From NCBI GenBank assembly GCA_023511875.1, contig JAIMAQ010000005.1, forward strand, positions 62,001 through 126,000: a stretch of DNA of 64,000 nucleotides, written 5' to 3'. The first letter of the stretch is position 1; every line of letters begins with the position of its first letter. Both the position numbers and the translations under genes were made by a program. The DNA is from Thermoflavifilum sp. (GTDB taxonomy: Bacteria; Bacteroidota; Bacteroidia; Chitinophagales; Chitinophagaceae). Below, piece after piece: positions 1 through 64,000 of the stretch. Under the pieces are notes generated by a model. The model was not told the DNA's origin and ran no database searches. It saw only the letters and a program-made list of their open reading frames with translations.

Positions 1-224
1 GAGAGAATTCGCCGCACCGTATCGGTTGGCTGAGCACCCTTTTGCAACCAGTGCAGGGCTTTGTTTCGGTCGATCGAAATAGTAGCCGGCACAGTAAGTG
101 GATTGTAAATTCCAATTTTCTGGATGAATTTACCATCACGTGGAGCCCTGGAATCGGCTACTACAATGAAATAATAGGGCTTTTTCTTGGCTCCATGACG
201 TTGTAATCTGATCTTAACTGGCAT
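1..224 (-). CDS. rpsP: 30S ribosomal protein S16 (3' end outside window)
   Basis: Small-subunit ribosomal protein needed for 30S assembly. The minus strand from the ATG at 222-224 reads [20 protein letters not shown] and continues through [21 protein letters not shown], the conserved start of S16, including the basic first strand and the PRDGKFIE-like segment. About 74 codons are present and the frame is still open at base 1, so the C-terminus is missing. A TAGCTTTG promoter box lies 43 bases upstream, so the gene probably has its own transcript in addition to any read-through from ffh. Identification is by recognisable family sequence. Confidence 0.95.
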
Positions 225-267
225 AAATAATCGAATTATTTTTTTGCGAGTTTCTACATTAGGTATG

Positions 268-275
268 CAAAGCTA
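268..275 (-). promoter_or_regulatory. Bacteroidota -7 box upstream of rpsP
   Basis: The minus strand reads TAGCTTTG, a perfect match to the Bacteroidota primary-sigma -7 consensus TAnnTTTG, 43 bases before the rpsP start. No clear -33 TTTG was found at the expected distance. Confidence 0.5.
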
Positions 276-318
276 CTTGATTTGTCAGGAAAAACCTACA
301 GGAATTTTTCTAATAAAA

Positions 319-1638
319 TTAATTTTTCCGAACCTGCAAGGGGTTGAATCCACCCATTTTGTTCATCATTTTCATCATCTGACGCATTTGCTCAAATTGT
401 TTTAAAAACTGGTTTACTTCTTGAATGTTGCGGCCCGATCCCATAGCAATACGCTTACGGCGACTGCCGTTGATGATATCGGGATTTGCTCGTTCTTGGG
501 GGGTCATTGAGTTGATGATGGCTTCTATGCCTTTGAAGGCTTCATCGTTGAGGTCAAGATTTTTGATTTGCTTACCCATGCCAGGGATCATGGCTAGTAG
601 GTCTTTGAGATTGCCCATTTTTCGAATTTGTACCAGTTGTTCTTTGAAATCGTTGAGGTCAAATTGGTTTTTTCGGATTTTTTTCTCTAATCGTTTGGCC
701 ACTTCAGCGTCATATTGCTCTTGGGCCTTTTCAACCAGAGAAACGATGTCGCCCATTCCTAGGATGCGTTGTGCCATACGATCTGGGTAAAACACATCTA
801 GGGTATCGGGTTTTTCACCGGTACTGACAAATTTGATGGGCTTTTGGATGGTGTATTTAATAGATAAGGCTGCGCCGCCTCGGGTATCGCCATCTAGTTT
901 GGTAAGCACAACGCCTGTAAAAGAAAGCCTGTCGTGAAAAGCCTTGGCTGTGTTTACTGCGTCTTGGCCGGTCATGGCGTCGGCCACAAAGAGAATTTCT
1001 TCTGGATCTACAGCAGCCTTGATTTGGGCTACTTCTTGCATCATATCTTCGTCGATAGCCAGGCGGCCAGCGGTGTCTATGATCACTACCTGATAGCCTC
1101 GGTTTTTAGCTTCTGTTACTGCCTGGCGAGCGATGTCGACTGCCGACAGGCTGGTTTCTGAGAAAACGGGCACTTGTACTTGCTCGGCTAAAATTTTTAA
1201 TTGTTCTATAGCTGCTGGTCGGTAAATATCGGCCGCCACGAGCAAGGGCGATTTGTGTAACTTATTACGCAGGTAATAAGCCAGCTTTGCCGAGAAAGTA
1301 GTTTTTCCCGAGCCTTGCAGTCCAACGATGAGAATGACGGAAGGTTTTTTTTCGAGAGAGAGCTGTGCGGCTTGTCCACCCATGAGGGCGGTAAGTTCGT
1401 CTTGGACAAGCTTCACCATGAGTTGGCCTGGGGAAATGGCCTGTAACACTTTTGCGCCCAGGGCTTTTTCTTTCACGCGGTCGGTAAACTCCTTAGCGAT
1501 TTTATATTGCACATCGGCTTCTACTAGTGCTCGGCGAATTTCTTTTAGGGTAGAAGCTACATTGATTTCGGTAATTCTTCCTTCACCCTTGAGCTGCTTA
1601 AATGCCGATTCTAACCGTTCTGATAAAGATTCGAACAT
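319..1638 (-). CDS. ffh: signal recognition particle protein Ffh (SRP54)
   Basis: GTPase of the signal recognition particle. It binds signal sequences and SRP RNA and delivers ribosomes to FtsY at the inner membrane. The N-terminal four-helix domain is followed by the G domain: P-loop GLQGSGKTT at about residues 106-114, then DTAGR and TKLDGD. A methionine-rich M domain with GMGKQIKNL and a C-terminal MMKMMNKMGG run follows. I place the start at the ATG 1636-1638 (MFESLSERL), giving 439 residues, normal for the family. The frame stays open upstream to 1689, but a TAACTTTG promoter box lies at 1665-1672, inside that extension, so the longer form is unlikely. It lies downstream of rpoD and upstream of rpsP on the same strand. 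Confidence 0.97.
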   Translation of the reverse strand: MFESLSERLESAFKQLKGEGRITEINVASTLKEIRRALVEADVQYKIAKEFTDRVKEKALGAKVLQAISPGQLMVKLVQDELTALMGGQAAQLSLEKKPSVILIVGLQGSGKTTFSAKLAYYLRNKLHKSPLLVAADIYRPAAIEQLKILAEQVQVPVFSETSLSAVDIARQAVTEAKNRGYQVVIIDTAGRLAIDEDMMQEVAQIKAAVDPEEILFVADAMTGQDAVNTAKAFHDRLSFTGVVLTKLDGDTRGGAALSIKYTIQKPIKFVSTGEKPDTLDVFYPDRMAQRILGMGDIVSLVEKAQEQYDAEVAKRLEKKIRKNQFDLNDFKEQLVQIRKMGNLKDLLAMIPGMGKQIKNLDLNDEAFKGIEAIINSMTPQERANPDIINGSRRKRIAMGSGRNIQEVNQFLKQFEQMRQMMKMMNKMGGFNPLQVRKN

Positions 1639-1664
1639 ATTTTTTCCTTTTCCAATGGGAAGTG

Positions 1665-1672
1665 CAAAGTTA
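1665..1672 (-). promoter_or_regulatory. Bacteroidota -7 box upstream of ffh
   Basis: The minus strand reads TAACTTTG, a perfect TAnnTTTG match, 26 bases before the chosen ffh start. It decides the start: the longer frame would begin upstream of the box. Confidence 0.55.
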
Positions 1673-1742
1673 GGAGCTTTCGTGCACACGTTACCTAAGG
1701 ACGTTTTGTGCCCGAGTAGAATGATGAAAGATCAGTGTATGA

Positions 1743-2612
1743 TTAGGCTCCGAGAAAATGACGCAGGTGCCTACAGCGTGAGGCTGTACGCAGTTTGTTG
1801 ATGGCTTTGTCTTTAATTTGCCGCACCCTTTCTCGTGTGAGGCCAAATTTTTCACCGATATCTTCTAGTGACATGGGGTGCTCTATACCGATGCCGAAAT
1901 ATAACTTGATAACATCTTTTTGGCGTTCGGTGAGGGTCGACAAGGAGCGTTCAATTTCTCGGCGAAGCGATTCATGGTAGGTTAAAGCCAAATCGGCACT
2001 TTCTGAATTCGGATTTTCCAGTACATCGAGTAGAGAACCGTCTTCGCCATCGGCAAAAGGTGCATCTACCGAGAGTGGCCGCCCCGAAAGGCCCAGGGTG
2101 GCTTCCACTTCTTCTGGGCGAATATCGAGTACTTCTGCTAATTCTTCAGCCGAAGGTTCCCTTTCATATTCTTGTTCGAGTTGGGAATAAGTTTTGGTAA
2201 TCTTGTTTGACAGGCCTACTTTGTTAAGTGGTAGTCTCACAATACGCGATTGCTCGGCCAAAGCCTGCAAAATCGATTGCCGAATCCACCATACGGCATA
2301 GGAAATAAACTTAAATCCTCTCGTTTCATCGAATCTTTGGGCGGCTTTGATCAGGCCAAGATTGCCTTCATTGATGAGATCACAAAGTGAGAGCCCTTGG
2401 TTTTGGTACTGCTTGGCCACCGAAACCACAAAGCGCAAATTGGCTTTAGTGAGCTTTTCCAACGCCTTTTGGTCGCCCTGCTTAATGCGGATGGCTAATT
2501 CTACTTCTTCTTCTGGGCTGAGCAAATCTACTTTTCCGATTTCTTGAAGGTATTTTTCTAAAGATTGGGACTCTCGATTGGTGATAGATTTAGTAATCTT
2601 CAATTGACGCAT
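1743..2612 (-). CDS. rpoD: RNA polymerase primary sigma factor, Bacteroidota type
   Basis: Primary sigma factor directing RNA polymerase to housekeeping promoters. It is short (289 residues) and lacks the long region 1.1 and spacer of the E. coli protein, as is typical of the Bacteroidota RpoD. Region 1.2 carries [20 protein letters not shown]. Region 2 carries [17 protein letters not shown] and [16 protein letters not shown], the -10 recognition helix. Region 4.2 carries an HTH with [19 protein letters not shown]. The start [10 protein letters not shown] at 2610-2612 is the one normal for the family; another ATG two codons upstream (2618) is possible. A full -33/-7 promoter precedes it. The twenty or so TAnnTTTG boxes in this window are the promoters this protein would be expected to read. 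Confidence 0.96.
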
Positions 2613-2668
2613 CGACATGGTAGTGAGCGGATTTTTGTAGGTTAAAAAAATGTTAAAAAGCGTGCGAG

Positions 2669-2698
2669 CAAATATAAATATTTTTTGATTCCTTCAAA
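2669..2698 (-). promoter_or_regulatory. rpoD promoter (-33 TTTG, -7 TATATTTG)
   Basis: The minus strand has TTTG at 2695-2698, an 18-base spacer, then TATATTTG at 2669-2676. Both elements match the Bacteroidota consensus. The rpoD ATG is about 56 bases downstream. Confidence 0.65.
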
Positions 2699-2770
2699 AA
2701 AAATAAACAAATCTTGAACAAATTTGTAAAATGCGCATCCAGTAAGCAAACGAGGCAGTTCGAAAAATAT

Positions 2771-2800
2771 TTTGATAGACTCTATATTTTTCTATACTTG
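2771..2800 (+). promoter_or_regulatory. promoter of the START-like gene
   Basis: TTTG at 2771-2774, an 18-base spacer, then TATACTTG at 2793-2800 (one mismatch to TAnnTTTG). It has the same geometry as the divergent rpoD promoter and ends 33 bases before the ATG at 2834. Confidence 0.5.
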
Positions 2801-2833
2801 CAGTTTTAGGTGACATTTGTTAAATGTTTTATT

Positions 2834-3217
2834 ATGAGTAAGCGTGTACAGTATACTTTGGAATATCCCGTGCGGTGCTCACCCGCAATTTTATATGAGT
2901 TTTTGTCTACCCCAGCCGGCTTGCAGGAGTGGTTTGCCGATAAAGTAGATTTGCGTGATAACGTATTTTCTTTTTCTTGGAATGGATCAGAAGAAAAAGC
3001 AACTATTGTGGAGCAAAAGCCTGAGGAGTACATTCGTTTGCGTTGGCTTCACAGTAGTCCTGACGAGTATTTTGAGTTTCGGATTCAGAAATCGGAAGTC
3101 ACTAATGAAACTGTGTTGATTGTCAAAGATTTTGCAGATAAAAAAGAAATAAGTGATCAATCTCAGCTTTGGGATTATCAAGTAAAAGAACTACTCCATA
3201 GAATTGGTGGGTTGTAG
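2834..3217 (+). CDS. START-like (SRPBCC) domain protein
   Basis: Small cytosolic protein of the SRPBCC/START-like fold, in the AHSA1-related group common in Bacteroidota. It has 127 residues. Features of the fold are the opening beta strand VQYTLEYPVRCSPAILYEFL, the helix-plus-loop STPAGLQEWFADKV, repeated strands such as YIRLRWLH and YFEFRI, and a C-terminal amphipathic helix ending WDYQVKELLHRIGGL. The start is the ATG at 2834 (MSKRVQYTL), downstream of a promoter; an in-frame codon at 2810 is less likely. The ligand or partner cannot be read from sequence. It is divergent from rpoD and converges with the next gene with only 7 bases between stops. Confidence 0.85.
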   Translation: MSKRVQYTLEYPVRCSPAILYEFLSTPAGLQEWFADKVDLRDNVFSFSWNGSEEKATIVEQKPEEYIRLRWLHSSPDEYFEFRIQKSEVTNETVLIVKDFADKKEISDQSQLWDYQVKELLHRIGGL

Positions 3218-3224
3218 ACGTTCA

Positions 3225-3860
3225 CTAAACGCTTATTATGCCCAAGCAGTTAAATATTTGAAGGTATTGATCTTTTGCAAAGGGAATAAATTGTTCCCAT
3301 TTTTCCAGAGGATAGCTTTTCGCTAATTTCACAAAATGCCTTTTTAAAAGTAGCTGTTTATATGTTTCCAAACTAAGTGCAGTGAGGGGTTGATAGTGTG
3401 AACGGTCGTGCAATTGGTGCGTCCATTCCGCGTCGCTACAACTTATCCACCAATCTGATTGCTGAAGGGTGTAAAAATGTTGTTCTAGCTGAAAGCGATA
3501 TTGATGCAAGAATTTTCCCGACACATGGAGGGTACAGGTAAAATAATGCCCCCACCAAAATAGGCTTCTGCAGGCAAAGGTATCTGACTGACTAAAATAT
3601 CGTGGAAAATCTAAGATCACATAAGGCAAGCCTTGATATTTTTCTCCGCGCGAGATTTTGGCTCCTGTGTGCCGCCACACATCAGGAATTCGGGCATGCT
3701 GAAGGTTTTCTTGCAAGATGGCTTGTAGTTGAGCCATCAAATCAATGGCTTTTTCCAGGATATGATTTTTCATCAAGATCCATTCGCTATTGCTCACCAG
3801 TAATAGTTCATCTGCAGAAAGTCCTAAATTTGTTGGCTCTTTGTGGATATGCATAAGCAC
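3225..3860 (-). CDS. conserved hypothetical protein, about 211 residues
   Basis: I do not recognise the family. The protein is soluble-looking, with no signal peptide or membrane segment. It is rich in aromatic and His residues, with blocks such as YVILDFPRYF, SLFWWGHYFTCTLHVSGK and DWWISCSDAEWTH. The first third is probably helical (MKNHILEKAIDLMAQLQAIL). A clean 211-codon frame that ends exactly against the neighbouring gene, and codon use like its surroundings, support it as a real gene. The start is either the codon at 3860 or the ATG at 3854 (MHIHKEPTN). It is divergent from the LptG-type permease gene, with about 60 bases between starts. Confidence 0.7.
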   Translation of the reverse strand: MLMHIHKEPTNLGLSADELLLVSNSEWILMKNHILEKAIDLMAQLQAILQENLQHARIPDVWRHTGAKISRGEKYQGLPYVILDFPRYFSQSDTFACRSLFWWGHYFTCTLHVSGKFLHQYRFQLEQHFYTLQQSDWWISCSDAEWTHQLHDRSHYQPLTALSLETYKQLLLKRHFVKLAKSYPLEKWEQFIPFAKDQYLQIFNCLGIISV

Positions 3861-3919
3861 ATATTTACATCATGCAAGGGTTTTTCACAAAGGTGATGAA
3901 AATTTAAAATCAATGGGGC

Positions 3920-5374
3920 ATGAAGAAGCTCGATAAAATGATTATTAAAGCGTTTTTAGGCCCCTTTGTGATTACCTTTTTTATTACCCTCTTTGTGCTC
4001 ATCATGCAGTTTCTATGGAAATACATAGATGACTTGGTGGGAAAAGGTTTGGAGTTGGGGATTATCTTGAAGCTATTGGGATACATGAGTACACAAATGG
4101 TGCCTTTGGCTTTGCCTTTGGCAATCTTGCTTTCTTCGATTATGACCTTTGGTAATTTGGGAGAAAACTTTGAACTGGTAGCCTTAAAATCGGCTGGCAT
4201 ATCGTTGATGCGCTTTATGCAACCGTTGATCATTTTAAGTGGAATAATTGCGGTATTAGCTTTTTTGTTTTCCAATTATGTGATTCCCTGGGCAAACCTG
4301 CATGGCGATTCCCTTTTGTATGATATTCGCAATCTTAAGCATGGTTTCAATATTCGGCCGGGCGTATTTTTCACCGAACTTGAAGGGTATGCTATTCGAG
4401 TAGGTGAAAAAGCTCCCGATGGTAAAACCATTTATCATGTAGTGATTTATGATCGATCGGTAAGCACCAGCGATAAGTTAATTTTAGCTGAGCGAGGCGT
4501 AATGGAGCAATCGCCCAACAAGCGTTATGTCATTTTTACACTATTCAATGGTTGGGAATATGAAGAGCGTGGTTTCAGACCCGATGTGAAAAATGATTTT
4601 GTGCGGGTACATTTTAAACGTTTTGAAAAAATATTTGATTTGAGTTCATTTGCTTTTACCCGAACACCTATTCAGCTTTTCGCGGGGTCATATCAGATGT
4701 TAAATGTGAAACAACTCGATCAAGCCATCGATTCTATTCGCAAGCAGTTAGATGATCCAGGTCGCAGGGTACAAGCTGAAATCACTCCGCAGTATGCGTT
4801 TTATACCTGGAATGATACTGGCTGGCTTCATCATTCCGTGCCTGTTCCTACTCACGTGCACCGGTTTATCGAAACCATACCCGACTCTGTATTGCCATAT
4901 GTACTCCAACGCATTCAAATGAATATCCAGCAAGATCAGAATGTGGTGTTACAAGTGGCAGCACAGAATTATCAAGACCTCATTGATAGCATACATAAGC
5001 ATCAGATTGAATGGAATCGAAAGTTTACTCTTTCGTTTGCCTGTATGGTATTGTTTTTAATTGGGGCGCCATTAGGGTCTATTATCCGAAAGGGCGGATT
5101 AGGTACCCCTTTGGTATTTGCGGTGGGCTTCTTTGTCATCTATAACGTGATCTCTACTATTGGTGAAAAATTGGCTCGCAATGGTGTGGTAGCGCCTTGG
5201 TTTGGCATGTGGCTCGCTACCATGATCTTGGTGCCTATTGCTGTTTTCCTCGTGTATAAGGCTTTGAATGATTCGCAATTGTTTAACAAAGAATTTTATT
5301 ATAGGCTAGGTAAACAATTTCGGCAATCTTTCAAAGCGTTTGCCCACACTTGGTTGTGGAGAGAAAAAAGTTAA
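3920..5374 (+). CDS. LptF/LptG (YjgP/YjgQ) family permease
   Basis: Inner-membrane component of the Lpt machinery that, with LptB2, extracts lipopolysaccharide from the inner membrane. It has 484 residues. The N-terminal block MKKLDKMIIKAFLGPFVITF leads into the first of three helices, with the family signature STQMVPLALPLAILLSSIMTFG at about residues 56-77. A long periplasmic beta domain follows, then three C-terminal helices. The typical gate segment MVLFLIGAPLGSIIRKGG is present. It is longer than E. coli LptF/LptG because the periplasmic part is extended. A second paralogue lies at 10833-11915; which is F and which G cannot be settled. Its stop overlaps the stop of rsmG on the opposite strand by 4 bases (TTAA). 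Confidence 0.92.
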   Translation: MKKLDKMIIKAFLGPFVITFFITLFVLIMQFLWKYIDDLVGKGLELGIILKLLGYMSTQMVPLALPLAILLSSIMTFGNLGENFELVALKSAGISLMRFMQPLIILSGIIAVLAFLFSNYVIPWANLHGDSLLYDIRNLKHGFNIRPGVFFTELEGYAIRVGEKAPDGKTIYHVVIYDRSVSTSDKLILAERGVMEQSPNKRYVIFTLFNGWEYEERGFRPDVKNDFVRVHFKRFEKIFDLSSFAFTRTPIQLFAGSYQMLNVKQLDQAIDSIRKQLDDPGRRVQAEITPQYAFYTWNDTGWLHHSVPVPTHVHRFIETIPDSVLPYVLQRIQMNIQQDQNVVLQVAAQNYQDLIDSIHKHQIEWNRKFTLSFACMVLFLIGAPLGSIIRKGGLGTPLVFAVGFFVIYNVISTIGEKLARNGVVAPWFGMWLATMILVPIAVFLVYKALNDSQLFNKEFYYRLGKQFRQSFKAFAHTWLWREKS

Positions 5375-6027
5375 TGACTTATCGGTACAAATAGCACATA
5401 CTTTTCTTGAAAATAATCTCTTTTGATTGCTGAATGTAAGAGATGAATATGCGGATGGCAACCACAAGCTTCTACTTCTTGGGTGATATCTCCACCTTTT
5501 AAACAAATCAATCCATTGCCCGATGCAGGTAATAATGTGGGTTTAGCCCATTTCCAAAGTTGGTTGAGAGGCGCTACTGCCCGGCTAAGGGCAAAATGAA
5601 ACCGATGGGCAGGCAACTGTTCTGCGCGCATGTGCTTGGCTTCTACTTGTGTTAATTTTATTTGATGAATCACATCCTGTACAACACGAATTTTTTTACC
5701 AATAGCATCAATCAATAAGAAATGGGTTTCTGGAAATAATATGGCCAATGGAATACCCGGGAAACCTCCACCTGTGCCAATATCTACGATGTATTGATGA
5801 GCAGTAAATCGATAAAATAAGGCTATGCTTAGTGAATGAAGTACATGCCTTTCATATAATCCGTCTAGATCTTTTCGAGAAATGACATTAATTCGTTGAT
5901 TCCAGAAATGATAAAGATCATACAAAGCTTGTAGTTGTTGAATTTGCGTATCGCTCAATTGTGGGAAAAAACTGATGATGAGTTGCAGCTGCTCTTCTAT
6001 ATGTGGCTTTGCCATAAATTTATTCAT
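5371..6027 (-). CDS. rsmG: 16S rRNA (guanine-527-N7) methyltransferase
   Basis: Methylates G527 of 16S rRNA using S-adenosylmethionine. It is 218 residues (214 if translation begins at the ATG four codons in, MAKPHIEEQ). The SAM-binding motif VDIGTGGGFPGIPLA is at about residues 81-94. The N-terminal helix block with WNQRINVISRKDLDGLYERH (residues 42-61) and the downstream SRAVAPLNQLWKWAKP segment are characteristic of GidB/RsmG. Transcription is convergent with the LptF/G-type gene and the two stop codons interlock. Confidence 0.95.
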   Translation of the reverse strand: MNKFMAKPHIEEQLQLIISFFPQLSDTQIQQLQALYDLYHFWNQRINVISRKDLDGLYERHVLHSLSIALFYRFTAHQYIVDIGTGGGFPGIPLAILFPETHFLLIDAIGKKIRVVQDVIHQIKLTQVEAKHMRAEQLPAHRFHFALSRAVAPLNQLWKWAKPTLLPASGNGLICLKGGDITQEVEACGCHPHIHLLHSAIKRDYFQEKYVLFVPISH

Positions 6028-6031
6028 GTAT

Positions 6032-7198
6032 TCACGACCAATGAATGTCCACTTTCTTTCTCCATGTCAAAGGAGCAAACAACAAATAATATACACAATA
6101 TGCCATATCAAACAATAAATAATATGGTTTCAAATCAGATTCTTGTAATAATTGCATGCTTTTACGCAAAATAATATGTTGTACAACAATTCTTATAAAA
6201 ATCACTCCCCCTGTGATGCTCCAAAAAATAGCAGGTTGCAGAACATGAGTAGAAAATATCAAGCTCAATATTAAAAATGTGTAATAAGTAATATGTGAGG
6301 AAGCATATAGAGCAAGTCGAAGCTGATCACCGCGTCGATAATATTTTCCCGTACTGAGGTGTCGCTTTTTTTGTTGCCACCAAGATTTCCAGCTAGTTCG
6401 TGCTGGCGTGTAAGTAAAAGCTTCAGGATGGATAATCACGGATACATTATGTGAGGTAGCTGCCTGGTTGACAAATAAATCATCATCTCCTGAAGCAAGG
6501 TGTTGATGAGCAACAAAGCCTTTATGTTTGAAAAATAGATTTTTCTGATAGGCCAAGTTGCGGCCAACGCCCATGTAAGGAAATCCTGCCAGAGCAAAAG
6601 AAAGGTATTGTAATGCGCTGAAAAATGCATCATAGCGAATCACCTTATTGAGCCATCCAGGCCTTTTTTCGTAAGCGCCATAGCCCAGCACGATTTCTTT
6701 TCCGGCTGTAAATCCCTTACTCATCCATGCCGCCCACCATACTGAAGCCGGTCTGCAATCGGCATCGGTGAGCAACACGTGTTCATATGCTGCACTTTTA
6801 ATGCCTATCGAAAGCGGGAATTTTTTTCCAGGAATACCCTTTGCTTGTTGATAAAGCCTAATGGGGCGCAAATGGGGATAAACTTTACTCATGTCTTGCA
6901 ATAAGCGTGCTGTGTCGTCTTCTGAGCAATGATCTACGATAATCACTTCGTAGGAAAGGTTTCCAGAAGCATCTGCATAACGTTGTTGAAGCCAATGGTG
7001 CAAGTTTTTACGAAGATGATGCTCTGCATTCCGTGCACAAACGATAATACTCAATGGGAAATTTGCATGCCCATCAGGTGCCTCTGACGGTGGAACATAT
7101 ACGGCCAGTCGTCTGAAGAAAAACAGGTAATAAAACAACTGGATGCAACTTGCTATCAGAAAACCTATCCAGATGATCAGGGAGAGATGGAGCGACAT
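6032..7198 (-). CDS. membrane-anchored family 2 glycosyltransferase
   Basis: Inverting GT-A glycosyltransferase fixed to the inner membrane. From the ATG at 7196-7198 it has 388 residues: an N-terminal membrane helix, a GT2 domain (LSIIVCARNAEHHLRKNL, then VIIVDHCSEDDT), the metal-binding DxD motif in LLTDADCRPAS (DAD at about 145-147), and an acceptor/processivity motif of QxxRxx type (QQKKRHLSTGKYYR). Two or three C-terminal membrane helices follow. The frame extends to a TTG at 7231, but a TAGGTTTG promoter box at 7229-7236 covers that position, which favours 7198. The sugar and acceptor are not predictable; envelope glycan or glycolipid synthesis is likely. Confidence 0.88.
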   Translation of the reverse strand: MSLHLSLIIWIGFLIASCIQLFYYLFFFRRLAVYVPPSEAPDGHANFPLSIIVCARNAEHHLRKNLHHWLQQRYADASGNLSYEVIIVDHCSEDDTARLLQDMSKVYPHLRPIRLYQQAKGIPGKKFPLSIGIKSAAYEHVLLTDADCRPASVWWAAWMSKGFTAGKEIVLGYGAYEKRPGWLNKVIRYDAFFSALQYLSFALAGFPYMGVGRNLAYQKNLFFKHKGFVAHQHLASGDDDLFVNQAATSHNVSVIIHPEAFTYTPARTSWKSWWQQKKRHLSTGKYYRRGDQLRLALYASSHITYYTFLILSLIFSTHVLQPAIFWSITGGVIFIRIVVQHIILRKSMQLLQESDLKPYYLLFDMAYCVYYLLFAPLTWRKKVDIHWS

Positions 7199-7228
7199 AT
7201 AGCGCAATGTATCAAATCGATTGGCGCG

Positions 7229-7236
7229 CAAACCTA
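7229..7236 (-). promoter_or_regulatory. -7 box of the GT2 gene
   Basis: The minus strand reads TAGGTTTG (perfect TAnnTTTG), 30 bases before the ATG at 7198. It argues against the upstream TTG start at 7231. Confidence 0.5.
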
Positions 7237-7271
7237 ATAAATTTTATAACTATCTAGGTAAAGAATTCAAA

Positions 7272-7279
7272 TAACTTTG
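7272..7279 (+). promoter_or_regulatory. -7 box of tgt, nearly leaderless
   Basis: TAACTTTG, a perfect TAnnTTTG, ends 10 bases before the tgt ATG at 7290. Transcription would start around 7284-7286, leaving a leader of only a few bases. No TTTG is visible at -33. Confidence 0.55.
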
Positions 7280-7289
7280 CGGCCGTTGT

Positions 7290-8423
7290 ATGGCTTTTAG
7301 ATTCGACTGTTTACATTGCGATACGGCCACGCATGCAAGGGTAGGCGTGCTGCATACCGATCATGGGGCTATTGAAACGCCTGTTTTTATGCCGGTAGGC
7401 ACTGTGGGTACGGTGAAAACAGTGCTTCAGCAACAGTTGTGGGCCGATCTACAGGTGCGCATTATTTTAGGTAATACATATCATTTGTATTTACGCCCTG
7501 GAATCGATGTATTGCGGCAAGCAGGTGGGTTGCACCGTTTCATCCATTGGGATGGAGCTTTACTTACAGATAGCGGCGGATATCAAGTGTTTTCATTGGC
7601 TAAAATTCGCAAGATCACGGAAGATGGGGTCTGGTTTCAATCGCATATCGATGGCTCGAGACATTTTTTTTCTCCACAACTAGTGATGGATATTCAGCGG
7701 GCTATTGGTGCCGATATTGTAATGGCATTTGATGAATGCGCTCCTTATCCCTGTACGCATGCCTATGCACGTACATCTGTGCAGCTTACCCATCGCTGGT
7801 TGGATGCATGTTGGAAGCATTTTCAGCCCGAAAATGAATATGGATATACTCAAACCTTATTTCCTATCGTACAAGGCAGTGTATATCCCGATCTCAGAAA
7901 ATGGTCGGCCGAATATGTTGCAGCTAAAGATGCCGGCGGGTACGCTATTGGTGGGTTAAGCGTAGGCGAGCCAGAAACACAAATGTATGAGATGACGGCC
8001 TTGGTTAATGAAGTTTTACCCAAGCATAAACCCCGATACTTAATGGGTGTAGGCACCCCTTGGAATATTTTGGAAAGTATAGCTTTGGGAGTAGATATGT
8101 TTGATTGTGTGATGCCCACACGCAATGGGCGCAACGGCATGTTATTTACATGGCAGGGCATCATCAACATTCGCAACAAAAAATGGGCTACCGATTTCTC
8201 ACCTATCGATGCACAAACAACAGGGCCAGTGAGTAGTTATTATACACGCGCTTATTTGCGTCATCTCTTTGTTGCACAAGAAATAACAGGATTACAAATT
8301 GCTACTTTGCACAACTTGAGCTTTTACTTACAATTGGTAAAAGAAGCACGAGAACATATCTTGCAGGGTGATTTCGCTGCCTGGAAACAACAAATTATCC
8401 CTCAATTAAAAACACGGCTGTGA
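7290..8423 (+). CDS. tgt: tRNA-guanine transglycosylase
   Basis: Exchanges guanine 34 of GUN-anticodon tRNAs for the queuosine precursor preQ1. It has 377 residues, normal for bacterial TGT. The active-site TDSGGYQVFSL (Asp94) and the nucleophile region FDCVMPTRNGRNG (Asp272) are intact, and GNTYHLYLRPG is conserved. The C-terminal zinc site is altered. Where the E. coli enzyme has CxCxxC before YSRAYL, this protein has Thr310, Gly312 and Ser315 before YYTRAYL, so all three cysteine ligands are missing; the fourth ligand, His341 in LHNLSFY, remains. I recall the same pattern in Bacteroides enzymes, so it is probably a phylum trait and not damage. Confidence 0.96.
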   Translation: MAFRFDCLHCDTATHARVGVLHTDHGAIETPVFMPVGTVGTVKTVLQQQLWADLQVRIILGNTYHLYLRPGIDVLRQAGGLHRFIHWDGALLTDSGGYQVFSLAKIRKITEDGVWFQSHIDGSRHFFSPQLVMDIQRAIGADIVMAFDECAPYPCTHAYARTSVQLTHRWLDACWKHFQPENEYGYTQTLFPIVQGSVYPDLRKWSAEYVAAKDAGGYAIGGLSVGEPETQMYEMTALVNEVLPKHKPRYLMGVGTPWNILESIALGVDMFDCVMPTRNGRNGMLFTWQGIINIRNKKWATDFSPIDAQTTGPVSSYYTRAYLRHLFVAQEITGLQIATLHNLSFYLQLVKEAREHILQGDFAAWKQQIIPQLKTRL

Positions 8424-8425
8424 CT

Positions 8426-9088
8426 TTAATCGGTTGAATATTGTTGGGTATGCGTGTGAAAAGATGTGGTCTTTATCTGATTTTGCATATACAATGAAAA
8501 TGTTTTTTTGAATATTAAATATTTGAATATTAAATAATTGAGTGCTACTGCCATAGCTGCTAGCAAAATACCACCCATGACATCAGTAGGGTAGTGTACA
8601 CCCAAATCCATACGCGAATATCCTACTATGCAAGCCCATCCTAGCATCACTCCAATTATCCATTTTTTTCGGCGAAACGCTATAGCCATTGAGAAGGCTG
8701 TAGCAAAGGCACCTGTTGTATGTCCAGAAGGAAATGACCAGCCTCCGCCTTCGGTTTTTTTCTCAATTACTTGATAGCTATGCCAGGGACGAGGCCTTTT
8801 CACCAGTTCTTTCACTCCCCAAGAAAATATACTTGCTGAAGCTAAACAAGAAATTAAAAACAATGCTCTTACACGCATAAACGTATCTTTTTGCCAAAAC
8901 GCGGCAATCAAGCATACGAGTGGGATTACAATAGTTATATAAGCAGCCGTAAGGGTAATCAAGTTCATGGATGCATCCCATAGCGGAGCGTGATGAATGT
9001 TTAGTTTCTCTAGTAAATGAATGTCCCATTGCTGCAGGGAGCGAGATAAAAAGATATGGCTTAGTAGCATAAGGATAAACAAATTCAT
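8426..9088 (-). CDS. PAP2-family phosphatase
   Basis: Integral-membrane acid phosphatase, probably acting on undecaprenyl pyrophosphate, lipid A or phosphatidate. From the ATG at 9086-9088 it has about 220 residues. The three signature motifs are complete: KELVKRPRP (K93 to P101), PSGHT (120-124), and SRMDLGVHYPTDVMGG (Arg159, His165). The several hydrophobic helices fit a six-helix fold. The open frame runs on to 9226, which would overlap the upstream GT39 gene by 38 bases; the methionine at 9088 just before a hydrophobic helix is more natural. It forms a minus-strand pair with the GT39 gene, between tgt and an LptF/G gene. Confidence 0.88.
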   Translation of the reverse strand: MNLFILMLLSHIFLSRSLQQWDIHLLEKLNIHHAPLWDASMNLITLTAAYITIVIPLVCLIAAFWQKDTFMRVRALFLISCLASASIFSWGVKELVKRPRPWHSYQVIEKKTEGGGWSFPSGHTTGAFATAFSMAIAFRRKKWIIGVMLGWACIVGYSRMDLGVHYPTDVMGGILLAAMAVALNYLIFKYLIFKKTFSLYMQNQIKTTSFHTHTQQYSTD

Positions 9089-9188
9089 GTTTACATTTAG
9101 CAAATGTTCAATCCCCTTAAAATTAATTTGACTCAGGCAAATTATAAAAAGAAGCTGAAGGAATTTTGAAGTGGCAATTAATTTTTGG

Positions 9189-10730
9189 TTAACGTGGGGG
9201 TAGATAATGATGCAAGCGATACACAAAAAATTTTCTAGCTAGTTGATTATTTCGGTATTGGAGAATAATTACTGGATCATCAATATGTTCAAACGATTTC
9301 CCGTAAGTAGACATGACATCGATAAAATAATTTGAAGGTACAATACAATAAGCATCATCACCAGCTTGTAATTGCCGATGCTGTGGAGGATTGATGGCAT
9401 ATTCATGTAAATCATCCGCTGCCCCGATGCCTTGTACGGGTTGATGTGTGTACCATGCCACATAAAATTGTTCATGTGCAAGAGGGAACCATTTATTCGA
9501 AATGATAAAAGCACCTTCTTGCATACGCCTTTCTCGAATATCGGTTTCATAAATTTGTTGAAAGGGCCGGTGAATTTGTCGCCATCCATACATATCGAGC
9601 GTAAAATCGCCCGATCCATATTGCATAGGATCACGACTGCCCAATGTGCCTGGATAGAAAAGAATACTCCACCAACCTACGATGATAACGACTATGAAAT
9701 ATCCAATAGCCCATTTCAAGATGCTAGGTATGTGAAGCCTGCTGGTCATGCGTTCATCCAGGTAAGCTGCTGCTATAAGCACCAGGCTGCTATAGGCAGG
9801 TCCACTCCAATGCGGTAAAATGCGATGAAACCAGGAAACTACCAGCAACACTGAAATGAGAGGTAAAGAGCTGCACAACAACATGCGCAACTGCGTATTT
9901 TTCAAGGCGGTATACTTCCCACGAAAGATTTTTATCAAACACCACCAGATGAGTACATATATAAACGGATTTTGATAAACAAATTCTCCTATCAGTTCAG
10001 TAAAGAAATCGATTGGGTGTAAACCAGCATGCAATAAACTCACACGTTGACTATGATAGCTATAGGTGATGAAATGATGCTGAATGTTCCACAATAAAAT
10101 GGGAATTAAGAATAATAAACTAATGAGTCCTGCTAAATAAAATTGTATTTGCTTCAAATATTGTCGTTGAAAAAGCAAGACATACAATCCAGCTCCCAGC
10201 CAAAGGAATAATCCATGTATTTTGCTAAACGTGGCCAATCCCGCCCAAAGCCCAAACCATAGCCATTCCTTCTGCGGGTGATCAATATGGTTCGATAATT
10301 TTAACAAGCTTCGTAAGGCAAGCCACCAAAACAGCAACTGTGGGGAATCGGGTAAGATAAAGACTCCAGCAATAATGCTGCTATATAACATGCATTGAAA
10401 CAATAAAGCCGCTATCCAGCCTGTATGGAGGTTACGGAGCATACGTCCCGTATCGAATACCACATATGTGCTTATTGCTGAATAGATAATAGCCGATAGC
10501 CTCACCCATAACTCTTGATGTAATGCTATGCCCAGTGTGGTCAACCAAATACTCCAGCCAACAAGAGGTGGATGATCAAAATAACTCCAGGATGGATGTA
10601 AGGCATAAGTCCAATAGTATACTTCATCATTGCCCAATGGTAAGGAATAAGCCAAAAAAAGGTGCAATACACTACTGATGCCTATCAAATAAGCGAGTTG
10701 TCGGGTATATGGTCGATAGGGAAAATCCAT
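9189..10730 (-). CDS. GT39-type (PMT/ArnT-like) membrane glycosyltransferase
   Basis: Polytopic inner-membrane transferase of the ArnT/PMT superfamily, which uses polyprenyl-phosphate sugars to modify lipid A or other envelope glycans. It has 513 residues with about ten or more hydrophobic helices in the first two thirds and a soluble C-terminal part. The diagnostic first loop after helix 1 is LPLGNDEVYYWTYALHP followed by SYFDHPPLVGW (about residues 30-59). This contains the acidic pair and the HPP motif of the family. It lies next to a PAP2 phosphatase on the same strand, suggesting joint lipid-carrier or lipid A work. Donor and acceptor are unknown. Confidence 0.88.
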   Translation of the reverse strand: MDFPYRPYTRQLAYLIGISSVLHLFLAYSLPLGNDEVYYWTYALHPSWSYFDHPPLVGWSIWLTTLGIALHQELWVRLSAIIYSAISTYVVFDTGRMLRNLHTGWIAALLFQCMLYSSIIAGVFILPDSPQLLFWWLALRSLLKLSNHIDHPQKEWLWFGLWAGLATFSKIHGLFLWLGAGLYVLLFQRQYLKQIQFYLAGLISLLFLIPILLWNIQHHFITYSYHSQRVSLLHAGLHPIDFFTELIGEFVYQNPFIYVLIWWCLIKIFRGKYTALKNTQLRMLLCSSLPLISVLLVVSWFHRILPHWSGPAYSSLVLIAAAYLDERMTSRLHIPSILKWAIGYFIVVIIVGWWSILFYPGTLGSRDPMQYGSGDFTLDMYGWRQIHRPFQQIYETDIRERRMQEGAFIISNKWFPLAHEQFYVAWYTHQPVQGIGAADDLHEYAINPPQHRQLQAGDDAYCIVPSNYFIDVMSTYGKSFEHIDDPVIILQYRNNQLARKFFVYRLHHYLPPR

Positions 10731-10799
10731 GGGTATGCTGTGGCATACGAAAATAATGCAAAATCTGTAGTCGCTTTAAAGTCGACGGCCAAATCCTCC

Positions 10800-10807
10800 T
10801 ATATTTG
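10800..10807 (+). promoter_or_regulatory. -7 box of the second LptF/G gene
   Basis: TATATTTG, a perfect TAnnTTTG match, 25 bases before the ATG at 10833. It supports that start over an upstream frame extension to 10662. Confidence 0.5.
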
Positions 10808-10832
10808 TTGCCTCATCGAGCAGATCCAATAC

Positions 10833-11915
10833 ATGATGCGTAAACTCGACTGGTATATACTTCGCAAGTTTTTAGGTACTTTTTTTTATGCCATTGGCAT
10901 TTTGATCGTTATCACTGTAGTGATAGATATTTCGGAAAAACTCGATGATTTTGTAGACAGTCATTTGAGTGTACGGCAAATTATCTTTGAATATTATATT
11001 GGATTTATTCCGCATATTGCCGCTTTATTGTTCCCCTTGTTTGTATTTATTGCCGTTATTTTTTTTACATCTCGACTTGCCTATCGTTCCGAAATCATTG
11101 CCATGCTCAGTGCTGGAATCAGCTTCAATCGCATATTGCGCTCCTACTGGGTAGGAAGCGTGCTGCTGGCTATAGTGCTCTGGGCAGGCAATCGATGGGT
11201 GGTGCCCCATGCCGATCGGATTCGAGATGCATTTGAAGACAAATATGTAAACCATCTGGACAACACCAAGCAAATCAGTAATGTACATCTGCGCATCGAT
11301 AGCTTTAGCTATGTGACCATGTATATTTATGATCCTATTTACAAATATGCTTCAGGATTTAAGCTGGAAAAAATAAGAGGTCAAGACCTATATTACAGAT
11401 TGGAAGCGCAAAACGTGAGCTGGGATTCTACCCAAAAAGCCTGGAAAACAAGCATGTGCATTATACGCACTTTCAACGGTTTACATGAAACAGCTCGTCA
11501 AATACCCGATACCAGCCTGCATATCCCTCTCTCGCCCGACGATTTATTGCGGAAAAGCAATATTACCGAGATCATGACTACGCCCGAGTTAAATGCCTAT
11601 ATCAAAAAGGAAAAACTCAGGGGAAGCGAAGGAATCAATGCCTTGTATGTAGAAAAATATCGCCGCGATGCATCGGCGGTGGCGGTAATCATCCTCACGC
11701 TCATTGCGGTGGCAGTGGCAAGCCGTAAGGTGCGGGGAGGAAGTGGCCTACACCTGGCTATAGGCATTGTGATCGGATCTGCTTATATCGTAGTCTTGCA
11801 GTTTTCCTACACCTTTTCCGTAAAGGGAAATCTCAATCCTCTCATAGCCGTATGGTTGCCCAATATATTGTTTGCTGCTGTTGCCTTTGGTTTGTTGCGC
11901 CGGGCACCGAAATAA
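10833..11915 (+). CDS. LptF/LptG (YjgP/YjgQ) family permease
   Basis: Second inner-membrane Lpt permease subunit; with the paralogue at 3920-5374 it would give the LptF-LptG heterodimer. From the ATG at 10833 (MMRKLDWYILRKFLGTFFYA) it has 360 residues, the usual size. It has three N-terminal helices with FIPHIAALLFPLFVFIAVIFF, a periplasmic domain, then three C-terminal helices with VAVASRKVRGGSGLHLAIGI and NPLIAVWLPNILFAAVAFGLL. The frame remains open upstream to 10662 inside the divergent GT39 gene, but a promoter box at 10800-10807 argues for the shorter form. LptF/G next to tgt is common in Bacteroidota; here two opposite-strand genes separate them. Confidence 0.92.
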   Translation: MMRKLDWYILRKFLGTFFYAIGILIVITVVIDISEKLDDFVDSHLSVRQIIFEYYIGFIPHIAALLFPLFVFIAVIFFTSRLAYRSEIIAMLSAGISFNRILRSYWVGSVLLAIVLWAGNRWVVPHADRIRDAFEDKYVNHLDNTKQISNVHLRIDSFSYVTMYIYDPIYKYASGFKLEKIRGQDLYYRLEAQNVSWDSTQKAWKTSMCIIRTFNGLHETARQIPDTSLHIPLSPDDLLRKSNITEIMTTPELNAYIKKEKLRGSEGINALYVEKYRRDASAVAVIILTLIAVAVASRKVRGGSGLHLAIGIVIGSAYIVVLQFSYTFSVKGNLNPLIAVWLPNILFAAVAFGLLRRAPK

Positions 11916-11993
11916 ACCAGCTATTTAAACTGTCATCATACATAATTAACCGATTGATTGAACTGATTTTCATCAGAGCCGAAGGTAAATTCC

Positions 11994-12001
11994 TAAATTT
12001 G
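11994..12001 (+). promoter_or_regulatory. -7 box of the citrate synthase gene
   Basis: TAAATTTG, a perfect TAnnTTTG match, 66 bases before the ATG at 12068 in the 152-base gap after the LptF/G gene. Confidence 0.5.
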
Positions 12002-12067
12002 TCTAACGCATCTTGTTTGCCCAACGATCATCTAGAAATCTTTAATCAATCATAAATCTTAGGCGAT

Positions 12068-13399
12068 ATGAGCACACTAAAAGAGAAATTTAAGGTTAAA
12101 GCTGAACAACAAGCCGCGTATGTAAAGCAATTGCTTCATGAATACGGGCATGTGAAGATAGGCGATATCACACTCTCACAAGTTTATCAGGGTATGCGTG
12201 GGGTGATTGGTTTGGTATGTGAAACATCTTTATTAGATCCCAATGAAGGAATCCGTTTTCGCGGATATTCTATTCCACAACTGCGCAAGCAATTGCCCAA
12301 GGCACCTGGAGGGAGCGAGCCTTTGCCAGAGGGCTTGTTTTACTTGATGTTATTGGGTGAATTGCCTTCCGAACAAGATGTGATCGACATGGCCAATGCT
12401 TGGGGCAGGCGTTCGCATGTGCCCAATCATGTGTTCGATGCTATCGATGCCTTGCCCTTGTCGACTCATCCCATGACCATGTTTACCGTTGGCATCATGG
12501 CCATGCAAACTGAATCTCGCTTTGCCAAAGCCTATGCCTCGGGCAATATGAGCAAGTCCGACTATTGGGATTATACATTTGAAGATGCCATGAACCTGAT
12601 TGCTCGTCTACCTCGCATTGCAGCATATATTTACCGCCGTAAATACAAAGGAGGCGACAATATCCAGCCAGAGCATTCGCTCGATTGGGCAGCCAATTTC
12701 GCGCACATGCTAGGTTATGACGACGAAAGCTTTTATGAACTCATGCGTTTATACATGACCATCCATGCCGATCATGAGGGCGGTAATGTGAGCGCACATA
12801 CCGTACACTTGGTGGGCTCGGCTTTAAGTGATCCCTATCTGGCTTTTTCTGCTGGGATGAACGGACTAGCTGGCCCTTTGCATGGCCTGGCCAACCAAGA
12901 GGTCATCAAATGGATTAAAAACATGCAACAAGAATTGGGAGGTGGATTGCCAACAAAAGAACAGATTGCTGAATATGTGCACAAAACCCTCAACGAAGGC
13001 AAGGTCATTCCTGGCTACGGACATGCCGTATTGCGCCAGACAGATCCCCGTTTTCTGGCACAAATGGATTTTGCTAAGAAACATTTGCCCAATGATGAAC
13101 TCGTTAATCTGGTTTGGCGAATCTATGAAGTGGTACCCCCTATTTTGCAGGAGTTGGGCAAAGTGAAAAACCCTTGGCCCAATGTAGATGCGCATTCGGG
13201 AGCATTGCTGGTCCACTATGGATTAATAGAGTATGAATTTTACACCGTTTTGTTTGGCGTAGCGCGTTCATTGGGTGTGCTGGCCTCGCTATGCTGGGAT
13301 CGTGCACTGGGTCTGCCCATCGAAAGGCCTAAATCGGTAACTACCGAATGGTTGGAAAAATTCGCCAAAGGCCAATTGCAAACAGTGGAAGAAGAATAA
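12068..13399 (+). CDS. gltA: citrate (Si)-synthase, eukaryotic-like type
   Basis: Condenses oxaloacetate and acetyl-CoA to citrate, the entry to the TCA cycle. It has 443 residues. The catalytic triad is visible: His272 in GLAGPLHGLANQE, His319 in GYGHAVLR and Asp374 in NVDAHSGALL. The sequence resembles mitochondrial-type enzymes (HADHEGGNVSAHTVHLVGSA with SDPYLAFSAG) more than the hexameric, NADH-inhibited enterobacterial type, and there is no N-terminal regulatory extension. It stands alone between its own promoter box and recG. Confidence 0.96.
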   Translation: MSTLKEKFKVKAEQQAAYVKQLLHEYGHVKIGDITLSQVYQGMRGVIGLVCETSLLDPNEGIRFRGYSIPQLRKQLPKAPGGSEPLPEGLFYLMLLGELPSEQDVIDMANAWGRRSHVPNHVFDAIDALPLSTHPMTMFTVGIMAMQTESRFAKAYASGNMSKSDYWDYTFEDAMNLIARLPRIAAYIYRRKYKGGDNIQPEHSLDWAANFAHMLGYDDESFYELMRLYMTIHADHEGGNVSAHTVHLVGSALSDPYLAFSAGMNGLAGPLHGLANQEVIKWIKNMQQELGGGLPTKEQIAEYVHKTLNEGKVIPGYGHAVLRQTDPRFLAQMDFAKKHLPNDELVNLVWRIYEVVPPILQELGKVKNPWPNVDAHSGALLVHYGLIEYEFYTVLFGVARSLGVLASLCWDRALGLPIERPKSVTTEWLEKFAKGQLQTVEEE

Positions 13400-13468
13400 C
13401 ATTGCATAGCTCGGGCCTGCAGCATTTCCCCAAAAAACAATATATATTCATAGGGATGAAGCCATATC

Positions 13469-15583
13469 ATGCAGGATGCAGGAGCTTCTATATGGAACAT
13501 GCCCATAGCCTATATTAAGGGAGTAGGCCCCCAACGGGCTGAGCTCTTGAAAAAAGAGCTTCAACTGTTTACGGGGCGCGACCTGATGATGCATTTCCCT
13601 TATCGTTATTACGACCGCTCTGAGATTACGCCTATCGCAAAGCTCAGCCCTCAGCAAGAGTATGCCCAGGTAAAAGGCAGATTACTGCAATTTCAGCTAG
13701 TAGAATCCAATCGATATAGCACGGCAAGCCGATTAATCGCTGAGCTCGAAGACGAGACAGGCTTCGTGCAGCTGGTTTGGTTTAATGGTTGGCAGTGGGT
13801 CAGAAAAAGCTTGCAACCAGGCAAAACATACTTAGCTTTTGGTCGATTATCATTTTTCAACAATATTCCACAAATCGTACATCCCGAACTTCATGATTCG
13901 CAAACTGCTCCTCATGCCTGGCCTTATGAACCTGTATATCCAACAACAGAAAAACTAAAATCACGCGGGCTCAATAGTCGCGCTATAACCCGTATCATGG
14001 CCGCTTTCTGGGAAAAAATCTCAGACAAGGATATTCCTGAGAATCTACCCGAGCATATTTTACAGCGTTATCAATTGATGGAACGAGCAAAAGCCTTTCG
14101 AGCTATTCATTTTCCCAATAGCCTGGCTGAAGCCGAAGCTGCTCGTCGTCGGTTAAAGTTTGAAGAGCTTTTTCTTTCTCAGCTGCGTATAGCCCTATTA
14201 CGCCATCAACATCATGAGCAGTCGAAAGGCTGGAAGTTTGAACAAGTGGGCGCCTTATTCCATGCATTGTATAACAAGCTGCCATTTGCTCTCACCGAAG
14301 CCCAGAAACGCGTGATTCGGGAAATTCGCCGCGATATGCTTACTGGCCATCAAATGAATCGCCTCCTGCAAGGGGATGTGGGCAGTGGTAAAACTATTGT
14401 GGCTTTACTAAGCATGCTGATAGCAGTAGACAATGGTTTTCAGGCCTGCCTCATGGCTCCTACCGAAATCTTAGCCCAGCAACACTTTAGGCATATCCAG
14501 GAATTGCTCGATGGGTTGCCCGTAGAGCTTGCCCTGCTTACCAGTAGTGTGAAGGGGGCAACGCGCCGACAAATTTTGGATGGTATCGCTGCAGGGCATA
14601 TTCGCTTGCTCATTGGTACCCATGCCTTGATTGAAGACGTCGTGCAATTTGCCCGGCTTGGCCTGGCCGTGATCGACGAACAACACCGTTTTGGAGTGGC
14701 TCAGCGAGCCGCCCTCTGGGAGAAAAGCGATATTCCGCCGCATGTATTGGTCATGACTGCCACGCCCATCCCTCGTACCCTGGCCATGACCGTCTATGGC
14801 GACCTCGATGTTTCGGTGATCGATACGCTGCCACCGGGTAGAAAAAAAATCATCACCGTGCACCGTACAAGCGATCGCCGACATCAGGTAATGGATTTTG
14901 TGAAATCTCAAATCCGCCAGGGACGACAGGCCTACATCGTTTATCCCCTTATCGAAGAATCTGAGAAGCTCGACTACGAGAACCTGATGCGGGGCTACGA
15001 AGAGGTTAAAGCTTATTTTCCCGAACCCGAGTTTCGCATCAGCATGGTACATGGGCAGCAATCTGCAGAAATCAGAAATACCAACATGCAACGTTTTGTA
15101 CAAGGCATTACTCATATTATGGTGGCTACCACTGTGATCGAAGTGGGGGTTCATGTACCCAATGCCAGTATTATGGTTATTGAAAGTGCCGAAAAATTTG
15201 GTCTTTCTCAATTGCATCAACTTCGGGGAAGAGTAGGCCGGGGAGCCCATCAGTCTTATTGCATTCTGCTAACAGCTCCAGAGATCGGCAAAGAAGCTAT
15301 GGAGCGTATTCAGGTGATGACGCAGACCAACAATGGTTTCTTGATTGCAGAAAAAGATTTAGCACTCAGGGGCCCAGGCGATATCGAAGGAACCCGGCAA
15401 AGTGGTATCATGGAGTTTAAACTAGCCGATGTGGTAAAAGACAATGATCTGTTGATGAAAGCACGTGAGGCCGCCCAACAACTGCTCGAACAAGATCCCC
15501 TGCTGATGCAGGCCGAGCATAGTCAGTTGTTGAGCTGGTTGCAAAAAGATAATCGAAAAACCCACTGGAGTAAAATATCTTAA
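13469..15583 (+). CDS. recG: ATP-dependent DNA helicase RecG
   Basis: Branch-migrating helicase that remodels stalled forks and Holliday junctions. It has 704 residues, normal length. The N-terminal wedge/OB region contains IKGVGPQRAELLKKEL and HFPYRYYDRS. The helicase core has Walker A LLQGDVGSGKT at about residue 300, a DEQHRFGVAQR box (DExH) at about 402, motif III MTATPIPRTLAMT, and the C-terminal half with LRGRVGRGAHQSYC and the RecG-specific ALRGPGDIEGTRQSG. The start at 13469 gives a few residues before the conserved region; the methionine ten residues later is also possible. It follows gltA by about 70 bases without an obvious terminator. Confidence 0.97.
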   Translation: MQDAGASIWNMPIAYIKGVGPQRAELLKKELQLFTGRDLMMHFPYRYYDRSEITPIAKLSPQQEYAQVKGRLLQFQLVESNRYSTASRLIAELEDETGFVQLVWFNGWQWVRKSLQPGKTYLAFGRLSFFNNIPQIVHPELHDSQTAPHAWPYEPVYPTTEKLKSRGLNSRAITRIMAAFWEKISDKDIPENLPEHILQRYQLMERAKAFRAIHFPNSLAEAEAARRRLKFEELFLSQLRIALLRHQHHEQSKGWKFEQVGALFHALYNKLPFALTEAQKRVIREIRRDMLTGHQMNRLLQGDVGSGKTIVALLSMLIAVDNGFQACLMAPTEILAQQHFRHIQELLDGLPVELALLTSSVKGATRRQILDGIAAGHIRLLIGTHALIEDVVQFARLGLAVIDEQHRFGVAQRAALWEKSDIPPHVLVMTATPIPRTLAMTVYGDLDVSVIDTLPPGRKKIITVHRTSDRRHQVMDFVKSQIRQGRQAYIVYPLIEESEKLDYENLMRGYEEVKAYFPEPEFRISMVHGQQSAEIRNTNMQRFVQGITHIMVATTVIEVGVHVPNASIMVIESAEKFGLSQLHQLRGRVGRGAHQSYCILLTAPEIGKEAMERIQVMTQTNNGFLIAEKDLALRGPGDIEGTRQSGIMEFKLADVVKDNDLLMKAREAAQQLLEQDPLLMQAEHSQLLSWLQKDNRKTHWSKIS

Positions 15584-15620
15584 GCTAAATATACCCTCGC
15601 ATGAAGCATTTCAACTTTTT

Positions 15621-18600
15621 ATGAACATCATGGTGTATCATCTGCATCGCATATTTGGCCATATCCAACACCGTATTCAAGGCCGAGCAACATCTATTGG
15701 CTCGATGATAGCAATCGAGCGGTGGGGGATGATACAATTTATGGGTTTATGCATGTTGAGTTGTCCATTGTTTAGTTCGGCGCAGTCTTCTTTTGGAGAT
15801 ATCAGTTTCCAGGAAAACAAGGGCCAATGGCCTACCCAGGTGAAATATCGAGCCGATATGGGTGGCGGGGCATATGTGCTCTTGAAACAACATGGTTATG
15901 GCGTGGTGATGTACGACACGGCCGATATGCATAGGCTTTGGTCAATAGTTCATGGGGGTGAGTATTCATCTGCAGCTAGCCCCCTGCATCGTCCACGCTC
16001 TCGTTTCCCCCAAGCCCTATCATCACCTGCCCAACCAGCATTTCCCATTACCCTACATGGTGTGTATTACGAAGTGCAATTTTTGAATAGCCAGCCTACC
16101 TCATTCAAAACCGATCATCCGTCTTCTACACAATACAACTATTTCATAGGCAATGACCCCGCCCACTGGGCCAGCCATGTGCAAGGCTATGGAGGGATCA
16201 CTTATGAACGGGTCTACCCCCATATCGATGTCAGGCTTTATACCGAAGCAGGTCGTCTGAAGTCTGATTGGATTCTTTATCCCGGAGCTCGCGTGAGGGA
16301 TATTCAACTTCAATACGAGGGCGTGACTAAGTTGGAAGTGAAGAAAGGCAATTTGCTGCTCAAAACCGCCATAGGTACGGTCACTGAGTTGGAACCCTTT
16401 TGCTATCAATATGTGCGAGGGCAACGCCAGCAAATTGCCTGTAAATATATACTTCATGATCTTCAAGTAGGTTTTCAAATCATGGGTACTTATGATCCTC
16501 AATTGCCTTTGATCATCGACCCTGTAGTGGTGTTTGCTACATTTACGGGCTCAACGGCAGATAACTGGGGATTTACGGCTACCTATGATGCGCAGGGTAA
16601 CTTTTATGCAGGAGGCATTGTGTTTGGCGATACTGGAAGCTATCCTGTTACACCAGGAGCCTTTCAGCAAACATATGGCGGAGGTGTAAGTGAAAGTGGC
16701 TATTATGGCTATGATATGGCTATCGCCAAATTTGATCCTTTGGGGCGAAAACTACTTTATGCCACCTACCTTGGAGGTTCCGGAAATGAACAACCTCATA
16801 GCTTGATCGTTGATCATCAGGGCAATTTAATCATAGCGGGCAGAACTAATTCTTCAGATTTTCCCCACGATATTACTTATGGGCCGAGAGGTGGCTACGA
16901 TATAGCCGTGGCCAAGCTTAGTGCTGATGGAAGCAGGCTTATTCATGGAGTGGTTATTGGCGGCAGCAATAATGATGGGGTGAATATTACCTTTGAGAAA
17001 GAGGCTGGAACAGTTTCCCTCATGCAAAATTATGGCGATGATGGCCGCAGTGAGGTGATTGTAGATGAACAAGATAACGTGTATGTAGCCAGCTGTACCC
17101 AGTCGGCCAACTTCCCGGTTACTCCTGGAGTTTTTCAATCCCGCAAAGGGGATAATACTGCTCCCCATCAGGGAAGTAATACGATTCGTACGCCTAATGG
17201 ACCATTAAGTATTCCATATAGTTATTTTGACCAAGATGCCGTAATTCTTAAGTTTCATCCTGATCTTACCCTGAGCTGGGCAAGTTATTTAGGCGGTAGT
17301 GGCAACGATGCTGCTTATGTCATTGATTTGGATCTTCAAGGAAATATTTATGTGGCGGGAGCTACTTCTAGCAGCGATTTACCAGCAGGGCGGCAAAGCG
17401 GTGCGGTGCTTCAACCCAATTACCAGGGCGGCGATGTGGATGGGTTTGTAGCAGAAATTAGTAACGATGGTTCCACTCTTCTTCGTCGGACTTATTTGGG
17501 TACTACAGGCATCGATGAAGTATATGGCCTAGCCTTAGACCGGCAGGGTTATCCCTATGTGTGTGGCACCACAACGGGCAACTGGCCCGTAGTGAATGCC
17601 CAATATGTAGAGCCTGGGGGGAAGCAGTTTATTGCTAAGCTCAAACCCGACCTGAGCGGGTATGTGTACGCTACTACCTTTGGCACCAACTCCGCCAATC
17701 CTAATATTTCACCCGTGGCTTTTTTAGTTGATCGTTGCGAAAATGTGTATGTCTCGGGCTGGGGTGGAGCATTAAATACCAACCTCAACTATATCCATGG
17801 AGGAAGCACCACAGCAGGCATGACTCTTACTCCTGATGCCCTTCAAAAAACTACAGATGGTTCTGATTTTTATTTCTTTGTATTAAAACGAGATGCGTCT
17901 GGCTTGCTTTACGCTAGCTATTGGGGAGGTGCAGGCATACTTGAGCATGTCGACGGAGGTACCAGCCGTTTCGATCCACAGGGCGTCATCTATGAAGCTG
18001 TTTGTGGGGGCTGCAGGGGCCTTTCCAATGAGCCTGTCACGCCGGGCGTGTGGTCGCCTTTTAATCGAAGCAGTAACTGCAATGAGGTAGCGTTGAAGAT
18101 AGCGTTTAATTTAAGTGGGGTGCATGTTGGGTTAAAGTCAGTAGGGGGAGATACGAGTGGATGTGTGCCGTTTACGGTACAGATAGAGGATACGGCGGGG
18201 TTGGCGAAGCGGTATGTGTGGGATTTTGAGGATGGGAGTGGAGAGGTAGTGACGACACAGGGCAGCCAGCAGCATACGTATACGCGGGTAGGACGGTATC
18301 GGGTGATGGTGGTAGGGATAGATTCGAGCAGTTGCAATGTAGCCGATACGGGTTATATGTGGGTGAAGGTAGGAGATAATCCGGCGCGGATAGGATTTTT
18401 GATAGAGAAGGTAGGGCCGTGTACGAGTTGGCAGTATCGGTTTATCAATACGAGTGTAGCGATGGGAGGAGGGGCGTTTACGGATAGTTCGTTTGAGTGG
18501 GATTTTGGGGATGGGAGTGGGATTGTACGCAGTGGGGTAGACACGTTGGAGCATGGATATGGGTCGGCGGGGGTGTATGGGGTGAAGTTACGGTTGATAG

Positions 18601-19415
18601 ACACGAATTTTTGCAATGCGCCGGTGGATAGTGAGAAGGTGTTACGGGTAGCCAGTAATGTAAGGGCGAATTTTTCGGTAGGGAAGATAGGATGTGCGCC
18701 GTATGAGGCGGTTTTTGAGAATAGGAGTGAAGGGGGTATAGGATTTGAGTGGGATTTTGGGGATGGGAGCAGCAGTAATGAGGTAAGTCCGGTTCATTTG
18801 TACAGCAAGGCTGGGGAGTATATAGTGCGGTTGATAGCGAGTGATAGTACGACGTGCAATAAGGCAGACACGATGGTAGATACGATACGGGTATATGGGC
18901 GTCCGGTATCGGATTTTGTAGTGAGTCCGGTGCCGCCGCAGGAGAATGTAGCGGAGGTATTTACGAATTTAAGTCAGGGGGGAGTGAGATGGTGGTGGGA
19001 TTTTGGGGATGGGAGTGGGGATACGACATACAATACGAGTCATTTATATTCGGCGAGTGGGCAGTATGAGGCATGTTTACGGGTGGCCAATGAGTGGGGA
19101 TGTGAAGATACGAGTTGTCGGGTGGTGGAGGCGTTGATACATCCGATGTTTGATGTGCCGAGTGCGTTTTCACCGAATGGGGATGGGGTGAATGATAAGT
19201 TTTTGGTGAGGGGATATGGGATAGGGAGGTTTGAGATAGAGATATACAATCGGTGGGGGCAGAAGGTGTATGAGAGTCGGGATATCAATCAAGGATGGGA
19301 TGGTACATATCGAGGCAAGCCACAACCGATGGATGCCTATGCCTATGTAATCCATATCCAATTTACCGACGGTAGGCAGACAACTAAAACCGGGAGTGTA
19401 ACGTTATTGAGATGA
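15621..19415 (+). CDS. T9SS type B cargo: beta-propeller, PKD repeats and CHU_C domain (copy 1)
   Basis: Large secreted surface protein, up to 1264 residues. A signal peptide lies around residues 37-55 (hydrophobic MGLCMLSCPLF, then FSSAQ), so the true start may be the ATG at 15705 or 15729. Next comes a Bacteroidota N-terminal domain (QENKGQWPTQVKYRADMG; HPSSTQYNYFIGNDPAHW). SBBP-type beta-propeller repeats follow (ATYDAQGNFYAGGIV, YATYLGGSGNEQPHSL, NIYVAGATSSSDL). Four PKD-like repeats carry WDFEDGSG or WDFGDGS motifs, and a gliding-motility-associated CHU_C domain ends the protein (SAFSPNGDGVNDKF, IYNRWGQKVYES). From residue 820 to 1252 the DNA appears identical to copy 2 and has foreign-looking codon use. 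Adhesion or another surface role is likely; ligand unknown. Confidence 0.93.
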   Translation: MNIMVYHLHRIFGHIQHRIQGRATSIGSMIAIERWGMIQFMGLCMLSCPLFSSAQSSFGDISFQENKGQWPTQVKYRADMGGGAYVLLKQHGYGVVMYDTADMHRLWSIVHGGEYSSAASPLHRPRSRFPQALSSPAQPAFPITLHGVYYEVQFLNSQPTSFKTDHPSSTQYNYFIGNDPAHWASHVQGYGGITYERVYPHIDVRLYTEAGRLKSDWILYPGARVRDIQLQYEGVTKLEVKKGNLLLKTAIGTVTELEPFCYQYVRGQRQQIACKYILHDLQVGFQIMGTYDPQLPLIIDPVVVFATFTGSTADNWGFTATYDAQGNFYAGGIVFGDTGSYPVTPGAFQQTYGGGVSESGYYGYDMAIAKFDPLGRKLLYATYLGGSGNEQPHSLIVDHQGNLIIAGRTNSSDFPHDITYGPRGGYDIAVAKLSADGSRLIHGVVIGGSNNDGVNITFEKEAGTVSLMQNYGDDGRSEVIVDEQDNVYVASCTQSANFPVTPGVFQSRKGDNTAPHQGSNTIRTPNGPLSIPYSYFDQDAVILKFHPDLTLSWASYLGGSGNDAAYVIDLDLQGNIYVAGATSSSDLPAGRQSGAVLQPNYQGGDVDGFVAEISNDGSTLLRRTYLGTTGIDEVYGLALDRQGYPYVCGTTTGNWPVVNAQYVEPGGKQFIAKLKPDLSGYVYATTFGTNSANPNISPVAFLVDRCENVYVSGWGGALNTNLNYIHGGSTTAGMTLTPDALQKTTDGSDFYFFVLKRDASGLLYASYWGGAGILEHVDGGTSRFDPQGVIYEAVCGGCRGLSNEPVTPGVWSPFNRSSNCNEVALKIAFNLSGVHVGLKSVGGDTSGCVPFTVQIEDTAGLAKRYVWDFEDGSGEVVTTQGSQQHTYTRVGRYRVMVVGIDSSSCNVADTGYMWVKVGDNPARIGFLIEKVGPCTSWQYRFINTSVAMGGGAFTDSSFEWDFGDGSGIVRSGVDTLEHGYGSAGVYGVKLRLIDTNFCNAPVDSEKVLRVASNVRANFSVGKIGCAPYEAVFENRSEGGIGFEWDFGDGSSSNEVSPVHLYSKAGEYIVRLIASDSTTCNKADTMVDTIRVYGRPVSDFVVSPVPPQENVAEVFTNLSQGGVRWWWDFGDGSGDTTYNTSHLYSASGQYEACLRVANEWGCEDTSCRVVEALIHPMFDVPSAFSPNGDGVNDKFLVRGYGIGRFEIEIYNRWGQKVYESRDINQGWDGTYRGKPQPMDAYAYVIHIQFTDGRQTTKTGSVTLLR
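18078..19377 (+). repeat. 1300-bp duplicated 3' module, copy 1
   Basis: Direct repeat with 22087-23386 at a constant offset of 4009 bases. I found no difference and no indel by reading both copies line by line. The left edge is at TGCAATGAGG (the preceding bases AAC versus ATG differ) and the right edge at GACGGTAGGC (then AGA versus GCA). It encodes four PKD-like repeats plus almost all of the CHU_C sorting domain, ending 12 codons before the stop. Coding-strand composition is G-rich and C-poor up to about 19285; the last roughly 90 bases look like the rest of the gene. Confidence 0.95.
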
Positions 19416-19503
19416 TGATCTTCATGGTATATCAATTGAGGCAAATTTTTTCAAGCCCAACACGTATGAAAATCGTAAGTTTAGCAAATGGAGCAATGCT
19501 ACG

Positions 19504-22500
19504 ATGAAACATGCAAAAGACTGTGCTGCATTCATTCTGGCTGGGAATGGTATTTTTCCACACTCAGTCGAAACTAAAAGACGCTTGCTAAACTCTTTCG
19601 GCGAGTTGGGCAGCTATTGGATTTTCTGGAGCTTCATCCTATTCGTCGTAGCCTGTAAACAGGTCTACGGGCAAGCAACAAACACCACTCTAGATGCTGG
19701 TTCACCCTTTGGCCAAGAGCAGGCAAGCTCGCCCGCAGGTCTGGCAGCGCCGCCGGCCAATGCTTTTCCTCCCTTGCTTTTCGTTAAAAATCAAGGACAA
19801 TGGGATGCAGATATTTTATATCGAGCCAATTTGCCAGGCAATGGGCAGCTATTTCTACGGTCAAACAGCATAGCCGTCACCATTTTTAATCCTGAAGACA
19901 TAGAAAATATTTCTCACCAGTATCATCCCGATGGCAATGCTACAGCTCAAGAAGAGGGAAATACGGGTGCTATGCGTACCCAGGGGAAAGCTTTATCCTC
20001 ACAAAATCAAGACTTGCGCTGGGTTGTTCACGGACAGATGTATGAAATACATTTTGCCGAGGCTAATCCTCAACCTCAGATTGTAGCCGATCATCCGAGC
20101 ACTACGTACTACAACTATTTTATCGGCAACGATCCAGCTCGCTGGGCTACACATGTGCAGGCTTTTGAAGCCGTTACCTATCAGCAGCTATATCCCCATA
20201 TCGACTTACGCGTATTTTCTTCTGCTTCCCAACTTACCTATGATTTAATCGTTTATCCGGGCGGCAATCCCAACCAAGTCGTTATGCATTATCAAGGGGC
20301 AGATAAAATAGAGGTAAAAAAAGGTAAACTCATCATATCAACCCATTATGGCCAAATCGAGGAACAGATGCCTTATGCTTACCAATATGTAGGTAATGAA
20401 AAGCGCACCGTGAATTGCAAGTTTCGGGTAAAAGGAAATCAGGTGCAGTTTCATTTTCCGAATCCTGAACAATGGGATAGACGTTACCCATTAATTATTG
20501 ATCCCACCATTGTGTTTTCTTCTTTTACCGGCTCAAGGGCTGATAACTGGGGATATACCGCTACATACGATGCGCAAGGCAACATGTATGTGGGTGGTAT
20601 TGTGTTTGGGCAAGGTTATCCTACCTTACCCACCAATCCTGGCCCCTTTCAAAGCAGCTTTGCCGGTGGATCGTCTTATGAAGGGAATGCGTACGGATTT
20701 GATATGGGGATCAGCAAATTTAGCCCTAATGGCAGAACGCTGTTGTATGCCACTTATGTGGGTGGGTCGGGTAATGAACAGCCCCATAGCTTGGTGGTAA
20801 ATAGCCAGGGAAATTTAATCATTGCCGGGAGAACAAATTCATATAACTACCCTGTCTATCCGCAAGGCAACAAAGTAGGACCTACTGGAGGGTGGGATAT
20901 TGTTGTCACCGAGTTAAATGCTACTGGTACTGCCCTTATCGGCTCTATGGTTATTGGCGGAAGAAACGATGATGGGGTGAATATCACTTCCAATCGTGCT
21001 TCAGGCACTGTTGGTTTGCTGCGTAATTATGGCGATGATGGTCGCAGCGAGGTGATTGTAGACAATGCAGGCTACGTGTATGTAGCCAGCAGTACTCAGT
21101 CGGCCGATTTCCCTACGACAGCTGGCGTTTTCCAGCCCAATAAGGGAGATCCTGCTAATTCCGTTACTCGAAGGGGGCGTGGAAGCCCCATAACATATAA
21201 TCAGCAAGATGGAGTGGTCATTAAACTCAAGCCCGATCTTTCCGGAATCGTGTGGAGTAGCTTTTTGGGTGGAAATGGAGATGATGCAGCATTTGTATTA
21301 AAATTAGATGCCTCAGGCAATTTATATGTGGCTGGTGCTACGAACAGTACCAATCTAGAGCGTTTGGCCACCAATCCTTCGGGAGTGATTCAAAATAGCT
21401 TCCAGGGAGGCGATGCCGATGGATTTATCGCTGAAATCACCAACGACGGATCTAAACTATTGCGACTGACTTATTTGGGTACTCGTGGAGCAGATGAGAT
21501 TTATGGCATTGCTCTCGACCGAAACGGATTTATATATGTGTGTGGCACTACCACTGGCAACTGGCCTGTGATCAATGCACAATATTTTAATCAGGGGGCT
21601 AAACAATTCATTGCCAAACTACAACCCGACCTAAGCGCTTATGTTTATTCCACTACCTTTGGGAGTGTTAATGCTACTATGCCTAATATTTCTCCAGTGG
21701 CTTTTTTGGTAGATCGGTGTGAGAATGTTTACGTTTCGGGCTGGGGTGGTGGGGTTTGCGTGAATAACCTTTATTATGAGATTGCAGGAACGTATGGCAT
21801 GCCCATTACCCCAGATGCCATAAAAAAGACCACAGACGGGCGTGATTTTTACTTTTTTGTTCTAGAACGCAATGCTACCAATATCCTGTATGGGAGCTTT
21901 TTTGGGCAGGATGGAGGATGTACCGACCATGTAGATGGAGGTACCAGCCGTTTTGATCCCAATGGGATTATCTATCAGGCTATTTGTGCCAACTGTGGAG
22001 GCGGAGCTATTTTCCCCACTACACCGGGCGTGTGGTCGCCTTCTAATCCCACGCTTCGTCCCGGCAATCCCTATCAAGGCGCCATGTGCAATGAGGTAGC
22101 GTTGAAGATAGCGTTTAATTTAAGTGGGGTGCATGTTGGGTTAAAGTCAGTAGGGGGAGATACGAGTGGATGTGTGCCGTTTACGGTACAGATAGAGGAT
22201 ACGGCGGGGTTGGCGAAGCGGTATGTGTGGGATTTTGAGGATGGGAGTGGAGAGGTAGTGACGACACAGGGCAGCCAGCAGCATACGTATACGCGGGTAG
22301 GACGGTATCGGGTGATGGTGGTAGGGATAGATTCGAGCAGTTGCAATGTAGCCGATACGGGTTATATGTGGGTGAAGGTAGGAGATAATCCGGCGCGGAT
22401 AGGATTTTTGATAGAGAAGGTAGGGCCGTGTACGAGTTGGCAGTATCGGTTTATCAATACGAGTGTAGCGATGGGAGGAGGGGCGTTTACGGATAGTTCG

Positions 22501-23424
22501 TTTGAGTGGGATTTTGGGGATGGGAGTGGGATTGTACGCAGTGGGGTAGACACGTTGGAGCATGGATATGGGTCGGCGGGGGTGTATGGGGTGAAGTTAC
22601 GGTTGATAGACACGAATTTTTGCAATGCGCCGGTGGATAGTGAGAAGGTGTTACGGGTAGCCAGTAATGTAAGGGCGAATTTTTCGGTAGGGAAGATAGG
22701 ATGTGCGCCGTATGAGGCGGTTTTTGAGAATAGGAGTGAAGGGGGTATAGGATTTGAGTGGGATTTTGGGGATGGGAGCAGCAGTAATGAGGTAAGTCCG
22801 GTTCATTTGTACAGCAAGGCTGGGGAGTATATAGTGCGGTTGATAGCGAGTGATAGTACGACGTGCAATAAGGCAGACACGATGGTAGATACGATACGGG
22901 TATATGGGCGTCCGGTATCGGATTTTGTAGTGAGTCCGGTGCCGCCGCAGGAGAATGTAGCGGAGGTATTTACGAATTTAAGTCAGGGGGGAGTGAGATG
23001 GTGGTGGGATTTTGGGGATGGGAGTGGGGATACGACATACAATACGAGTCATTTATATTCGGCGAGTGGGCAGTATGAGGCATGTTTACGGGTGGCCAAT
23101 GAGTGGGGATGTGAAGATACGAGTTGTCGGGTGGTGGAGGCGTTGATACATCCGATGTTTGATGTGCCGAGTGCGTTTTCACCGAATGGGGATGGGGTGA
23201 ATGATAAGTTTTTGGTGAGGGGATATGGGATAGGGAGGTTTGAGATAGAGATATACAATCGGTGGGGGCAGAAGGTGTATGAGAGTCGGGATATCAATCA
23301 AGGATGGGATGGTACATATCGAGGCAAGCCACAACCGATGGATGCCTATGCCTATGTAATCCATATCCAATTTACCGACGGTAGGCGCATCACCCGAACT
23401 GGTAACGTCACTTTATTACGGTAA
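19504..23424 (+). CDS. T9SS type B cargo: beta-propeller, PKD repeats and CHU_C domain (copy 2)
   Basis: Paralogue of the preceding gene, 1306 residues, with the same domain order. A long N-terminal region holds a hydrophobic signal segment (YWIFWSFILFVVACKQVYGQ, about residues 38-57), so the real start may be further in than the ATG at 19504. The N-terminal domain (LFVKNQGQWDADILYRANL; HPSTTYYNYFIGNDPARW) and propeller repeats (ATYDAQGNMYVGGIV, YATYVGGSGNEQPHSL) are clearly homologous to copy 1, but differ at many positions and in indels. Residues 862-1294 repeat copy 1 exactly, then the last 12 residues differ again (RITRTGNVTLLR). It is expected to be secreted by T9SS and held on the cell surface, using the PorP/SprF protein encoded next door. 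Confidence 0.93.
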   Translation: MKHAKDCAAFILAGNGIFPHSVETKRRLLNSFGELGSYWIFWSFILFVVACKQVYGQATNTTLDAGSPFGQEQASSPAGLAAPPANAFPPLLFVKNQGQWDADILYRANLPGNGQLFLRSNSIAVTIFNPEDIENISHQYHPDGNATAQEEGNTGAMRTQGKALSSQNQDLRWVVHGQMYEIHFAEANPQPQIVADHPSTTYYNYFIGNDPARWATHVQAFEAVTYQQLYPHIDLRVFSSASQLTYDLIVYPGGNPNQVVMHYQGADKIEVKKGKLIISTHYGQIEEQMPYAYQYVGNEKRTVNCKFRVKGNQVQFHFPNPEQWDRRYPLIIDPTIVFSSFTGSRADNWGYTATYDAQGNMYVGGIVFGQGYPTLPTNPGPFQSSFAGGSSYEGNAYGFDMGISKFSPNGRTLLYATYVGGSGNEQPHSLVVNSQGNLIIAGRTNSYNYPVYPQGNKVGPTGGWDIVVTELNATGTALIGSMVIGGRNDDGVNITSNRASGTVGLLRNYGDDGRSEVIVDNAGYVYVASSTQSADFPTTAGVFQPNKGDPANSVTRRGRGSPITYNQQDGVVIKLKPDLSGIVWSSFLGGNGDDAAFVLKLDASGNLYVAGATNSTNLERLATNPSGVIQNSFQGGDADGFIAEITNDGSKLLRLTYLGTRGADEIYGIALDRNGFIYVCGTTTGNWPVINAQYFNQGAKQFIAKLQPDLSAYVYSTTFGSVNATMPNISPVAFLVDRCENVYVSGWGGGVCVNNLYYEIAGTYGMPITPDAIKKTTDGRDFYFFVLERNATNILYGSFFGQDGGCTDHVDGGTSRFDPNGIIYQAICANCGGGAIFPTTPGVWSPSNPTLRPGNPYQGAMCNEVALKIAFNLSGVHVGLKSVGGDTSGCVPFTVQIEDTAGLAKRYVWDFEDGSGEVVTTQGSQQHTYTRVGRYRVMVVGIDSSSCNVADTGYMWVKVGDNPARIGFLIEKVGPCTSWQYRFINTSVAMGGGAFTDSSFEWDFGDGSGIVRSGVDTLEHGYGSAGVYGVKLRLIDTNFCNAPVDSEKVLRVASNVRANFSVGKIGCAPYEAVFENRSEGGIGFEWDFGDGSSSNEVSPVHLYSKAGEYIVRLIASDSTTCNKADTMVDTIRVYGRPVSDFVVSPVPPQENVAEVFTNLSQGGVRWWWDFGDGSGDTTYNTSHLYSASGQYEACLRVANEWGCEDTSCRVVEALIHPMFDVPSAFSPNGDGVNDKFLVRGYGIGRFEIEIYNRWGQKVYESRDINQGWDGTYRGKPQPMDAYAYVIHIQFTDGRRITRTGNVTLLR
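22087..23386 (+). repeat. 1300-bp duplicated 3' module, copy 2
   Basis: Second copy of the module at 18078-19377, offset 4009 bases, apparently identical. The switch from ordinary to G-rich codon use coincides with its left edge. It stays in frame with both host genes, entering at a Cys codon. Confidence 0.95.
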
Positions 23425-23444
23425 CCCTTTATTCAGAACAAACT

Positions 23445-24521
23445 ATGTATACCATTGCATCAAGCAGCCGATTGAATCGGTATAAAAAAGCCAGAAGCCA
23501 GATTGGGCTTTTACTTCTTGGCTTATTCACTTTTGCCGGTATGTGGAGAGGTGCGAGCGCTCAAGATCTTCATTTCTCTCAATATTTTTCTGCGCCTTTG
23601 TTGACCAATCCGGCCAATACAGGTTTTATCCCTGATGCTAATTATCGGTTCGGTATAGATTATCGAAATCAATGGACTACTATTCCCGTTCCCTATCGTA
23701 CCATGTCGGCTTTTGGAGATGCACAGCTTTTGCGTAATCAGCTCACCTATGGTTGGGTGGGTGTTGGGGCTGTAGTGTTGCAAGATGTGGCAGGAAGTGG
23801 TGATTTAACCTCTACCAAAATTTATGGTTCGATTGCTTATCATCAACTACTAGGTTTGGGCAGCTTGCTTTCTGCAGGATTTAATGTGGGTTATGCCCGA
23901 AAAAGCGTAAACTTGAGTAAGCTCACTTTCGATGACCAATGGAATGGGAAATTTTTTGATGCCAGCTTACCTTCTGGTGAATATAGCGCTATCACACAAA
24001 CCAGCATCAGCTATGTAGATCTCCAGGCTGGATTAAATTATGCCTATTTTCCAAACGATCATGTGTATGTCAATTTAGGCTTTTCGGCGCAACACCTGAA
24101 TACTCCACGAGAAACTTTTTACAGTGGCGATAATCGTATTCCTCGGCGTTATATTGGCTTTGTCAATGCAAGTATTCAGTTGTCGAATATGGTCATCATC
24201 AATCCAAATGGTTATTATTCTTTTCAATCGGGAGCACATGAATTAGTAGCAGGGGGTTATTTGCAAGTCAATCTTTCTGGTAATGGTGCTCAGCAATTGT
24301 TAGGAGGCGTATACTATCGTGTTGGCGATGCTTTGATCCCTATGGTAGGTTATCAGTTAAACAACCTGAGGTTAATGTTTAGTTATGATGCAACGATGTC
24401 GGCCTTGGGTTCGAATATTCAACATAATGGTGCTTATGAAGTATCTTTGGTATATCAAGGATTGTATCAGAATACTAACTACCGTCATGAAGAGAAAAAG
24501 TTTCGCTGTCCCAGCTTTTAG
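23445..24521 (+). CDS. PorP/SprF family T9SS membrane protein (cluster A)
   Basis: Outer-membrane protein of the PorP/SprF family. In Flavobacterium johnsoniae the family member SprF is required for secretion of the type B cargo SprB. It has 358 residues. A signal segment (LLLLGLFTFAGMWRGASAQ) is followed by the family opening DLHFSQYFSAPLLTNPANTG and YRNQWTTIPVPYRTMSAFGD, then barrel strands with alternating hydrophobic residues and LSKLTFDDQW. It starts 20 bases after the copy 2 cargo gene, so co-transcription with the cargo is likely. It overlaps the next gene by 35 bases. Confidence 0.94.
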   Translation: MYTIASSSRLNRYKKARSQIGLLLLGLFTFAGMWRGASAQDLHFSQYFSAPLLTNPANTGFIPDANYRFGIDYRNQWTTIPVPYRTMSAFGDAQLLRNQLTYGWVGVGAVVLQDVAGSGDLTSTKIYGSIAYHQLLGLGSLLSAGFNVGYARKSVNLSKLTFDDQWNGKFFDASLPSGEYSAITQTSISYVDLQAGLNYAYFPNDHVYVNLGFSAQHLNTPRETFYSGDNRIPRRYIGFVNASIQLSNMVIINPNGYYSFQSGAHELVAGGYLQVNLSGNGAQQLLGGVYYRVGDALIPMVGYQLNNLRLMFSYDATMSALGSNIQHNGAYEVSLVYQGLYQNTNYRHEEKKFRCPSF

Positions 24522-25125
24522 TAGTTATTTCATCACATGTTCATTTGTGTGTATCATTGCTTTTTTTCATCAGGTGCATGCACAAGATAGGTCGATGTAC
24601 GTTCCTGCTCATCAGCGAGATTATTCACAGGAAAATGATGGAGTTCCCGCTTCTTCTTCAAACTCTTCTCGTTTTTTTGTGGGGGGTAACGTAGAACTTT
24701 CTTTCTCGAGCAATTATAGTTATGTGGGCATTTCTCCACTCATTGGCTATCGGCTTACACCTTGGTTTTCCCCAGGTGTCAATCTCAATCTAAATTTTGT
24801 TTCAGATAAAACAGTACCTTATCAGACAACAAATTATACAACTATTGGTGCGGGTGTTTTCACACGCTTCTTCCCATTCCAATGGTTATATTTACAAGTA
24901 CAACCAGAGTATAATCAATATCAAGTAAAGGTAAAAAGCGGTGGCAGTATTATCGATAAGCAAACTTATCATGTATTTAGCTTGCTGATGGGTGGTGGAT
25001 ATATTCAACGAATCAGCGAGAATTCATATTTTAATTTTGGGATATTGTATGATGTGATTCAGAACCCGCACTCACCTTATTATGGCATTCCGGTGATACA
25101 AGGAGGAATGAATATAGGATTTTGA
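24487..25125 (+). CDS. outer membrane beta-barrel protein
   Basis: Small outer-membrane barrel of 212 residues from the ATG at 24487 (MKRKSFAVPAF). This start overlaps the end of the PorP/SprF gene by 35 bases, which suggests translational coupling. A signal peptide (hydrophobic SSYFITCSFVCIIAFFHQVHA) is followed by a polar linker and barrel-like strands (NVELSFSSNYSYVGISPLIGYRLT, read in parts). It ends in GGMNIGF with a C-terminal Phe, as in many outer-membrane barrels. No specific family is recognised beyond a general Bacteroidota OmpA/OmpW-like barrel. Its position suggests a role in export or surface display of the cluster A proteins. The stop abuts that of the next gene (TGATCA). Confidence 0.8.
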   Translation: MKRKSFAVPAFSSYFITCSFVCIIAFFHQVHAQDRSMYVPAHQRDYSQENDGVPASSSNSSRFFVGGNVELSFSSNYSYVGISPLIGYRLTPWFSPGVNLNLNFVSDKTVPYQTTNYTTIGAGVFTRFFPFQWLYLQVQPEYNQYQVKVKSGGSIIDKQTYHVFSLLMGGGYIQRISENSYFNFGILYDVIQNPHSPYYGIPVIQGGMNIGF

Positions 25126-28100
25126 TCATAATCCTTGCTTGTATTCTGGATGTGCTTTTATTAATTTTTCGTAATGATGACGGTAAGCTCTATTCCATTT
25201 TCTTCCCATAATACTGCTTCCTATGCCACTTTCTACGGCTTTTACCCAGTAATTGAAGAAAGATAAATGAGGATTCCTTCTATAAAATACTAAACCAGAT
25301 CGATGAAAGTTTTTTGAACGCAGGATCAGGTTGGCCAGGAAATTTTCTACTCCAGAATATAATTTCTTCCCAGTACTATCTTTTTCTCGGTTTAATGAAA
25401 TTCTCAGTTGATCATAATATAAATTCATATTCCCTGTAATGATATAGGCGTTACCTCTTGCTTGCATGCTTGCGTGTTGAATATTTCCAGATATTACCCA
25501 TGCATGAAACCACGATTCAAGCATGGGGTTAAATAAAGAGAAAGCAAATGGTGATGATTGCACCTGAAAAGTAAATAAATGAAGAGGTGAGTGGATATCT
25601 TCTAGATAATGTAATTGTATGATTGGTTGATCCATGAGTTTACCCTTAGCTGTAATTTGCAGGTAGCTGGCTTGTGATGGTTGTGATGTGAAGGGAGATA
25701 TGGTTGCATCAATATCATTAAACCAAACAGTAACAGGCTTGCCAGTTTGTGGAGCTACTTCTGTGTAAGCAGCATATCCTTCAACGATATTCCATTTGTG
25801 TATATCCACTCGAAATGGAAGTAGTTGTGCCACTCCCCCAGGGAGTGGTTTTATAGCTGCTTCATTGAGTGGAAGTCGTTTATCACGATAAGCTTTAAGT
25901 ATTGGTCGATATAGCCGAAAAGAATCGGCCTTTACCAGATGATCTTGCCACCAGCGTATAGGTTGAAAATTGTATAGTTGCCATTTAGATGAGCTAAATT
26001 GAATATAGTCTTTTTGCCAGCTGAGTTGCTCTTCGAATTGCTGTAGATTTAGAGCAGGATAAAATTGCAGGCTATCGCATGTAAGAATTTTTTGATGAGC
26101 ATCGTAGGTATTGTTCCAAACATGTAATATCCAAACTGGGTTTTGGTATGTACAGGTGGTAATTTGCCAACGAGCATGAGGAGAAATAGAAAAAATGTGT
26201 TGCCAAAAATTAGAATGGGTATTGGTAAGTTGAAAGTTGTAAAATTTTCCAGAACCATTTACGAGCCAATCCTCTTGTTGAAGATTAAGTTTTTGCAAAT
26301 TCAACGAATCGAGCGAAAGGTGCCACACATCATTTCCAGTGGGAGCCGTTGTGTAAGACAATTGGGAACCATTTACATTCAATGTTTGTACGTGAATGTA
26401 CTTATTTGTTTGAGGTTGTTGTATATGTAGTGAAGAAATATCGGCTTGAACATGTTGAGCAACTGTGGTCACTTGATTATTGTTTTCAGTGAGAGTGAAA
26501 TTGTATAGTAAGGCGTTGGCATGGGCAGAAATACTAGTGGAGTCTCGGTTAACGATAAATATTTGTGCATCGGTTATCTGTAAGCTATCGGCCTGGATGG
26601 GAATAACCTTCATTGTTGGTGATGTATGAGGGAATTGTGTAGTAGCCATATATTGGAAATGAGGTGCCTGGATATGGATATATTTTAGATGATATAGCCC
26701 AGTTTGGATTTCATGTTGATTGGTATTCTGCGTCAACCAGGACAAAGTAGGAATGTAAATCTGCAGGGAATCTGAGGTGCTTGAAGTATATGATACTTGA
26801 GTTACTGTTGACTCATGATGCTTGTGTAGTTGAAATTGTTGAAAACGAATATGTCTGTTATTCAAAAATAACTGACCATCTTTACCGAAAATATTAAAAT
26901 TTTGTAATCTAATTTTGTTGGGTGTTACAAGCAATGAATCGAGGTTGGCTTTTATTAGGTGGAGATTAATCTTTTGCTGTTGCTTGTCATTACTCAATGT
27001 GCATGCAGTTTCTCCTGCAATAAGGCGTTGAATAAAAATATTTGCTTTTTTTGGTCTTTCAGCTAAACTCATATTCGAATTTTGCCAATTAATCTTTGCC
27101 GATTGCCATCCAAGTTGGCTAATTTGTATAATATGTTTGCCAGAATCATTTTTTGCTTTTCCTATGCTATCTACAAAACATGTAGAGCAAGAAAAATCTA
27201 ATCCATTTTCATGTGTGATATGAAATAGATTTGCTTCGATATGGTGGTCATCTATAGATAATCCCTCAGCATATCCTGCCACTGATGGCATGTGAAAATC
27301 AATTGATCCTATTTTGGCATGGCGTAAATTGGGTTTATAAGTGTTTCTAAATTGTTGAATATGGATAGACGCATCGACATCTTTTGCATCTATTTTTTGG
27401 TTAGGTTCTTGTAGGGTAATTCTCCCATTTTGTATATCGAGAGATTGTATGTTTTGCAGAAATGGAAAATTGTGCTTATTGAAATACGTTAAATACGTTG
27501 TAGGTATTAAGTTAATAGAATTGTTCGAAGAGGATTTATGTTTAACCAGGAAGATATTTGGAGATAATAAAATAAGCGATGATGGATTCAGTTTTCTTTT
27601 AGATATCAACATATTAATATTTACCCGTGGCAAGATCATGCTTGAAGCATTCAGGTAAAATTGATTATTATTCTTTTTGTTGTTATGATGAAGCTTGGGT
27701 TGAATGAGGGTAAGGGTATCTTGACGGAGAAGAAGTTGTCTTAAAGAAAAATCCCACGAGTTATCTGAGCTGTGAAATTGATATTGGTGCATATCAATTG
27801 TAGCTTGTTGAATGCTAAACGGGTTTTTACTTTTAGCATCAAATATGATATGACTTAGAGCAAGCTGTTGATTGCCTCCTGTGAGCAGGTATTTTGTAGA
27901 TGTACCACCTGCATGAATTTGTAGAGAAGCATTTTGGATAATCGCCTGATGGATAATGGCACGATCTGTAATTCGTGACAGAACATGTTGTATGCTCTGG
28001 TTTGTATCTAATATGGATGTTGATAAATGCTGAAGGCTGAGGTGGATATCTATATATGCTTGTTTCACCACCAGAGAATCGCTTTGTATGGTTTTGTTGA

Positions 28101-28953
28101 AATAGAGCTGCGCAAACTGATTTTTTTTGAAATACAATTCTTTTGCATGTAGGTTGTAAGAGGTTATTAGCTTATTAGGGTTATATGCATCAAATTGAAG
28201 ATCATGAATTCTACAAGAACTATCTATGGTAGAAATATAAAAATTCTGGAAAGAAATTTTTTCTTGTTGATGATTCAATGAAATCGTTTGAGGGCCAAGT
28301 TGAAAGGTTACCTGGTTGTGAAGGCTTTTTTGTTTTTTTTGCTGTTGGAGAGTTGCTGTGTCGATCTTAAAATGTTGTATTTGCAAGTGAATATGCTGGA
28401 TAATGGTTTTCTCTGCAATGGGTGTAGTAGTCGAATCTGAAAATATCAATTTTCCTTGTGTGATATTCAAATGTTCGATCTGCAAAAGATTGAGTATCTG
28501 TAAGATTTGCGCATATACTCGATTCATTTGTTCGGCTAAGCTCATTGATGAGATTTGAGCTTCATTTTTGTTTAGGTTAATATACAGGGCTGGACTTTTA
28601 CAGATTACGGAGTCCATATACAAGGCTCTGTTAAAGATCAACTCGGGGATGTGGCGAATTTTTATGTATAAGTAAGGAATGTCGAGTATAAATGTGGGTT
28701 GTTTGAGATTTTCTTGAAAAGCTTTTAGTTTCACTTGATGCAGGGTGATCACTTGTAGGTTATTGTGAATGTGCATATCGTGGATCTGCAGGTCATATTG
28801 TCCGTTGGTTTGGGTTTCGACAAGCTTTCGGATGAGGCTTTCTGCATGTTGAAGCATCCAATAGCGAATGCCTATAAACGCAAGGATAAACAGTAGAACA
28901 CCTGCAGCTAGATATGCCATCCGCTTGTTGTGCTTCATTTCCAGTTGATTCAT
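25126..28953 (-). CDS. giant AsmA-like membrane-anchored protein
   Basis: Predicted 1275-residue envelope protein with one N-terminal membrane helix (about residues 13-32) and no other hydrophobic span. The remainder is a long series of amphipathic beta strands, with recurring segments such as LQVITLHQVKLKAF, LNITQGKLIFSD and LDIQNGRITLQEP. These resemble the repeats of AsmA/TamB-type proteins, which form hydrophobic grooves for lipid transfer across the periplasm. I infer this group from layout and repeat style, not from a defined motif. A positively charged C-terminal segment is present. Residues Q, H, N and I are over-represented. The start may be MNQLEMKHN or the next Met at 28938. Confidence 0.72.
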   Translation of the reverse strand: MNQLEMKHNKRMAYLAAGVLLFILAFIGIRYWMLQHAESLIRKLVETQTNGQYDLQIHDMHIHNNLQVITLHQVKLKAFQENLKQPTFILDIPYLYIKIRHIPELIFNRALYMDSVICKSPALYINLNKNEAQISSMSLAEQMNRVYAQILQILNLLQIEHLNITQGKLIFSDSTTTPIAEKTIIQHIHLQIQHFKIDTATLQQQKKQKSLHNQVTFQLGPQTISLNHQQEKISFQNFYISTIDSSCRIHDLQFDAYNPNKLITSYNLHAKELYFKKNQFAQLYFNKTIQSDSLVVKQAYIDIHLSLQHLSTSILDTNQSIQHVLSRITDRAIIHQAIIQNASLQIHAGGTSTKYLLTGGNQQLALSHIIFDAKSKNPFSIQQATIDMHQYQFHSSDNSWDFSLRQLLLRQDTLTLIQPKLHHNNKKNNNQFYLNASSMILPRVNINMLISKRKLNPSSLILLSPNIFLVKHKSSSNNSINLIPTTYLTYFNKHNFPFLQNIQSLDIQNGRITLQEPNQKIDAKDVDASIHIQQFRNTYKPNLRHAKIGSIDFHMPSVAGYAEGLSIDDHHIEANLFHITHENGLDFSCSTCFVDSIGKAKNDSGKHIIQISQLGWQSAKINWQNSNMSLAERPKKANIFIQRLIAGETACTLSNDKQQQKINLHLIKANLDSLLVTPNKIRLQNFNIFGKDGQLFLNNRHIRFQQFQLHKHHESTVTQVSYTSSTSDSLQIYIPTLSWLTQNTNQHEIQTGLYHLKYIHIQAPHFQYMATTQFPHTSPTMKVIPIQADSLQITDAQIFIVNRDSTSISAHANALLYNFTLTENNNQVTTVAQHVQADISSLHIQQPQTNKYIHVQTLNVNGSQLSYTTAPTGNDVWHLSLDSLNLQKLNLQQEDWLVNGSGKFYNFQLTNTHSNFWQHIFSISPHARWQITTCTYQNPVWILHVWNNTYDAHQKILTCDSLQFYPALNLQQFEEQLSWQKDYIQFSSSKWQLYNFQPIRWWQDHLVKADSFRLYRPILKAYRDKRLPLNEAAIKPLPGGVAQLLPFRVDIHKWNIVEGYAAYTEVAPQTGKPVTVWFNDIDATISPFTSQPSQASYLQITAKGKLMDQPIIQLHYLEDIHSPLHLFTFQVQSSPFAFSLFNPMLESWFHAWVISGNIQHASMQARGNAYIITGNMNLYYDQLRISLNREKDSTGKKLYSGVENFLANLILRSKNFHRSGLVFYRRNPHLSFFNYWVKAVESGIGSSIMGRKWNRAYRHHYEKLIKAHPEYKQGL

Positions 28954-29066
28954 ATTTCTCTCGCCATGCGGGATGCGCGGCGAAGAAAGCCAATCAGCAA
29001 ATTAAGTGATTTTTATATTTATCCTGCATAAGACACATTTTTCTTATTTTCCCACCCAAAAACGAT

Positions 29067-30545
29067 ATGCTCCTATCTCCATCGGCACTATTGCTTTTTA
29101 TAATAGCGTATTTTCTGCTCTTACTCATGATTTCCTGGCTTACTGCAGGTAAGGCCGACAATGAAACTTTTTTTATTGCCAACCGTAATAGTCGTTGGTA
29201 TCTGGTGGCATTTGGGATGATTGGTACTTCGATTTCAGGAGTAACGTTTATTTCGGTGCCTGGAACGGTGAAGCAAGATGCGTTTTCCTATTTTCAATTT
29301 GTATTGGGGAATGCTGTAGGTTACGGCGTGATCGCATTAGTGCTCATGCCCATCTATTATCGTATGCGGCTTACTTCGATTTATACTTATTTACAACATC
29401 GTTTTGGATTTTACAGTTATCAATCGGGCGCATTCATTTTTCTCGTATCCAGAACCATTGGCTCAGCATTTCGTTTGTTTTTGGTGGCCATTGTCTTGCA
29501 GAAATATATCTTTGACTATTGGCATATTCCTTTCTGGGTTACGGTAGCCGTATCGCTATTATTGATTTGGACATATACGTATAAAGGCGGTTTGAAGACG
29601 ATTATATGGACAGATACTATTCAAACATTATTTCTTGTATTGGCTGTGGTGTTAACGTTGATCGTGGTGGGGCATCGCATGCAACTTACTGTGCCGGGCA
29701 TGATAGATGCGATTGTCCATAGTCACTATAGTCAAATATTTTTTTGGGAACATTTCGCATCAGATAAACGTCATTTTGTGAAGTATTTTTTGGGTGGGAT
29801 AGCTGTATCTGTAGCTATGACGGGATTAGATCAGGACCTCATGCAAAAAAATCTCAGTTGTCGTAATCTGAAAGATGCACAAAAAAACATGTTTTCCTTT
29901 ACAGCTGTTTTTGTGTTAGTGAATTTATTTTTCCTGAGTTTAGGAGCGTTACTTTATTTGTATGCGTCTGCTAACCATGTGGTTTTGCCACAACGGGCCG
30001 ATTATTTGTTTCCCGAAATTGCTTTTCATTATCTGGGAGGTTTTGCTGCAGTAGTCTTTATCCTGGGCTTAACGGCTGCCACTTTTGCTACTACAGACTC
30101 AGCCATGACGGCGCTCACTACATCGTTTTGTGTAGATTTTCTTCGATTTACAGACCAGCCAGAACCTTATCAAAAGCGCAAGCAGATTAGGGTTCGTCAA
30201 TGGGTGCATTTCGTGTTTTCAGTAATTTTTTTACTTGTCGTATTGTTTTTCAAATACGCCGTTAATGAATCGGTTGTCAAAGCCGTGTTTACTGTGGCTG
30301 GTTACACGTATGGACCTTTGTTGGGACTGTTTTTCTTTGGCATTTGCACACAAAGAGAAGTTTGCGACAAGTGGGTGCCTTGGGTATGCATCGCTTCGCC
30401 TTTATTGTGTGTATTGCTCGACCAATATAGTGTGCAATGGTTCGATGGATATCGTTTTGGCTTCGAGCTGCTCATCGTTAATGGATTGTTTACTTTTGCA
30501 GGACTATGGTTGATTTCTTCACCCAAACAGATTGCCCAACAGTAG
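29067..30545 (+). CDS. sodium:solute symporter family protein
   Basis: Secondary transporter of the SSS family (sodium-driven uptake). It has 492 residues and about thirteen hydrophobic helices. Family features are the first helices with GKADNETFFIANRNSRW, then GMIGTSISGVTFISVPG (the sodium-site helix 1 region), RLTSIYTYLQHRFG, TYKGGLKTIIWTDTIQ (the well-known GG-K-A/T-V-xxTD signature), MTGLDQDLMQKNLSCRN, and AATFATTDSAMTALTTSF. The substrate cannot be assigned. It lies divergent from the AsmA-like gene. Confidence 0.93.
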   Translation: MLLSPSALLLFIIAYFLLLLMISWLTAGKADNETFFIANRNSRWYLVAFGMIGTSISGVTFISVPGTVKQDAFSYFQFVLGNAVGYGVIALVLMPIYYRMRLTSIYTYLQHRFGFYSYQSGAFIFLVSRTIGSAFRLFLVAIVLQKYIFDYWHIPFWVTVAVSLLLIWTYTYKGGLKTIIWTDTIQTLFLVLAVVLTLIVVGHRMQLTVPGMIDAIVHSHYSQIFFWEHFASDKRHFVKYFLGGIAVSVAMTGLDQDLMQKNLSCRNLKDAQKNMFSFTAVFVLVNLFFLSLGALLYLYASANHVVLPQRADYLFPEIAFHYLGGFAAVVFILGLTAATFATTDSAMTALTTSFCVDFLRFTDQPEPYQKRKQIRVRQWVHFVFSVIFLLVVLFFKYAVNESVVKAVFTVAGYTYGPLLGLFFFGICTQREVCDKWVPWVCIASPLLCVLLDQYSVQWFDGYRFGFELLIVNGLFTFAGLWLISSPKQIAQQ

Positions 30546-30596
30546 TTTGCAACAAACTCAACACTTGTAGCGTTTGGTATTTGAAAGCGATAGCAT

Positions 30597-31295
30597 ATGA
30601 ATGAATTTCTGAAAAAAATAAAGATTCGCGATTGGGGAGAGACAAGGGCTCATTCGAGTTGGCAGATCTTTAAGATCATGGCCGAATTTGTAGAAGGTTT
30701 TGAAAACCTTAACCGTATAGGTCCTTGCATTTCCATTTTTGGGTCGGCTCGTACACGCCCAGGCGACAAATACTATGAATTGGCTGTGCGTATTGCCAAA
30801 CGCCTTGCAGAAGAAGGCTTTGGTATTATCACGGGAGGCGGTCCTGGAGCCATGGAGGCTGCCAATAAAGGTGCGCACCTGGCTGGCGGTAAATCGGTGG
30901 GATTAAACATCGACCTGCCCCATGAACAGGAGCCCAATCCATATGTAGATAAAGATAAGCTGCTGAAATTCGATTATTTTTTTGTGCGTAAGGTCATGTT
31001 TGTCAAATATGCCCAAGGCTTTGTGATGATGCCAGGTGGTTTTGGCACTATGGATGAATGTTTTGAAGTGCTCACACTCATGCAAACGCGTAAAATCAAT
31101 CCCGTGCCCGTAGTGCTGGTAGGGCATGAATATTGGGATGGGTTATTGCAATGGATGCAGCAAACGATGTGTGAACAATATCACCATATTCGTCCTGAAG
31201 ATTTGAAGATGTGGCGAGTGTTTGATCATGAAGAAGAAGTAGCTCGATATTTTATTGAATATTATGCCGAACATCGGCTCACTCCAAATTTTTAA
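30597..31295 (+). CDS. LOG-family Rossmann-fold protein
   Basis: Member of the TIGR00730/LOG (lysine decarboxylase-like) family. Studied members are nucleoside 5'-monophosphate phosphoribohydrolases acting on cytokinin nucleotides, AMP or similar substrates. It has 232 residues. The two diagnostic motifs are GGGPGAMEA at about 80-88 and PGGFGTMDE at 146-154, which bind the nucleotide and catalyse hydrolysis. The extra N-terminal roughly 40 residues (IRDWGETRAHSSWQIFKIMAEFVEGFE) are typical of the bacterial long form. The next gene starts immediately after its stop (TAAATG), so the two are co-transcribed. Physiological substrate unknown. Confidence 0.92.
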   Translation: MNEFLKKIKIRDWGETRAHSSWQIFKIMAEFVEGFENLNRIGPCISIFGSARTRPGDKYYELAVRIAKRLAEEGFGIITGGGPGAMEAANKGAHLAGGKSVGLNIDLPHEQEPNPYVDKDKLLKFDYFFVRKVMFVKYAQGFVMMPGGFGTMDECFEVLTLMQTRKINPVPVVLVGHEYWDGLLQWMQQTMCEQYHHIRPEDLKMWRVFDHEEEVARYFIEYYAEHRLTPNF

Positions 31296-31940
31296 ATGAT
31301 GGAGCTATTCACCCCAGGGCTCGAAGCTTATGCCGAACGTTTTACTTCATCCGAAACAAGCATCTTGAAGGAAATCGCATCTTTCACGCAAGCCCATACT
31401 TCACGACCTCACATGATGAGTGGGCATCTTCAAGGAGTATTTCTGAGCATGATTAGCCGAATGATCAAGCCTAAATATGTGTTGGAAATCGGAACGTTTA
31501 CGGGTTATTCTGCTATTTGCTTGGCAACAGGCTTGCAGCCAGGGGGGTATCTCATCACCATAGATCGAGACGAACGTTTACATACACAATGTAAAGCATT
31601 TTTTCAGCAAGCAGGACTGGCCGAGGTGATTCGCCCCATCACGGGTGATGCGCTATATATTCTGCAAGATTTAGATCAAACATTCGACTTAGTATTTATC
31701 GACGCAGATAAGGAAAATTATATCACCTATTACGAAACCATTTTACCTCGAGTAGCTACTGGTGGATGGATATTGGCCGATAACGTATTGTTTCACGGAG
31801 AAGTGTTGCAGCCTATTGCCAAGCAAAGTAAACCTGCACAAGCCATCCAGGCATTTAATCAACACATAGCCGCAGACAATCGAGTGGAGCATTTGTTGTT
31901 AACGATAAGAGATGGACTGATGTTGATTAGAAAAAAATAA
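31296..31940 (+). CDS. class I SAM-dependent O-methyltransferase
   Basis: Methyltransferase of the caffeoyl-CoA O-methyltransferase-like family, 214 residues. The SAM motif VLEIGTFTGYSAICLA is at about residues 62-77, followed by the acidic motif ITIDRDE, and the metal-site stretch FDLVFIDADKENYITYYE, which fits a divalent-cation-dependent O-methyltransferase. The N-terminal PHMMSGHLQGVFLSMIS block also fits the family. The start codon follows the LOG gene stop directly; the peptidoglycan hydrolase gene begins 8 bases after its stop. The substrate is not evident from context. Confidence 0.92.
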   Translation: MMELFTPGLEAYAERFTSSETSILKEIASFTQAHTSRPHMMSGHLQGVFLSMISRMIKPKYVLEIGTFTGYSAICLATGLQPGGYLITIDRDERLHTQCKAFFQQAGLAEVIRPITGDALYILQDLDQTFDLVFIDADKENYITYYETILPRVATGGWILADNVLFHGEVLQPIAKQSKPAQAIQAFNQHIAADNRVEHLLLTIRDGLMLIRKK

Positions 31941-31947
31941 ATTCGAA

Positions 31948-33276
31948 ATGTCACTCAAAGCTATAGCAGGGTTTACGACTTTGATGCTCCTGGCCAACAT
32001 CTGGCGGGTGCATGCCCAAGATCAATGGATTACTACAGAGACTTATATCGAGCAATACAAAAATTTAGCTATTGAAGAAATGATTCGAACAGGAGTGCCT
32101 GCATCTATTTCATTGGCTCAAGCCATCGTGGAAAGTCAATCGGGTAATGGCTGGCTAGCGCGCAATGCCAACAATCATTTTGGTATTAAATGTAAGAACT
32201 GGACTGGTGCTACAGTTACTTATAACGATGATCAACCCAATGAATGCTTTCGCAAATACCCCACAGCAGCCGATTCTTGGAGAGATCATAGCGATTTCCT
32301 CCGACAAAATGCACGTTATGGATTTTTATTTCAGCTCTCTCCTACCGACTACAAAGGTTGGGCCTATGGCCTCAAACAGGCCGGCTATGCCACCAATCCT
32401 GCCTATGCGCAAATGCTCATCCGGGTAATCGAAGATTACCATTTGCAGCAATATACGTTGGAAGCACTGGCATTAGAAAAAGGCCAAGATACTGTTGGCA
32501 TGGCTACAGCTCTGGCCGCTTCGTTTCCTGTGCAGGCAGCATCGTCTTACCCATCGGGCGTGTTTACCATCAATCACCGAAAAGTGACCTATGTGCCCGC
32601 TGGTACTTCTTTGCTTACCTTGGCCCAGCAATACGGCATTAAGTTGCGCAAATTGCTCCGCAACAATGATCTCGAAAGCGATGCCCCACCAGCAGCACCC
32701 ATATTGATTTTTTTGCAAGCTAAAAAGAAAACAGGAGCACACCTCAGTCATGTAGTGCAACCCGGTGAAACGATGTATAGCATTGCTCAGCAGGAAGGTA
32801 TTCGCTTAAAATGGCTCTACAAGCGCAATAGAATGCAACCGGGCGATGAGCCAGCAGTGGGCCAAACCTTGGTTTTACGTGGAGAAGCTACTCATCCACC
32901 TCAACTAGTTAAGGTTTCGGAAATTCGAAAACCAAATTTGTTTTCAACCCTTCTGGGTAATAACGTTGAACAGACGATTGATTCAACTTCTACTACTCAT
33001 GCAGCCCATGCTCATCCAGACACGATATCCCAAGCCACACAACCTCCTGCTCAAGATGCATCCGATTGGGTCCGCAATCCCTGGACACAAAGTACTCCAA
33101 CCCCTCACACAGAGCCCACTAAAGTCATTTATCATACAGTAATGCGTGGAGATACACTTTATAGCCTGGCTAAAAAATACCGGGTAAGCGTGCAGCAGCT
33201 GATCGACTGGAACCACCTGAACGGTAGCACTATTCATATCGGGCAACGACTACTCATTTATTCTTCTACACCATAA
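31948..33276 (+). CDS. glucosaminidase with three LysM domains
   Basis: Secreted peptidoglycan hydrolase of 442 residues. A signal peptide (about residues 1-23, ending RVHA-Q) is followed by a GH73-type N-acetylglucosaminidase domain. It has GVPASISLAQAIVESQSGNG with the catalytic Glu, NNHFGIKCKNW, and FRKYPTAADSWRDHSDFLR. Three LysM peptidoglycan-binding modules follow: a divergent one at VPAGTSLLTLAQQYGIKL, then VVQPGETMYSIAQQEGIRL, and a C-terminal HTVMRGDTLYSLAKKYRV ending GQRLLIYSS. A low-complexity Thr/Pro/His linker separates LysM 2 and 3. It probably acts in cell separation or wall turnover. It is in a tight run with the O-methyltransferase and hpt. Confidence 0.94.
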   Translation: MSLKAIAGFTTLMLLANIWRVHAQDQWITTETYIEQYKNLAIEEMIRTGVPASISLAQAIVESQSGNGWLARNANNHFGIKCKNWTGATVTYNDDQPNECFRKYPTAADSWRDHSDFLRQNARYGFLFQLSPTDYKGWAYGLKQAGYATNPAYAQMLIRVIEDYHLQQYTLEALALEKGQDTVGMATALAASFPVQAASSYPSGVFTINHRKVTYVPAGTSLLTLAQQYGIKLRKLLRNNDLESDAPPAAPILIFLQAKKKTGAHLSHVVQPGETMYSIAQQEGIRLKWLYKRNRMQPGDEPAVGQTLVLRGEATHPPQLVKVSEIRKPNLFSTLLGNNVEQTIDSTSTTHAAHAHPDTISQATQPPAQDASDWVRNPWTQSTPTPHTEPTKVIYHTVMRGDTLYSLAKKYRVSVQQLIDWNHLNGSTIHIGQRLLIYSSTP

Positions 33277-33286
33277 ACGAGCAACT

Positions 33287-33832
33287 ATGCCTTCCATTCA
33301 AATACACGACAAAATCTTTGTTCCTTATCTATCTCAGCAGCTTATCCAACAGCGAATTACCCAACTCGCTCAACAATTAAATCAAGACCTACAGGGCGAA
33401 CGACCGCTGTTTCTCGCTATTCTCAACGGCGCGTTTATGTTTGCCGCCGACCTGTTTCGTCACCTAACGATTGAGGCCGAGATCTCTTTCATCAAATTGG
33501 TTTCTTATAAAGGCACGCGCTCTACAGGACATGTGATTACCTCTATTGGGCTTGATGAAGATTTGTATAATCGCACCGTAGTGATTTTGGAAGATATTGT
33601 GGATACCGGTAAAACACTTCATGAATTTCTACCTCAGATCCGCCATCAACATCCTAAACGATTACTCATCACCGCTCTGCTTTCCAAACCAGATGCCCGC
33701 CAATATCCCATTCATGTTGATTATCTAGGTTTTTCCGTTCCCAACCGTTTTTTATTGGGGTATGGACTCGACTACGATGGATTGGGTAGGAATTTACCAG
33801 AAATCTACCAGCTCAAAAATGCAGAGGAGTAA
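33287..33832 (+). CDS. hpt: hypoxanthine phosphoribosyltransferase
   Basis: Purine salvage enzyme converting hypoxanthine (and usually guanine) plus PRPP to IMP or GMP. It has 181 residues, normal. The PRPP-binding signature VVILEDIVDTGKTL is at about residues 98-111. The loop SYKGTRSTG and the C-terminal FSVPNRFLLGYGLDYDGLGRNLPEIY are typical of HPRT. It is 10 bases downstream of the glucosaminidase gene and probably the last gene of that transcript. Confidence 0.96.
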   Translation: MPSIQIHDKIFVPYLSQQLIQQRITQLAQQLNQDLQGERPLFLAILNGAFMFAADLFRHLTIEAEISFIKLVSYKGTRSTGHVITSIGLDEDLYNRTVVILEDIVDTGKTLHEFLPQIRHQHPKRLLITALLSKPDARQYPIHVDYLGFSVPNRFLLGYGLDYDGLGRNLPEIYQLKNAEE

Positions 33833-34406
33833 TCCTAAAAAAGCTCGGCTGGCTAAGCCATGAAGATTAAAAAACATGATTACCTTTCTCTAAGCAAATG
33901 CATGTTGCGGATGCATTTGTAAGGCATTTGTTTGAAATTTAAACTGACTCTTGAAAAATAGGACTGAATTTAGGTCAAAGTTGAAGTATGAGAAAACTGA
34001 ATCAACACACACAAGTCCATCGGAGTATTTCATTTTTCATGGCGAATGGAACCCATTTTGGCCATTTGTTTACAGTCTTGAACTTTCTTAGGTTTCCAGA
34101 CAAATAAAGAAGATTACAGATCAAGATTATCATCTCATGCTCCCTTTTAGTCTAAATTGCCCGAAGGAAAATGCATTTACTCAGAAAACATTAGGGCAGT
34201 ACATTTTCTAAGCATATTCAGGTTTTTTATTTCATCTATTTAAAAGGCCAAATAGCACTTAATATACTTCAATTTTCATTCCTCTGCCTGGCAACCCTAT
34301 AATGAAAATTTAACCACAAATGTTTTATAAACAAAATTTTCATATTATCTTTATTGCATAACCGTTGATCCTTTTTTGCTCGGAAGGGCAATTAATAAAG
34401 CCACCT
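33833..34406. other. 574-base intergenic region with an inverted repeat and an unsupported small frame
   Basis: The longest gap in the window. It holds a perfect 9-base inverted repeat, CAAATGCAT (33895-33903) and ATGCATTTG (33911-33919), around a 7-base loop. There is no T-run after it, so an operator or RNA structure is as likely as a terminator. On the plus strand an open frame of 39 codons runs from the ATG at 33988 to the stop at 34105-34107. Part of its product (MANGTHFGHLFTVLNFLRF) loosely recalls the N-terminus of IS4-like transposases, but this is too weak to call a relic. TATCTTTA at 34346-34353, one base off the -7 consensus, may be the promoter of the PKD gene. Confidence 0.5.
33895..33919. 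repeat. perfect 9-bp inverted repeat
   Basis: Arms CAAATGCAT and ATGCATTTG with loop GTTGCGG, 63 bases after the hpt stop. It is AT-rich and lacks a following T-run. Confidence 0.6.
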
Positions 34407-37400
34407 ATGAAAAACCGGCGTACGGTCTGCTGCGTCTTGCCTGTATTATCTGCCTGGATATGGGTGGCCGTTTTCTTTTTGAGTCTTCAAGCGGCATCGG
34501 GTCAGGTGGTAGCCCGATTTGAAGCCGATACCACACAAGGTTGTTCCCCGGTTATTGTGCATTTTATAGATCTATCTACGGGTAATATTGTTTCGCGATA
34601 TTGGGATTTTGGCAATGGGAACCATATTCGATATGATAGTGCAGTGAATCCCAGTGCCAGTTATATCGAGCCTGGTTATTACAATGTTTCGCTTACAGTA
34701 ACCGATGCTTCGGGGAATAGCTCCACACAAACCTTACAGGTGGCTGTATTCGGAGCGCCCAAGGTAAGCTTTATACCCGATTCGGCTTGGGGATGTTATC
34801 CAGTAACGGTAAATTTTAAGGATCGGTCATTGCCTGGATCGGGGTATATTACTCAATGGCTATGGGATTTTGGAGATGGCCATACTTCAACGCAGCAAAA
34901 TCCCATATACACCTATACTACTCCAGGAAAATATCGCGTACAGCTTATGATAACCAATAGCTACGGCTGTACTGGTGTATCCGATACAGCTGGAGTGGTG
35001 GTAGTACCGAATCCTGTAGTAGCCGCTTTTACGGCCGATAGCACCATTTCTTGTCAGGCTCCGTTTACAGTGCAGTTTTCCAGCCAGAGCCAGGGTGATG
35101 GGGCATTGCATTATTACTGGGATTTTGGAGATGGTAACTCTTCAACCGACCCTCATCCAGTGCATGTATACACAAAAAGTGGAGTGTTTACGGTAAGTTT
35201 GATAGTGACCGATAGTTTAGGATGTAGCGATACATTGGTGAAAACACAATATATTCAGGTGGGCAATCTGCCGCAACTAAACGTGAATATTCCTTCTCCC
35301 ATTTGTGCCCAATCGCAGGTGTTATTTACCAACCCAACTCAACCCACTCCACGACAGATTCAATGGATGTTTAGCGACAGTACTATTTATTCTGGCCCAC
35401 AGGTCAGTAAATCCTTTTTTTCTCCAGGAAATTATTCGGTTCAAGTCATCAATACTTACAACAGTGGATGTAGCGATACTCTAAACAAAACATTTACAGT
35501 TGTTGCTCGGCCCATGGCCGATTTTCAGGCTTCTCCACGGATAGGCTGTGATGTGCCCTTGAGGGTATCGTTTCAATATACGGGTTCAGGTGCAGTGAAG
35601 TATTACTGGGAGTTTGGAGATGGAGGAACGGATACTACGGCTTCACCCATACATGTATACCAAACTTTTGGCAACTATACGGTAAAGCTCAAAATAGAGA
35701 ATGCTGCTGGCTGTATGGATTCGGTGGTGCGAGACGCTTACATTCAGATTCAACCACCTACGGCTCGCCTATTTGCCAGTCCTGATCACGGTTGTGTGCC
35801 CTTGCAGGTAAGTTTTTCTGCCCAAGTGCATAGCTTAGACAGTATAGTCAGTGCTGTATGGGATTTTGGGGATGAGCAAACAGCATCGGGGCTTGCTGTT
35901 CAGCATACTTATCTCAAGGAAGGGATTTATACGGTTAAACTTACGATTACCACGCAATCGGGATGTACCAGCAGTTTCACTTATCCTACCCCTATTCGAG
36001 CAGGAACTCCGCCAGCTGTTAATTTTTCTGCTACACCCACCCAGGCTTGTGCAGAAGTAAATATCCATTTTACCGATTTATCTAACCTGGGCGAACAATG
36101 GTTGTGGTTGTTTGGCGATGGCGGTACATCTGCTCTGCAAAATCCCACCCATATTTATGGCGATACAGGATACTTCGACGTGAGTCTTATAGTGACGCAT
36201 TTAGGTTGCACCGATACTCTCATCAGACCACGCTATATCCATATCTTGCCTCCCATTGCTGCTTTTGACATAAACAGGAATTGCAGTACACCTTATACCA
36301 TTCAGTTTTTGGATCGTTCCATTGGGGCTATTCACTATCAGTGGGATTTTGGAGATACTGCTTCAGGGGCCGCTAATTACGACACGATTCCCAATCCAGC
36401 ACATGTGTATTCCAGCACCGGTACTTTTACCGCAACGCTTACCGTAAGCAACGATACCTGCACCTATACTACCCAACATACCTTTCAGATTATCGACGAG
36501 CATCCCGATTTTACGGTGAGCGACACCGTTTTGTGTCGAAATGATTCTGTTAGCCTGCAAGCGGTGAATATTCATCCCAGCTTAATTCGATCTTATCGGT
36601 GGACTTATCAAGGGCCGGCATCGGGTAGCCAAACCACTACTCAGCCCTCTGTGCATTTTACCCTGAGCCAGCCTGGTGAATACAGTTTTACTTTGATCAC
36701 TACCGATGCCAATAATTGCACCGACACGGTTACTCATGAACGGTTGGTACGGGTAGAAGGGCCTACGCCTAATTTTACCGTAGGCAACCAAGGTTGCGCA
36801 CAAGTAGCCGTACCCTTTCAAGATGTATCGGTACCTAATGGTAGCCCTTTGGCCTCGTGGGTGTGGGATTTTGGAGATGGGGTAAAAGATACGCTGTTGG
36901 CCAACGACACGATACACAATGGCAGCACTAGCCACATCTATCAGCGGTCGGGCACCTATTCGATTACGCTTTTGGTAACCGATAGTAATGGTTGTTCTCA
37001 AAAAATCACAAAACCCAATGGTGGGTTGCATATTACTCAGGTAAAAGCCCAATTTTATTCGGCAGATACTTTTTCATGTCCTGGCAAGCCCGTTCATTTT
37101 GTCAACCAATCTACTGGGCAGTTGGCTGAAATCCGTTGGACCTTTGGTGATGGCAGCAGCTCTTTACAAAGCAATCCCGTTCATGTGTACGACACCGATG
37201 GGGTATATGATGTGGGCTTGTATGTAGCCAATAGTTATGGTTGTAGTGATAGTTTGCTTCGGCCAGCGTATATCCATATTGCTACACCGCATGCCGCTTT
37301 TTCTATCAGCAATTTACCCGACAGTGGAGGGGTAAAATGTCCACCCTTTGTAGCGCAATTTGTTAATCATTCGGTGAATTACCGTTCGGTAAAATGGGAT

Positions 37401-39317
37401 TTCGGTGATGGATCGAGTTCGCAGTTGGTTAATCCTACACATATTTATAATCTTCCTGGAAGCTATACCATTACCTTGGTAGCAACAAGTGATGGAGGAT
37501 GTACCGATACGGCACGGCTGAATTTTGTGATCCATGGTCCTGTGGGGAAAATCATGCATCAGCCCATGGCCGGTTGTGGCCTTCCTGTAACGATACAGTT
37601 TAAGGCTACAGCTACAAATGCCATTTCTTTTCAATGGGATTTTGGGGATGGACAAGTCTCAGCGCCCAGCACCGATACCATCATCACGCATACCTATACT
37701 CAGCGTGGCGACTACAAGCCAGTGCTCATTGTACGCGATTCTTCGGGATGTAGTGTATCATTTCGCAACGATGATTCGCTCATTGTCGATCAGTTGGCTG
37801 CAAGTTTTACCATGAGACCTCGCATTGTGTGTGATTCGGGCGTAGTAGAGGTTACGGATACTTCTCATAGCTTTGCCGCCGATACCCTGGGATTTCCCAA
37901 TCAAGTGGTCTGGGATTTTGGAGATCCCGGGTCCAATGACAATACTTCCACCCAACGCCAGGCAAGTCATCATTATCGTCGTCCTGGTGATTATATCATT
38001 CGGCTTACGGTAACGACTCGTTTTGGTTGTAGCCAAACAGTTACTGATACCATACATGTTGTTGGTACTACGCGGATAAGTATTCAAGGTCCCGACAGTG
38101 CTTGCTTTGGGGTTCCCATGCAATTTTCTTCGGTGTTATTAAACAATTATAAACCCATTCGCAGCTGGTATTGGGATTTTGGCAATGGGATGATCGACAC
38201 CACAGCCTCCCCTCCAACGCAGCAATATCCTTCTGCTGGGGGGTTTTCAGTAAAACTCATCGCTACCAATACCGATGGGTGCAAGGATACAGCCTGGCAT
38301 CCAATAACTATTTTCCCCATACCCGTACCCATGGCTGGTGCACAAGATTCGATGTTATGCTTGGGCCAGCGTACTCAGCTGCATGCGCAAGATGGTGAAA
38401 CCTATCATTGGTGGCCAGCTGATGGCTTGAGCGATACATCAATTGCTAATCCAGTGGCAACTCCCACTCGAGATACTTGGTATCATGTATTGGTAACCAA
38501 TATCTATGGATGCCAGCAGATAGATTCAGTGCCTATAAAAGTTTCTCAGCCTTTTGCGATGCGGGTAGGCGTAGATACCACTATTTGCGCGGGCGAATCG
38601 GTACAGCTATTTGCAGAAGGCGGAGCGGCCCGCTACCGATGGACGCCTCCTACTTACTTGGATGATGCAGAGTCTAGCAGACCAGTTACTCATCCCGATT
38701 CATCGATCACTTATCGCATTGTGGGATATGGCCATGATGCCTGTTTCACAGATACGGGTTATGTGCATATTCGGGTTGTGCCATTGCCTGAAGTGCATGC
38801 CACGCCCGACCAAGCGCTGGTGGTAGGTTCGCAAGTGCAATTACAAGCTCATGGCAGCCCAGATGTGGTGAGCTACCAATGGTCGCCACCCGATTGGCTA
38901 AGCTGTACTGATTGCGCTAACCCTATAGCCACACCACGTGGAAACATTACCTACCGGGTGGTAGCAGCCAATGCATTTGGCTGTCTGGCCATTGCTACTA
39001 CAAAGATTCGCTTGGTATGTTCATCGGGGGTAGTGTTTATCCCCAATACTTTTAGCCCGAATGGAGATCAGCAAAACGATATTTTTTATCCTCGGGGCAA
39101 AGGCATTCAAATTGTGAGGTTTTTCCGAATATTTAATCGATGGGGCCAGCTCATGTTTGAACGAGAAAATTTTCCTATTGACGATAAAAGTTTTGGATGG
39201 GATGGAACGTTTAAAGGAGAGGCTTTACCACCAGATGTGTATGTGTATGTCACCGAAATGGTATGCGACAATGGAGAAGTCTTTCAGATCAAAGGAAATG
39301 TAACCCTGTTGCGTTAA
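34407..39317 (+). CDS. T9SS type B cargo: multi-PKD adhesin-like protein (cluster B)
   Basis: Very large surface protein, 1636 residues from the ATG at 34407 (MKNRRTVCCVLPVLSAW). A signal peptide ends near SLQAASGQ. About fifteen PKD-like repeats of 80-90 residues follow. Most carry the WDFGDG motif or a variant (YWDFGNGN, WLWDFGDGHT, YYWEFGDGGT, WLFGDGGT, RWTFGDGSS). Three further Ig/PKD-like modules (LCLGQRTQLHA, ICAGESVQLFA, VVGSQVQLQA) come next, then a CHU_C type B sorting domain (NTFSPNGDQQNDIF, IFNRWGQLMFER, WDGTFKGE). Most repeats open and close with a cysteine, suggesting one disulfide each. Codon use is ordinary, unlike the cluster A module. It probably forms a long rod-like adhesin; ligand unknown. 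A PorP/SprF gene follows. Confidence 0.93.
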   Translation: MKNRRTVCCVLPVLSAWIWVAVFFLSLQAASGQVVARFEADTTQGCSPVIVHFIDLSTGNIVSRYWDFGNGNHIRYDSAVNPSASYIEPGYYNVSLTVTDASGNSSTQTLQVAVFGAPKVSFIPDSAWGCYPVTVNFKDRSLPGSGYITQWLWDFGDGHTSTQQNPIYTYTTPGKYRVQLMITNSYGCTGVSDTAGVVVVPNPVVAAFTADSTISCQAPFTVQFSSQSQGDGALHYYWDFGDGNSSTDPHPVHVYTKSGVFTVSLIVTDSLGCSDTLVKTQYIQVGNLPQLNVNIPSPICAQSQVLFTNPTQPTPRQIQWMFSDSTIYSGPQVSKSFFSPGNYSVQVINTYNSGCSDTLNKTFTVVARPMADFQASPRIGCDVPLRVSFQYTGSGAVKYYWEFGDGGTDTTASPIHVYQTFGNYTVKLKIENAAGCMDSVVRDAYIQIQPPTARLFASPDHGCVPLQVSFSAQVHSLDSIVSAVWDFGDEQTASGLAVQHTYLKEGIYTVKLTITTQSGCTSSFTYPTPIRAGTPPAVNFSATPTQACAEVNIHFTDLSNLGEQWLWLFGDGGTSALQNPTHIYGDTGYFDVSLIVTHLGCTDTLIRPRYIHILPPIAAFDINRNCSTPYTIQFLDRSIGAIHYQWDFGDTASGAANYDTIPNPAHVYSSTGTFTATLTVSNDTCTYTTQHTFQIIDEHPDFTVSDTVLCRNDSVSLQAVNIHPSLIRSYRWTYQGPASGSQTTTQPSVHFTLSQPGEYSFTLITTDANNCTDTVTHERLVRVEGPTPNFTVGNQGCAQVAVPFQDVSVPNGSPLASWVWDFGDGVKDTLLANDTIHNGSTSHIYQRSGTYSITLLVTDSNGCSQKITKPNGGLHITQVKAQFYSADTFSCPGKPVHFVNQSTGQLAEIRWTFGDGSSSLQSNPVHVYDTDGVYDVGLYVANSYGCSDSLLRPAYIHIATPHAAFSISNLPDSGGVKCPPFVAQFVNHSVNYRSVKWDFGDGSSSQLVNPTHIYNLPGSYTITLVATSDGGCTDTARLNFVIHGPVGKIMHQPMAGCGLPVTIQFKATATNAISFQWDFGDGQVSAPSTDTIITHTYTQRGDYKPVLIVRDSSGCSVSFRNDDSLIVDQLAASFTMRPRIVCDSGVVEVTDTSHSFAADTLGFPNQVVWDFGDPGSNDNTSTQRQASHHYRRPGDYIIRLTVTTRFGCSQTVTDTIHVVGTTRISIQGPDSACFGVPMQFSSVLLNNYKPIRSWYWDFGNGMIDTTASPPTQQYPSAGGFSVKLIATNTDGCKDTAWHPITIFPIPVPMAGAQDSMLCLGQRTQLHAQDGETYHWWPADGLSDTSIANPVATPTRDTWYHVLVTNIYGCQQIDSVPIKVSQPFAMRVGVDTTICAGESVQLFAEGGAARYRWTPPTYLDDAESSRPVTHPDSSITYRIVGYGHDACFTDTGYVHIRVVPLPEVHATPDQALVVGSQVQLQAHGSPDVVSYQWSPPDWLSCTDCANPIATPRGNITYRVVAANAFGCLAIATTKIRLVCSSGVVFIPNTFSPNGDQQNDIFYPRGKGIQIVRFFRIFNRWGQLMFERENFPIDDKSFGWDGTFKGEALPPDVYVYVTEMVCDNGEVFQIKGNVTLLR

Positions 39318-39364
39318 TCTAGTACACCCTATTACAACCTATTTTTCACCTAAAACCATGTCCT

Positions 39365-40399
39365 ATGAAAAAACTGTACGCCTTTACAGGCAGCTTAGCT
39401 GTTGTCTGGGTGTTGTGGGGGGGGCATATCAGGGCTCAGGATATTCACCTCTCGCAATTTTACGAAGCGCCGTTGCTGCAAAATCCAGCATTGGCAGGCA
39501 TTTTCACTGGCGATTATCGAATACAGGCTGTATATCGAAACCAGTGGAGCAGTGTAACTGTGCCTTATCAAACGGGTGCACTAAGTGGGGAGGCTCGTTT
39601 CCCCGTTAAAAATTCATCCGATTTTATCACGGTAGCTCTGCAGTTTACTTACGATGTAGCAGGCACTTCTCACCTTCACGCTTCACAAGTTATGCCGTGT
39701 ATTAACTACCACAAATCACTGAGTGAAAGCCGCAGCATATATTTATCGCTCGGTGTGATGGGGGGTTGGGTGAATCGTCAATTAGATCCATCGAAATTAA
39801 CTTTTGACAACCAGTACAATCCTGATTATGGATTCGACCCCAACGCACCTTCCAATGATCAGCTATCGGTATATGGCTATCAATATCTCGACGGAGCAGT
39901 AGGCATGAGCCTCAATGCTGCATTAAGCGAAAATACATATGCCTTTGTTGGCGTTTCTTATTACCACCTTAACAAGCCCAAAGTATCGTTTTACAACAAT
40001 AGTCGAATACTTCTTCAGCCCAAATGGCAATACCATGCTGGTGTTTCTTCTACCTTCAACGAACGCATCTTTTTGATTGGGGAGTTTAACCACATGGTAC
40101 AAGGAGCTTACGAGGAAACTATGGTAGGCGGATTAGCGGGGATGGGCCTGCTTAGACAAGGTCTGGAAAGCAATATAGCCGTGTATGTAGGCGGGTTTTT
40201 GCGTTGGAAAGATGCCTTAATTCCTGTGGTGAAATTAGATATGGGGGAGTACGATGTGGCATTTAGTTACGATATGAATATCTCTAAATTGGCTACAGCA
40301 AGTGAAACCGTAGGCGGCTTTGAGATTTCGCTTTCTTGGAAAGGATTTTTTACTAACCCGAATAGCTCGTTAAATAAGGTAAAATGTCCCAGATTTTAA
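39365..40399 (+). CDS. PorP/SprF family T9SS membrane protein (cluster B)
   Basis: Second PorP/SprF protein of the window, 344 residues. A signal peptide (GSLAVVWVLWGGHIRAQ) is followed by the family opening DIHLSQFYEAPLLQNPALAG and YRNQWSSVTVPYQTGALSGE, then barrel strands, DPSKLTFDNQY, and a C-terminus EISLSWKGFFT. It is homologous to the cluster A protein but clearly diverged. It begins 47 bases after the multi-PKD gene and so is probably its cognate export partner, as SprF is for SprB in F. johnsoniae. Confidence 0.94.
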   Translation: MKKLYAFTGSLAVVWVLWGGHIRAQDIHLSQFYEAPLLQNPALAGIFTGDYRIQAVYRNQWSSVTVPYQTGALSGEARFPVKNSSDFITVALQFTYDVAGTSHLHASQVMPCINYHKSLSESRSIYLSLGVMGGWVNRQLDPSKLTFDNQYNPDYGFDPNAPSNDQLSVYGYQYLDGAVGMSLNAALSENTYAFVGVSYYHLNKPKVSFYNNSRILLQPKWQYHAGVSSTFNERIFLIGEFNHMVQGAYEETMVGGLAGMGLLRQGLESNIAVYVGGFLRWKDALIPVVKLDMGEYDVAFSYDMNISKLATASETVGGFEISLSWKGFFTNPNSSLNKVKCPRF

Positions 40400-40516
40400 A
40401 CTTTTTGATAGTGAACAAATCAATACCAATAAATATTCGGGTAGTTGGGCTTGACAAAGCGCAATTAATTAGATAAAACACATATAAGTTTTAATATAAC
40501 TTTATCATACACATGA

Positions 40517-40547
40517 TTGTTTTTTTCATAAAAAAAATGTAAGTTTG
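40517..40547 (+). promoter_or_regulatory. promoter of the sorting-domain mini-gene, apparently leaderless
   Basis: TTG at 40517-40519, a 20-base spacer, then TAAGTTTG at 40540-40547 (perfect -7 match). The box ends only 4 bases before the ATG at 40552 and 7 before the ATG at 40555, so the mRNA should start at or next to the start codon. Confidence 0.6.
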
Positions 40548-40551
40548 GCTT

Positions 40552-40884
40552 ATGATGAAAAAATTTACACTCATTATTTTACTTATCCTTTGTAAAACCA
40601 CCCTTAGCTTTGGACAAGCTTTCGGAGATGGGGATGGGAAAGTATTGAAGCTCTATCCCAACCCTGCTTCTACGCAGATTAACTTAGAATTGCAAACCCA
40701 CGGTGATCAAACCTACGAAGTAGTGATCTATAATTTCCTGGGTAAAAAATTTGATGATTTTAAGCTTTCAGGTGGTCGGGTCACATTGAGTCTTTCGCGC
40801 TATTACAGCGGTATTTATATTTACCAGCTCCTCGACATGCAAGGAAATGTTGTAGAGTCGGGTAAATTTAATGTAATCAAGTAG
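40552..40884 (+). CDS. bare T9SS type A sorting-domain protein
   Basis: A 110-residue secreted protein with no cargo domain. The signal peptide (about residues 1-22, ending LSFGQ) is followed after only a dozen residues by a complete type A T9SS C-terminal domain. It has LKLYPNPASTQINLELQ, the turn YEVVIYNFLGKKF, and the closing strands GIYIYQLLDMQGNVVESGKF. This CTD normally sits at the end of much larger proteins. Its own promoter sets it apart from the upstream PorP/SprF gene. Initiation is probably at 40552 or 40555, given the promoter position. It could be a surface or sorting-related peptide, or a remnant of a larger cargo gene; an intact signal peptide and promoter favour a functional gene. 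Confidence 0.88.
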   Translation: MMKKFTLIILLILCKTTLSFGQAFGDGDGKVLKLYPNPASTQINLELQTHGDQTYEVVIYNFLGKKFDDFKLSGGRVTLSLSRYYSGIYIYQLLDMQGNVVESGKFNVIK

Positions 40885-40887
40885 GGC

Positions 40888-42060
40888 TTAGTATACCTGT
40901 AGGATCAAGAATTTTAAGTAAGCCGTGCTTTCAATGTGCCAAACGATGGGGTGGTCGGGGGCCTGGGTGTGAAACACTACTTGGCGAATATTTCTTCGAG
41001 CATCCATGGCTGCTTTTTGCAGGATTTGCATAAATAGATCAACAGAGATCAGGTTAGTACACGATGAAGTGATGAGAAAGCCTCCAGGGCGCACCATTTT
41101 CAATGCCCTCAGGTTAATTTCTCGATATCCTGTGATAGCGCTTTGAATTTGTTGTCGGCTTTTAGCAAAAGCTGGAGGGTCGAGCATGACCACATCGAAG
41201 CTTTTCTTTTCGCTGGCCCATTGCTTGAGTAGGTCAAAAGCATTGGCTTGAATAAACGTACATTTTTCACGTACTTCGTTGAGGATAGCGTTTTCGGTGG
41301 CTAACTCCAAGGCCTCACTCGAGGCATCGATAGCGGTAATATGCCGAGCCCCATATGCAGCGGCGTGACAAGTGAAACCGCCGGTATAACAAAATGCTTC
41401 TAAAATTTCTGCATCTTTTACAAAGGGAGCAATTGCCTTTCGATTTTCGCGCTGATCGAGAAAATATCCCGTTTTTTGCCCGTTTTCCACATCTACCCAA
41501 AAATGCAAACCATTTTCTTCAATTTGTATGCGGGTATCGAATGGGGCAGAGAGAAATCCTTTTTTTAACGGCAAGCCCTCTAGAGTTCGTACAGGGGCAT
41601 CGTTGCGTTCATACAAGCCATTGGGATGTAAAATATCTTCTATGATCTCCACAATTACTTGCTTCCATCGATCCATGCCTAAGGCCAAGGTTTGTAGCAC
41701 CACATAATCGCCAAACTTATCTACAATTAAAGCGGGTAGCCCATCGGCTTCAGCAAATACTACTCTGCACGACTCCGTATAGCCAATCTTCTGGCGGTAG
41801 GCCCAGCTTTGGCTAATTTGTCTGTGAAAAAATGCTGCATCAATAGCCTCTAGTTTTCGCGTCAGCAACCTCACCCGAATTTGAGATTGTGGATTCCAAT
41901 ATCCTCGCCCCCAAAACTGTTGTTGAGCTGTAAACACATCAACGATGGCCCCAGGCCCCTCTGGCACCTCTGCTCGCTCAATTTCTCCTGCAAAAATCCA
42001 AGGGTGGCCACCGGAAAGCCTTTTTTCTGCCTTACGAGTGAGCACAATTTTTCCTGCCAT
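40888..42060 (-). CDS. rlmI: class I rRNA methyltransferase with PUA domain (RlmI-like)
   Basis: SAM-dependent RNA 5-methylcytosine methyltransferase of the RlmI/RlmK family (E. coli RlmI modifies C1962 of 23S rRNA). It has 390 residues. The N-terminal PUA domain (MAGKIVLTRKAEKRLSGGHPW) is followed by a central EEHEH-type domain with VVFAEADGLPALIVDKFGDY and a Rossmann domain. The latter has GQKTGYFLDQRENR, the SAM motif EILEAFCYTGGFTCHAAAYGA and the catalytic-region VMLDPPAFAKSR. The exact target site in this organism is inferred from family. Its stop lies 3 bases from that of the convergent sorting-domain gene. Confidence 0.92.
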   Translation of the reverse strand: MAGKIVLTRKAEKRLSGGHPWIFAGEIERAEVPEGPGAIVDVFTAQQQFWGRGYWNPQSQIRVRLLTRKLEAIDAAFFHRQISQSWAYRQKIGYTESCRVVFAEADGLPALIVDKFGDYVVLQTLALGMDRWKQVIVEIIEDILHPNGLYERNDAPVRTLEGLPLKKGFLSAPFDTRIQIEENGLHFWVDVENGQKTGYFLDQRENRKAIAPFVKDAEILEAFCYTGGFTCHAAAYGARHITAIDASSEALELATENAILNEVREKCTFIQANAFDLLKQWASEKKSFDVVMLDPPAFAKSRQQIQSAITGYREINLRALKMVRPGGFLITSSCTNLISVDLFMQILQKAAMDARRNIRQVVFHTQAPDHPIVWHIESTAYLKFLILQVY

Positions 42061-42180
42061 GCTTTCGTTTCGCTATCTAAAACGCCAAATATCTGGCTTT
42101 TTATCCATTTTGTTTGAGGCAGGAAGTTTGCCTGAAGGTGTCAAATTGTCGTACAGCTGCGATTGGCAACATAATTGACT

Positions 42181-42188
42181 TAATTTTG
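42181..42188 (+). promoter_or_regulatory. -7 box of grpE-dnaJ
   Basis: TAATTTTG, perfect TAnnTTTG, 27 bases before the grpE ATG at 42216. No CIRCE-type inverted repeat was seen in the gap, so HrcA control is not supported here. Confidence 0.5.
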
Positions 42189-42215
42189 TACCTAATTTAA
42201 AAAATCGAGACAGAT

Positions 42216-42818
42216 ATGGACGAAAAAGAACGCCAAACAAATGGATTTCAACAGCCAGAATCACAGCAAATTCCGCCAACAGTGCCCGAGGAAACGCAGC
42301 CTAATGAATTGAATATCGATGAAAATGTGGGCGGCACCACACATCTGTCCGATGAAATGGAAGAGCCCTCTGTAGTAGCTAAGCTGGAAGCCGAATTGGC
42401 TGAATATAAAGATAAATATTTGCGCCTGGCAGCCGAATTTGACAATTATAAGAAAAGAACGGCTAAAGAGCGCCTCGAATGGATGCAAACTGCGGGCAAA
42501 GAAGTGATTGTATCTCTATTGGATGTGCTAGACGATTTTGATCGGGCAATTCAACAAATGGAAACAGCCAAAGATATCGAATCCTTGAAATCGGGAGTAA
42601 TGCTCATTTATAATAAATTCAAATCCATTCTCCAAGCCAAAGGCTTAAAGGAGATGGAAACTTTACACGCCCATTTCAACCCTGAGCTTCATGAGGCCAT
42701 TTCTGAAGTGCCTGCCCCAAATGAACAACTGAAAGGTAAGGTGCTCGATTATGTACAAAAAGGATATTTGTTAAACGATAAAATCATCAGGCATGCCAAA
42801 GTGGTGGTGGGGAAATAA
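42216..42818 (+). CDS. grpE: nucleotide exchange factor GrpE
   Basis: Nucleotide exchange factor for DnaK. It has 200 residues: a disordered acidic N-terminal region of about 60 residues, a long coiled-coil helix (KLEAELAEYKDKYLRLAAEF then DNYKKRTAKERLEW), then the four-helix bundle and beta-wing with LLDVLDDFDRAIQ, FNPELHEAISEVP and the closing VLDYVQKGYLLNDKIIRHAKV. It lies 43 bases upstream of dnaJ and probably shares its transcript. dnaK is not in the window. Confidence 0.96.
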   Translation: MDEKERQTNGFQQPESQQIPPTVPEETQPNELNIDENVGGTTHLSDEMEEPSVVAKLEAELAEYKDKYLRLAAEFDNYKKRTAKERLEWMQTAGKEVIVSLLDVLDDFDRAIQQMETAKDIESLKSGVMLIYNKFKSILQAKGLKEMETLHAHFNPELHEAISEVPAPNEQLKGKVLDYVQKGYLLNDKIIRHAKVVVGK

Positions 42819-42861
42819 AAAATTTTTCTCAAAGCAGGGTGGTTGCTAAACAAAAACAGCC

Positions 42862-44007
42862 ATGTCAAAGCGAGATTATTATGAAGTGCTGGGGGTATCG
42901 AGAAATGCCTCGCAGGATGAAATAAAAAAAGCTTATCGGAAGATAGCGCTGCAATATCATCCAGATCGCAACCCCGGAAATAAAGAGGCCGAGGAGAAAT
43001 TCAAGGAAGCCGCCGAGGCCTACGAGGTACTCAGTGATCCCGAAAAAAGGGCTCAATACGACCGTTATGGCCATGCTGGCATGAGGGGAGGCTTCTCGGG
43101 CGGGGGTATGCGTATGGAAGATATCTTTAGCAATTTTGGAGATATCTTTGGCGACGATTTCTTTGGCAGCTTTTTCGGCGGTAGTACCCGCTCTTCTACT
43201 CGCCGGCACCAAGGCACTCGTGGGTCGAACCTGCGTATCAAGGTGCGGCTCACCTATGAGGAAATGGCCAATGGTGTTCAGAAAAAAATTAAAGTGAGAA
43301 AATATGTGCCTTGTGATGCCTGTGGTGGCACCGGTGCAAAAGATAAAGGTTCTTTTCAAACTTGCCCTACCTGTGGCGGCTCTGGTCAAGTGAGGCGTGT
43401 TACGCAGACCTTTCTCGGACAGATGCAAACAGTGATGACCTGCCCTACTTGTAACGGTGAAGGGACCGTTGTTATCGCAAGATGCGACAAATGTAAGGGA
43501 TCGGGTAGGGTGTATGGCGAAGAAACCATTTATGTAGATATCCCCGCAGGCGTGCAGGAGGGGATGCAACTCAGCATGAGTGGCAAAGGGAATGCAGGTG
43601 AACATGGCGGACTGGCTGGTGATCTGCTGATTGTCGTTGAAGAAGAACCTCATCCCCAACTGCATCGCGAGGGATTAAACGTTGTTTATGACCTATATAT
43701 CTCTTTCCCAGATGCCGTTTTTGGAACTACGGTAGAAGTGCCCACTATTGATGGGAAGGCTAAAATCAAAATTCCACCGGGCACGCAGAGCGGGAAAATA
43801 TTCCGACTTAAAGGCAAGGGCTTTCCTTCGGTAAACTCTTATGAGCGGGGCGATGAGCTCATTCACGTGAATATCTGGGTGCCTCAGCACCTTAGCCCTG
43901 AAGAAAAAGAACTATTGGAGAAAGTCCAACACTCACCCAACTTTCAACCACAGCCCGATAAATCAGAAAAAAGTTTCTTCGAGCGGATTAAGGATATTTT
44001 TGGATGA
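42862..44007 (+). CDS. dnaJ: chaperone DnaJ
   Basis: Hsp40 co-chaperone that stimulates DnaK and binds unfolded protein. It has 381 residues. The J domain has HPD at residues 33-35. A Gly/Phe-rich linker follows ([20 protein letters not shown]). Four zinc-binding CxxCxGxG repeats are all intact ([32 protein letters not shown]), and the C-terminal substrate domains contain [13 protein letters not shown] and [15 protein letters not shown]. This is the full type I architecture. It is second in the operon after grpE and is followed by a hairpin terminator. Confidence 0.97.
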
Positions 44008-44034
44008 TACCAGATTTTAACTACTGCATTTAGT

Positions 44035-44061
44035 AAAAAGCCCCGCAAAGCGGAGCTTTTT
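44035..44061. terminator. bidirectional intrinsic terminator between dnaJ and ahcY
   Basis: Stem AAAAAGCCCCGC / GCGGAGCTTTTT with loop AAA and a single C-A mismatch, flanked by A-run and T-run, so it can stop transcripts from both convergent genes. Confidence 0.8.
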
Positions 44062-44069
44062 ATTTTAAA

Positions 44070-45407
44070 TTAATATCGGTAATAATCGGGCTTATAAGGT
44101 CCTTCTTTAGGTATACCCAGATAGGCTGCTTGAGCATCAGTGAGCTCATCGAGTTCAACGCCAATTTTTTTCAGATGTAGACGCGCCACTTTTTCATCTA
44201 AATGTTTGGGCAATACATACACTTTATTTTCATAGCGATCGTGGTGCTGCCAGAGTTCCATCTGTGCCAATACTTGGTTGGTAAAAGAATTGCTCATCAC
44301 AAACGAAGGATGGCCAGTGGCACAACCTAAATTAACCAAACGCCCTTCTGCTAGCAGAATGATGTCTTTGCCATCGATAGTGTATTTATCTACTTGTGGT
44401 TTAATCTGCACTTTGGTATGGCCGTAATGGGTATTGAGCCAGGCCACATCAATTTCAATATCGAAATGACCAATGTTGCACACGATGGCTTTATCTTTCA
44501 TGAGTCGGAAATGCTGTTCTGTGATGATATCCCGGCAACCCGTTGCTGTCACAATGATATCGGCTTCCTTAACAGCATCGATCATTTTTTTTACTTCAAA
44601 TCCCTCCATAGCTGCTTGCAACGCGCAGATCGGGTCGATTTCGGTGACGATTACCCGAGCGCCAGCCCCACGCAATGATTGAGCCGAACCCTTACCCACA
44701 TCGCCATAACCTGCTACTACAGCTACTTTTCCGGCGATCATGATATCGGTAGCTCGTCTGATAGCATCTACCAGGCTTTCCCGGCAGCCATATTTGTTAT
44801 CAAACTTAGATTTGGTTACGGAGTCGTTGACATTAATGGCTGGTATGGGTAATTTACCCTTAGCCATGCGTTCGTAAAGGCGATGTACGCCTGTAGTCGT
44901 TTCTTCGGTGATGCCTTTAATATGTTGCACCAATTCAGGATAACGATCTAGCACCATATTGGTGAGGTCGCCACCGTCGTCGAGAATCATGTTGAGAGGG
45001 CGGTCGGGGCTTCCAAAGAAAAGGGTTTGTTCAATACACCAGTCAAATTCTTCTTGGGTCATTCCTTTCCAGGCAAATACGGGAATGCCTTTTGCAGCTA
45101 TTGCAGCGGCTGCATGATCTTGGGTAGAAAAGATGTTGCATGAGCTCCAGCGAACTTCAGCACCTAGCTCAATCAAGGTTTCGATTAATACGGCTGTTTG
45201 GATGGTCATATGAAGGCATCCCGCGATACGAGCCCCTTTGAGTGGCTTCAACCGGCCATATTCTTCCCGAAGAGCCATCAAACCAGGCATTTCAGCTTCA
45301 GCCAGTTCTATTTCTTTACGACCCCAATCGGCCAGTTGGATATCTTTTACCTTGTAGGGTAAGTGAAAATCAATTTTGGCATGTTTGGTTTGAGCGGTAA
45401 TAGACAT
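44070..45407 (-). CDS. ahcY: adenosylhomocysteinase
   Basis: Splits S-adenosylhomocysteine into adenosine and homocysteine, relieving product inhibition of methyltransferases. It has 445 residues from the ATG at 45405-45407 ([11 protein letters not shown]). Conserved features are [35 protein letters not shown], the NAD-binding [38 protein letters not shown], and the C-terminal [17 protein letters not shown] and KPDYYRY. A TAAATTTG promoter box 32 bases upstream supports this start over an extension to 45434. The window contains several SAM-dependent methyltransferases that generate its substrate. Confidence 0.97.
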
Positions 45408-45439
45408 AATGCATGATTTTTCAAAAATAAACAATGGGT

Positions 45440-45447
45440 CAAATTTA
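45440..45447 (-). promoter_or_regulatory. -7 box of ahcY
   Basis: The minus strand reads TAAATTTG, perfect TAnnTTTG, 32 bases before the ahcY start. No SAM or SAH riboswitch structure was recognised in this short leader. Confidence 0.5.
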
Positions 45448-45524
45448 CGATTCTAAACGTATTTATTGTAATGGAGTTGGCGATGGGATCGTAGAGTTGT
45501 AGGATTTAGTTGAACACTTGTGAT

Positions 45525-45550
45525 AAAATAAAACCTGCCGATAGGCAGGC
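45525..45550 (-). terminator. intrinsic terminator of tRNA-Leu
   Basis: On the minus strand a CCTGCC / GGCAGG hairpin with a 4-base loop (45534-45549) is followed by a T-rich run TTTTATTTT, 11 bases after the tRNA 3' end. Confidence 0.75.
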
Positions 45551-45560
45551 ATGCATGAAG

Positions 45561-45644
45561 TGCGGCAGAGGAGATTCGAACTCCCATGCCCTTGCGGGCG
45601 CTACCACCTCAAAGTAGTGCGTCTACCAGTTCCGCCACCGCCGC
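45561..45644 (-). tRNA. tRNA-Leu (anticodon GAG)
   Basis: 84 bases with a long variable arm, as in class II tRNAs. The acceptor stem GCGGCGG pairs with CTGCCGC, including one G-U pair. The D arm is GCGGAACTGGTAGACGC, the anticodon stem CTACT/GGTAG, the loop TTGAGGT (anticodon GAG, reading CUY), the T arm GGGAGTTCGAATCTCC, and the discriminator base A. CCA is not encoded, so it must be added by the enzyme at 51065-52513. A promoter box and a terminator flank the gene, so it is a stand-alone unit. Confidence 0.95.
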
Positions 45645-45654
45645 ATTGGGGGTG

Positions 45655-45662
45655 CAAAGATA
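45655..45662 (-). promoter_or_regulatory. -7 box of tRNA-Leu
   Basis: The minus strand reads TATCTTTG, perfect TAnnTTTG, ending 10 bases before the mature tRNA 5' end. Confidence 0.6.
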
Positions 45663-45676
45663 ATAAAAAGCCTCAA

Positions 45677-46828
45677 TCATCGGTATAGGATAATGCGAAA
45701 AGTGCTACCCCGTCCAGGCTCAGACGATTTTAAAAGAAGTCGGCCATGGTGATAGCTTTCTACAATACGTTTAGCAAGAGATAATCCCAGTCCCCACCCT
45801 CTTTTTTTGGTAGTAAAGCCGGGTTTAAAGATTTTCTTTCTGAGGTATTTAGGAATACCTCGTCCACTATCGCTGATGTCGACCCATACCGTGCTACTGT
45901 GTTGTTGGATATCGATTTGGATAATACCCTGGCCTTCTGTAGCATCTAGCGCATTTTTCAATAAGTTTTCGATGACCCAGCTAAACAAAGTAGGTGAAAG
46001 CAGCATAATCAGGGAAGATTCTTCGTGAGTATGTAAACTGAATTGTATTTTTTGAGAAGCTCGTTTTTTGATGTATTGTACGACGTTCTGGATAAGGGCA
46101 ATCAAATCGGTTTCCACCAATTCGGGCTCGCTACCAATTTTAGAAAATCGCTCTGCAATCAAATTAAGTCGTTCCACGTCTTTTTGGATTTCGGCTGCTA
46201 AGCCAGCCTGGTTAGATTGTTCTTTTAGCATTTCCACCCAAGCTTGCAGAGAGGAGAGAGGGGTGCCCAGCTGGTGGGCCGTTTCCTTAGCCAGCCCCAC
46301 CCAAAGTTGATTTTGAATAGAGCGGTTGCTACTACTAATGGCCATAAACACAATCAGTAGAAACAAGGCGACGACGGTAAGCTGTACGTAAGGATAGTAG
46401 CGAATTTGTTTGAGTAAAAAGGAATCGCCATAATAAAAATAGTTTACTGCTTTTGGGTTAGTGGGATCGTAGTGTTCCAGAATGGGTGGATGTTGCGATT
46501 TGAAGAGCTGGAGTTGGTGGTACAAGTAATTGGGATCTTTAGCAAGGCGATTGGAATCGAGGTTTCGGGAGTCGATGATTTTGCCCGCACTGTTTACCGC
46601 GATTACGGGAATGGTGGTGTTGTTGGTGATGATTTTGAGTTCCAGGTTAACATTATCGGTTGGGGCAGCTTTTTGCAGTTGTTGATAGGCTTCAACCCAT
46701 TCTTCAATGCGTCGTTTTTCTTCTTCTTGCATGTGCCTCACCAGTTGATTGGTGTAAATAACGGTAGCGGCTACGATCAAAGTAGCCAATAAGAGTAAAA
46801 GATTACGCCAGCTGAAAATCCATCGCAT
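45677..46828 (-). CDS. membrane sensor histidine kinase
   Basis: Inner-membrane sensor kinase of 383 residues. Membrane helices lie at about residues 9-27 and 147-164, bracketing a periplasmic sensor region of about 120 residues without a recognised domain. The H box AKETAHQLGTPLSSLQAWVE has the phospho-acceptor His185; HQLGTPLSS is the variant H box common in Bacteroidota. The ATPase domain has the N box WVIENLLKNALDA, G1 DISDSGRGIP, and G2 GLGLSLAKRIVESYHHG. No response regulator gene is adjacent, so it is an orphan kinase; the LytTR regulator at 58523 is too far away to pair by position. The signal is unknown. Confidence 0.93.
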   Translation of the reverse strand: MRWIFSWRNLLLLLATLIVAATVIYTNQLVRHMQEEEKRRIEEWVEAYQQLQKAAPTDNVNLELKIITNNTTIPVIAVNSAGKIIDSRNLDSNRLAKDPNYLYHQLQLFKSQHPPILEHYDPTNPKAVNYFYYGDSFLLKQIRYYPYVQLTVVALFLLIVFMAISSSNRSIQNQLWVGLAKETAHQLGTPLSSLQAWVEMLKEQSNQAGLAAEIQKDVERLNLIAERFSKIGSEPELVETDLIALIQNVVQYIKKRASQKIQFSLHTHEESSLIMLLSPTLFSWVIENLLKNALDATEGQGIIQIDIQQHSSTVWVDISDSGRGIPKYLRKKIFKPGFTTKKRGWGLGLSLAKRIVESYHHGRLLLKSSEPGRGSTFRIILYR

Positions 46829-46844
46829 AGTGAAGGATAACCAT

Positions 46845-46852
46845 CAAAAATA
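46845..46852 (-). promoter_or_regulatory. -7 box of the histidine kinase gene
   Basis: The minus strand reads TATTTTTG, perfect TAnnTTTG, 16 bases before the kinase ATG. The implied leader is about 10 bases. Confidence 0.5.
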
Positions 46853-46906
46853 GCAAGATTTCTTTGTGGGATAGAAATTAGAGCATATTGCGAATAACAG
46901 AATCTC

Positions 46907-46914
46907 TATTTTTG
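46907..46914 (+). promoter_or_regulatory. -7 box of the second GT2 gene
   Basis: TATTTTTG, perfect TAnnTTTG, ends 14 bases before the TTG at 46929. With TTG at 46888-46890 and a 16-base spacer it makes a plausible promoter and supports a start close to 46929. Confidence 0.5.
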
Positions 46915-46928
46915 TTGCAAAACGCAGC

Positions 46929-48002
46929 TTGTTGTCGACTCAAGATCTACGATTCCCAGCAGTAGCAGTGGTGATATTGAGCTGGAACGGACGTCAGTTA
47001 CTGGCACGTTTCCTGCCATCGGTTTGTCGATCTACCTATCCTAATCTGCGTATTGTAGTAGCCGATAATGCTTCTACCGATGATACGATTGAGCTGCTGC
47101 GAGAAAAATTTCCTACGGTTGAATGCATTCAACTAGATCGCAACTATGGTTTTGCAGAGGGATATAATCGTGCACTTGGTCAGGTGGAGGCCGACTATTA
47201 TGTGTTGCTCAATCAAGATGTGGAAGTAGAGCCTGGATGGATTGAACCCATTATTGCTCTTATGGAGCAAAAGCCAGAGTTGGCTGCCTGCCAGCCCAAG
47301 TTGTTGGGTTATCATGAACGCACATATTTTGAGTATGCGGGAGCGGCCGGGGGCTGGCTGGATGCGTTAGGATATCCATTTTGTCGGGGCAGATTGTTTT
47401 ATACAGTTGAGCCAGATACCCATCAATACGATGATGAGGTGTATGTATTTTGGGCTTCGGGAGCGGCTTTGTTTGTCCGAGCCAATTTGTTTCATGAGGC
47501 AGGTGGGTTTTATGGTGATTTTTTCGCACACATGGAAGAGATTGACCTATGTTGGCGTTTACAACGAATGGGCTATCGCATAGGATATTGTGGGCATTCG
47601 GTGGTCTATCATTTGGGTGGGGGCAGCCTACCCCAGGGAAACCCACGAAAAACTTATTTGAATTATCGCAATAACCTGATCATGATGGCCCGTAATTTAA
47701 ACCGTGGCCAACGATGGCGCCGAATTCCTTTTCGTATGTTGCTCGATTTAGTATCCATCGTCTACGGTATATCGCATCGTACACCCCCGGAAATGTTTGC
47801 TATTCTTAAGGCACATCGAGATTTCATCAAATGGTATCGAAAAAATCGCCGGAGCCTGCCTCTTCAAACAGCTCCTCCAGAAAACCTTCAAGGATATTAT
47901 CCCGGCTCCGTGATATGGGAATATTTTGGTAAGAACAGAAAATTTTTTTCACAGCTTTCATGTAAATGCAAGCATATCATACTAAATTTGCCCATAAAAT
48001 AA
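46929..48002 (+). CDS. family 2 glycosyltransferase (rhamnosyltransferase-like)
   Basis: Soluble GT-A glycosyltransferase of 357 residues. The domain begins with VAVVILSWNGRQLLARFLPS and has RIVVADNASTDDTIELL, the catalytic-region YVLLNQDVEVEPGW (DVE in the DxD position), WASGAALFVRANLF, and HMEEIDLCWRLQRMGYRIGY. This is the pattern of WbbL/RfbN-like O-antigen or wall polysaccharide transferases. No ATG precedes the conserved domain; initiation seems to be at TTG 46929 or 46932, with a promoter box 14 bases upstream. Donor and acceptor are not predictable. A small membrane protein gene follows at its end. Confidence 0.9.
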   Translation: MLSTQDLRFPAVAVVILSWNGRQLLARFLPSVCRSTYPNLRIVVADNASTDDTIELLREKFPTVECIQLDRNYGFAEGYNRALGQVEADYYVLLNQDVEVEPGWIEPIIALMEQKPELAACQPKLLGYHERTYFEYAGAAGGWLDALGYPFCRGRLFYTVEPDTHQYDDEVYVFWASGAALFVRANLFHEAGGFYGDFFAHMEEIDLCWRLQRMGYRIGYCGHSVVYHLGGGSLPQGNPRKTYLNYRNNLIMMARNLNRGQRWRRIPFRMLLDLVSIVYGISHRTPPEMFAILKAHRDFIKWYRKNRRSLPLQTAPPENLQGYYPGSVIWEYFGKNRKFFSQLSCKCKHIILNLPIK

Positions 48003-48010
48003 TATGCGCA

Positions 48011-48220
48011 ATGGAACACGAAATGCAACCTGCTCGCCCCGATTATCGTGATATTCTTGCCAGTCGCACTTCTACTTCAAGGTTTATCTTTTATCTCTAT
48101 ATAGCCGTTGCTATAGCCTTTTTCTTGGGCATGTGTTATGGGTTGTATGTCCATCGTTACAAGGGCAAACCCAATGTTGAAATTCCTTCCAGCACACTAT
48201 ACAATCCTACCTACAAATAA
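48011..48220 (+). CDS. small single-span membrane protein
   Basis: A 69-residue protein from the ATG at 48011 (MEHEMQPARPDYRDIL): a polar N-terminus, one hydrophobic helix (FIFYLYIAVAIAFFLGMCYGL, in part), and a basic then polar tail (HRYKGKPN). The frame is open further upstream to 47966, overlapping the GT2 gene. No family is recognised. Its position 8 bases after the glycosyltransferase gene suggests co-expression. Its tail composition fits an inner-membrane protein with the positive side in the cytoplasm. Confidence 0.65.
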   Translation: MEHEMQPARPDYRDILASRTSTSRFIFYLYIAVAIAFFLGMCYGLYVHRYKGKPNVEIPSSTLYNPTYK

Positions 48221-48264
48221 GTGGTTGATATGAAATGGATAACAGTGAATGTGGGTTGCCTGCT

Positions 48265-48393
48265 TCAAACTTGAGAACGAGAGCGCAAAGAGTATACGAT
48301 TACGGCTATCAAAATCAAAAGCAAGATAAAGCTGAGGATTTTGGTGATGATGTCTAGATGATTAGGAGGTCCTTGATCCCTGAGGTTTCTCAC
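48265..48393 (-). CDS. candidate 42-residue membrane peptide
   Basis: A minus-strand frame from a GTG at 48391-48393 to the TGA at 48265-48267. The product opens MRNLRDQGPPNHLDIITKIL, continues with a strongly hydrophobic helix (SFILLLILIAVIVYSL) and ends in a basic RSRSQV. This is a coherent single-span small protein. A stop codon lies nine codons upstream of the GTG and there is no ATG, so GTG is the only standard start. It lies downstream of dapD on the same strand and has no promoter that I can see. No family is recognised. Confidence 0.42.
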   Translation of the reverse strand: MRNLRDQGPPNHLDIITKILSFILLLILIAVIVYSLRSRSQV

Positions 48394-48441
48394 AGGTAAA
48401 GGCTTTCTACAAAATTACAGTACATTTTGGGCTAGAAATTT

Positions 48442-48460
48442 CAAAACAATTATTGTTTTG
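48442..48460. repeat. 19-bp near-perfect palindrome
   Basis: CAAAACAAT and ATTGTTTTG around one central T. It lies between the small peptide gene and the dapD 3' repeats; it could be an operator or a weak terminator-like structure. Confidence 0.5.
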
Positions 48461-48470
48461 TTAATGTATT

Positions 48471-48518
48471 TGGATCATACAGATATTGGATCTTACAGAT
48501 ATTGGATCATACAGATAT
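48471..48518. repeat. three tandem 16-bp repeats over the dapD stop codon
   Basis: Units TGGATCATACAGATAT, TGGATCTTACAGATAT and TGGATCATACAGATAT at 48471-48486, 48487-48502 and 48503-48518. The middle unit differs by one base. The third unit contains the last codons and TGA stop of dapD (minus strand), so the 3' end of the gene appears to have been copied outwards by slippage. Confidence 0.9.
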
Positions 48519-49358
48519 TTGAAAATCGCGTAGGGTTTGGTTTAAGCTGGTTTTTAAGTCGGTCGATGGCTTTCGTTGGCCAATAATCAATGCACAGTTG
48601 ACCTGATAATTTCCTGCTGGAAATGTTTTGGTATAACTTCCAGGAACCACCACACTACGTGCGGGTACGCGGCCACGATATTCTACGGGTTCTGCACCTG
48701 TAACATCAATGATACGGGTAGATTGTGTGAGCACCACATTTGCACCCAATACGGCTTCACGTTCCACCACTACTCCTTCGACGATAATACAACGTGAACC
48801 GATAAAACATCCATCTTCAATGATTACAGGAGAAGCCTGAATTGGTTCTAATACGCCACCAATGCCCACACCTCCACTCAGGTGTACTTGCTTCCCAATC
48901 TGGGCACAAGAGCCTACGGTAGCCCAGGTGTCGACCATTGTTCCATCATCTACATAAGCTCCAATATTCACGTAAGAAGGCATGAGCACAACTTGCTTGC
49001 CCAGATACGCTCCGTAACGAGCAGTAGCGGGTGGTACAGCCCGTACACCGAGGGCAGCAAAATTGCGTTTCAACGGAATTTTATCGTAAAATTCAAATGG
49101 TGGTAATTCCATGAGCTGCATTTGCCTAATGCTGAAATACAACAGTATTGCTTGCTTGATCCATTCGTGGGTTACCCATCCATGTGCTTCTCGACTGGCT
49201 ACTCTAAGCTCGCCTCGGTCGAGCATGGCAATTACCTCTTCAATGGCTTGTGCGTAAGTTTTTTCTTGTATCAATTCTCGATGTTGCCAAGCCTCTGCTA
49301 TGCGTGTGGCCAATTCCATGGCAGAAATTTTCGCAAACATACAATCAATCCATTGCAT
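48507..49358 (-). CDS. dapD: tetrahydrodipicolinate N-succinyltransferase
   Basis: Succinylates 2,3,4,5-tetrahydrodipicolinate in the succinylase branch of diaminopimelate and lysine synthesis. It has up to 283 residues; starts at 49358, 49340 (MFAKISAMEL) or 49319 are possible, and the family normally begins near the last two. The left-handed beta-helix hexapeptide repeats are plain: VVLMPSYVNIGAYVDDGTMV, TWATVGSCAQIGKQVHLSGG, and VIIEDGCFIGSRCIIVEGVV. The C-terminal VPGSYTKTFPAGNYQVNCAL is typical of DapD. The stop codon lies within a 16-bp tandem repeat. Confidence 0.95.
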   Translation of the reverse strand: MQWIDCMFAKISAMELATRIAEAWQHRELIQEKTYAQAIEEVIAMLDRGELRVASREAHGWVTHEWIKQAILLYFSIRQMQLMELPPFEFYDKIPLKRNFAALGVRAVPPATARYGAYLGKQVVLMPSYVNIGAYVDDGTMVDTWATVGSCAQIGKQVHLSGGVGIGGVLEPIQASPVIIEDGCFIGSRCIIVEGVVVEREAVLGANVVLTQSTRIIDVTGAEPVEYRGRVPARSVVVPGSYTKTFPAGNYQVNCALIIGQRKPSTDLKTSLNQTLRDFQISV

Positions 49359-49413
49359 TTCAACAGTGTGCTATTGTGCTAGCATTTCGGGCTTTGTGTT
49401 AGTTTTGCTGGTA

Positions 49414-50409
49414 GTGAAGACCTGCCTCATTATCCAAACAGCTTTTATCGGAGATGTGGTGCTAGCCACGGCTCTCATTGAAGAGCTTCACCAAGCACAC
49501 CCCGACTGGCAAATCGATTTTTTACTCAACCAGAAATGCCAATCTATTTTAGAGGCTCACCCTTATATCCGAAAATTGTGGATCTGGGATAAGCAACATC
49601 AGAAATATGCGCATTTGTGGAAACTTTTACGACAGATTCGTCGCCAGCATTACGATGTAGTGATCAACGTACAGCGTTTTTTTTCTACCGGATTACTCAC
49701 GGCTTTTTCTGGAGCGACTTATACAGTGGGTTTTGATAAAAATCCATGGAGTTTTCGCTTCAACCGAGTGGTGAAGCATGAGATGCGAGCCGGATTGCAT
49801 GAAATCGATAGAAACCATGCTTTAATAGCTGAATTAACAGGCTATCCAAAAGCATTTAAGCCTAAATTATATGTTGGCGAACAGGTAAAGCTACGCATAT
49901 CGCATTGGCAACAATTACAACCGTATGTGTGTATAGCACCTGCATCAGTTTGGTTTACCAAGCAATGGCCACGCGAAAAATGGCTAGAGCTCATTCACCA
50001 GTTGCCCACCACCTGGCATATATTTTTGCTGGGCAGCGTTGCCGATCGTTTATTGACTGAATGGTTATGTGCGCATAGCCATCATAAGCAACTACATAAT
50101 CTAGCGGGTGAGCTAGATTTATTGGAATCGGCTGCCCTCATGGCCAGTGCTCGCATGAATTTTGTAAACGATTCGGCACCTTTACATTTGGCTTCAGCCA
50201 TGAATGCGCCTACAGCAGCTATTTTTTGCTCTACTGTTCCCGCCTTTGGCTATGGCCCGCTAGCCGATGTGAGCTATGTGATCGAAACGGCAGAGCAGCT
50301 TTCTTGCAGGCCATGCGGGTTGCATGGGAGAAAAGCATGTCCACAAAAACATTTTCGTTGTGCATGGGGAATACCCGTAGAAGCATTGTTAAAAACACTG
50401 GGGCTATGA
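49414..50409 (+). CDS. heptosyltransferase (GT9), LPS core type
   Basis: Inner-membrane-associated glycosyltransferase of family 9, similar to WaaF/WaaC, which add heptose to the LPS inner core. From the GTG at 49414 (read as MKTCLIIQTAFIGDVVLATA) it has 331 residues. Features are the N-terminal IGDVVLATALIEELHQAHP, YDVVINVQRFFSTGLLTAFSG, and the donor-binding half with KQWPREKWLELIHQL, HIFLLGSVADR, and FVNDSAPLHLASAMNAPTAAIF, the GT9 signature. The frame is open to 49300, but that would run into dapD's divergent start; the GTG matches where family members begin. Its stop overlaps the next start (ATGA). Confidence 0.9.
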   Translation: MKTCLIIQTAFIGDVVLATALIEELHQAHPDWQIDFLLNQKCQSILEAHPYIRKLWIWDKQHQKYAHLWKLLRQIRRQHYDVVINVQRFFSTGLLTAFSGATYTVGFDKNPWSFRFNRVVKHEMRAGLHEIDRNHALIAELTGYPKAFKPKLYVGEQVKLRISHWQQLQPYVCIAPASVWFTKQWPREKWLELIHQLPTTWHIFLLGSVADRLLTEWLCAHSHHKQLHNLAGELDLLESAALMASARMNFVNDSAPLHLASAMNAPTAAIFCSTVPAFGYGPLADVSYVIETAEQLSCRPCGLHGRKACPQKHFRCAWGIPVEALLKTLGL

Positions 50410-50990
50410 AAAATGAACAACCGTTATTTCTTGAGGATGTCGAAGCTTGTTTGCAAGTCTTGCGGCGAGGAGGCATTATTTTATACCCAACAGATACTAT
50501 TTGGGGAATAGGTTGTGATGCCACGTTGGCTGACGCGGTCCAACGAATTTATATGCTCAAACAACGTCCCGCTAGCAAAAGCATGATCATTTTGCTAGCT
50601 GATGAACGCGATATCTTGCAATATGTAGCCGATCCACATCCTCATATTTTCGATTACTTGAAAACAACAGATCGCCCAACCACGGTTATTTATGAACATG
50701 CTTTACATTTACCCGAGAACCTGATCAATGAAGATGGCAGCATAGCCATTCGCATAGTGAAAGAACCATTTTGTAAAACGTTGATTAAACGATTGCGGAA
50801 ACCATTGGTATCTACTTCAGCCAATGTGAGTGGTGCTCCTTCTCCAGCCCATTTTCATGAGGTGTCTGATGTGATTAAGCAGGGTGTAGACTATGTGGTG
50901 CGTTATCGGCAGGATGATTTCTCTCCGTCTCGGCCTTCTCGCATCGTCAAATTTACTACCGATGGGCAGATGATAGTGATTCGCCCATGA
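50406..50990 (+). CDS. Sua5/YciO/YrdC family protein (threonylcarbamoyl-AMP synthase)
   Basis: Probable L-threonylcarbamoyladenylate synthase, making the precursor for t6A37 of ANN-decoding tRNAs. From the ATG at 50406, which overlaps the previous stop by four bases, it has 194 residues, the usual YrdC-domain size. The fold signatures are GGIILYPTDTIWGIGCDA, YMLKQRPASKSMIILLAD, RPTTVIYEHA, GSIAIRIVKEPFCKTL and PLVSTSANVSGAPSP. It lacks the C-terminal Sua5 extension. Whether it is TsaC or a YciO-like paralogue cannot be decided from this sequence alone. Confidence 0.9.
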   Translation: MKNEQPLFLEDVEACLQVLRRGGIILYPTDTIWGIGCDATLADAVQRIYMLKQRPASKSMIILLADERDILQYVADPHPHIFDYLKTTDRPTTVIYEHALHLPENLINEDGSIAIRIVKEPFCKTLIKRLRKPLVSTSANVSGAPSPAHFHEVSDVIKQGVDYVVRYRQDDFSPSRPSRIVKFTTDGQMIVIRP

Positions 50991-51007
50991 AAGGGCGGAG
51001 AAATGGC

Positions 51008-51015
51008 TAATTTTG
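51008..51015 (+). promoter_or_regulatory. -7 box of the CCA-adding enzyme gene
   Basis: TAATTTTG, perfect TAnnTTTG, 49 bases before the ATG at 51065. A short CGCCC/GGGCG hairpin (50982-50997) over the stop of the preceding gene lacks a T-run. Confidence 0.45.
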
Positions 51016-51064
51016 CTCTCCCTTGGCTGGTTGATACCACCATGTTTCCAATGACCCGTAAGGT

Positions 51065-52513
51065 ATGGCTGTTACTATTCAGATTAAACACTGGCCGATT
51101 CCGCTCAATGAGCAAGAGCGTATTATTTTTCAAGCTGTAGCGCATGCCGCTGCAAAAATGGGAGTGAAAGCTTATGCTATTGGTGGTTTTGTACGCGACA
51201 AACTGCTTGGCCGTCCCGTCAAAGAAATAGATTTCGTGTGTGTGGGCGATAGTATTGCTCTAGCAAGAGCTGCAGCTAAATGCTTGCCTGGAAAAACCTC
51301 TTTGGTACAGGTGTTTAAACGTTTTGGTACTGCGCATTTCGTTTGGCAAGATTATTCAATAGAATTCGTTACGGCTCGTCGGGAAAGCTATCATCCCGAT
51401 TCCAGGAATCCGGATGTGGAACCCGCCAGCCTGGAAGAAGATTTGTTGCGACGTGATTTTACGATCAATACATTGGCCATCTCTTTGCAAGAATCAAGTT
51501 TTGACCAGCTCTTAGATGCTTTTGAAGGATTAGAAGATTTGCGGCAAAAACGCATTCGCACTCCTGCCGATCCGATAATTACGTTTCGGGATGATCCGCT
51601 CCGCATGATGCGCGCGATTCGGTTTGCCACGCAGCTGCATTTTCATCTGGCACCCGAATTGGTAGAAGCTATTTCTCAAGAAGCCCCACGCATTCAGATT
51701 GTGTCGCAAGAACGTATTACCGATGAGCTCAATAAAATACTGATGGCCCAAAAGCCCTCTATTGGCTTTGAATGGCTTTTCAAAACGGGCTTGCTACAGC
51801 TTATCTTTCCACAAATGGTAGCACTGGCAGGCGTAGAAATGATCGATGGTAAGGGGCACAAAGATAATTTTTATCACACCCTTCAGGTTGTAGACAATGT
51901 AGCGGCTAGAAGCGATAAACTTTGGTTACGATGGGCAGCTTTGTTACACGATATTGGTAAGCCGGCTACTAAGCGCTTTGATCCACAACAAGGCTGGACT
52001 TTTCATGGTCATGAGGTAGTGGGGGCACGCATGGTACCGAAAATTTTTGCTCAGCTCAAGTTGCCCACCCATCAGCCAATGGAATATGTGAAAAAGCTAG
52101 TATTGTTGCATTTGCGCCCAATAAGTTTAACCAAAGAAAATATCACCGATTCTGCTATTCGCCGTTTACTCTTTGAAGCGGGCGATGATTTGGAAGATTT
52201 GATGTTACTCTGTGAGGCCGATATCACTTCACGCAATCCCCAAAAAGTCAAGCGCTATTTACAAAACTTTGCCCTGGTGCGTAAGCGCTTGCAGGAGGTG
52301 GAAGAAAAAGATCGTATTCGCAATTGGCAACCGCCTATCACAGGCGAAATGATCATGGAACGCTTTAAACTTCCCCCATGTAAACTGGTGGGCGACATCA
52401 AAAATGCTATCCGCGAAGCCATACTCGATGGAAAAATCGGAAACAATTTTGAAGAAGCCTGGGAATACATGATTCAAGTGGCACGTGAATTACAAGTGCC
52501 AAATGTTGACTAA
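51065..52513 (+). CDS. cca: CCA-adding tRNA nucleotidyltransferase with HD domain
   Basis: Adds or repairs the 3' CCA of tRNAs; required here, since the tRNA-Leu gene in this window does not encode CCA. It has 482 residues. The class II nucleotidyltransferase head has AIGGFVRDKLLGRPVKEIDF, in which Glu54 stands where a DxD Asp is usual. RRDFTINTLAI and RTPADPIITFRDDPLRMMRAIRF follow. A C-terminal HD phosphohydrolase domain (LLHDIGKPATKR then FHGHEVVGARM) and a helical tail complete it. Assignment as CCA-adding rather than poly(A) polymerase rests on the overall Bacteroidota pattern. Confidence 0.92.
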   Translation: MAVTIQIKHWPIPLNEQERIIFQAVAHAAAKMGVKAYAIGGFVRDKLLGRPVKEIDFVCVGDSIALARAAAKCLPGKTSLVQVFKRFGTAHFVWQDYSIEFVTARRESYHPDSRNPDVEPASLEEDLLRRDFTINTLAISLQESSFDQLLDAFEGLEDLRQKRIRTPADPIITFRDDPLRMMRAIRFATQLHFHLAPELVEAISQEAPRIQIVSQERITDELNKILMAQKPSIGFEWLFKTGLLQLIFPQMVALAGVEMIDGKGHKDNFYHTLQVVDNVAARSDKLWLRWAALLHDIGKPATKRFDPQQGWTFHGHEVVGARMVPKIFAQLKLPTHQPMEYVKKLVLLHLRPISLTKENITDSAIRRLLFEAGDDLEDLMLLCEADITSRNPQKVKRYLQNFALVRKRLQEVEEKDRIRNWQPPITGEMIMERFKLPPCKLVGDIKNAIREAILDGKIGNNFEEAWEYMIQVARELQVPNVD

Positions 52514-52551
52514 ATTGCAATAGTTTGTTGGTTGATTAAATAAAGGGTTAT

Positions 52552-53103
52552 ATGGCTGTTTTTCGTTTTCGGGTATACTGGGAAGAAGATGATAGCGTGT
52601 ATCGAGATTTGCTGATCAGATCTGACCAGACTTTTGCCGACTTGCATAAAGCTATTTTAACGGCTTTTGAATTTGACCAGTTGCATGATGCCGTTTTTTA
52701 TCGAAGCAATGATAATTGGCAGCGAGGCAGAGAAATTGTGCTCAAAAAAGAAGATCGACCCTATACAGTGGAGCCTTTGTTGATGAATGAAACACCTATC
52801 GGAGCTGCCGTGCACAATACCAACCAGAAATTTGTGTATGTATATGATTTTCAGAAAAACTGGACATTTTTGGTAGAGTTGATACAGGTGATGAATGAAG
52901 AAAATAAAAAGCTTAGTTATCCCTATTGTACCCGTAAGGAAGGACTGGCTCCCAGTCAATATACCAACAAACTTCCTGGCAACGATAAGCTGCTCGAAAT
53001 AGAAGAAAAATATGATTTGGGTGCAGATGATTTTTCTCCAGACGGCTTTGGTGAAGAGGGAGGCACCCGTGAGGATCTAGCCGATGATGAAGAAACATTC
53101 TGA
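52552..53103 (+). CDS. pRiA4b ORF-3-like protein
   Basis: Member of the family named after ORF-3 of the plasmid pRiA4b (also found near IS1096 TnpR), 183 residues, function unknown. The conserved opening FRFRVYWEEDDSVYRDLLIR, the helix TFADLHKAILTAFEFD, and HDAVFYRSNDNW plus YVYDFQKNWTFLVEL are typical. The C-terminus is acidic and low-complexity (DLADDEETF). Despite the plasmid-derived name it sits in a stable chromosomal setting, between cca and miaA. Its last 20 bases overlap the miaA start, which implies coupled translation. Confidence 0.88.
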   Translation: MAVFRFRVYWEEDDSVYRDLLIRSDQTFADLHKAILTAFEFDQLHDAVFYRSNDNWQRGREIVLKKEDRPYTVEPLLMNETPIGAAVHNTNQKFVYVYDFQKNWTFLVELIQVMNEENKKLSYPYCTRKEGLAPSQYTNKLPGNDKLLEIEEKYDLGADDFSPDGFGEEGGTREDLADDEETF

Positions 53104-54022
53104 ACAATCCTATCCCCTCGTTATTGTTATTGTAGGCCCTACCGCTTCAGGGAAAACCGCCCTGGCACTAGCACTAGCTCGCCATTTTCATACTTCCATC
53201 ATTTCGGCTGATTCACGGCAATGTTATCAGGAGCTCAACATTGGCACGGCCAAGCCTACGCCAAGCGAATTGGCCGAGATCAAGCATTATTTTATTAACT
53301 CCCACACTATCCAAGAAACCGTTAATGCTGCCCTGTTTGAGCAATTGGCGTTACAATATGCTGCCGAAATTTTTCAAGACCATCGAGTGGCTATTGTGTG
53401 CGGAGGTACGGGTTTATATATCAAAGCTTTTTGTGAAGGACTCGATCAAATTCCCACCATACCAGCCGATCTGAGAAAACAGCTTCGGGAACAGTATGCA
53501 AAAAAAGGTTTGGCTTGGCTGCAGGAAGAGGTTCGCCAAAAAGATCCTGAATTTTATGGTCGGGCCGATATTCGAAATCCGCATCGGTTGCTGCGTGCTT
53601 TAGAAGTATATGAAGCTACAGGCCAGTCGATCTTGCATTTCCATCGAAAAACTCCTCATCAGCGTCTGTTCCGTGTATGTAAAGTGGGGATTCAGCCTCC
53701 CCGCAAACAGCTGCATGCGCAGATAGCACAACGCGTAAAACAAATGGTAGCGCAAGGCCTGTTTGAGGAAGCACAAGCGTTATGGGATTTTCGTCAACAT
53801 CCAGCACTACAAACCGTTGGTTACCAGGAAATTTTTTCTTGGATGGAAGGAAAAATTTCTCGTCAACAAGCAATCGAACAGATTATCGTGCATACTCGGC
53901 AATATGCCCGCCGCCAGATCACTTGGTTTAGACGCGATTCCCAGATACATTGGTTGGCTGCCCCTGATCTCACAACCGCCTTACAACTCATTCAGCAGCA
54001 ATGCTCAGATCTTCCAACCTAA
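53084..54022 (+). CDS. miaA: tRNA dimethylallyltransferase MiaA
   Basis: Adds dimethylallyl to A37 of tRNAs reading UNN codons. It has 312 residues. The P-loop VGPTASGKTALALALA is at about residues 18-33. The substrate-binding ISADSRQCYQELNIGTAKP, VCGGTGLYIKAFCEGLD, RNPHRLLRALEVYEATGQS, and the C-terminal TVGYQEIFSW and TRQYARRQITWFRRD are all conserved. It overlaps the preceding gene by 20 bases and, at its 3' end, overlaps the convergent outer-membrane protein gene by 18. Confidence 0.96.
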   Translation: MMKKHSEQSYPLVIVIVGPTASGKTALALALARHFHTSIISADSRQCYQELNIGTAKPTPSELAEIKHYFINSHTIQETVNAALFEQLALQYAAEIFQDHRVAIVCGGTGLYIKAFCEGLDQIPTIPADLRKQLREQYAKKGLAWLQEEVRQKDPEFYGRADIRNPHRLLRALEVYEATGQSILHFHRKTPHQRLFRVCKVGIQPPRKQLHAQIAQRVKQMVAQGLFEEAQALWDFRQHPALQTVGYQEIFSWMEGKISRQQAIEQIIVHTRQYARRQITWFRRDSQIHWLAAPDLTTALQLIQQQCSDLPT

Positions 54023-55591
54023 GGTAAGTACAATCTGGCTTTGGTGGGCTTTCCACAAAGCGGGTTTTGGAGAGGGTAGGTTCAAACTATTGGGTTGAAT
54101 GACGTAATAGGGCTGATCTTGGTTATTCCAGGTGCTCCATACATAGGTGAGATCGATGTAAAATCCTTTATTGCGATAGCCAATTCCTCCACTATAATGG
54201 GTTTGATGGGCATTTACATTTTGGCTTGATGCTGCATAAGGGTTGCCGTAGTAGGCAAATCCAGCACGTACCGCCCAAATGTTCCATTTTAATTCCCCAC
54301 CCAACCGAATATTAGAGCCAGCTTGGTAGAGCTGTTGAATCGTTTGATTGGTTTTGTTTTGTTGCGCAATGTCGGAGGGATTTGATTGGTCAAACCGAAA
54401 ATGAGCGCGTGAATAGTTGACCCACTCATAATCGGCTGTCAAAAAGCCTTTTACACTTTGCGGATCGGGATTGTTGAGCCCGAAGACATAGCTTGCACTC
54501 CCCGTGAAATGAATAGGTGTGGTGAGGTTATAGGAATAATCGCCTAAATAACCACCAGTAATATCAGCGGTTGTAGCAGAAACCGTTCCTTGATCAGTGG
54601 TATTCGTCGTGACTGAGGTATAATAAGTATCGTGCATGGAGTAGTAGGAAGGTGTCTGGAAAGAAACCCCCAACCTCAGGGAAGCAACAGGGGCATAAAT
54701 TAATCCCAGAGTGCCACTTACCCCTACCCCGGTTGTTTTCAAGTAATTATACACATCGTAATATTTGAGTGGTGAGCGAGAATCACCAGGATTTGATTCT
54801 TCAAACGTTTCATCGCGTTGATACGAGATAGAAGGGATATTTAAAGCCGCGCCAATGAAGAATTTATCCAGGTAATTACCTGCAACCGATAAGCTAAATA
54901 CGTTTAACCCTCCTTTGGTGATTTGCGTTTTGGATTGTGGCAAAGCATAGCCATCGGCAATAATCTCACTAGGCAGGCTGCTCCATCCAATAAATTGGTT
55001 ATTGTTGTTATACGCAGGGCCAATAAGTCCGGCTTTGATCGATTCGCTGATGCCAAATGGATAATTGCTTTCGGCTGTTTGCACATCAGTTACTTGGTCG
55101 TTGGCCAATGTGATTAAATAATTATCGGAATAAGAGGAATAGGTATTTGGAGAAGTATTGATGGTTCCTTGGTAATATAGGGCTTGGTTGAAATCGGCAA
55201 CCCGGTTTTGTCCTACACCAAAAGTGATATTTTTCCATTTGCTGCTAGGCCTACGGCTATTGCTGGCCAAAATAAGGGCAATGTTTTGCAGGGTAAGCTG
55301 CGTTTTGCTATCGCTAGCCGTTGTTTGATAATAGGTAGCACGGGTATCCAAGCTGTGAACAAGCGGAGTTATCGAGAGATCATTGGTTTTAAAAAAACCA
55401 ATTCCAGCAGGATTCACCCAGATATCGGAGGCATCCCCGCCGAGGGAGCCTGCCGCACCACCGATAGCCATTGCACGGGCAGTACCTCCGGTAAAGGTTT
55501 GGCTGTAGCGCAATGCATCCGTTTCATCTTGAGCCCAAAGAGCTGTACTCATCCAGAAAGAACAACAAATCAGCAAAATGAATTTTTTCAT
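54005..55591 (-). CDS. OmpP1/FadL-like outer membrane protein
   Basis: Outer-membrane beta-barrel of 528 residues from the ATG at 55589-55591 (MKKFILLICCSFW). A signal peptide (ending STALWAQ) is followed by DALRYSQTFTGGTARAMAIG and GAAGSLGGDASDIWVNPAGI, the typical N-terminal plug-like opening of Bacteroidota OmpP1/FadL/TodX transporters. Barrel strands with alternating aromatic and polar residues follow, to the C-terminal QIVLTLGWKI. FadL-type proteins take up hydrophobic compounds; the substrate here is unknown. A promoter box lies 69 bases upstream. Confidence 0.85.
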   Translation of the reverse strand: MKKFILLICCSFWMSTALWAQDETDALRYSQTFTGGTARAMAIGGAAGSLGGDASDIWVNPAGIGFFKTNDLSITPLVHSLDTRATYYQTTASDSKTQLTLQNIALILASNSRRPSSKWKNITFGVGQNRVADFNQALYYQGTINTSPNTYSSYSDNYLITLANDQVTDVQTAESNYPFGISESIKAGLIGPAYNNNNQFIGWSSLPSEIIADGYALPQSKTQITKGGLNVFSLSVAGNYLDKFFIGAALNIPSISYQRDETFEESNPGDSRSPLKYYDVYNYLKTTGVGVSGTLGLIYAPVASLRLGVSFQTPSYYSMHDTYYTSVTTNTTDQGTVSATTADITGGYLGDYSYNLTTPIHFTGSASYVFGLNNPDPQSVKGFLTADYEWVNYSRAHFRFDQSNPSDIAQQNKTNQTIQQLYQAGSNIRLGGELKWNIWAVRAGFAYYGNPYAASSQNVNAHQTHYSGGIGYRNKGFYIDLTYVWSTWNNQDQPYYVIQPNSLNLPSPKPALWKAHQSQIVLTLGWKI

Positions 55592-55659
55592 GTGAATGGT
55601 TTTTATCAACTGTCAACCTATATAATACCAGTGCCTTGCGTCGTCACGAACGCGAGGGT

Positions 55660-55688
55660 CAAAGGTAAGTATAGGGTAAAATTTCCAA
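55660..55688 (-). promoter_or_regulatory. promoter of the FadL-like gene
   Basis: The minus strand has TTG at 55686-55688, an 18-base spacer, then TACCTTTG at 55660-55667 (perfect -7 match). Confidence 0.55.
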
Positions 55689-55703
55689 CAATCGTTCCAA
55701 GAT

Positions 55704-56705
55704 TTAATGGCCTCCTCTGGGGCTGAAAGTTCTTACGGGAGCGCTATTTTCTACAGGAGCACTGCGAAATACAGGAGCAGAAAAGCTTCTGGGCTCAAAA
55801 CTGCGGTCCGGGGCCATTCGAAACTCTGTGTTGGGAGAAGAAACGTTGTTGTTATTGGAGCGGAACATCCGGAAAAAACCACGGTTGTTGGCAGGTGAGG
55901 TGATGGGATGTTCATCGCTACGCTGAATAAAGACTCGCCGATTGTTAGCTGGGCTATTGATGGGCGTTTCACCTCGAGGCGTAGTAAAAATCCTACGGGT
56001 GTTGGATGGAGTGGGCGAAGTGGAGGGGTTGTCGGAACGATTAGGCTGCTGATAAAATATACGTGGAGCATTAGTATTTATAGGGGCGGAGGTAGTACCA
56101 CCTATTTCAGTAGCAGACCGTGCGCCATAATTTACTCGTGGGGCATAGGTATTGGCAGGGCGCGGATTCAGAATAACTTTACCACTAGCCCATCCATAAC
56201 CATAGTAGGGCAACCCATACCCATAATACGGCGAATACCACCAATACGGTGAATACCAACTGTTGTAAGCATACCATCCGATGGGTGCCCAAAGATCCCA
56301 GTAAAAAGGTGAATAATAATTTCCAAAACTTAATCCTAAAGAAAAAGAAGAGCCCCACCAGGGGGTATAACCATAATACCAGGGTGAATATGCATAATAA
56401 GGGCTAAAAGCATAGGAACGATAAAAAATAAACGGATCGTAAAAATAATTGGGATCATCAAACATTTTGAGCCGCTGGGTATAGGTAAGCCCATTATTAT
56501 CTTGATTGTCGTATACAACATATTGATTTCCATCTTCTTCATTCACCGCAGTTGCATTTGACGAGCGATTGGTTGTAGCTACGGGCTGCGAAGTTTGCGC
56601 AGGAGAATAATACACATCATCGGGCGTTTGCCCTGTACGGTAAGCTGCTGCACAGCCTCCTAAAAAAAGGCCAAGACCAAGCAGCATATATGTAAGTGGT
56701 TTCAT
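55704..56705 (-). CDS. Tyr/Trp/Pro-rich lipoprotein
   Basis: Predicted lipoprotein of 333 residues from the ATG at 56703-56705, with signal MKPLTYMLLGLGLFL and lipobox LGGC. The mature part has three zones: a polar Asn/Thr/Gln linker, a striking aromatic zone (YSPWYYGYTPWWGSS, YWWYSPYYGYGLPYYGYGW), and a low-complexity tail with imperfect repeats (TPINSPANNRRVFIQRSDEH, PITSPANNRGFFRMF). Similar Tyr-rich proteins occur in Bacteroidota without a known function. The tail may be disordered and surface-exposed. A TAACTTTG box 39 bases upstream supports this start rather than 56747. Confidence 0.8.
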   Translation of the reverse strand: MKPLTYMLLGLGLFLGGCAAAYRTGQTPDDVYYSPAQTSQPVATTNRSSNATAVNEEDGNQYVVYDNQDNNGLTYTQRLKMFDDPNYFYDPFIFYRSYAFSPYYAYSPWYYGYTPWWGSSFSLGLSFGNYYSPFYWDLWAPIGWYAYNSWYSPYWWYSPYYGYGLPYYGYGWASGKVILNPRPANTYAPRVNYGARSATEIGGTTSAPINTNAPRIFYQQPNRSDNPSTSPTPSNTRRIFTTPRGETPINSPANNRRVFIQRSDEHPITSPANNRGFFRMFRSNNNNVSSPNTEFRMAPDRSFEPRSFSAPVFRSAPVENSAPVRTFSPRGGH

Positions 56706-56744
56706 GATCAAAAGTTTTTTAATACATACCTTAATTGGTTTAAC

Positions 56745-56752
56745 CAAAGTTA
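56745..56752 (-). promoter_or_regulatory. -7 box of the Tyr/Trp-rich lipoprotein gene
   Basis: The minus strand reads TAACTTTG, perfect TAnnTTTG, 39 bases before the lipoprotein ATG. It overlaps the longer frame start at 56747, which is therefore unlikely. Confidence 0.5.
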
Positions 56753-56892
56753 CTGATTTTAAGACAAGATTTTATGAAAAAAGTTTAGTCTTTTCTCCAA
56801 TAAGATGTTTATCTATATCGGTTTCCACAGCTTTAAGGTTGGCCGATTGGTTTTTTTGCATTTCTTTGCGAGACTAAAGCAATCATCAAGAT

Positions 56893-58377
56893 ATGGGTAA
56901 AGAAATCACTTCCCGTTTGCAAGATTATGCACAATGGTATAACGATTTGGTAATCAAAAGCGGATTGGCCGATTATTCTGCTGTTAGGGGTTGTATGGTC
57001 ATCAAACCATATGGATATGCGCTTTGGGAAAACATGCAGGCTACGCTCGACAAAATGTTTAAAGATACGGGACATCAGAATGCTTATTTTCCTTTGTTCA
57101 TTCCCAAAAGCTTTTTGAGCCGGGAAGCCGCTCATGTAGAGGGTTTTGCAAAAGAATGTGCCGTGGTTACACATTATAGGCTAAAAAGCGATCCTGCTGG
57201 AGGAGGTGTTATAGTTGATCCTGAAGCGGCTTTAGAAGAAGAGCTCATCGTGCGTCCCACGTCTGAAACCATTATTTGGAACACGTATAAAAACTGGATT
57301 CAATCGTATCGCGACTTGCCCATTTTGATTAACCAATGGGCCAATGTAGTGCGTTGGGAAATGCGCACGCGGTTGTTTTTGCGCACAGCCGAATTTCTTT
57401 GGCAAGAGGGGCATACCGCTCATGCCACGGCCGAAGAGGCGATGGAAGAAGCTCGTCGCATGCTAGAAGTGTATACCCATTTTGCCGAATCCTATATGGC
57501 TTTGCCGGTCATTCAGGGTATTAAATCGCCTGCAGAACGGTTTGCAGGGGCGGTAGAAACTTTTTGCATTGAAGCCCTGATGCAAGATGGTAAAGCCTTG
57601 CAGGCAGGCACTTCGCATTTTCTCGGGCAAAATTTTGCTAAGGCTTTCGATGTACAATTTCTCAACAAAAACAATGAGCAAGAATACGTTTGGGCTACTT
57701 CTTGGGGTGTTTCCACTCGCTTGATTGGCGCGCTGGTGATGGCACATGGCGATGATGATGGCTTAAAACTGCCGCCGCGACTGGCTCCTATTCAGGTGGT
57801 CTTGATTCCGGTATATAAAAACGATGAGCAGAGGGCGGCTATTGACGCGCGTGCTCGGGAGATTCTACAAAGCTTAAAGCAAGCTGGTATCAGGGCACAA
57901 TATGATGATGCCGATCATGTGCGTCCAGGCTGGAAGTATGCCGAGTATGAGCTCAAGGGAGTTCCTCTTCGGTTATCATTAGGAGAGCGTGAGTTACAAC
58001 AGCACCAGATCGAAGCCGTAAGACGTGATACCCGGGAAAAACTCTCCCTCCCTTTGGATCATGTGGCCGAGAAAGTGCTTCGGTTGCTCGATGACATCCA
58101 ACAGCAGATGTTTGAACAGGCTAAGGCTTATCGCGACCAGCATATTACTCCTGCCAATAGCTGGGAAGAATTTATTCACATACTCGACGAGCAAGGTGGA
58201 TTCGTGTATGCACATTGGGATGGAACCGAAGAAACCGAAATTCGCATCAAAGAGCTTTCTAAAGCCACCATTCGCTGTATTCCGCTCTCTCCTTGGCCGG
58301 GCGATGACGGGCCAGGTAAATGTGTGCTCACAGGGCAACCCTCTGCACGAAGGGTGTTGTTTGCACGGGCTTATTGA
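56893..58377 (+). CDS. proS: prolyl-tRNA synthetase, eukaryote/archaea-like type
   Basis: Class II aminoacyl-tRNA synthetase charging tRNA-Pro. It has 494 residues and is of the short form without the editing insertion, as in eukaryotes, archaea and many Bacteroidota. Motif 1 region [20 protein letters not shown], motif 2 region [20 protein letters not shown] with [16 protein letters not shown], and the anticodon-binding domain ([17 protein letters not shown]) are clear. The protein ends with VLFARAY; the terminal Tyr is typical of this subclass. It is divergent from the lipoprotein gene. Confidence 0.96.
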
Positions 58378-58448
58378 AATCATATCGTGTATAAGGCAGG
58401 ATCCCGGTAAAATAAAAACTACTAATAGAGAATAACATTTTGTATTTT

Positions 58449-58456
58449 TACTTTTG
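58449..58456 (+). promoter_or_regulatory. -7 box of the LytTR regulator gene
   Basis: TACTTTTG, perfect TAnnTTTG, 66 bases before the ATG at 58523. Confidence 0.45.
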
Positions 58457-58522
58457 GTCAGGTCTAAGAAATTATATTTTTTAACCCCGAACCGGTCATT
58501 GTTCAAATAACAAACCGCAACT

Positions 58523-59293
58523 ATGGATCCTGTCATTAAAGCCGTCATCGTAGAAGACGAGCAAAAAAATATTGATATCCTCGGCAATATCCTTGAAAAA
58601 TATTGTGAAGGAGTGCAGCTCGTTGGCTCAGCAACTTCTGTAGAAGAGGCTGAAGCACTATTGGAAGAGGTGCAGCCCGATGTATTATTCCTCGATATTG
58701 AAATGCCTCCTCACAAGGGATTTGAACTACTCGAGAAAATAGAAAAGCCTACTTTCGATGTGATCTTCATTACCGCCTACGAAGAATATGCCCTGAAGGC
58801 CATCAAGTTTTCTGCTCTCGATTACTTGTTGAAACCCATTAAGGTAGCGGAAGTGAAAGATGCACTCGATAAGGTAAGAGAGCGTAGGGCAAAAAACATT
58901 CTTAGCACTGCGCCTACTAGCTATTTGAAAGATTATCTCAAAACTAGTGGTAGCGGTCTTTCAAAAATCGTGATTCCTGTCAATGATGGGTATAACATCA
59001 TCGACATGAAAGATATTGTGTATTGTGAAGCGCTCGACAGTTATACCAAGATCAAACTCACCAATGGCACACATCATGTGGTGTCTAAATCATTGAAAGA
59101 ATACGAAGAGATGCTTGAAGATAAAGGGTTTTATCGGGTACACAAATCTTATCTCATTAATGTAGATCATATCGTAAAAATCATCAAGGGCGTTGGCGCA
59201 GCCGTTATCATGTCTGACAAGCAAAATATTCCCATTTCCAATCGCAAGAAAAACGAATTCTTTGATTACTTGCGCGCCATTATGAACATCTAA
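58523..59293 (+). CDS. LytTR-family response regulator
   Basis: Two-domain transcriptional regulator, 256 residues. The receiver domain has the acidic pair VIVEDEQ, phospho-acceptor Asp58 in VLFLDIEMP, the switch Thr/Tyr region FITAYEEYALKAIKFSALDY and Lys in YLLKPI. The C-terminal LytTR DNA-binding domain (residues about 150-256) has DIVYCEALDSYTKIKLTNG, SLKEYEEMLEDKGFYRVHKSYLIN (in part) and ISNRKKNEFFDYL. Its partner would be a LytS-like sensor kinase, which is not encoded nearby. It converges with the htrA gene, 5 bases between stops. Confidence 0.94.
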   Translation: MDPVIKAVIVEDEQKNIDILGNILEKYCEGVQLVGSATSVEEAEALLEEVQPDVLFLDIEMPPHKGFELLEKIEKPTFDVIFITAYEEYALKAIKFSALDYLLKPIKVAEVKDALDKVRERRAKNILSTAPTSYLKDYLKTSGSGLSKIVIPVNDGYNIIDMKDIVYCEALDSYTKIKLTNGTHHVVSKSLKEYEEMLEDKGFYRVHKSYLINVDHIVKIIKGVGAAVIMSDKQNIPISNRKKNEFFDYLRAIMNI

Positions 59294-59298
59294 TGACT

Positions 59299-60783
59299 TT
59301 ATTCTTCGTTTTCGATATCGTAATAAAAAATCCCGTCGATACCCGGGTATATGCCTTCGATTTGAATATGCCGGCCTGCGTTTTCTACCAATTTTTCTAA
59401 CTCAGCCACCGATCGTACAGGATATCCATTAACTCGAGTAATTACAAATCCTTCGCGCATATTGGTTTGCGATTTAATAAGTCCGTCTCCAATATTGCCC
59501 ACGGCTACGCCGCCCGATATGCCCAATTGATTCGCATCTTTTTTGCTTAAGGTCATGAATTCAGCACCCAGCTTATTCAGCGCCGAATTATGAATGACGC
59601 TCGTTCCACCTTCTTGATTGCGGAGCGTTACCAGCACATTTCTTTCTTTCCCATCACGAATAAAGCTCACATTGATTTTATCTCCAGGTTTGAAGCTGGC
59701 GATTTTTTCCATTAATTCTGATTCGGAATTAACGGGTTCGCCATTGATAGCGGTAATCACGTCGCCTGCTTTCATTCCTGCAGCAGCAGCCCCGCCATCG
59801 GGATCCACACCTGCAATGACTACTCCTTTGCCATAGGGATTGCGGTTGCTAAGAGAGGCTTGTGTAAAGGTGTTGGTTCTATAGAGTTGAACGCCTAAAA
59901 ATGCACGTTGTACTGAGCCATAGGTAAGAATGTCGTTGACCACTTTTTTTACGATGTTCACAGGAATAGCGTAGGCATAACCTGCATAAGAGCCAGTCGG
60001 CGAAGCAATGGCAGCTAAAATACCAATGAGCTGCCCTTGGGTATTGACAAGTGGGCCACCACTGTTGCCAGGATTCACAGCCGCATCGGTTTGGATATAA
60101 GCATCTACAGGATAAGAGCCTTGATGATTAACATCTATTTCGCGTGAGGTAGCACTGACAATGCCTGCCGTAACAGTGGTTTCTAAATCCAATGGGTATC
60201 CGGCTGCTAGCACCCATTGTCCAACCTTTACGTTGTCTGAATTGCCATACAGGAGATAGGGTAAGTTGTGTGCGTCGATCTTCAACACGGCCAAATCGGT
60301 ATTGGGATCGCGACCTATCACTTTGGCTTGATAACTTTTCCCATTGTAGAGCGTGACCACAATTTTACTGGCTCCCGAGATCACATGATTGCAGGTGACG
60401 ATATACCCGTTATCGGAAATGATCACTCCCGAACCCGAAGCCATCTGTCCGGGTATATAATATCTTTGACCGCCTCCAAAGAAATTAAATGGATCAAAAA
60501 TATCTCCAGGCTGAGTTATTTCTTTAGGAGGAATTGTGGTTTTGATATGAACGGCTGTGGGAATAACAATACTGGCAGCTTGTTCGAAATCGGATGGGGA
60601 ACTATTCTGGTTATTTCCTCCAGTAATATTAGAGGCTAGCCGTACATAGTTGATGGGTAGGTTTTGACTGCCATTTTGGAAAGGCCCTGGCAGCGAATTA
60701 ACGTATCGAGAATAAAGGTATAAGGTCGTTAAGCTCACGAATACGCTGATTAAAAGGGTAAACAGAAGCTGACGTATTTTCAT
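59299..60783 (-). CDS. HtrA/Deg periplasmic serine protease with two PDZ domains
   Basis: Envelope quality-control protease of 494 residues. An N-terminal membrane or signal helix (about residues 5-25) is followed by the trypsin-like domain with the complete triad His133 (TCNHVISGA), Asp163 (TDLAVLKID) and Ser241 (NPGNSGGPL). Two PDZ domains follow: the first around GVVIAGVDPDGGAAAAGMKA, the second around GFVITRVNGYPVRSVAELEK. This DegQ/DegS-like architecture cleaves misfolded periplasmic proteins. Given the secreted giants in this window, a role in envelope proteostasis is plausible. It has its own promoter box 46 bases upstream. Confidence 0.95.
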   Translation of the reverse strand: MKIRQLLFTLLISVFVSLTTLYLYSRYVNSLPGPFQNGSQNLPINYVRLASNITGGNNQNSSPSDFEQAASIVIPTAVHIKTTIPPKEITQPGDIFDPFNFFGGGQRYYIPGQMASGSGVIISDNGYIVTCNHVISGASKIVVTLYNGKSYQAKVIGRDPNTDLAVLKIDAHNLPYLLYGNSDNVKVGQWVLAAGYPLDLETTVTAGIVSATSREIDVNHQGSYPVDAYIQTDAAVNPGNSGGPLVNTQGQLIGILAAIASPTGSYAGYAYAIPVNIVKKVVNDILTYGSVQRAFLGVQLYRTNTFTQASLSNRNPYGKGVVIAGVDPDGGAAAAGMKAGDVITAINGEPVNSESELMEKIASFKPGDKINVSFIRDGKERNVLVTLRNQEGGTSVIHNSALNKLGAEFMTLSKKDANQLGISGGVAVGNIGDGLIKSQTNMREGFVITRVNGYPVRSVAELEKLVENAGRHIQIEGIYPGIDGIFYYDIENEE

Positions 60784-60829
60784 AGCTGTATATTTTTAAT
60801 TTCTTTAAAACAATCATTTACCTCTTCGA

Positions 60830-60837
60830 CAAATTTA
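60830..60837 (-). promoter_or_regulatory. -7 box of the htrA gene
   Basis: The minus strand reads TAAATTTG, perfect TAnnTTTG, 46 bases before the htrA ATG, in the 150-base gap after the LuxC-type gene. Confidence 0.5.
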
Positions 60838-60933
60838 ATACCCATCCAAAGCTTTGTGGATTTGAACATAAATGGTTTAACAATAATTTATTGCAATCGT
60901 TAAGTAGGGGTTAAAACTTGGGTGCCGTTTTTC

Positions 60934-61935
60934 TCAAGGCAAGTTGAGCAAGAATTCCAGCGTATTTATGCCATCGGCATAGTCTTGCAATGTAGGAAAC
61001 TGGGCTTGTCCGAAAGGAACAAATTCTTTACCCACGATGCATTGAATATCGCTTGAGTGGATGAGTGTTTGCAAAACCGCCTGTTTATCTGTGTAATATT
61101 CATACAACACCACGCTTACGGGAGAAAATAAGGCTTGATCAGGCTTTAAAATAAGCGGGCTAATGAGTTGATGGGGTTCATGATTGAGGATATACACGGA
61201 GAGATAATAATCGAAATTGTGCCGATAAGAACGATGATCCATAAAATAGATAAAATCCTGCACGGCTGGAACAAGAGTCTGGAAATCATAATCAGCGGGA
61301 ACATATAGCTTGGTCACATTTCGGCATCCCAATCCGAAATATAAAAATATATCTTTCGCCAGCAGCTTGAGATCTGAAAGCGATTCGGTGCCATCGAGAA
61401 TAGCTACTGAGGTGCGATTCCGCCGAATAATGTGGGGATATCTGCTGAAGTAATAGTCAAAATAACGAGAAGTATTTTGGCTTCCCGTGGCAATATAGGC
61501 ATCACAGCCGCGCAATAGCTCGACTTCCTTTGTCGAAAAGCCTTTAGGCATCCACTCTTGTAAGCGCTTGGCCAAAAAGGGCATCAAAACCCGATCACGT
61601 GAAGCATATTTTACCCAGATTTCATGCCCGCTTAACCATCCGCACAGCAGGTCATGAAACCCTACCATGGGAATATTGCCCGCCATGACTATGCCCACTT
61701 TGCGGGGAGTTTTGTTGTGTTCAATTTGCAATCGATAAGGTTTGATCCAATCCCATAACCTATCTGGTTGCAAATACATCTGAGAAATATGATCTGCAGC
61801 TACTTCAATGAATTGTTGTGTAAACCAGGGATTTTCTAAGGAGGCACGTTTTTTAATGGCTGTCCATTCCGGATCGTTGGATTGCATGTATTCACCTAAT
61901 TTGCCCAGTACTTCAATTTTTTCTTCTAGCAACAT
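60934..61935 (-). CDS. LuxC-type acyl-CoA reductase
   Basis: Acyl-CoA reductase of the LuxC family, related to aldehyde dehydrogenases, 333 residues. It would reduce an acyl thioester to an aldehyde with NADPH. Visible features are VGIVMAGNIPMVGFHDLLCG, DAYIATGSQNTSRYFDYYFS, and YFGLGCRNVTKLYVP, whose Cys matches the expected acyl-enzyme nucleophile. It is shorter than Vibrio LuxC (about 480), as usual for the Bacteroidota form. No luxD, luxE or luciferase genes are near, so bioluminescence is not implied. It is divergent from a ferredoxin gene, a pairing I recall from other Bacteroidota. Confidence 0.88.
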   Translation of the reverse strand: MLLEEKIEVLGKLGEYMQSNDPEWTAIKKRASLENPWFTQQFIEVAADHISQMYLQPDRLWDWIKPYRLQIEHNKTPRKVGIVMAGNIPMVGFHDLLCGWLSGHEIWVKYASRDRVLMPFLAKRLQEWMPKGFSTKEVELLRGCDAYIATGSQNTSRYFDYYFSRYPHIIRRNRTSVAILDGTESLSDLKLLAKDIFLYFGLGCRNVTKLYVPADYDFQTLVPAVQDFIYFMDHRSYRHNFDYYLSVYILNHEPHQLISPLILKPDQALFSPVSVVLYEYYTDKQAVLQTLIHSSDIQCIVGKEFVPFGQAQFPTLQDYADGINTLEFLLNLP

Positions 61936-61976
61936 GACATATGTTTGTCAAAACACCACAAAAGAATTTTAAAAAA

Positions 61977-62009
61977 TTTGTGCTTTCTTTGTGTGAACAA
62001 GTATTTTTG
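61977..62009 (+). promoter_or_regulatory. ferredoxin gene promoter
   Basis: TTTG at 61977-61980, a 21-base spacer, then TATTTTTG at 62002-62009 (perfect -7 match), 35 bases before the ATG at 62045. Confidence 0.6.
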
Positions 62010-62044
62010 TTGCAAAATAATTGGTTTTCTAAAACGAATATGCA

Positions 62045-62392
62045 ATGGCGCTCAAGATTACAGAAGAATGTATTAATTGTGGAGCATGTGAACCCGAATG
62101 CCCCAACAATGCTATTTATGAAGGAGGTGTAGAATGGGCTATTGCCGATGGCACATCTGTAAAAGGCCCTTACACCTTACTCGATGGAACAGTAGTAGAT
62201 GCGGAGCAACGTAATCCGCCCATTAGTGTGGATACTTATTACATTGTGCCGCATAAATGTACTGAATGTCAGGGCTTTCATGAAGAACCACAATGCGCAG
62301 CCGTTTGCCCGGTAGATTGCTGCGTGCCCGACGAGTTGTACCGGGAAACAGTGGAAGAATTGCTCGCTAAAAAAGAACGTTTACACCTCTAA
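62045..62392 (+). CDS. ferredoxin with two 4Fe-4S motifs
   Basis: Small electron carrier of 115 residues. Cluster motif 1 is CINCGACEPECPNNAI near the N-terminus. The second is split, CTECQGFHEEPQCAAVCPVDC, with a longer spacing between the first cysteines, as in the Alvin-type (2[4Fe-4S], Allochromatium-like) ferredoxins. The middle insertion (about residues 28-72) lacks cysteines. The partner is unknown; the divergent LuxC-type reductase shares its upstream region. The start at 62045 (MALKITEEC) is standard for the family, and a terminator follows. Confidence 0.93.
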   Translation: MALKITEECINCGACEPECPNNAIYEGGVEWAIADGTSVKGPYTLLDGTVVDAEQRNPPISVDTYYIVPHKCTECQGFHEEPQCAAVCPVDCCVPDELYRETVEELLAKKERLHL

Positions 62393-62428
62393 TGACTGAT
62401 AGGTAAAGAAGGTATCTTTATTTTCAAC

Positions 62429-62454
62429 AAGCCGCTCTACATTGGGCGGCTTTT
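62429..62454 (+). terminator. intrinsic terminator after the ferredoxin gene
   Basis: AAGCCGC (62429-62435) pairs with GCGGCTT (62446-62452) across a 10-base loop and is followed by further Ts, 37 bases after the stop. Confidence 0.7.
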
Positions 62455-62513
62455 GTGTATTATAGATCGTCTAGGCATCACAATCCTCAGAAAATTCCGA
62501 TATTGCGAGTAGC

Positions 62514-63686
62514 ATGCAGTTTCCACGGAAAATAGCCATTTTTGGATCAACCGGATCCATCGGTCGTCAGGCGCTCGAGGTGATAGCCGCCCATCCAGAA
62601 TTGTTTGAAGTAACCGTACTCACTGCCTGGAAGAATGCCGAATTGCTGATCGAGCAGGCATTGCAATATCGTCCAAGGGTGGTGGTAATCGGCGATGAAG
62701 GGCAATATCCTGTGGTAAAAGAAGCATTACAACATACGGGTATTTGCGTACTTGCTGGGTTGCAGGCATTAGAAGAAGCCGCAGCTGGTGAATACGACGT
62801 GCATCTGGCGGCTATTGTGGGCTTCGCAGGCTTAAAACCTACTCTTTCTGCTATACGGCAGGGTAAAACAATCGCTTTAGCCAATAAAGAAACCTTAGTG
62901 GTGGCCGGCGAATGGGTGATGAAAGAAGCCCAAGCTCATCAGGCACAGATCATTCCTGTGGATTCCGAACATTCTGCTATTTTTCAATGCTTAGCTGGTG
63001 AGCAGCACAACCCAATTGAAAAAATCATTCTCACCGCATCGGGAGGCCCTTTCCTGGGGAAAAAAACCAACTTTTTGGTCAACGTTAAGAAAGACCACGC
63101 CTTGCAGCATCCCAACTGGCGTATGGGCGAGAAGATTACGATCGATTCATCATCGTTGATGAATAAGGGATTAGAGATGATCGAAGCCCGTTGGCTATTT
63201 AACCTCCATCCAGATCAAATCGAAGTGATCATTCACCCCCAATCGGTCGTGCATTCACTTATTCAGTTTACCGACGGGTCAATCAAAGCACAAATGGGCT
63301 TGCCCGATATGAAACTTCCAATTCAATATGCCCTTTCTTATCCGCAACGTTTAACAAACGATTTTCCACGATTTTCCTTCAAGCAATATCCTTATCTCAG
63401 CTTCGAACCACCCGATACCAAAACATTTCGTAATCTTGCCATTGCAATGGAAGTGTTGCGAAAAGCGGGCAATGCGCCTTGTGCCATGAATGCTGCCAAC
63501 GAAGAGGCTGTATGGGCATTTCTGCAAAATAAAATCGGATTTTTGGAAATGTCCGACGTCATTGAACACGCACTCCAGAAGGTGGACTTTATTTTACACC
63601 CTTCCCTATCGGATTACGAAGAAACCGATCAATTGGCCAGGCATCATGCTCGAGTACTTATCGAAAAAATTCGGCACAGCATCTAA
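62514..63686 (+). CDS. dxr: 1-deoxy-D-xylulose 5-phosphate reductoisomerase
   Basis: Second enzyme of the MEP isoprenoid pathway, converting DXP to MEP with NADPH. It has 390 residues. The NADPH-binding start is [19 protein letters not shown]. The catalytic and metal region has [40 protein letters not shown], and [34 protein letters not shown] and [12 protein letters not shown] are also conserved. It is followed 17 bases later by rseP, a frequent neighbour in bacteria. Confidence 0.97.
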
Positions 63687-63703
63687 ACTTATTTCATTTT
63701 ACG

Positions 63704-64000
63704 ATGACTACAACTCAGATTTTGATTAAAGTTGCTCAACTCATGCTCTCCCTTTCTATCCTGGTGATTTGGCATGAGCTGGGGCATTTTATCCCCGCAA
63801 AACTGTTTAAAACAAAGGTTGAAAAGTTTTATTTGTTCTTTAATCCTTGGTTTTCGTTGTTTAAATTCAAAAGAGGAGAAACGGAATACGGCATAGGCTG
63901 GCTGCCGCTTGGAGGCTATGTGAAAATTGCTGGGATGATCGATGAGAGCCTGGACAAAGACCAGCTTCAACGCCCGCCTCAACCCTGGGAATTTCGGGCT
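63704..64000 (+). CDS. rseP: RIP site-2 metalloprotease RseP (cut by window end)
   Basis: Intramembrane zinc protease that in other bacteria cleaves anti-sigma factors and signal-peptide remnants. The first 99 codons are present. The opening hydrophobic helix contains the zinc motif HELGH (His24, Glu25, His28). Further on, [20 protein letters not shown] is the conserved membrane-reentrant loop with GGYVK. The PDZ region and the second catalytic helix (LDG) lie outside. The start is the ATG at 63704, 17 bases after dxr. Confidence 0.93.

Follow-up and report, generated by a model that had tools for sequence, protein, structure and literature searches.

Two long genes, here termed A and B, lie in tandem on the plus strand of the window, that is, the whole stretch of 64,000 nucleotides that was analysed. 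Judged by their domains, both are T9SS type B cargo, predicted to be exported and attached to the cell surface. The sorting domain is recognized by TIGR04131 at 56.5 bits in either gene (cut-off 35) and by PF13585 at 70.6 bits in A and 66.5 bits in B (cut-off 27), and the pair is adjoined by a gene of the PorP/SprF family, the customary neighbour of type B cargo. The features of the locus are as follows.

13469..15583, plus strand: upstream flank gene, with a homologous neighbour in G001-G003; judged by its sequence, the product is a putative RecG-like ATP-dependent DNA helicase
15621..19415, plus strand: gene A, 1264 aa; DUF7948, SBBP propeller, PKD and CHU_C/TIGR04131 T9SS type B sorting domain
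15621..18077, plus strand: half of gene A that codes for the head, diverged relative to B; compared by windowed identities
18078..19377, plus strand: homogenised module, copy 1 (gene A); propeller end, PKD stalk and most of the sorting domain
18084..19280, plus strand: composition tract, copy 1; best change points at codons 2 and 401
19378..19415, plus strand: unconverted A-type tail, QTTKTGSVTLLR and stop
19504..23424, plus strand: gene B, 1306 aa; architecture as in gene A
19504..22086, plus strand: head-coding half of gene B; used for the head comparison and head tree
22087..23386, plus strand: homogenised module, copy 2 (gene B); identical to copy 1 at 1300 of 1300 positions
22093..23289, plus strand: composition tract, copy 2, delimited by its best change points
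23387..23424, plus strand: unconverted B-type tail, RITRTGNVTLLR and stop
23445..24521, plus strand: PorP/SprF family outer-membrane protein (PF11751, E 2.5e-41; TIGR03519, E 2.1e-51)

As an earlier note on this DNA had reported, the two modules match over 1300 bases without a mismatch and at a constant offset of 4009; the 2.70-Mb source genome holds these two copies only. The boundaries described there were also confirmed: identity stops on both sides exactly at the end bases of the block, both genes pass into the module at a TGC (Cys) codon with the frame kept, the heads upstream have diverged to 57.8% nucleotide and 52.6% amino acid identity, and divergence resumes in the 38 nt (stop included) that are left 3' of the module in each gene, where 16 of the 35 coding bases differ. 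Placement of the entry at the propeller/PKD junction is accurate, give or take a few dozen codons, as residue 820 of A is the first of the module and the PKD domain is estimated to start near residue 833 because the best Pfam PKD stretch, residues 849-903, matches profile positions 17-69. The 3' end of the module falls within the sorting domain in both genes. The fold predicted for the head is beta-propeller-like (mean pLDDT 84.2), with CylK as the best PDB match of the model (TM 0.42 by query); a search of the head profile against solved structures found no sequence relative.

Comparison across the genus

Five genomes of this heat-loving genus were searched (G000, the source genome, to G004), and both genes were present and readable in four species, among them Thermoflavifilum thermophilum (G001) and two represented by single-contig genomes (G002 and G003). 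Open frames in G001-G003 were taken from stop to stop, so that head lengths include some codons ahead of the true start. The remaining genome, G004, gave no module match and, being 89% complete and in 320 contigs, speaks neither for nor against concerted evolution. Across the four species the heads of A and B are 57-60% identical at the nucleotide level and fall into an A and a B clade with a support of 100/100, whereas the module tree pairs A with B by species in all four cases. Within a genome the modules differ at 0 to 7 of 1290 nt, compared with 79-87% identity (13-21% differing) between species. Synonymous sites show the same pattern over 429-430 codons, with a dS of 0, 0.017, 0 and 0.021 within genomes against 0.388-0.636 between species. 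The excess of synonymous identity seen in a separate comparison is sensitive to context, and we base no strong claim on it.

Thus, clustering by species in the converted part, clustering by paralogue elsewhere and identity at synonymous sites occur together, as expected of concerted evolution. We consider it probable, at roughly 0.88, that recurrent recombination between A and B keeps the 1.3-kb 3' module identical or nearly so within genomes, and that the heads are those of ancient tandem paralogues. These comparisons support homogenisation as a process sustained over the divergence of the genus. The earlier proposal of a recent gene conversion therefore stands as far as conversion (or unequal exchange) is concerned but not as a single recent event, since the pattern recurs in four species. 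Ancient paralogy had been dismissed as a source of the pattern; the genes are indeed ancient paralogues, of which the module alone escapes divergence. It might be argued that purifying selection on the protein suffices to keep the modules alike, given that A and B presumably use common export and anchoring machinery. Such selection alone is refuted by the identity of the synonymous sites, not one of which differs in 430 codons in G000 or in G002 while 84-95 codons differ synonymously between G000 and the other species, and we regard this explanation as practically untenable.

A further concern, raised from the outset, was that the repeat might be an assembly error, arising either by duplication of a single module copy or by collapse of two that are merely similar, and the source genome is indeed in 35 contigs. 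This worry is largely met because the two single-contig genomes share the arrangement, each with its species-specific sequence: G002 carries an exact repeat of 1298 bp and G003 exact blocks of 266 and 896 bp. An artefact is therefore very improbable. The module ends are equally sharp in the four species, and residual differences between A and B are confined to its last third; of the 12 that precede nt 1290 (5 in G001 and 7 in G003), none is found before nt 900, for which a uniform distribution would give a p of about 6e-7.

Homogenisation could also proceed by unequal crossing over between sister chromosomes, with cycles of duplication and loss of a unit of about 4 kb, instead of by non-reciprocal conversion, and a crossover anywhere within the module would spare heads and tails. 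The contigs of T. thermophilum look like the two reciprocal products of such an exchange: a 2.85-Mb contig carries the A-head, the module and the B-tail, and a separate contig of 4036 bp (3968 bp once a terminal overlap of 68 bp is discounted) carries the B-head, the module and the A-tail. The switch occurs in the 68-bp interval bounded by the A/B differences at positions 1047 and 1116 of the module. However, the contig ends sit exactly at these two differences, as with a misresolved repeat, and the A-B pair is intact, with both tail types kept, in G000, G002 and G003. The arrangement in G001 may be real or a misassembly, and the comparison of A and B in this genome rests on two possibly misjoined contigs. 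Unequal exchange is accordingly a possibility to be taken seriously, if not the one that we favour. Two other candidate causes were rejected. Copying by a reverse transcriptase or a diversity-generating retroelement found no support, as PF00078 (RVT_1) was detected in none of the four genomes (3 of 14 control genomes were positive), and loss of mismatch repair is contradicted by MutS1 and MutL in all four.

Relatives outside the genus

The search for relatives gave 133 matches, duplicates included, 14 of them within the genus; the other 119 include 10 other PKD stretches of the source genome, and the A and B of the window are absent from the list. Outside the genus these 445 residues likewise follow on from the head, and their similarity is about as high as that of the head itself (head 52% and module 50% in L064, the closest relative). 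This bears on the suggestion that the same cassette had been inserted into both genes, which has in its favour that codon usage of the module differs from that of the remainder of A and B. The module is simply the usual C-terminal part, orthologous outside the genus as well, and the cassette is rejected on this ground; furthermore, the 3' end of the module inside the sorting domain and modules that differ by 13-21% between species yet pair by species speak against it. We see hardly any chance of a foreign origin.

Two neighbouring pairs were set aside from the family-wide survey: G056, which is cut off by the edge of its contig, and G005:C4, in which one gene, close to a contig end, is short at 981 aa. 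Among the matches listed, the one clear independent case is a tandem pair (L192) of another genus of the family, G111, with heads 62.8% and last 445 codons 96.1% alike. Its tail is homogenised as in A and B, but its 5' boundary is graded, it has no distinct tail of its own and its GC skew is -0.12, contradicting conversion as a general cause of the skew described below. Because this tail was homogenised without skew, skew is neither needed for conversion nor its general outcome.

Base composition of the module

The coding strand of the modules is extremely G-rich and C-poor, with a GC skew of 0.42-0.53, compared with values between -0.20 and 0.20 in the homologous stretch outside these modules; background skew in the genus was taken from 400-kb samples of two genomes. 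Codon choice is extreme: Glu is encoded by GAG in 88 of 91 cases, Lys by AAG in 42 of 42, Ile by ATA in 41 of 60 and Leu by CTN in 1 of 56. Within 2 lnL units, the composition tract starts at codons 0 to 5 in copy 1 and -1 to 5 in copy 2, and ends at codons 397 to 419 in both. The best estimate of the change point is module codon 2 in six of the eight genes, and by the same margin the start lies at or before codon 6, ahead of the estimated PKD start, in all eight. R-loop-forming sequence is predicted by a sequence rule in the modules of all eight genes, and none was predicted in 800 kb of sampled background. In the literature searched, we found no published account of such a strand skew in a homogenised module.

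It may be that the skew has nothing to do with recombination and results from selection that acts either on the mRNA (purine loading, a low degree of structure, slow codons) or on how the stalk is translated. The uniform preference for G or purine and the G111 pair, converted without skew, agree with this, and a link to the stalk domain is conceivable because the tract starts only about 13-30 codons ahead of the PKD region. Against it stand the change at codon 2 in most genes, before the PKD start in every one, the 3' end of the tract inside the sorting domain, and a 1650-aa protein of the source genome with 15 PKD domains that shows no skew, which also rules out a composition specific to PKD domains. 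The 5' end of the skew agrees better with the conversion tract than with a domain. Selection on mRNA or translation nevertheless comes close to an even chance in our view. An overlapping antisense gene is rejected by 2 to 11 stops per 1260 nt in every antisense frame in the four species, and selection for G-quadruplexes by 0-3 strict G4 motifs per module, not above codon permutation. Oligomers enriched in the module gave no interpretable motif.

Discussion

Following the recombination model, A and B would be tandem paralogues of ancient origin, each with its own propeller head, whose modules act as direct repeats for repeated RecA-type homologous recombination (gene conversion, either alone or together with unequal exchange). 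The tract probably stops where homology stops, at the divergent head on one side and the 12-codon tail on the other, and for that reason the heads would be able to diverge even as the two proteins continue to share stalk and anchor. A common C-terminus would suit export via one T9SS/PorP-SprF partner, favouring its retention. The G richness could render the tract recombinogenic under transcription, mRNA selection or a strand-biased process being other candidate causes of this richness.

For duplicated prokaryotic genes, Wang and Chen (PMC6053082) describe 26 long-lasting cases of concerted evolution, in a main text that never uses the word Bacteroidetes. In these cases as there described, in tufA/tufB and in the A/B module alike, paralogues are closer within a species than orthologues are between species, synonymous sites included and over long times. 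The published cases concern whole duplicate genes, mostly of core pathways, whereas in A and B only the 3' third of a gene for a secreted protein is affected, with fixed internal ends and diverging heads. A further comparison is with hagA, rgpA and kgp of Porphyromonas gingivalis, likewise T9SS-linked surface proteins of the Bacteroidota, whose identical adhesin repeats within and between genes are likened here by their description; unlike in the A/B module, a base-composition boundary is not mentioned in the relevant passages of that account (PMC5266723). The A/B locus represents a clean natural case of partial-gene concerted evolution, the gene being one for a secreted protein of several domains and the ends of the affected part being conserved from species to species.

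In accounts of pilE of Neisseria and of VSG expression sites, G-rich DNA linked to G4 or R-loops lies beside or within recombining transcribed loci, as in A and B. Immunoglobulin switch regions are likewise G-rich, transcribed and recombining, the product being loss of the segment between repeats, and the G-rich, C-poor non-template strand of the A/B modules resembles them. In contrast to these systems, the R-loop potential of the A/B modules is a computed prediction. It is conceivable, although we think it unlikely, that the tract maintains itself, with G richness giving R-loops upon transcription of the operon, these setting off recombination between the two adjacent copies, and the copying in turn spreading and conserving the skew. 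If so, the module would correspond to a switch region, but in bacteria and within protein-coding sequence, keeping the stalk common while permitting the heads to diverge or to be lost as one unit.

Because the conversion tract and the abrupt tract of strand-asymmetric composition nearly coincide, a broad question can be tested at a single locus, namely whether transcription of G-rich DNA feeds bacterial gene conversion or conversion biases base composition. Repeats of this kind may be misassembled, and trees of whole genes of this type mix two histories. The N-terminal domain of A and B, DUF7948, was found in at least 111 of the 117 genomes sampled from the family.

An identical module in two tandem genes

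Genes A and B are tandem paralogs which both encode a DUF7948 domain, SBBP propeller repeats, PKD domains and CHU_C/TIGR04131, a type IX sorting domain. A PorP/SprF gene is located downstream of the pair.

15621-19415, plus strand: gene A, ORF of 1264 aa
19504-23424, plus strand: gene B, ORF of 1306 aa
18078-19377 and 22087-23386, plus strand: the two module copies, 1300 identical bases at an offset of 4009

The identity reported in the earlier note is exact, the match stopping on both sides at these bases, and the in-frame entry at a Cys codon was confirmed as TGC at the module start in both copies. No third copy was found in the same genome (G000; 2.70 Mb, 35 contigs). The sorting domain spans module codons ~359 to 443. 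The best Pfam PKD stretch starts at codon 30, and since the profile is matched from position 17, the start of the PKD domain would be near codon 13. Modeling of the head, the diverged 5' half, suggested a propeller-like structure with weak similarity to CylK, while a search with the head profile yielded no solved sequence relative.

Concerted evolution within the genus

The module is present in four of the five genomes of the genus examined; the fifth, G004 (89% complete, 320 contigs), gave no module match, its contig ending inside the A head. The order recG-A-B-porP, recG being a RecG-like helicase gene, also occurs in G002 and G003, each time on a single contig. In every genome the A and B heads share 57-60% nucleotide identity, while orthologous heads of different species share 66-86%; modules with tails (the last 12 codons) are 98.2-98.8% alike within a genome versus 79-87% between species. 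The head tree splits A from B (support 100/100), and in the module tree the A and B copies of each of the four species group together. Module dS is 0, 0.017, 0 and 0.021 within G000 to G003, respectively, compared to 0.388-0.636 between species, and the first 1290 nt of the module hold 0, 5, 0 and 7 A/B differences. All 12 of these lie at module nt 900 or later (p ~6e-7 if uniform), indicating that homogenisation has been more complete towards the 5' end of the module than towards the 3' end. A-type and B-type tails have been kept apart in G000, G002 and G003, and the 3' end of the conversion tract is therefore old.

The same module behind different N-terminal halves, which the earlier note had suggested looking for in related genomes, was seen in all four species possessing it. 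That note had proposed either recent gene conversion or insertion of one cassette into both genes. Homogenisation is borne out, as a recurrent process, whereas cassette insertion is not: outside the genus, equivalent C-terminal residues continue the head, at an identity to the window protein near that of the head (head 52% and module 50% for the related locus L064; 48% for both in L022). The module is thus orthologous outside the genus and not a foreign cassette, and its peculiarity sits in the DNA. Recurrent homogenisation of a sub-gene tract is shown by these comparisons, and real partial-gene concerted evolution at this locus is well supported.

We infer that RecA-type recombination between the direct repeats homogenises the module, and that the tract would be bounded by loss of homology at both sides. 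MutS1 and MutL are encoded in all four genomes, in which a reverse transcriptase (PF00078) was not found. The gain may be two different propeller heads with a common stalk and sorting domain fitting one export partner.

In T. thermophilum DSM 14807 (G001), the A-head is joined through the module to a B-tail on the chromosome contig, and the B-head to an A-tail on a contig of 4036 bp with a 68-bp terminal overlap (L051). The contig ends map to module nt 1048 and 1115, exactly between A/B differences at 1047 and 1116. Either a crossover within this 68-bp interval was present in the sequenced culture, L051 being the reciprocal recombination product, or the assembler took a wrong turn at the repeat and the arrangement is a misassembly. 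L051 should not be regarded as circular.

Strand-asymmetric composition

GC skew values of 0.51-0.53 for the G000 modules and 0.42-0.44 for those of G001 to G003 compare to 0.03-0.10 for the heads. The homologous stretch at other loci ranges from -0.204 to 0.199 (119 rows, some of them duplicated and 10 covering further PKD stretches of G000), and the largest absolute skew in 3760 windows of 1300 bp was 0.247 in 400 kb of G002 and 0.256 in a 400-kb sample of G000 (contig C26). Codon choice in the modules of the four A genes, pooled, is extreme (GAG for Glu 88/91, AAG for Lys 42/42, ATA for Ile 41/60, CTN for Leu 1/56, ACG for Thr 98/111); the heads use codons mixedly.

Tract limits were derived from a two-composition segmentation of third codon positions, with intervals within 2 lnL units. 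The G-rich, C-poor tract starts at module codon 2 in six of the eight genes; for G003_A this boundary was recovered as the point where the complementary segment ends, and the start in G003_B is placed at -21. The start intervals extend at most to codon 6 downstream and upstream by up to 13 (G002_B), 19 (G001_B) and 24 (G003_B) codons. The composition start at codon 2 thus agrees better with the conversion boundary than with the PKD start near codon 13, although these two are close together. The tract end, where located, lies at codon 401-418, inside the sorting domain and ahead of the identity end at codon 433. This near coincidence of conversion tract and composition tract is what makes the case more interesting.

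A 1275-aa ORF (25126-28953, minus strand) has a C-rich, G-poor coding strand, a bias opposite to that of the module; measured in 1300-bp windows, its plus-strand skew peaks at 0.33 near 27501, and no Pfam or NCBIfam match was obtained at E 0.001.

Predicted R-loops and replication direction

Antigenic variation has been linked to G4 structures and R-loops. By a rule modeled on that of a published tool, R-loop-forming sequence is predicted in the module of all eight genes and in neither 400-kb sample (G002, either strand; G000). As the prediction mirrors the module skew, it is not independent evidence. A single further predicted stretch in the window, by the same rule, covers 114 bp (43497-43610, plus strand). 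Judged by coarse skew, the A/B genes of G002 seem to point along replication, which is a rough estimate since dnaA (0.61 Mb) lies away from the skew switch near 0.1-0.24 Mb.

Independent cases in the family

Among the matches listed, DUF7948 occurs in at least 111 of 117 family genomes. Seven loci with neighboring genes were taken from these matches, two contig-end pairs being left out, and L056 and L139 were added, giving 11 gene combinations in 9 loci; L197 appears identical in its record to L080, which was compared separately. One of the 11 is homogenised, a tandem pair on the minus strand in another genus (L192 of G111), with 96.1% identity over the last 445 codons versus 62.8% in the head and a longest exact run of 197 nt. 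This pair has a skew of -0.12, a graded 5' boundary and tails that stay alike to the end; thus, skew is not needed for a homogenised stalk-anchor. A homogenised common stalk-anchor with diverging heads is hence seen in two genera here. C-terminal identity in the other 10 combinations is 61-77%, and small conversions may be present in G097, at 77.2% versus 69.8%, and in G053, with a single exact run of 100 nt.

Exact direct repeats of at least 40 nt occur in 4 of 89 loci searched, the longest being 113 nt. This 113-bp repeat (offset 3024) lies near a related gene in L096 and L097; these loci, on two contigs of one Chitinophagaceae MAG, yield equal numbers and may be a single sequence present in duplicate. 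Full-length relatives with 42-44% identity occur in records titled Beijerinckiaceae (L110) and Flavobacterium (L100); the relatives listed are otherwise mostly in Chitinophagaceae or broader Bacteroidetes records, and mislabeling or contamination is possible.

Concerted evolution is established in prokaryotes (PMC6053082), measurements of tuf gene conversion tracts showed initiation to be effectively uniform over the gene (PMC5485169), and hagA, rgpA and kgp of P. gingivalis have adhesin repeats in common (PMC5266723). In a collection covering few subscription papers, the papers listed when conversion or concerted evolution was paired with Thermoflavifilum, Bacteroidetes secretion, R-loops or GC skew mention, in their titles and abstract openings, neither this locus nor a conversion tract delimited by a strand-asymmetric composition.

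The window also encodes another T9SS type B cargo (34365-39317, plus strand; 1650 aa) with 15 PKD stretches, which is followed by its own PorP/SprF gene (39365-40399, plus strand).
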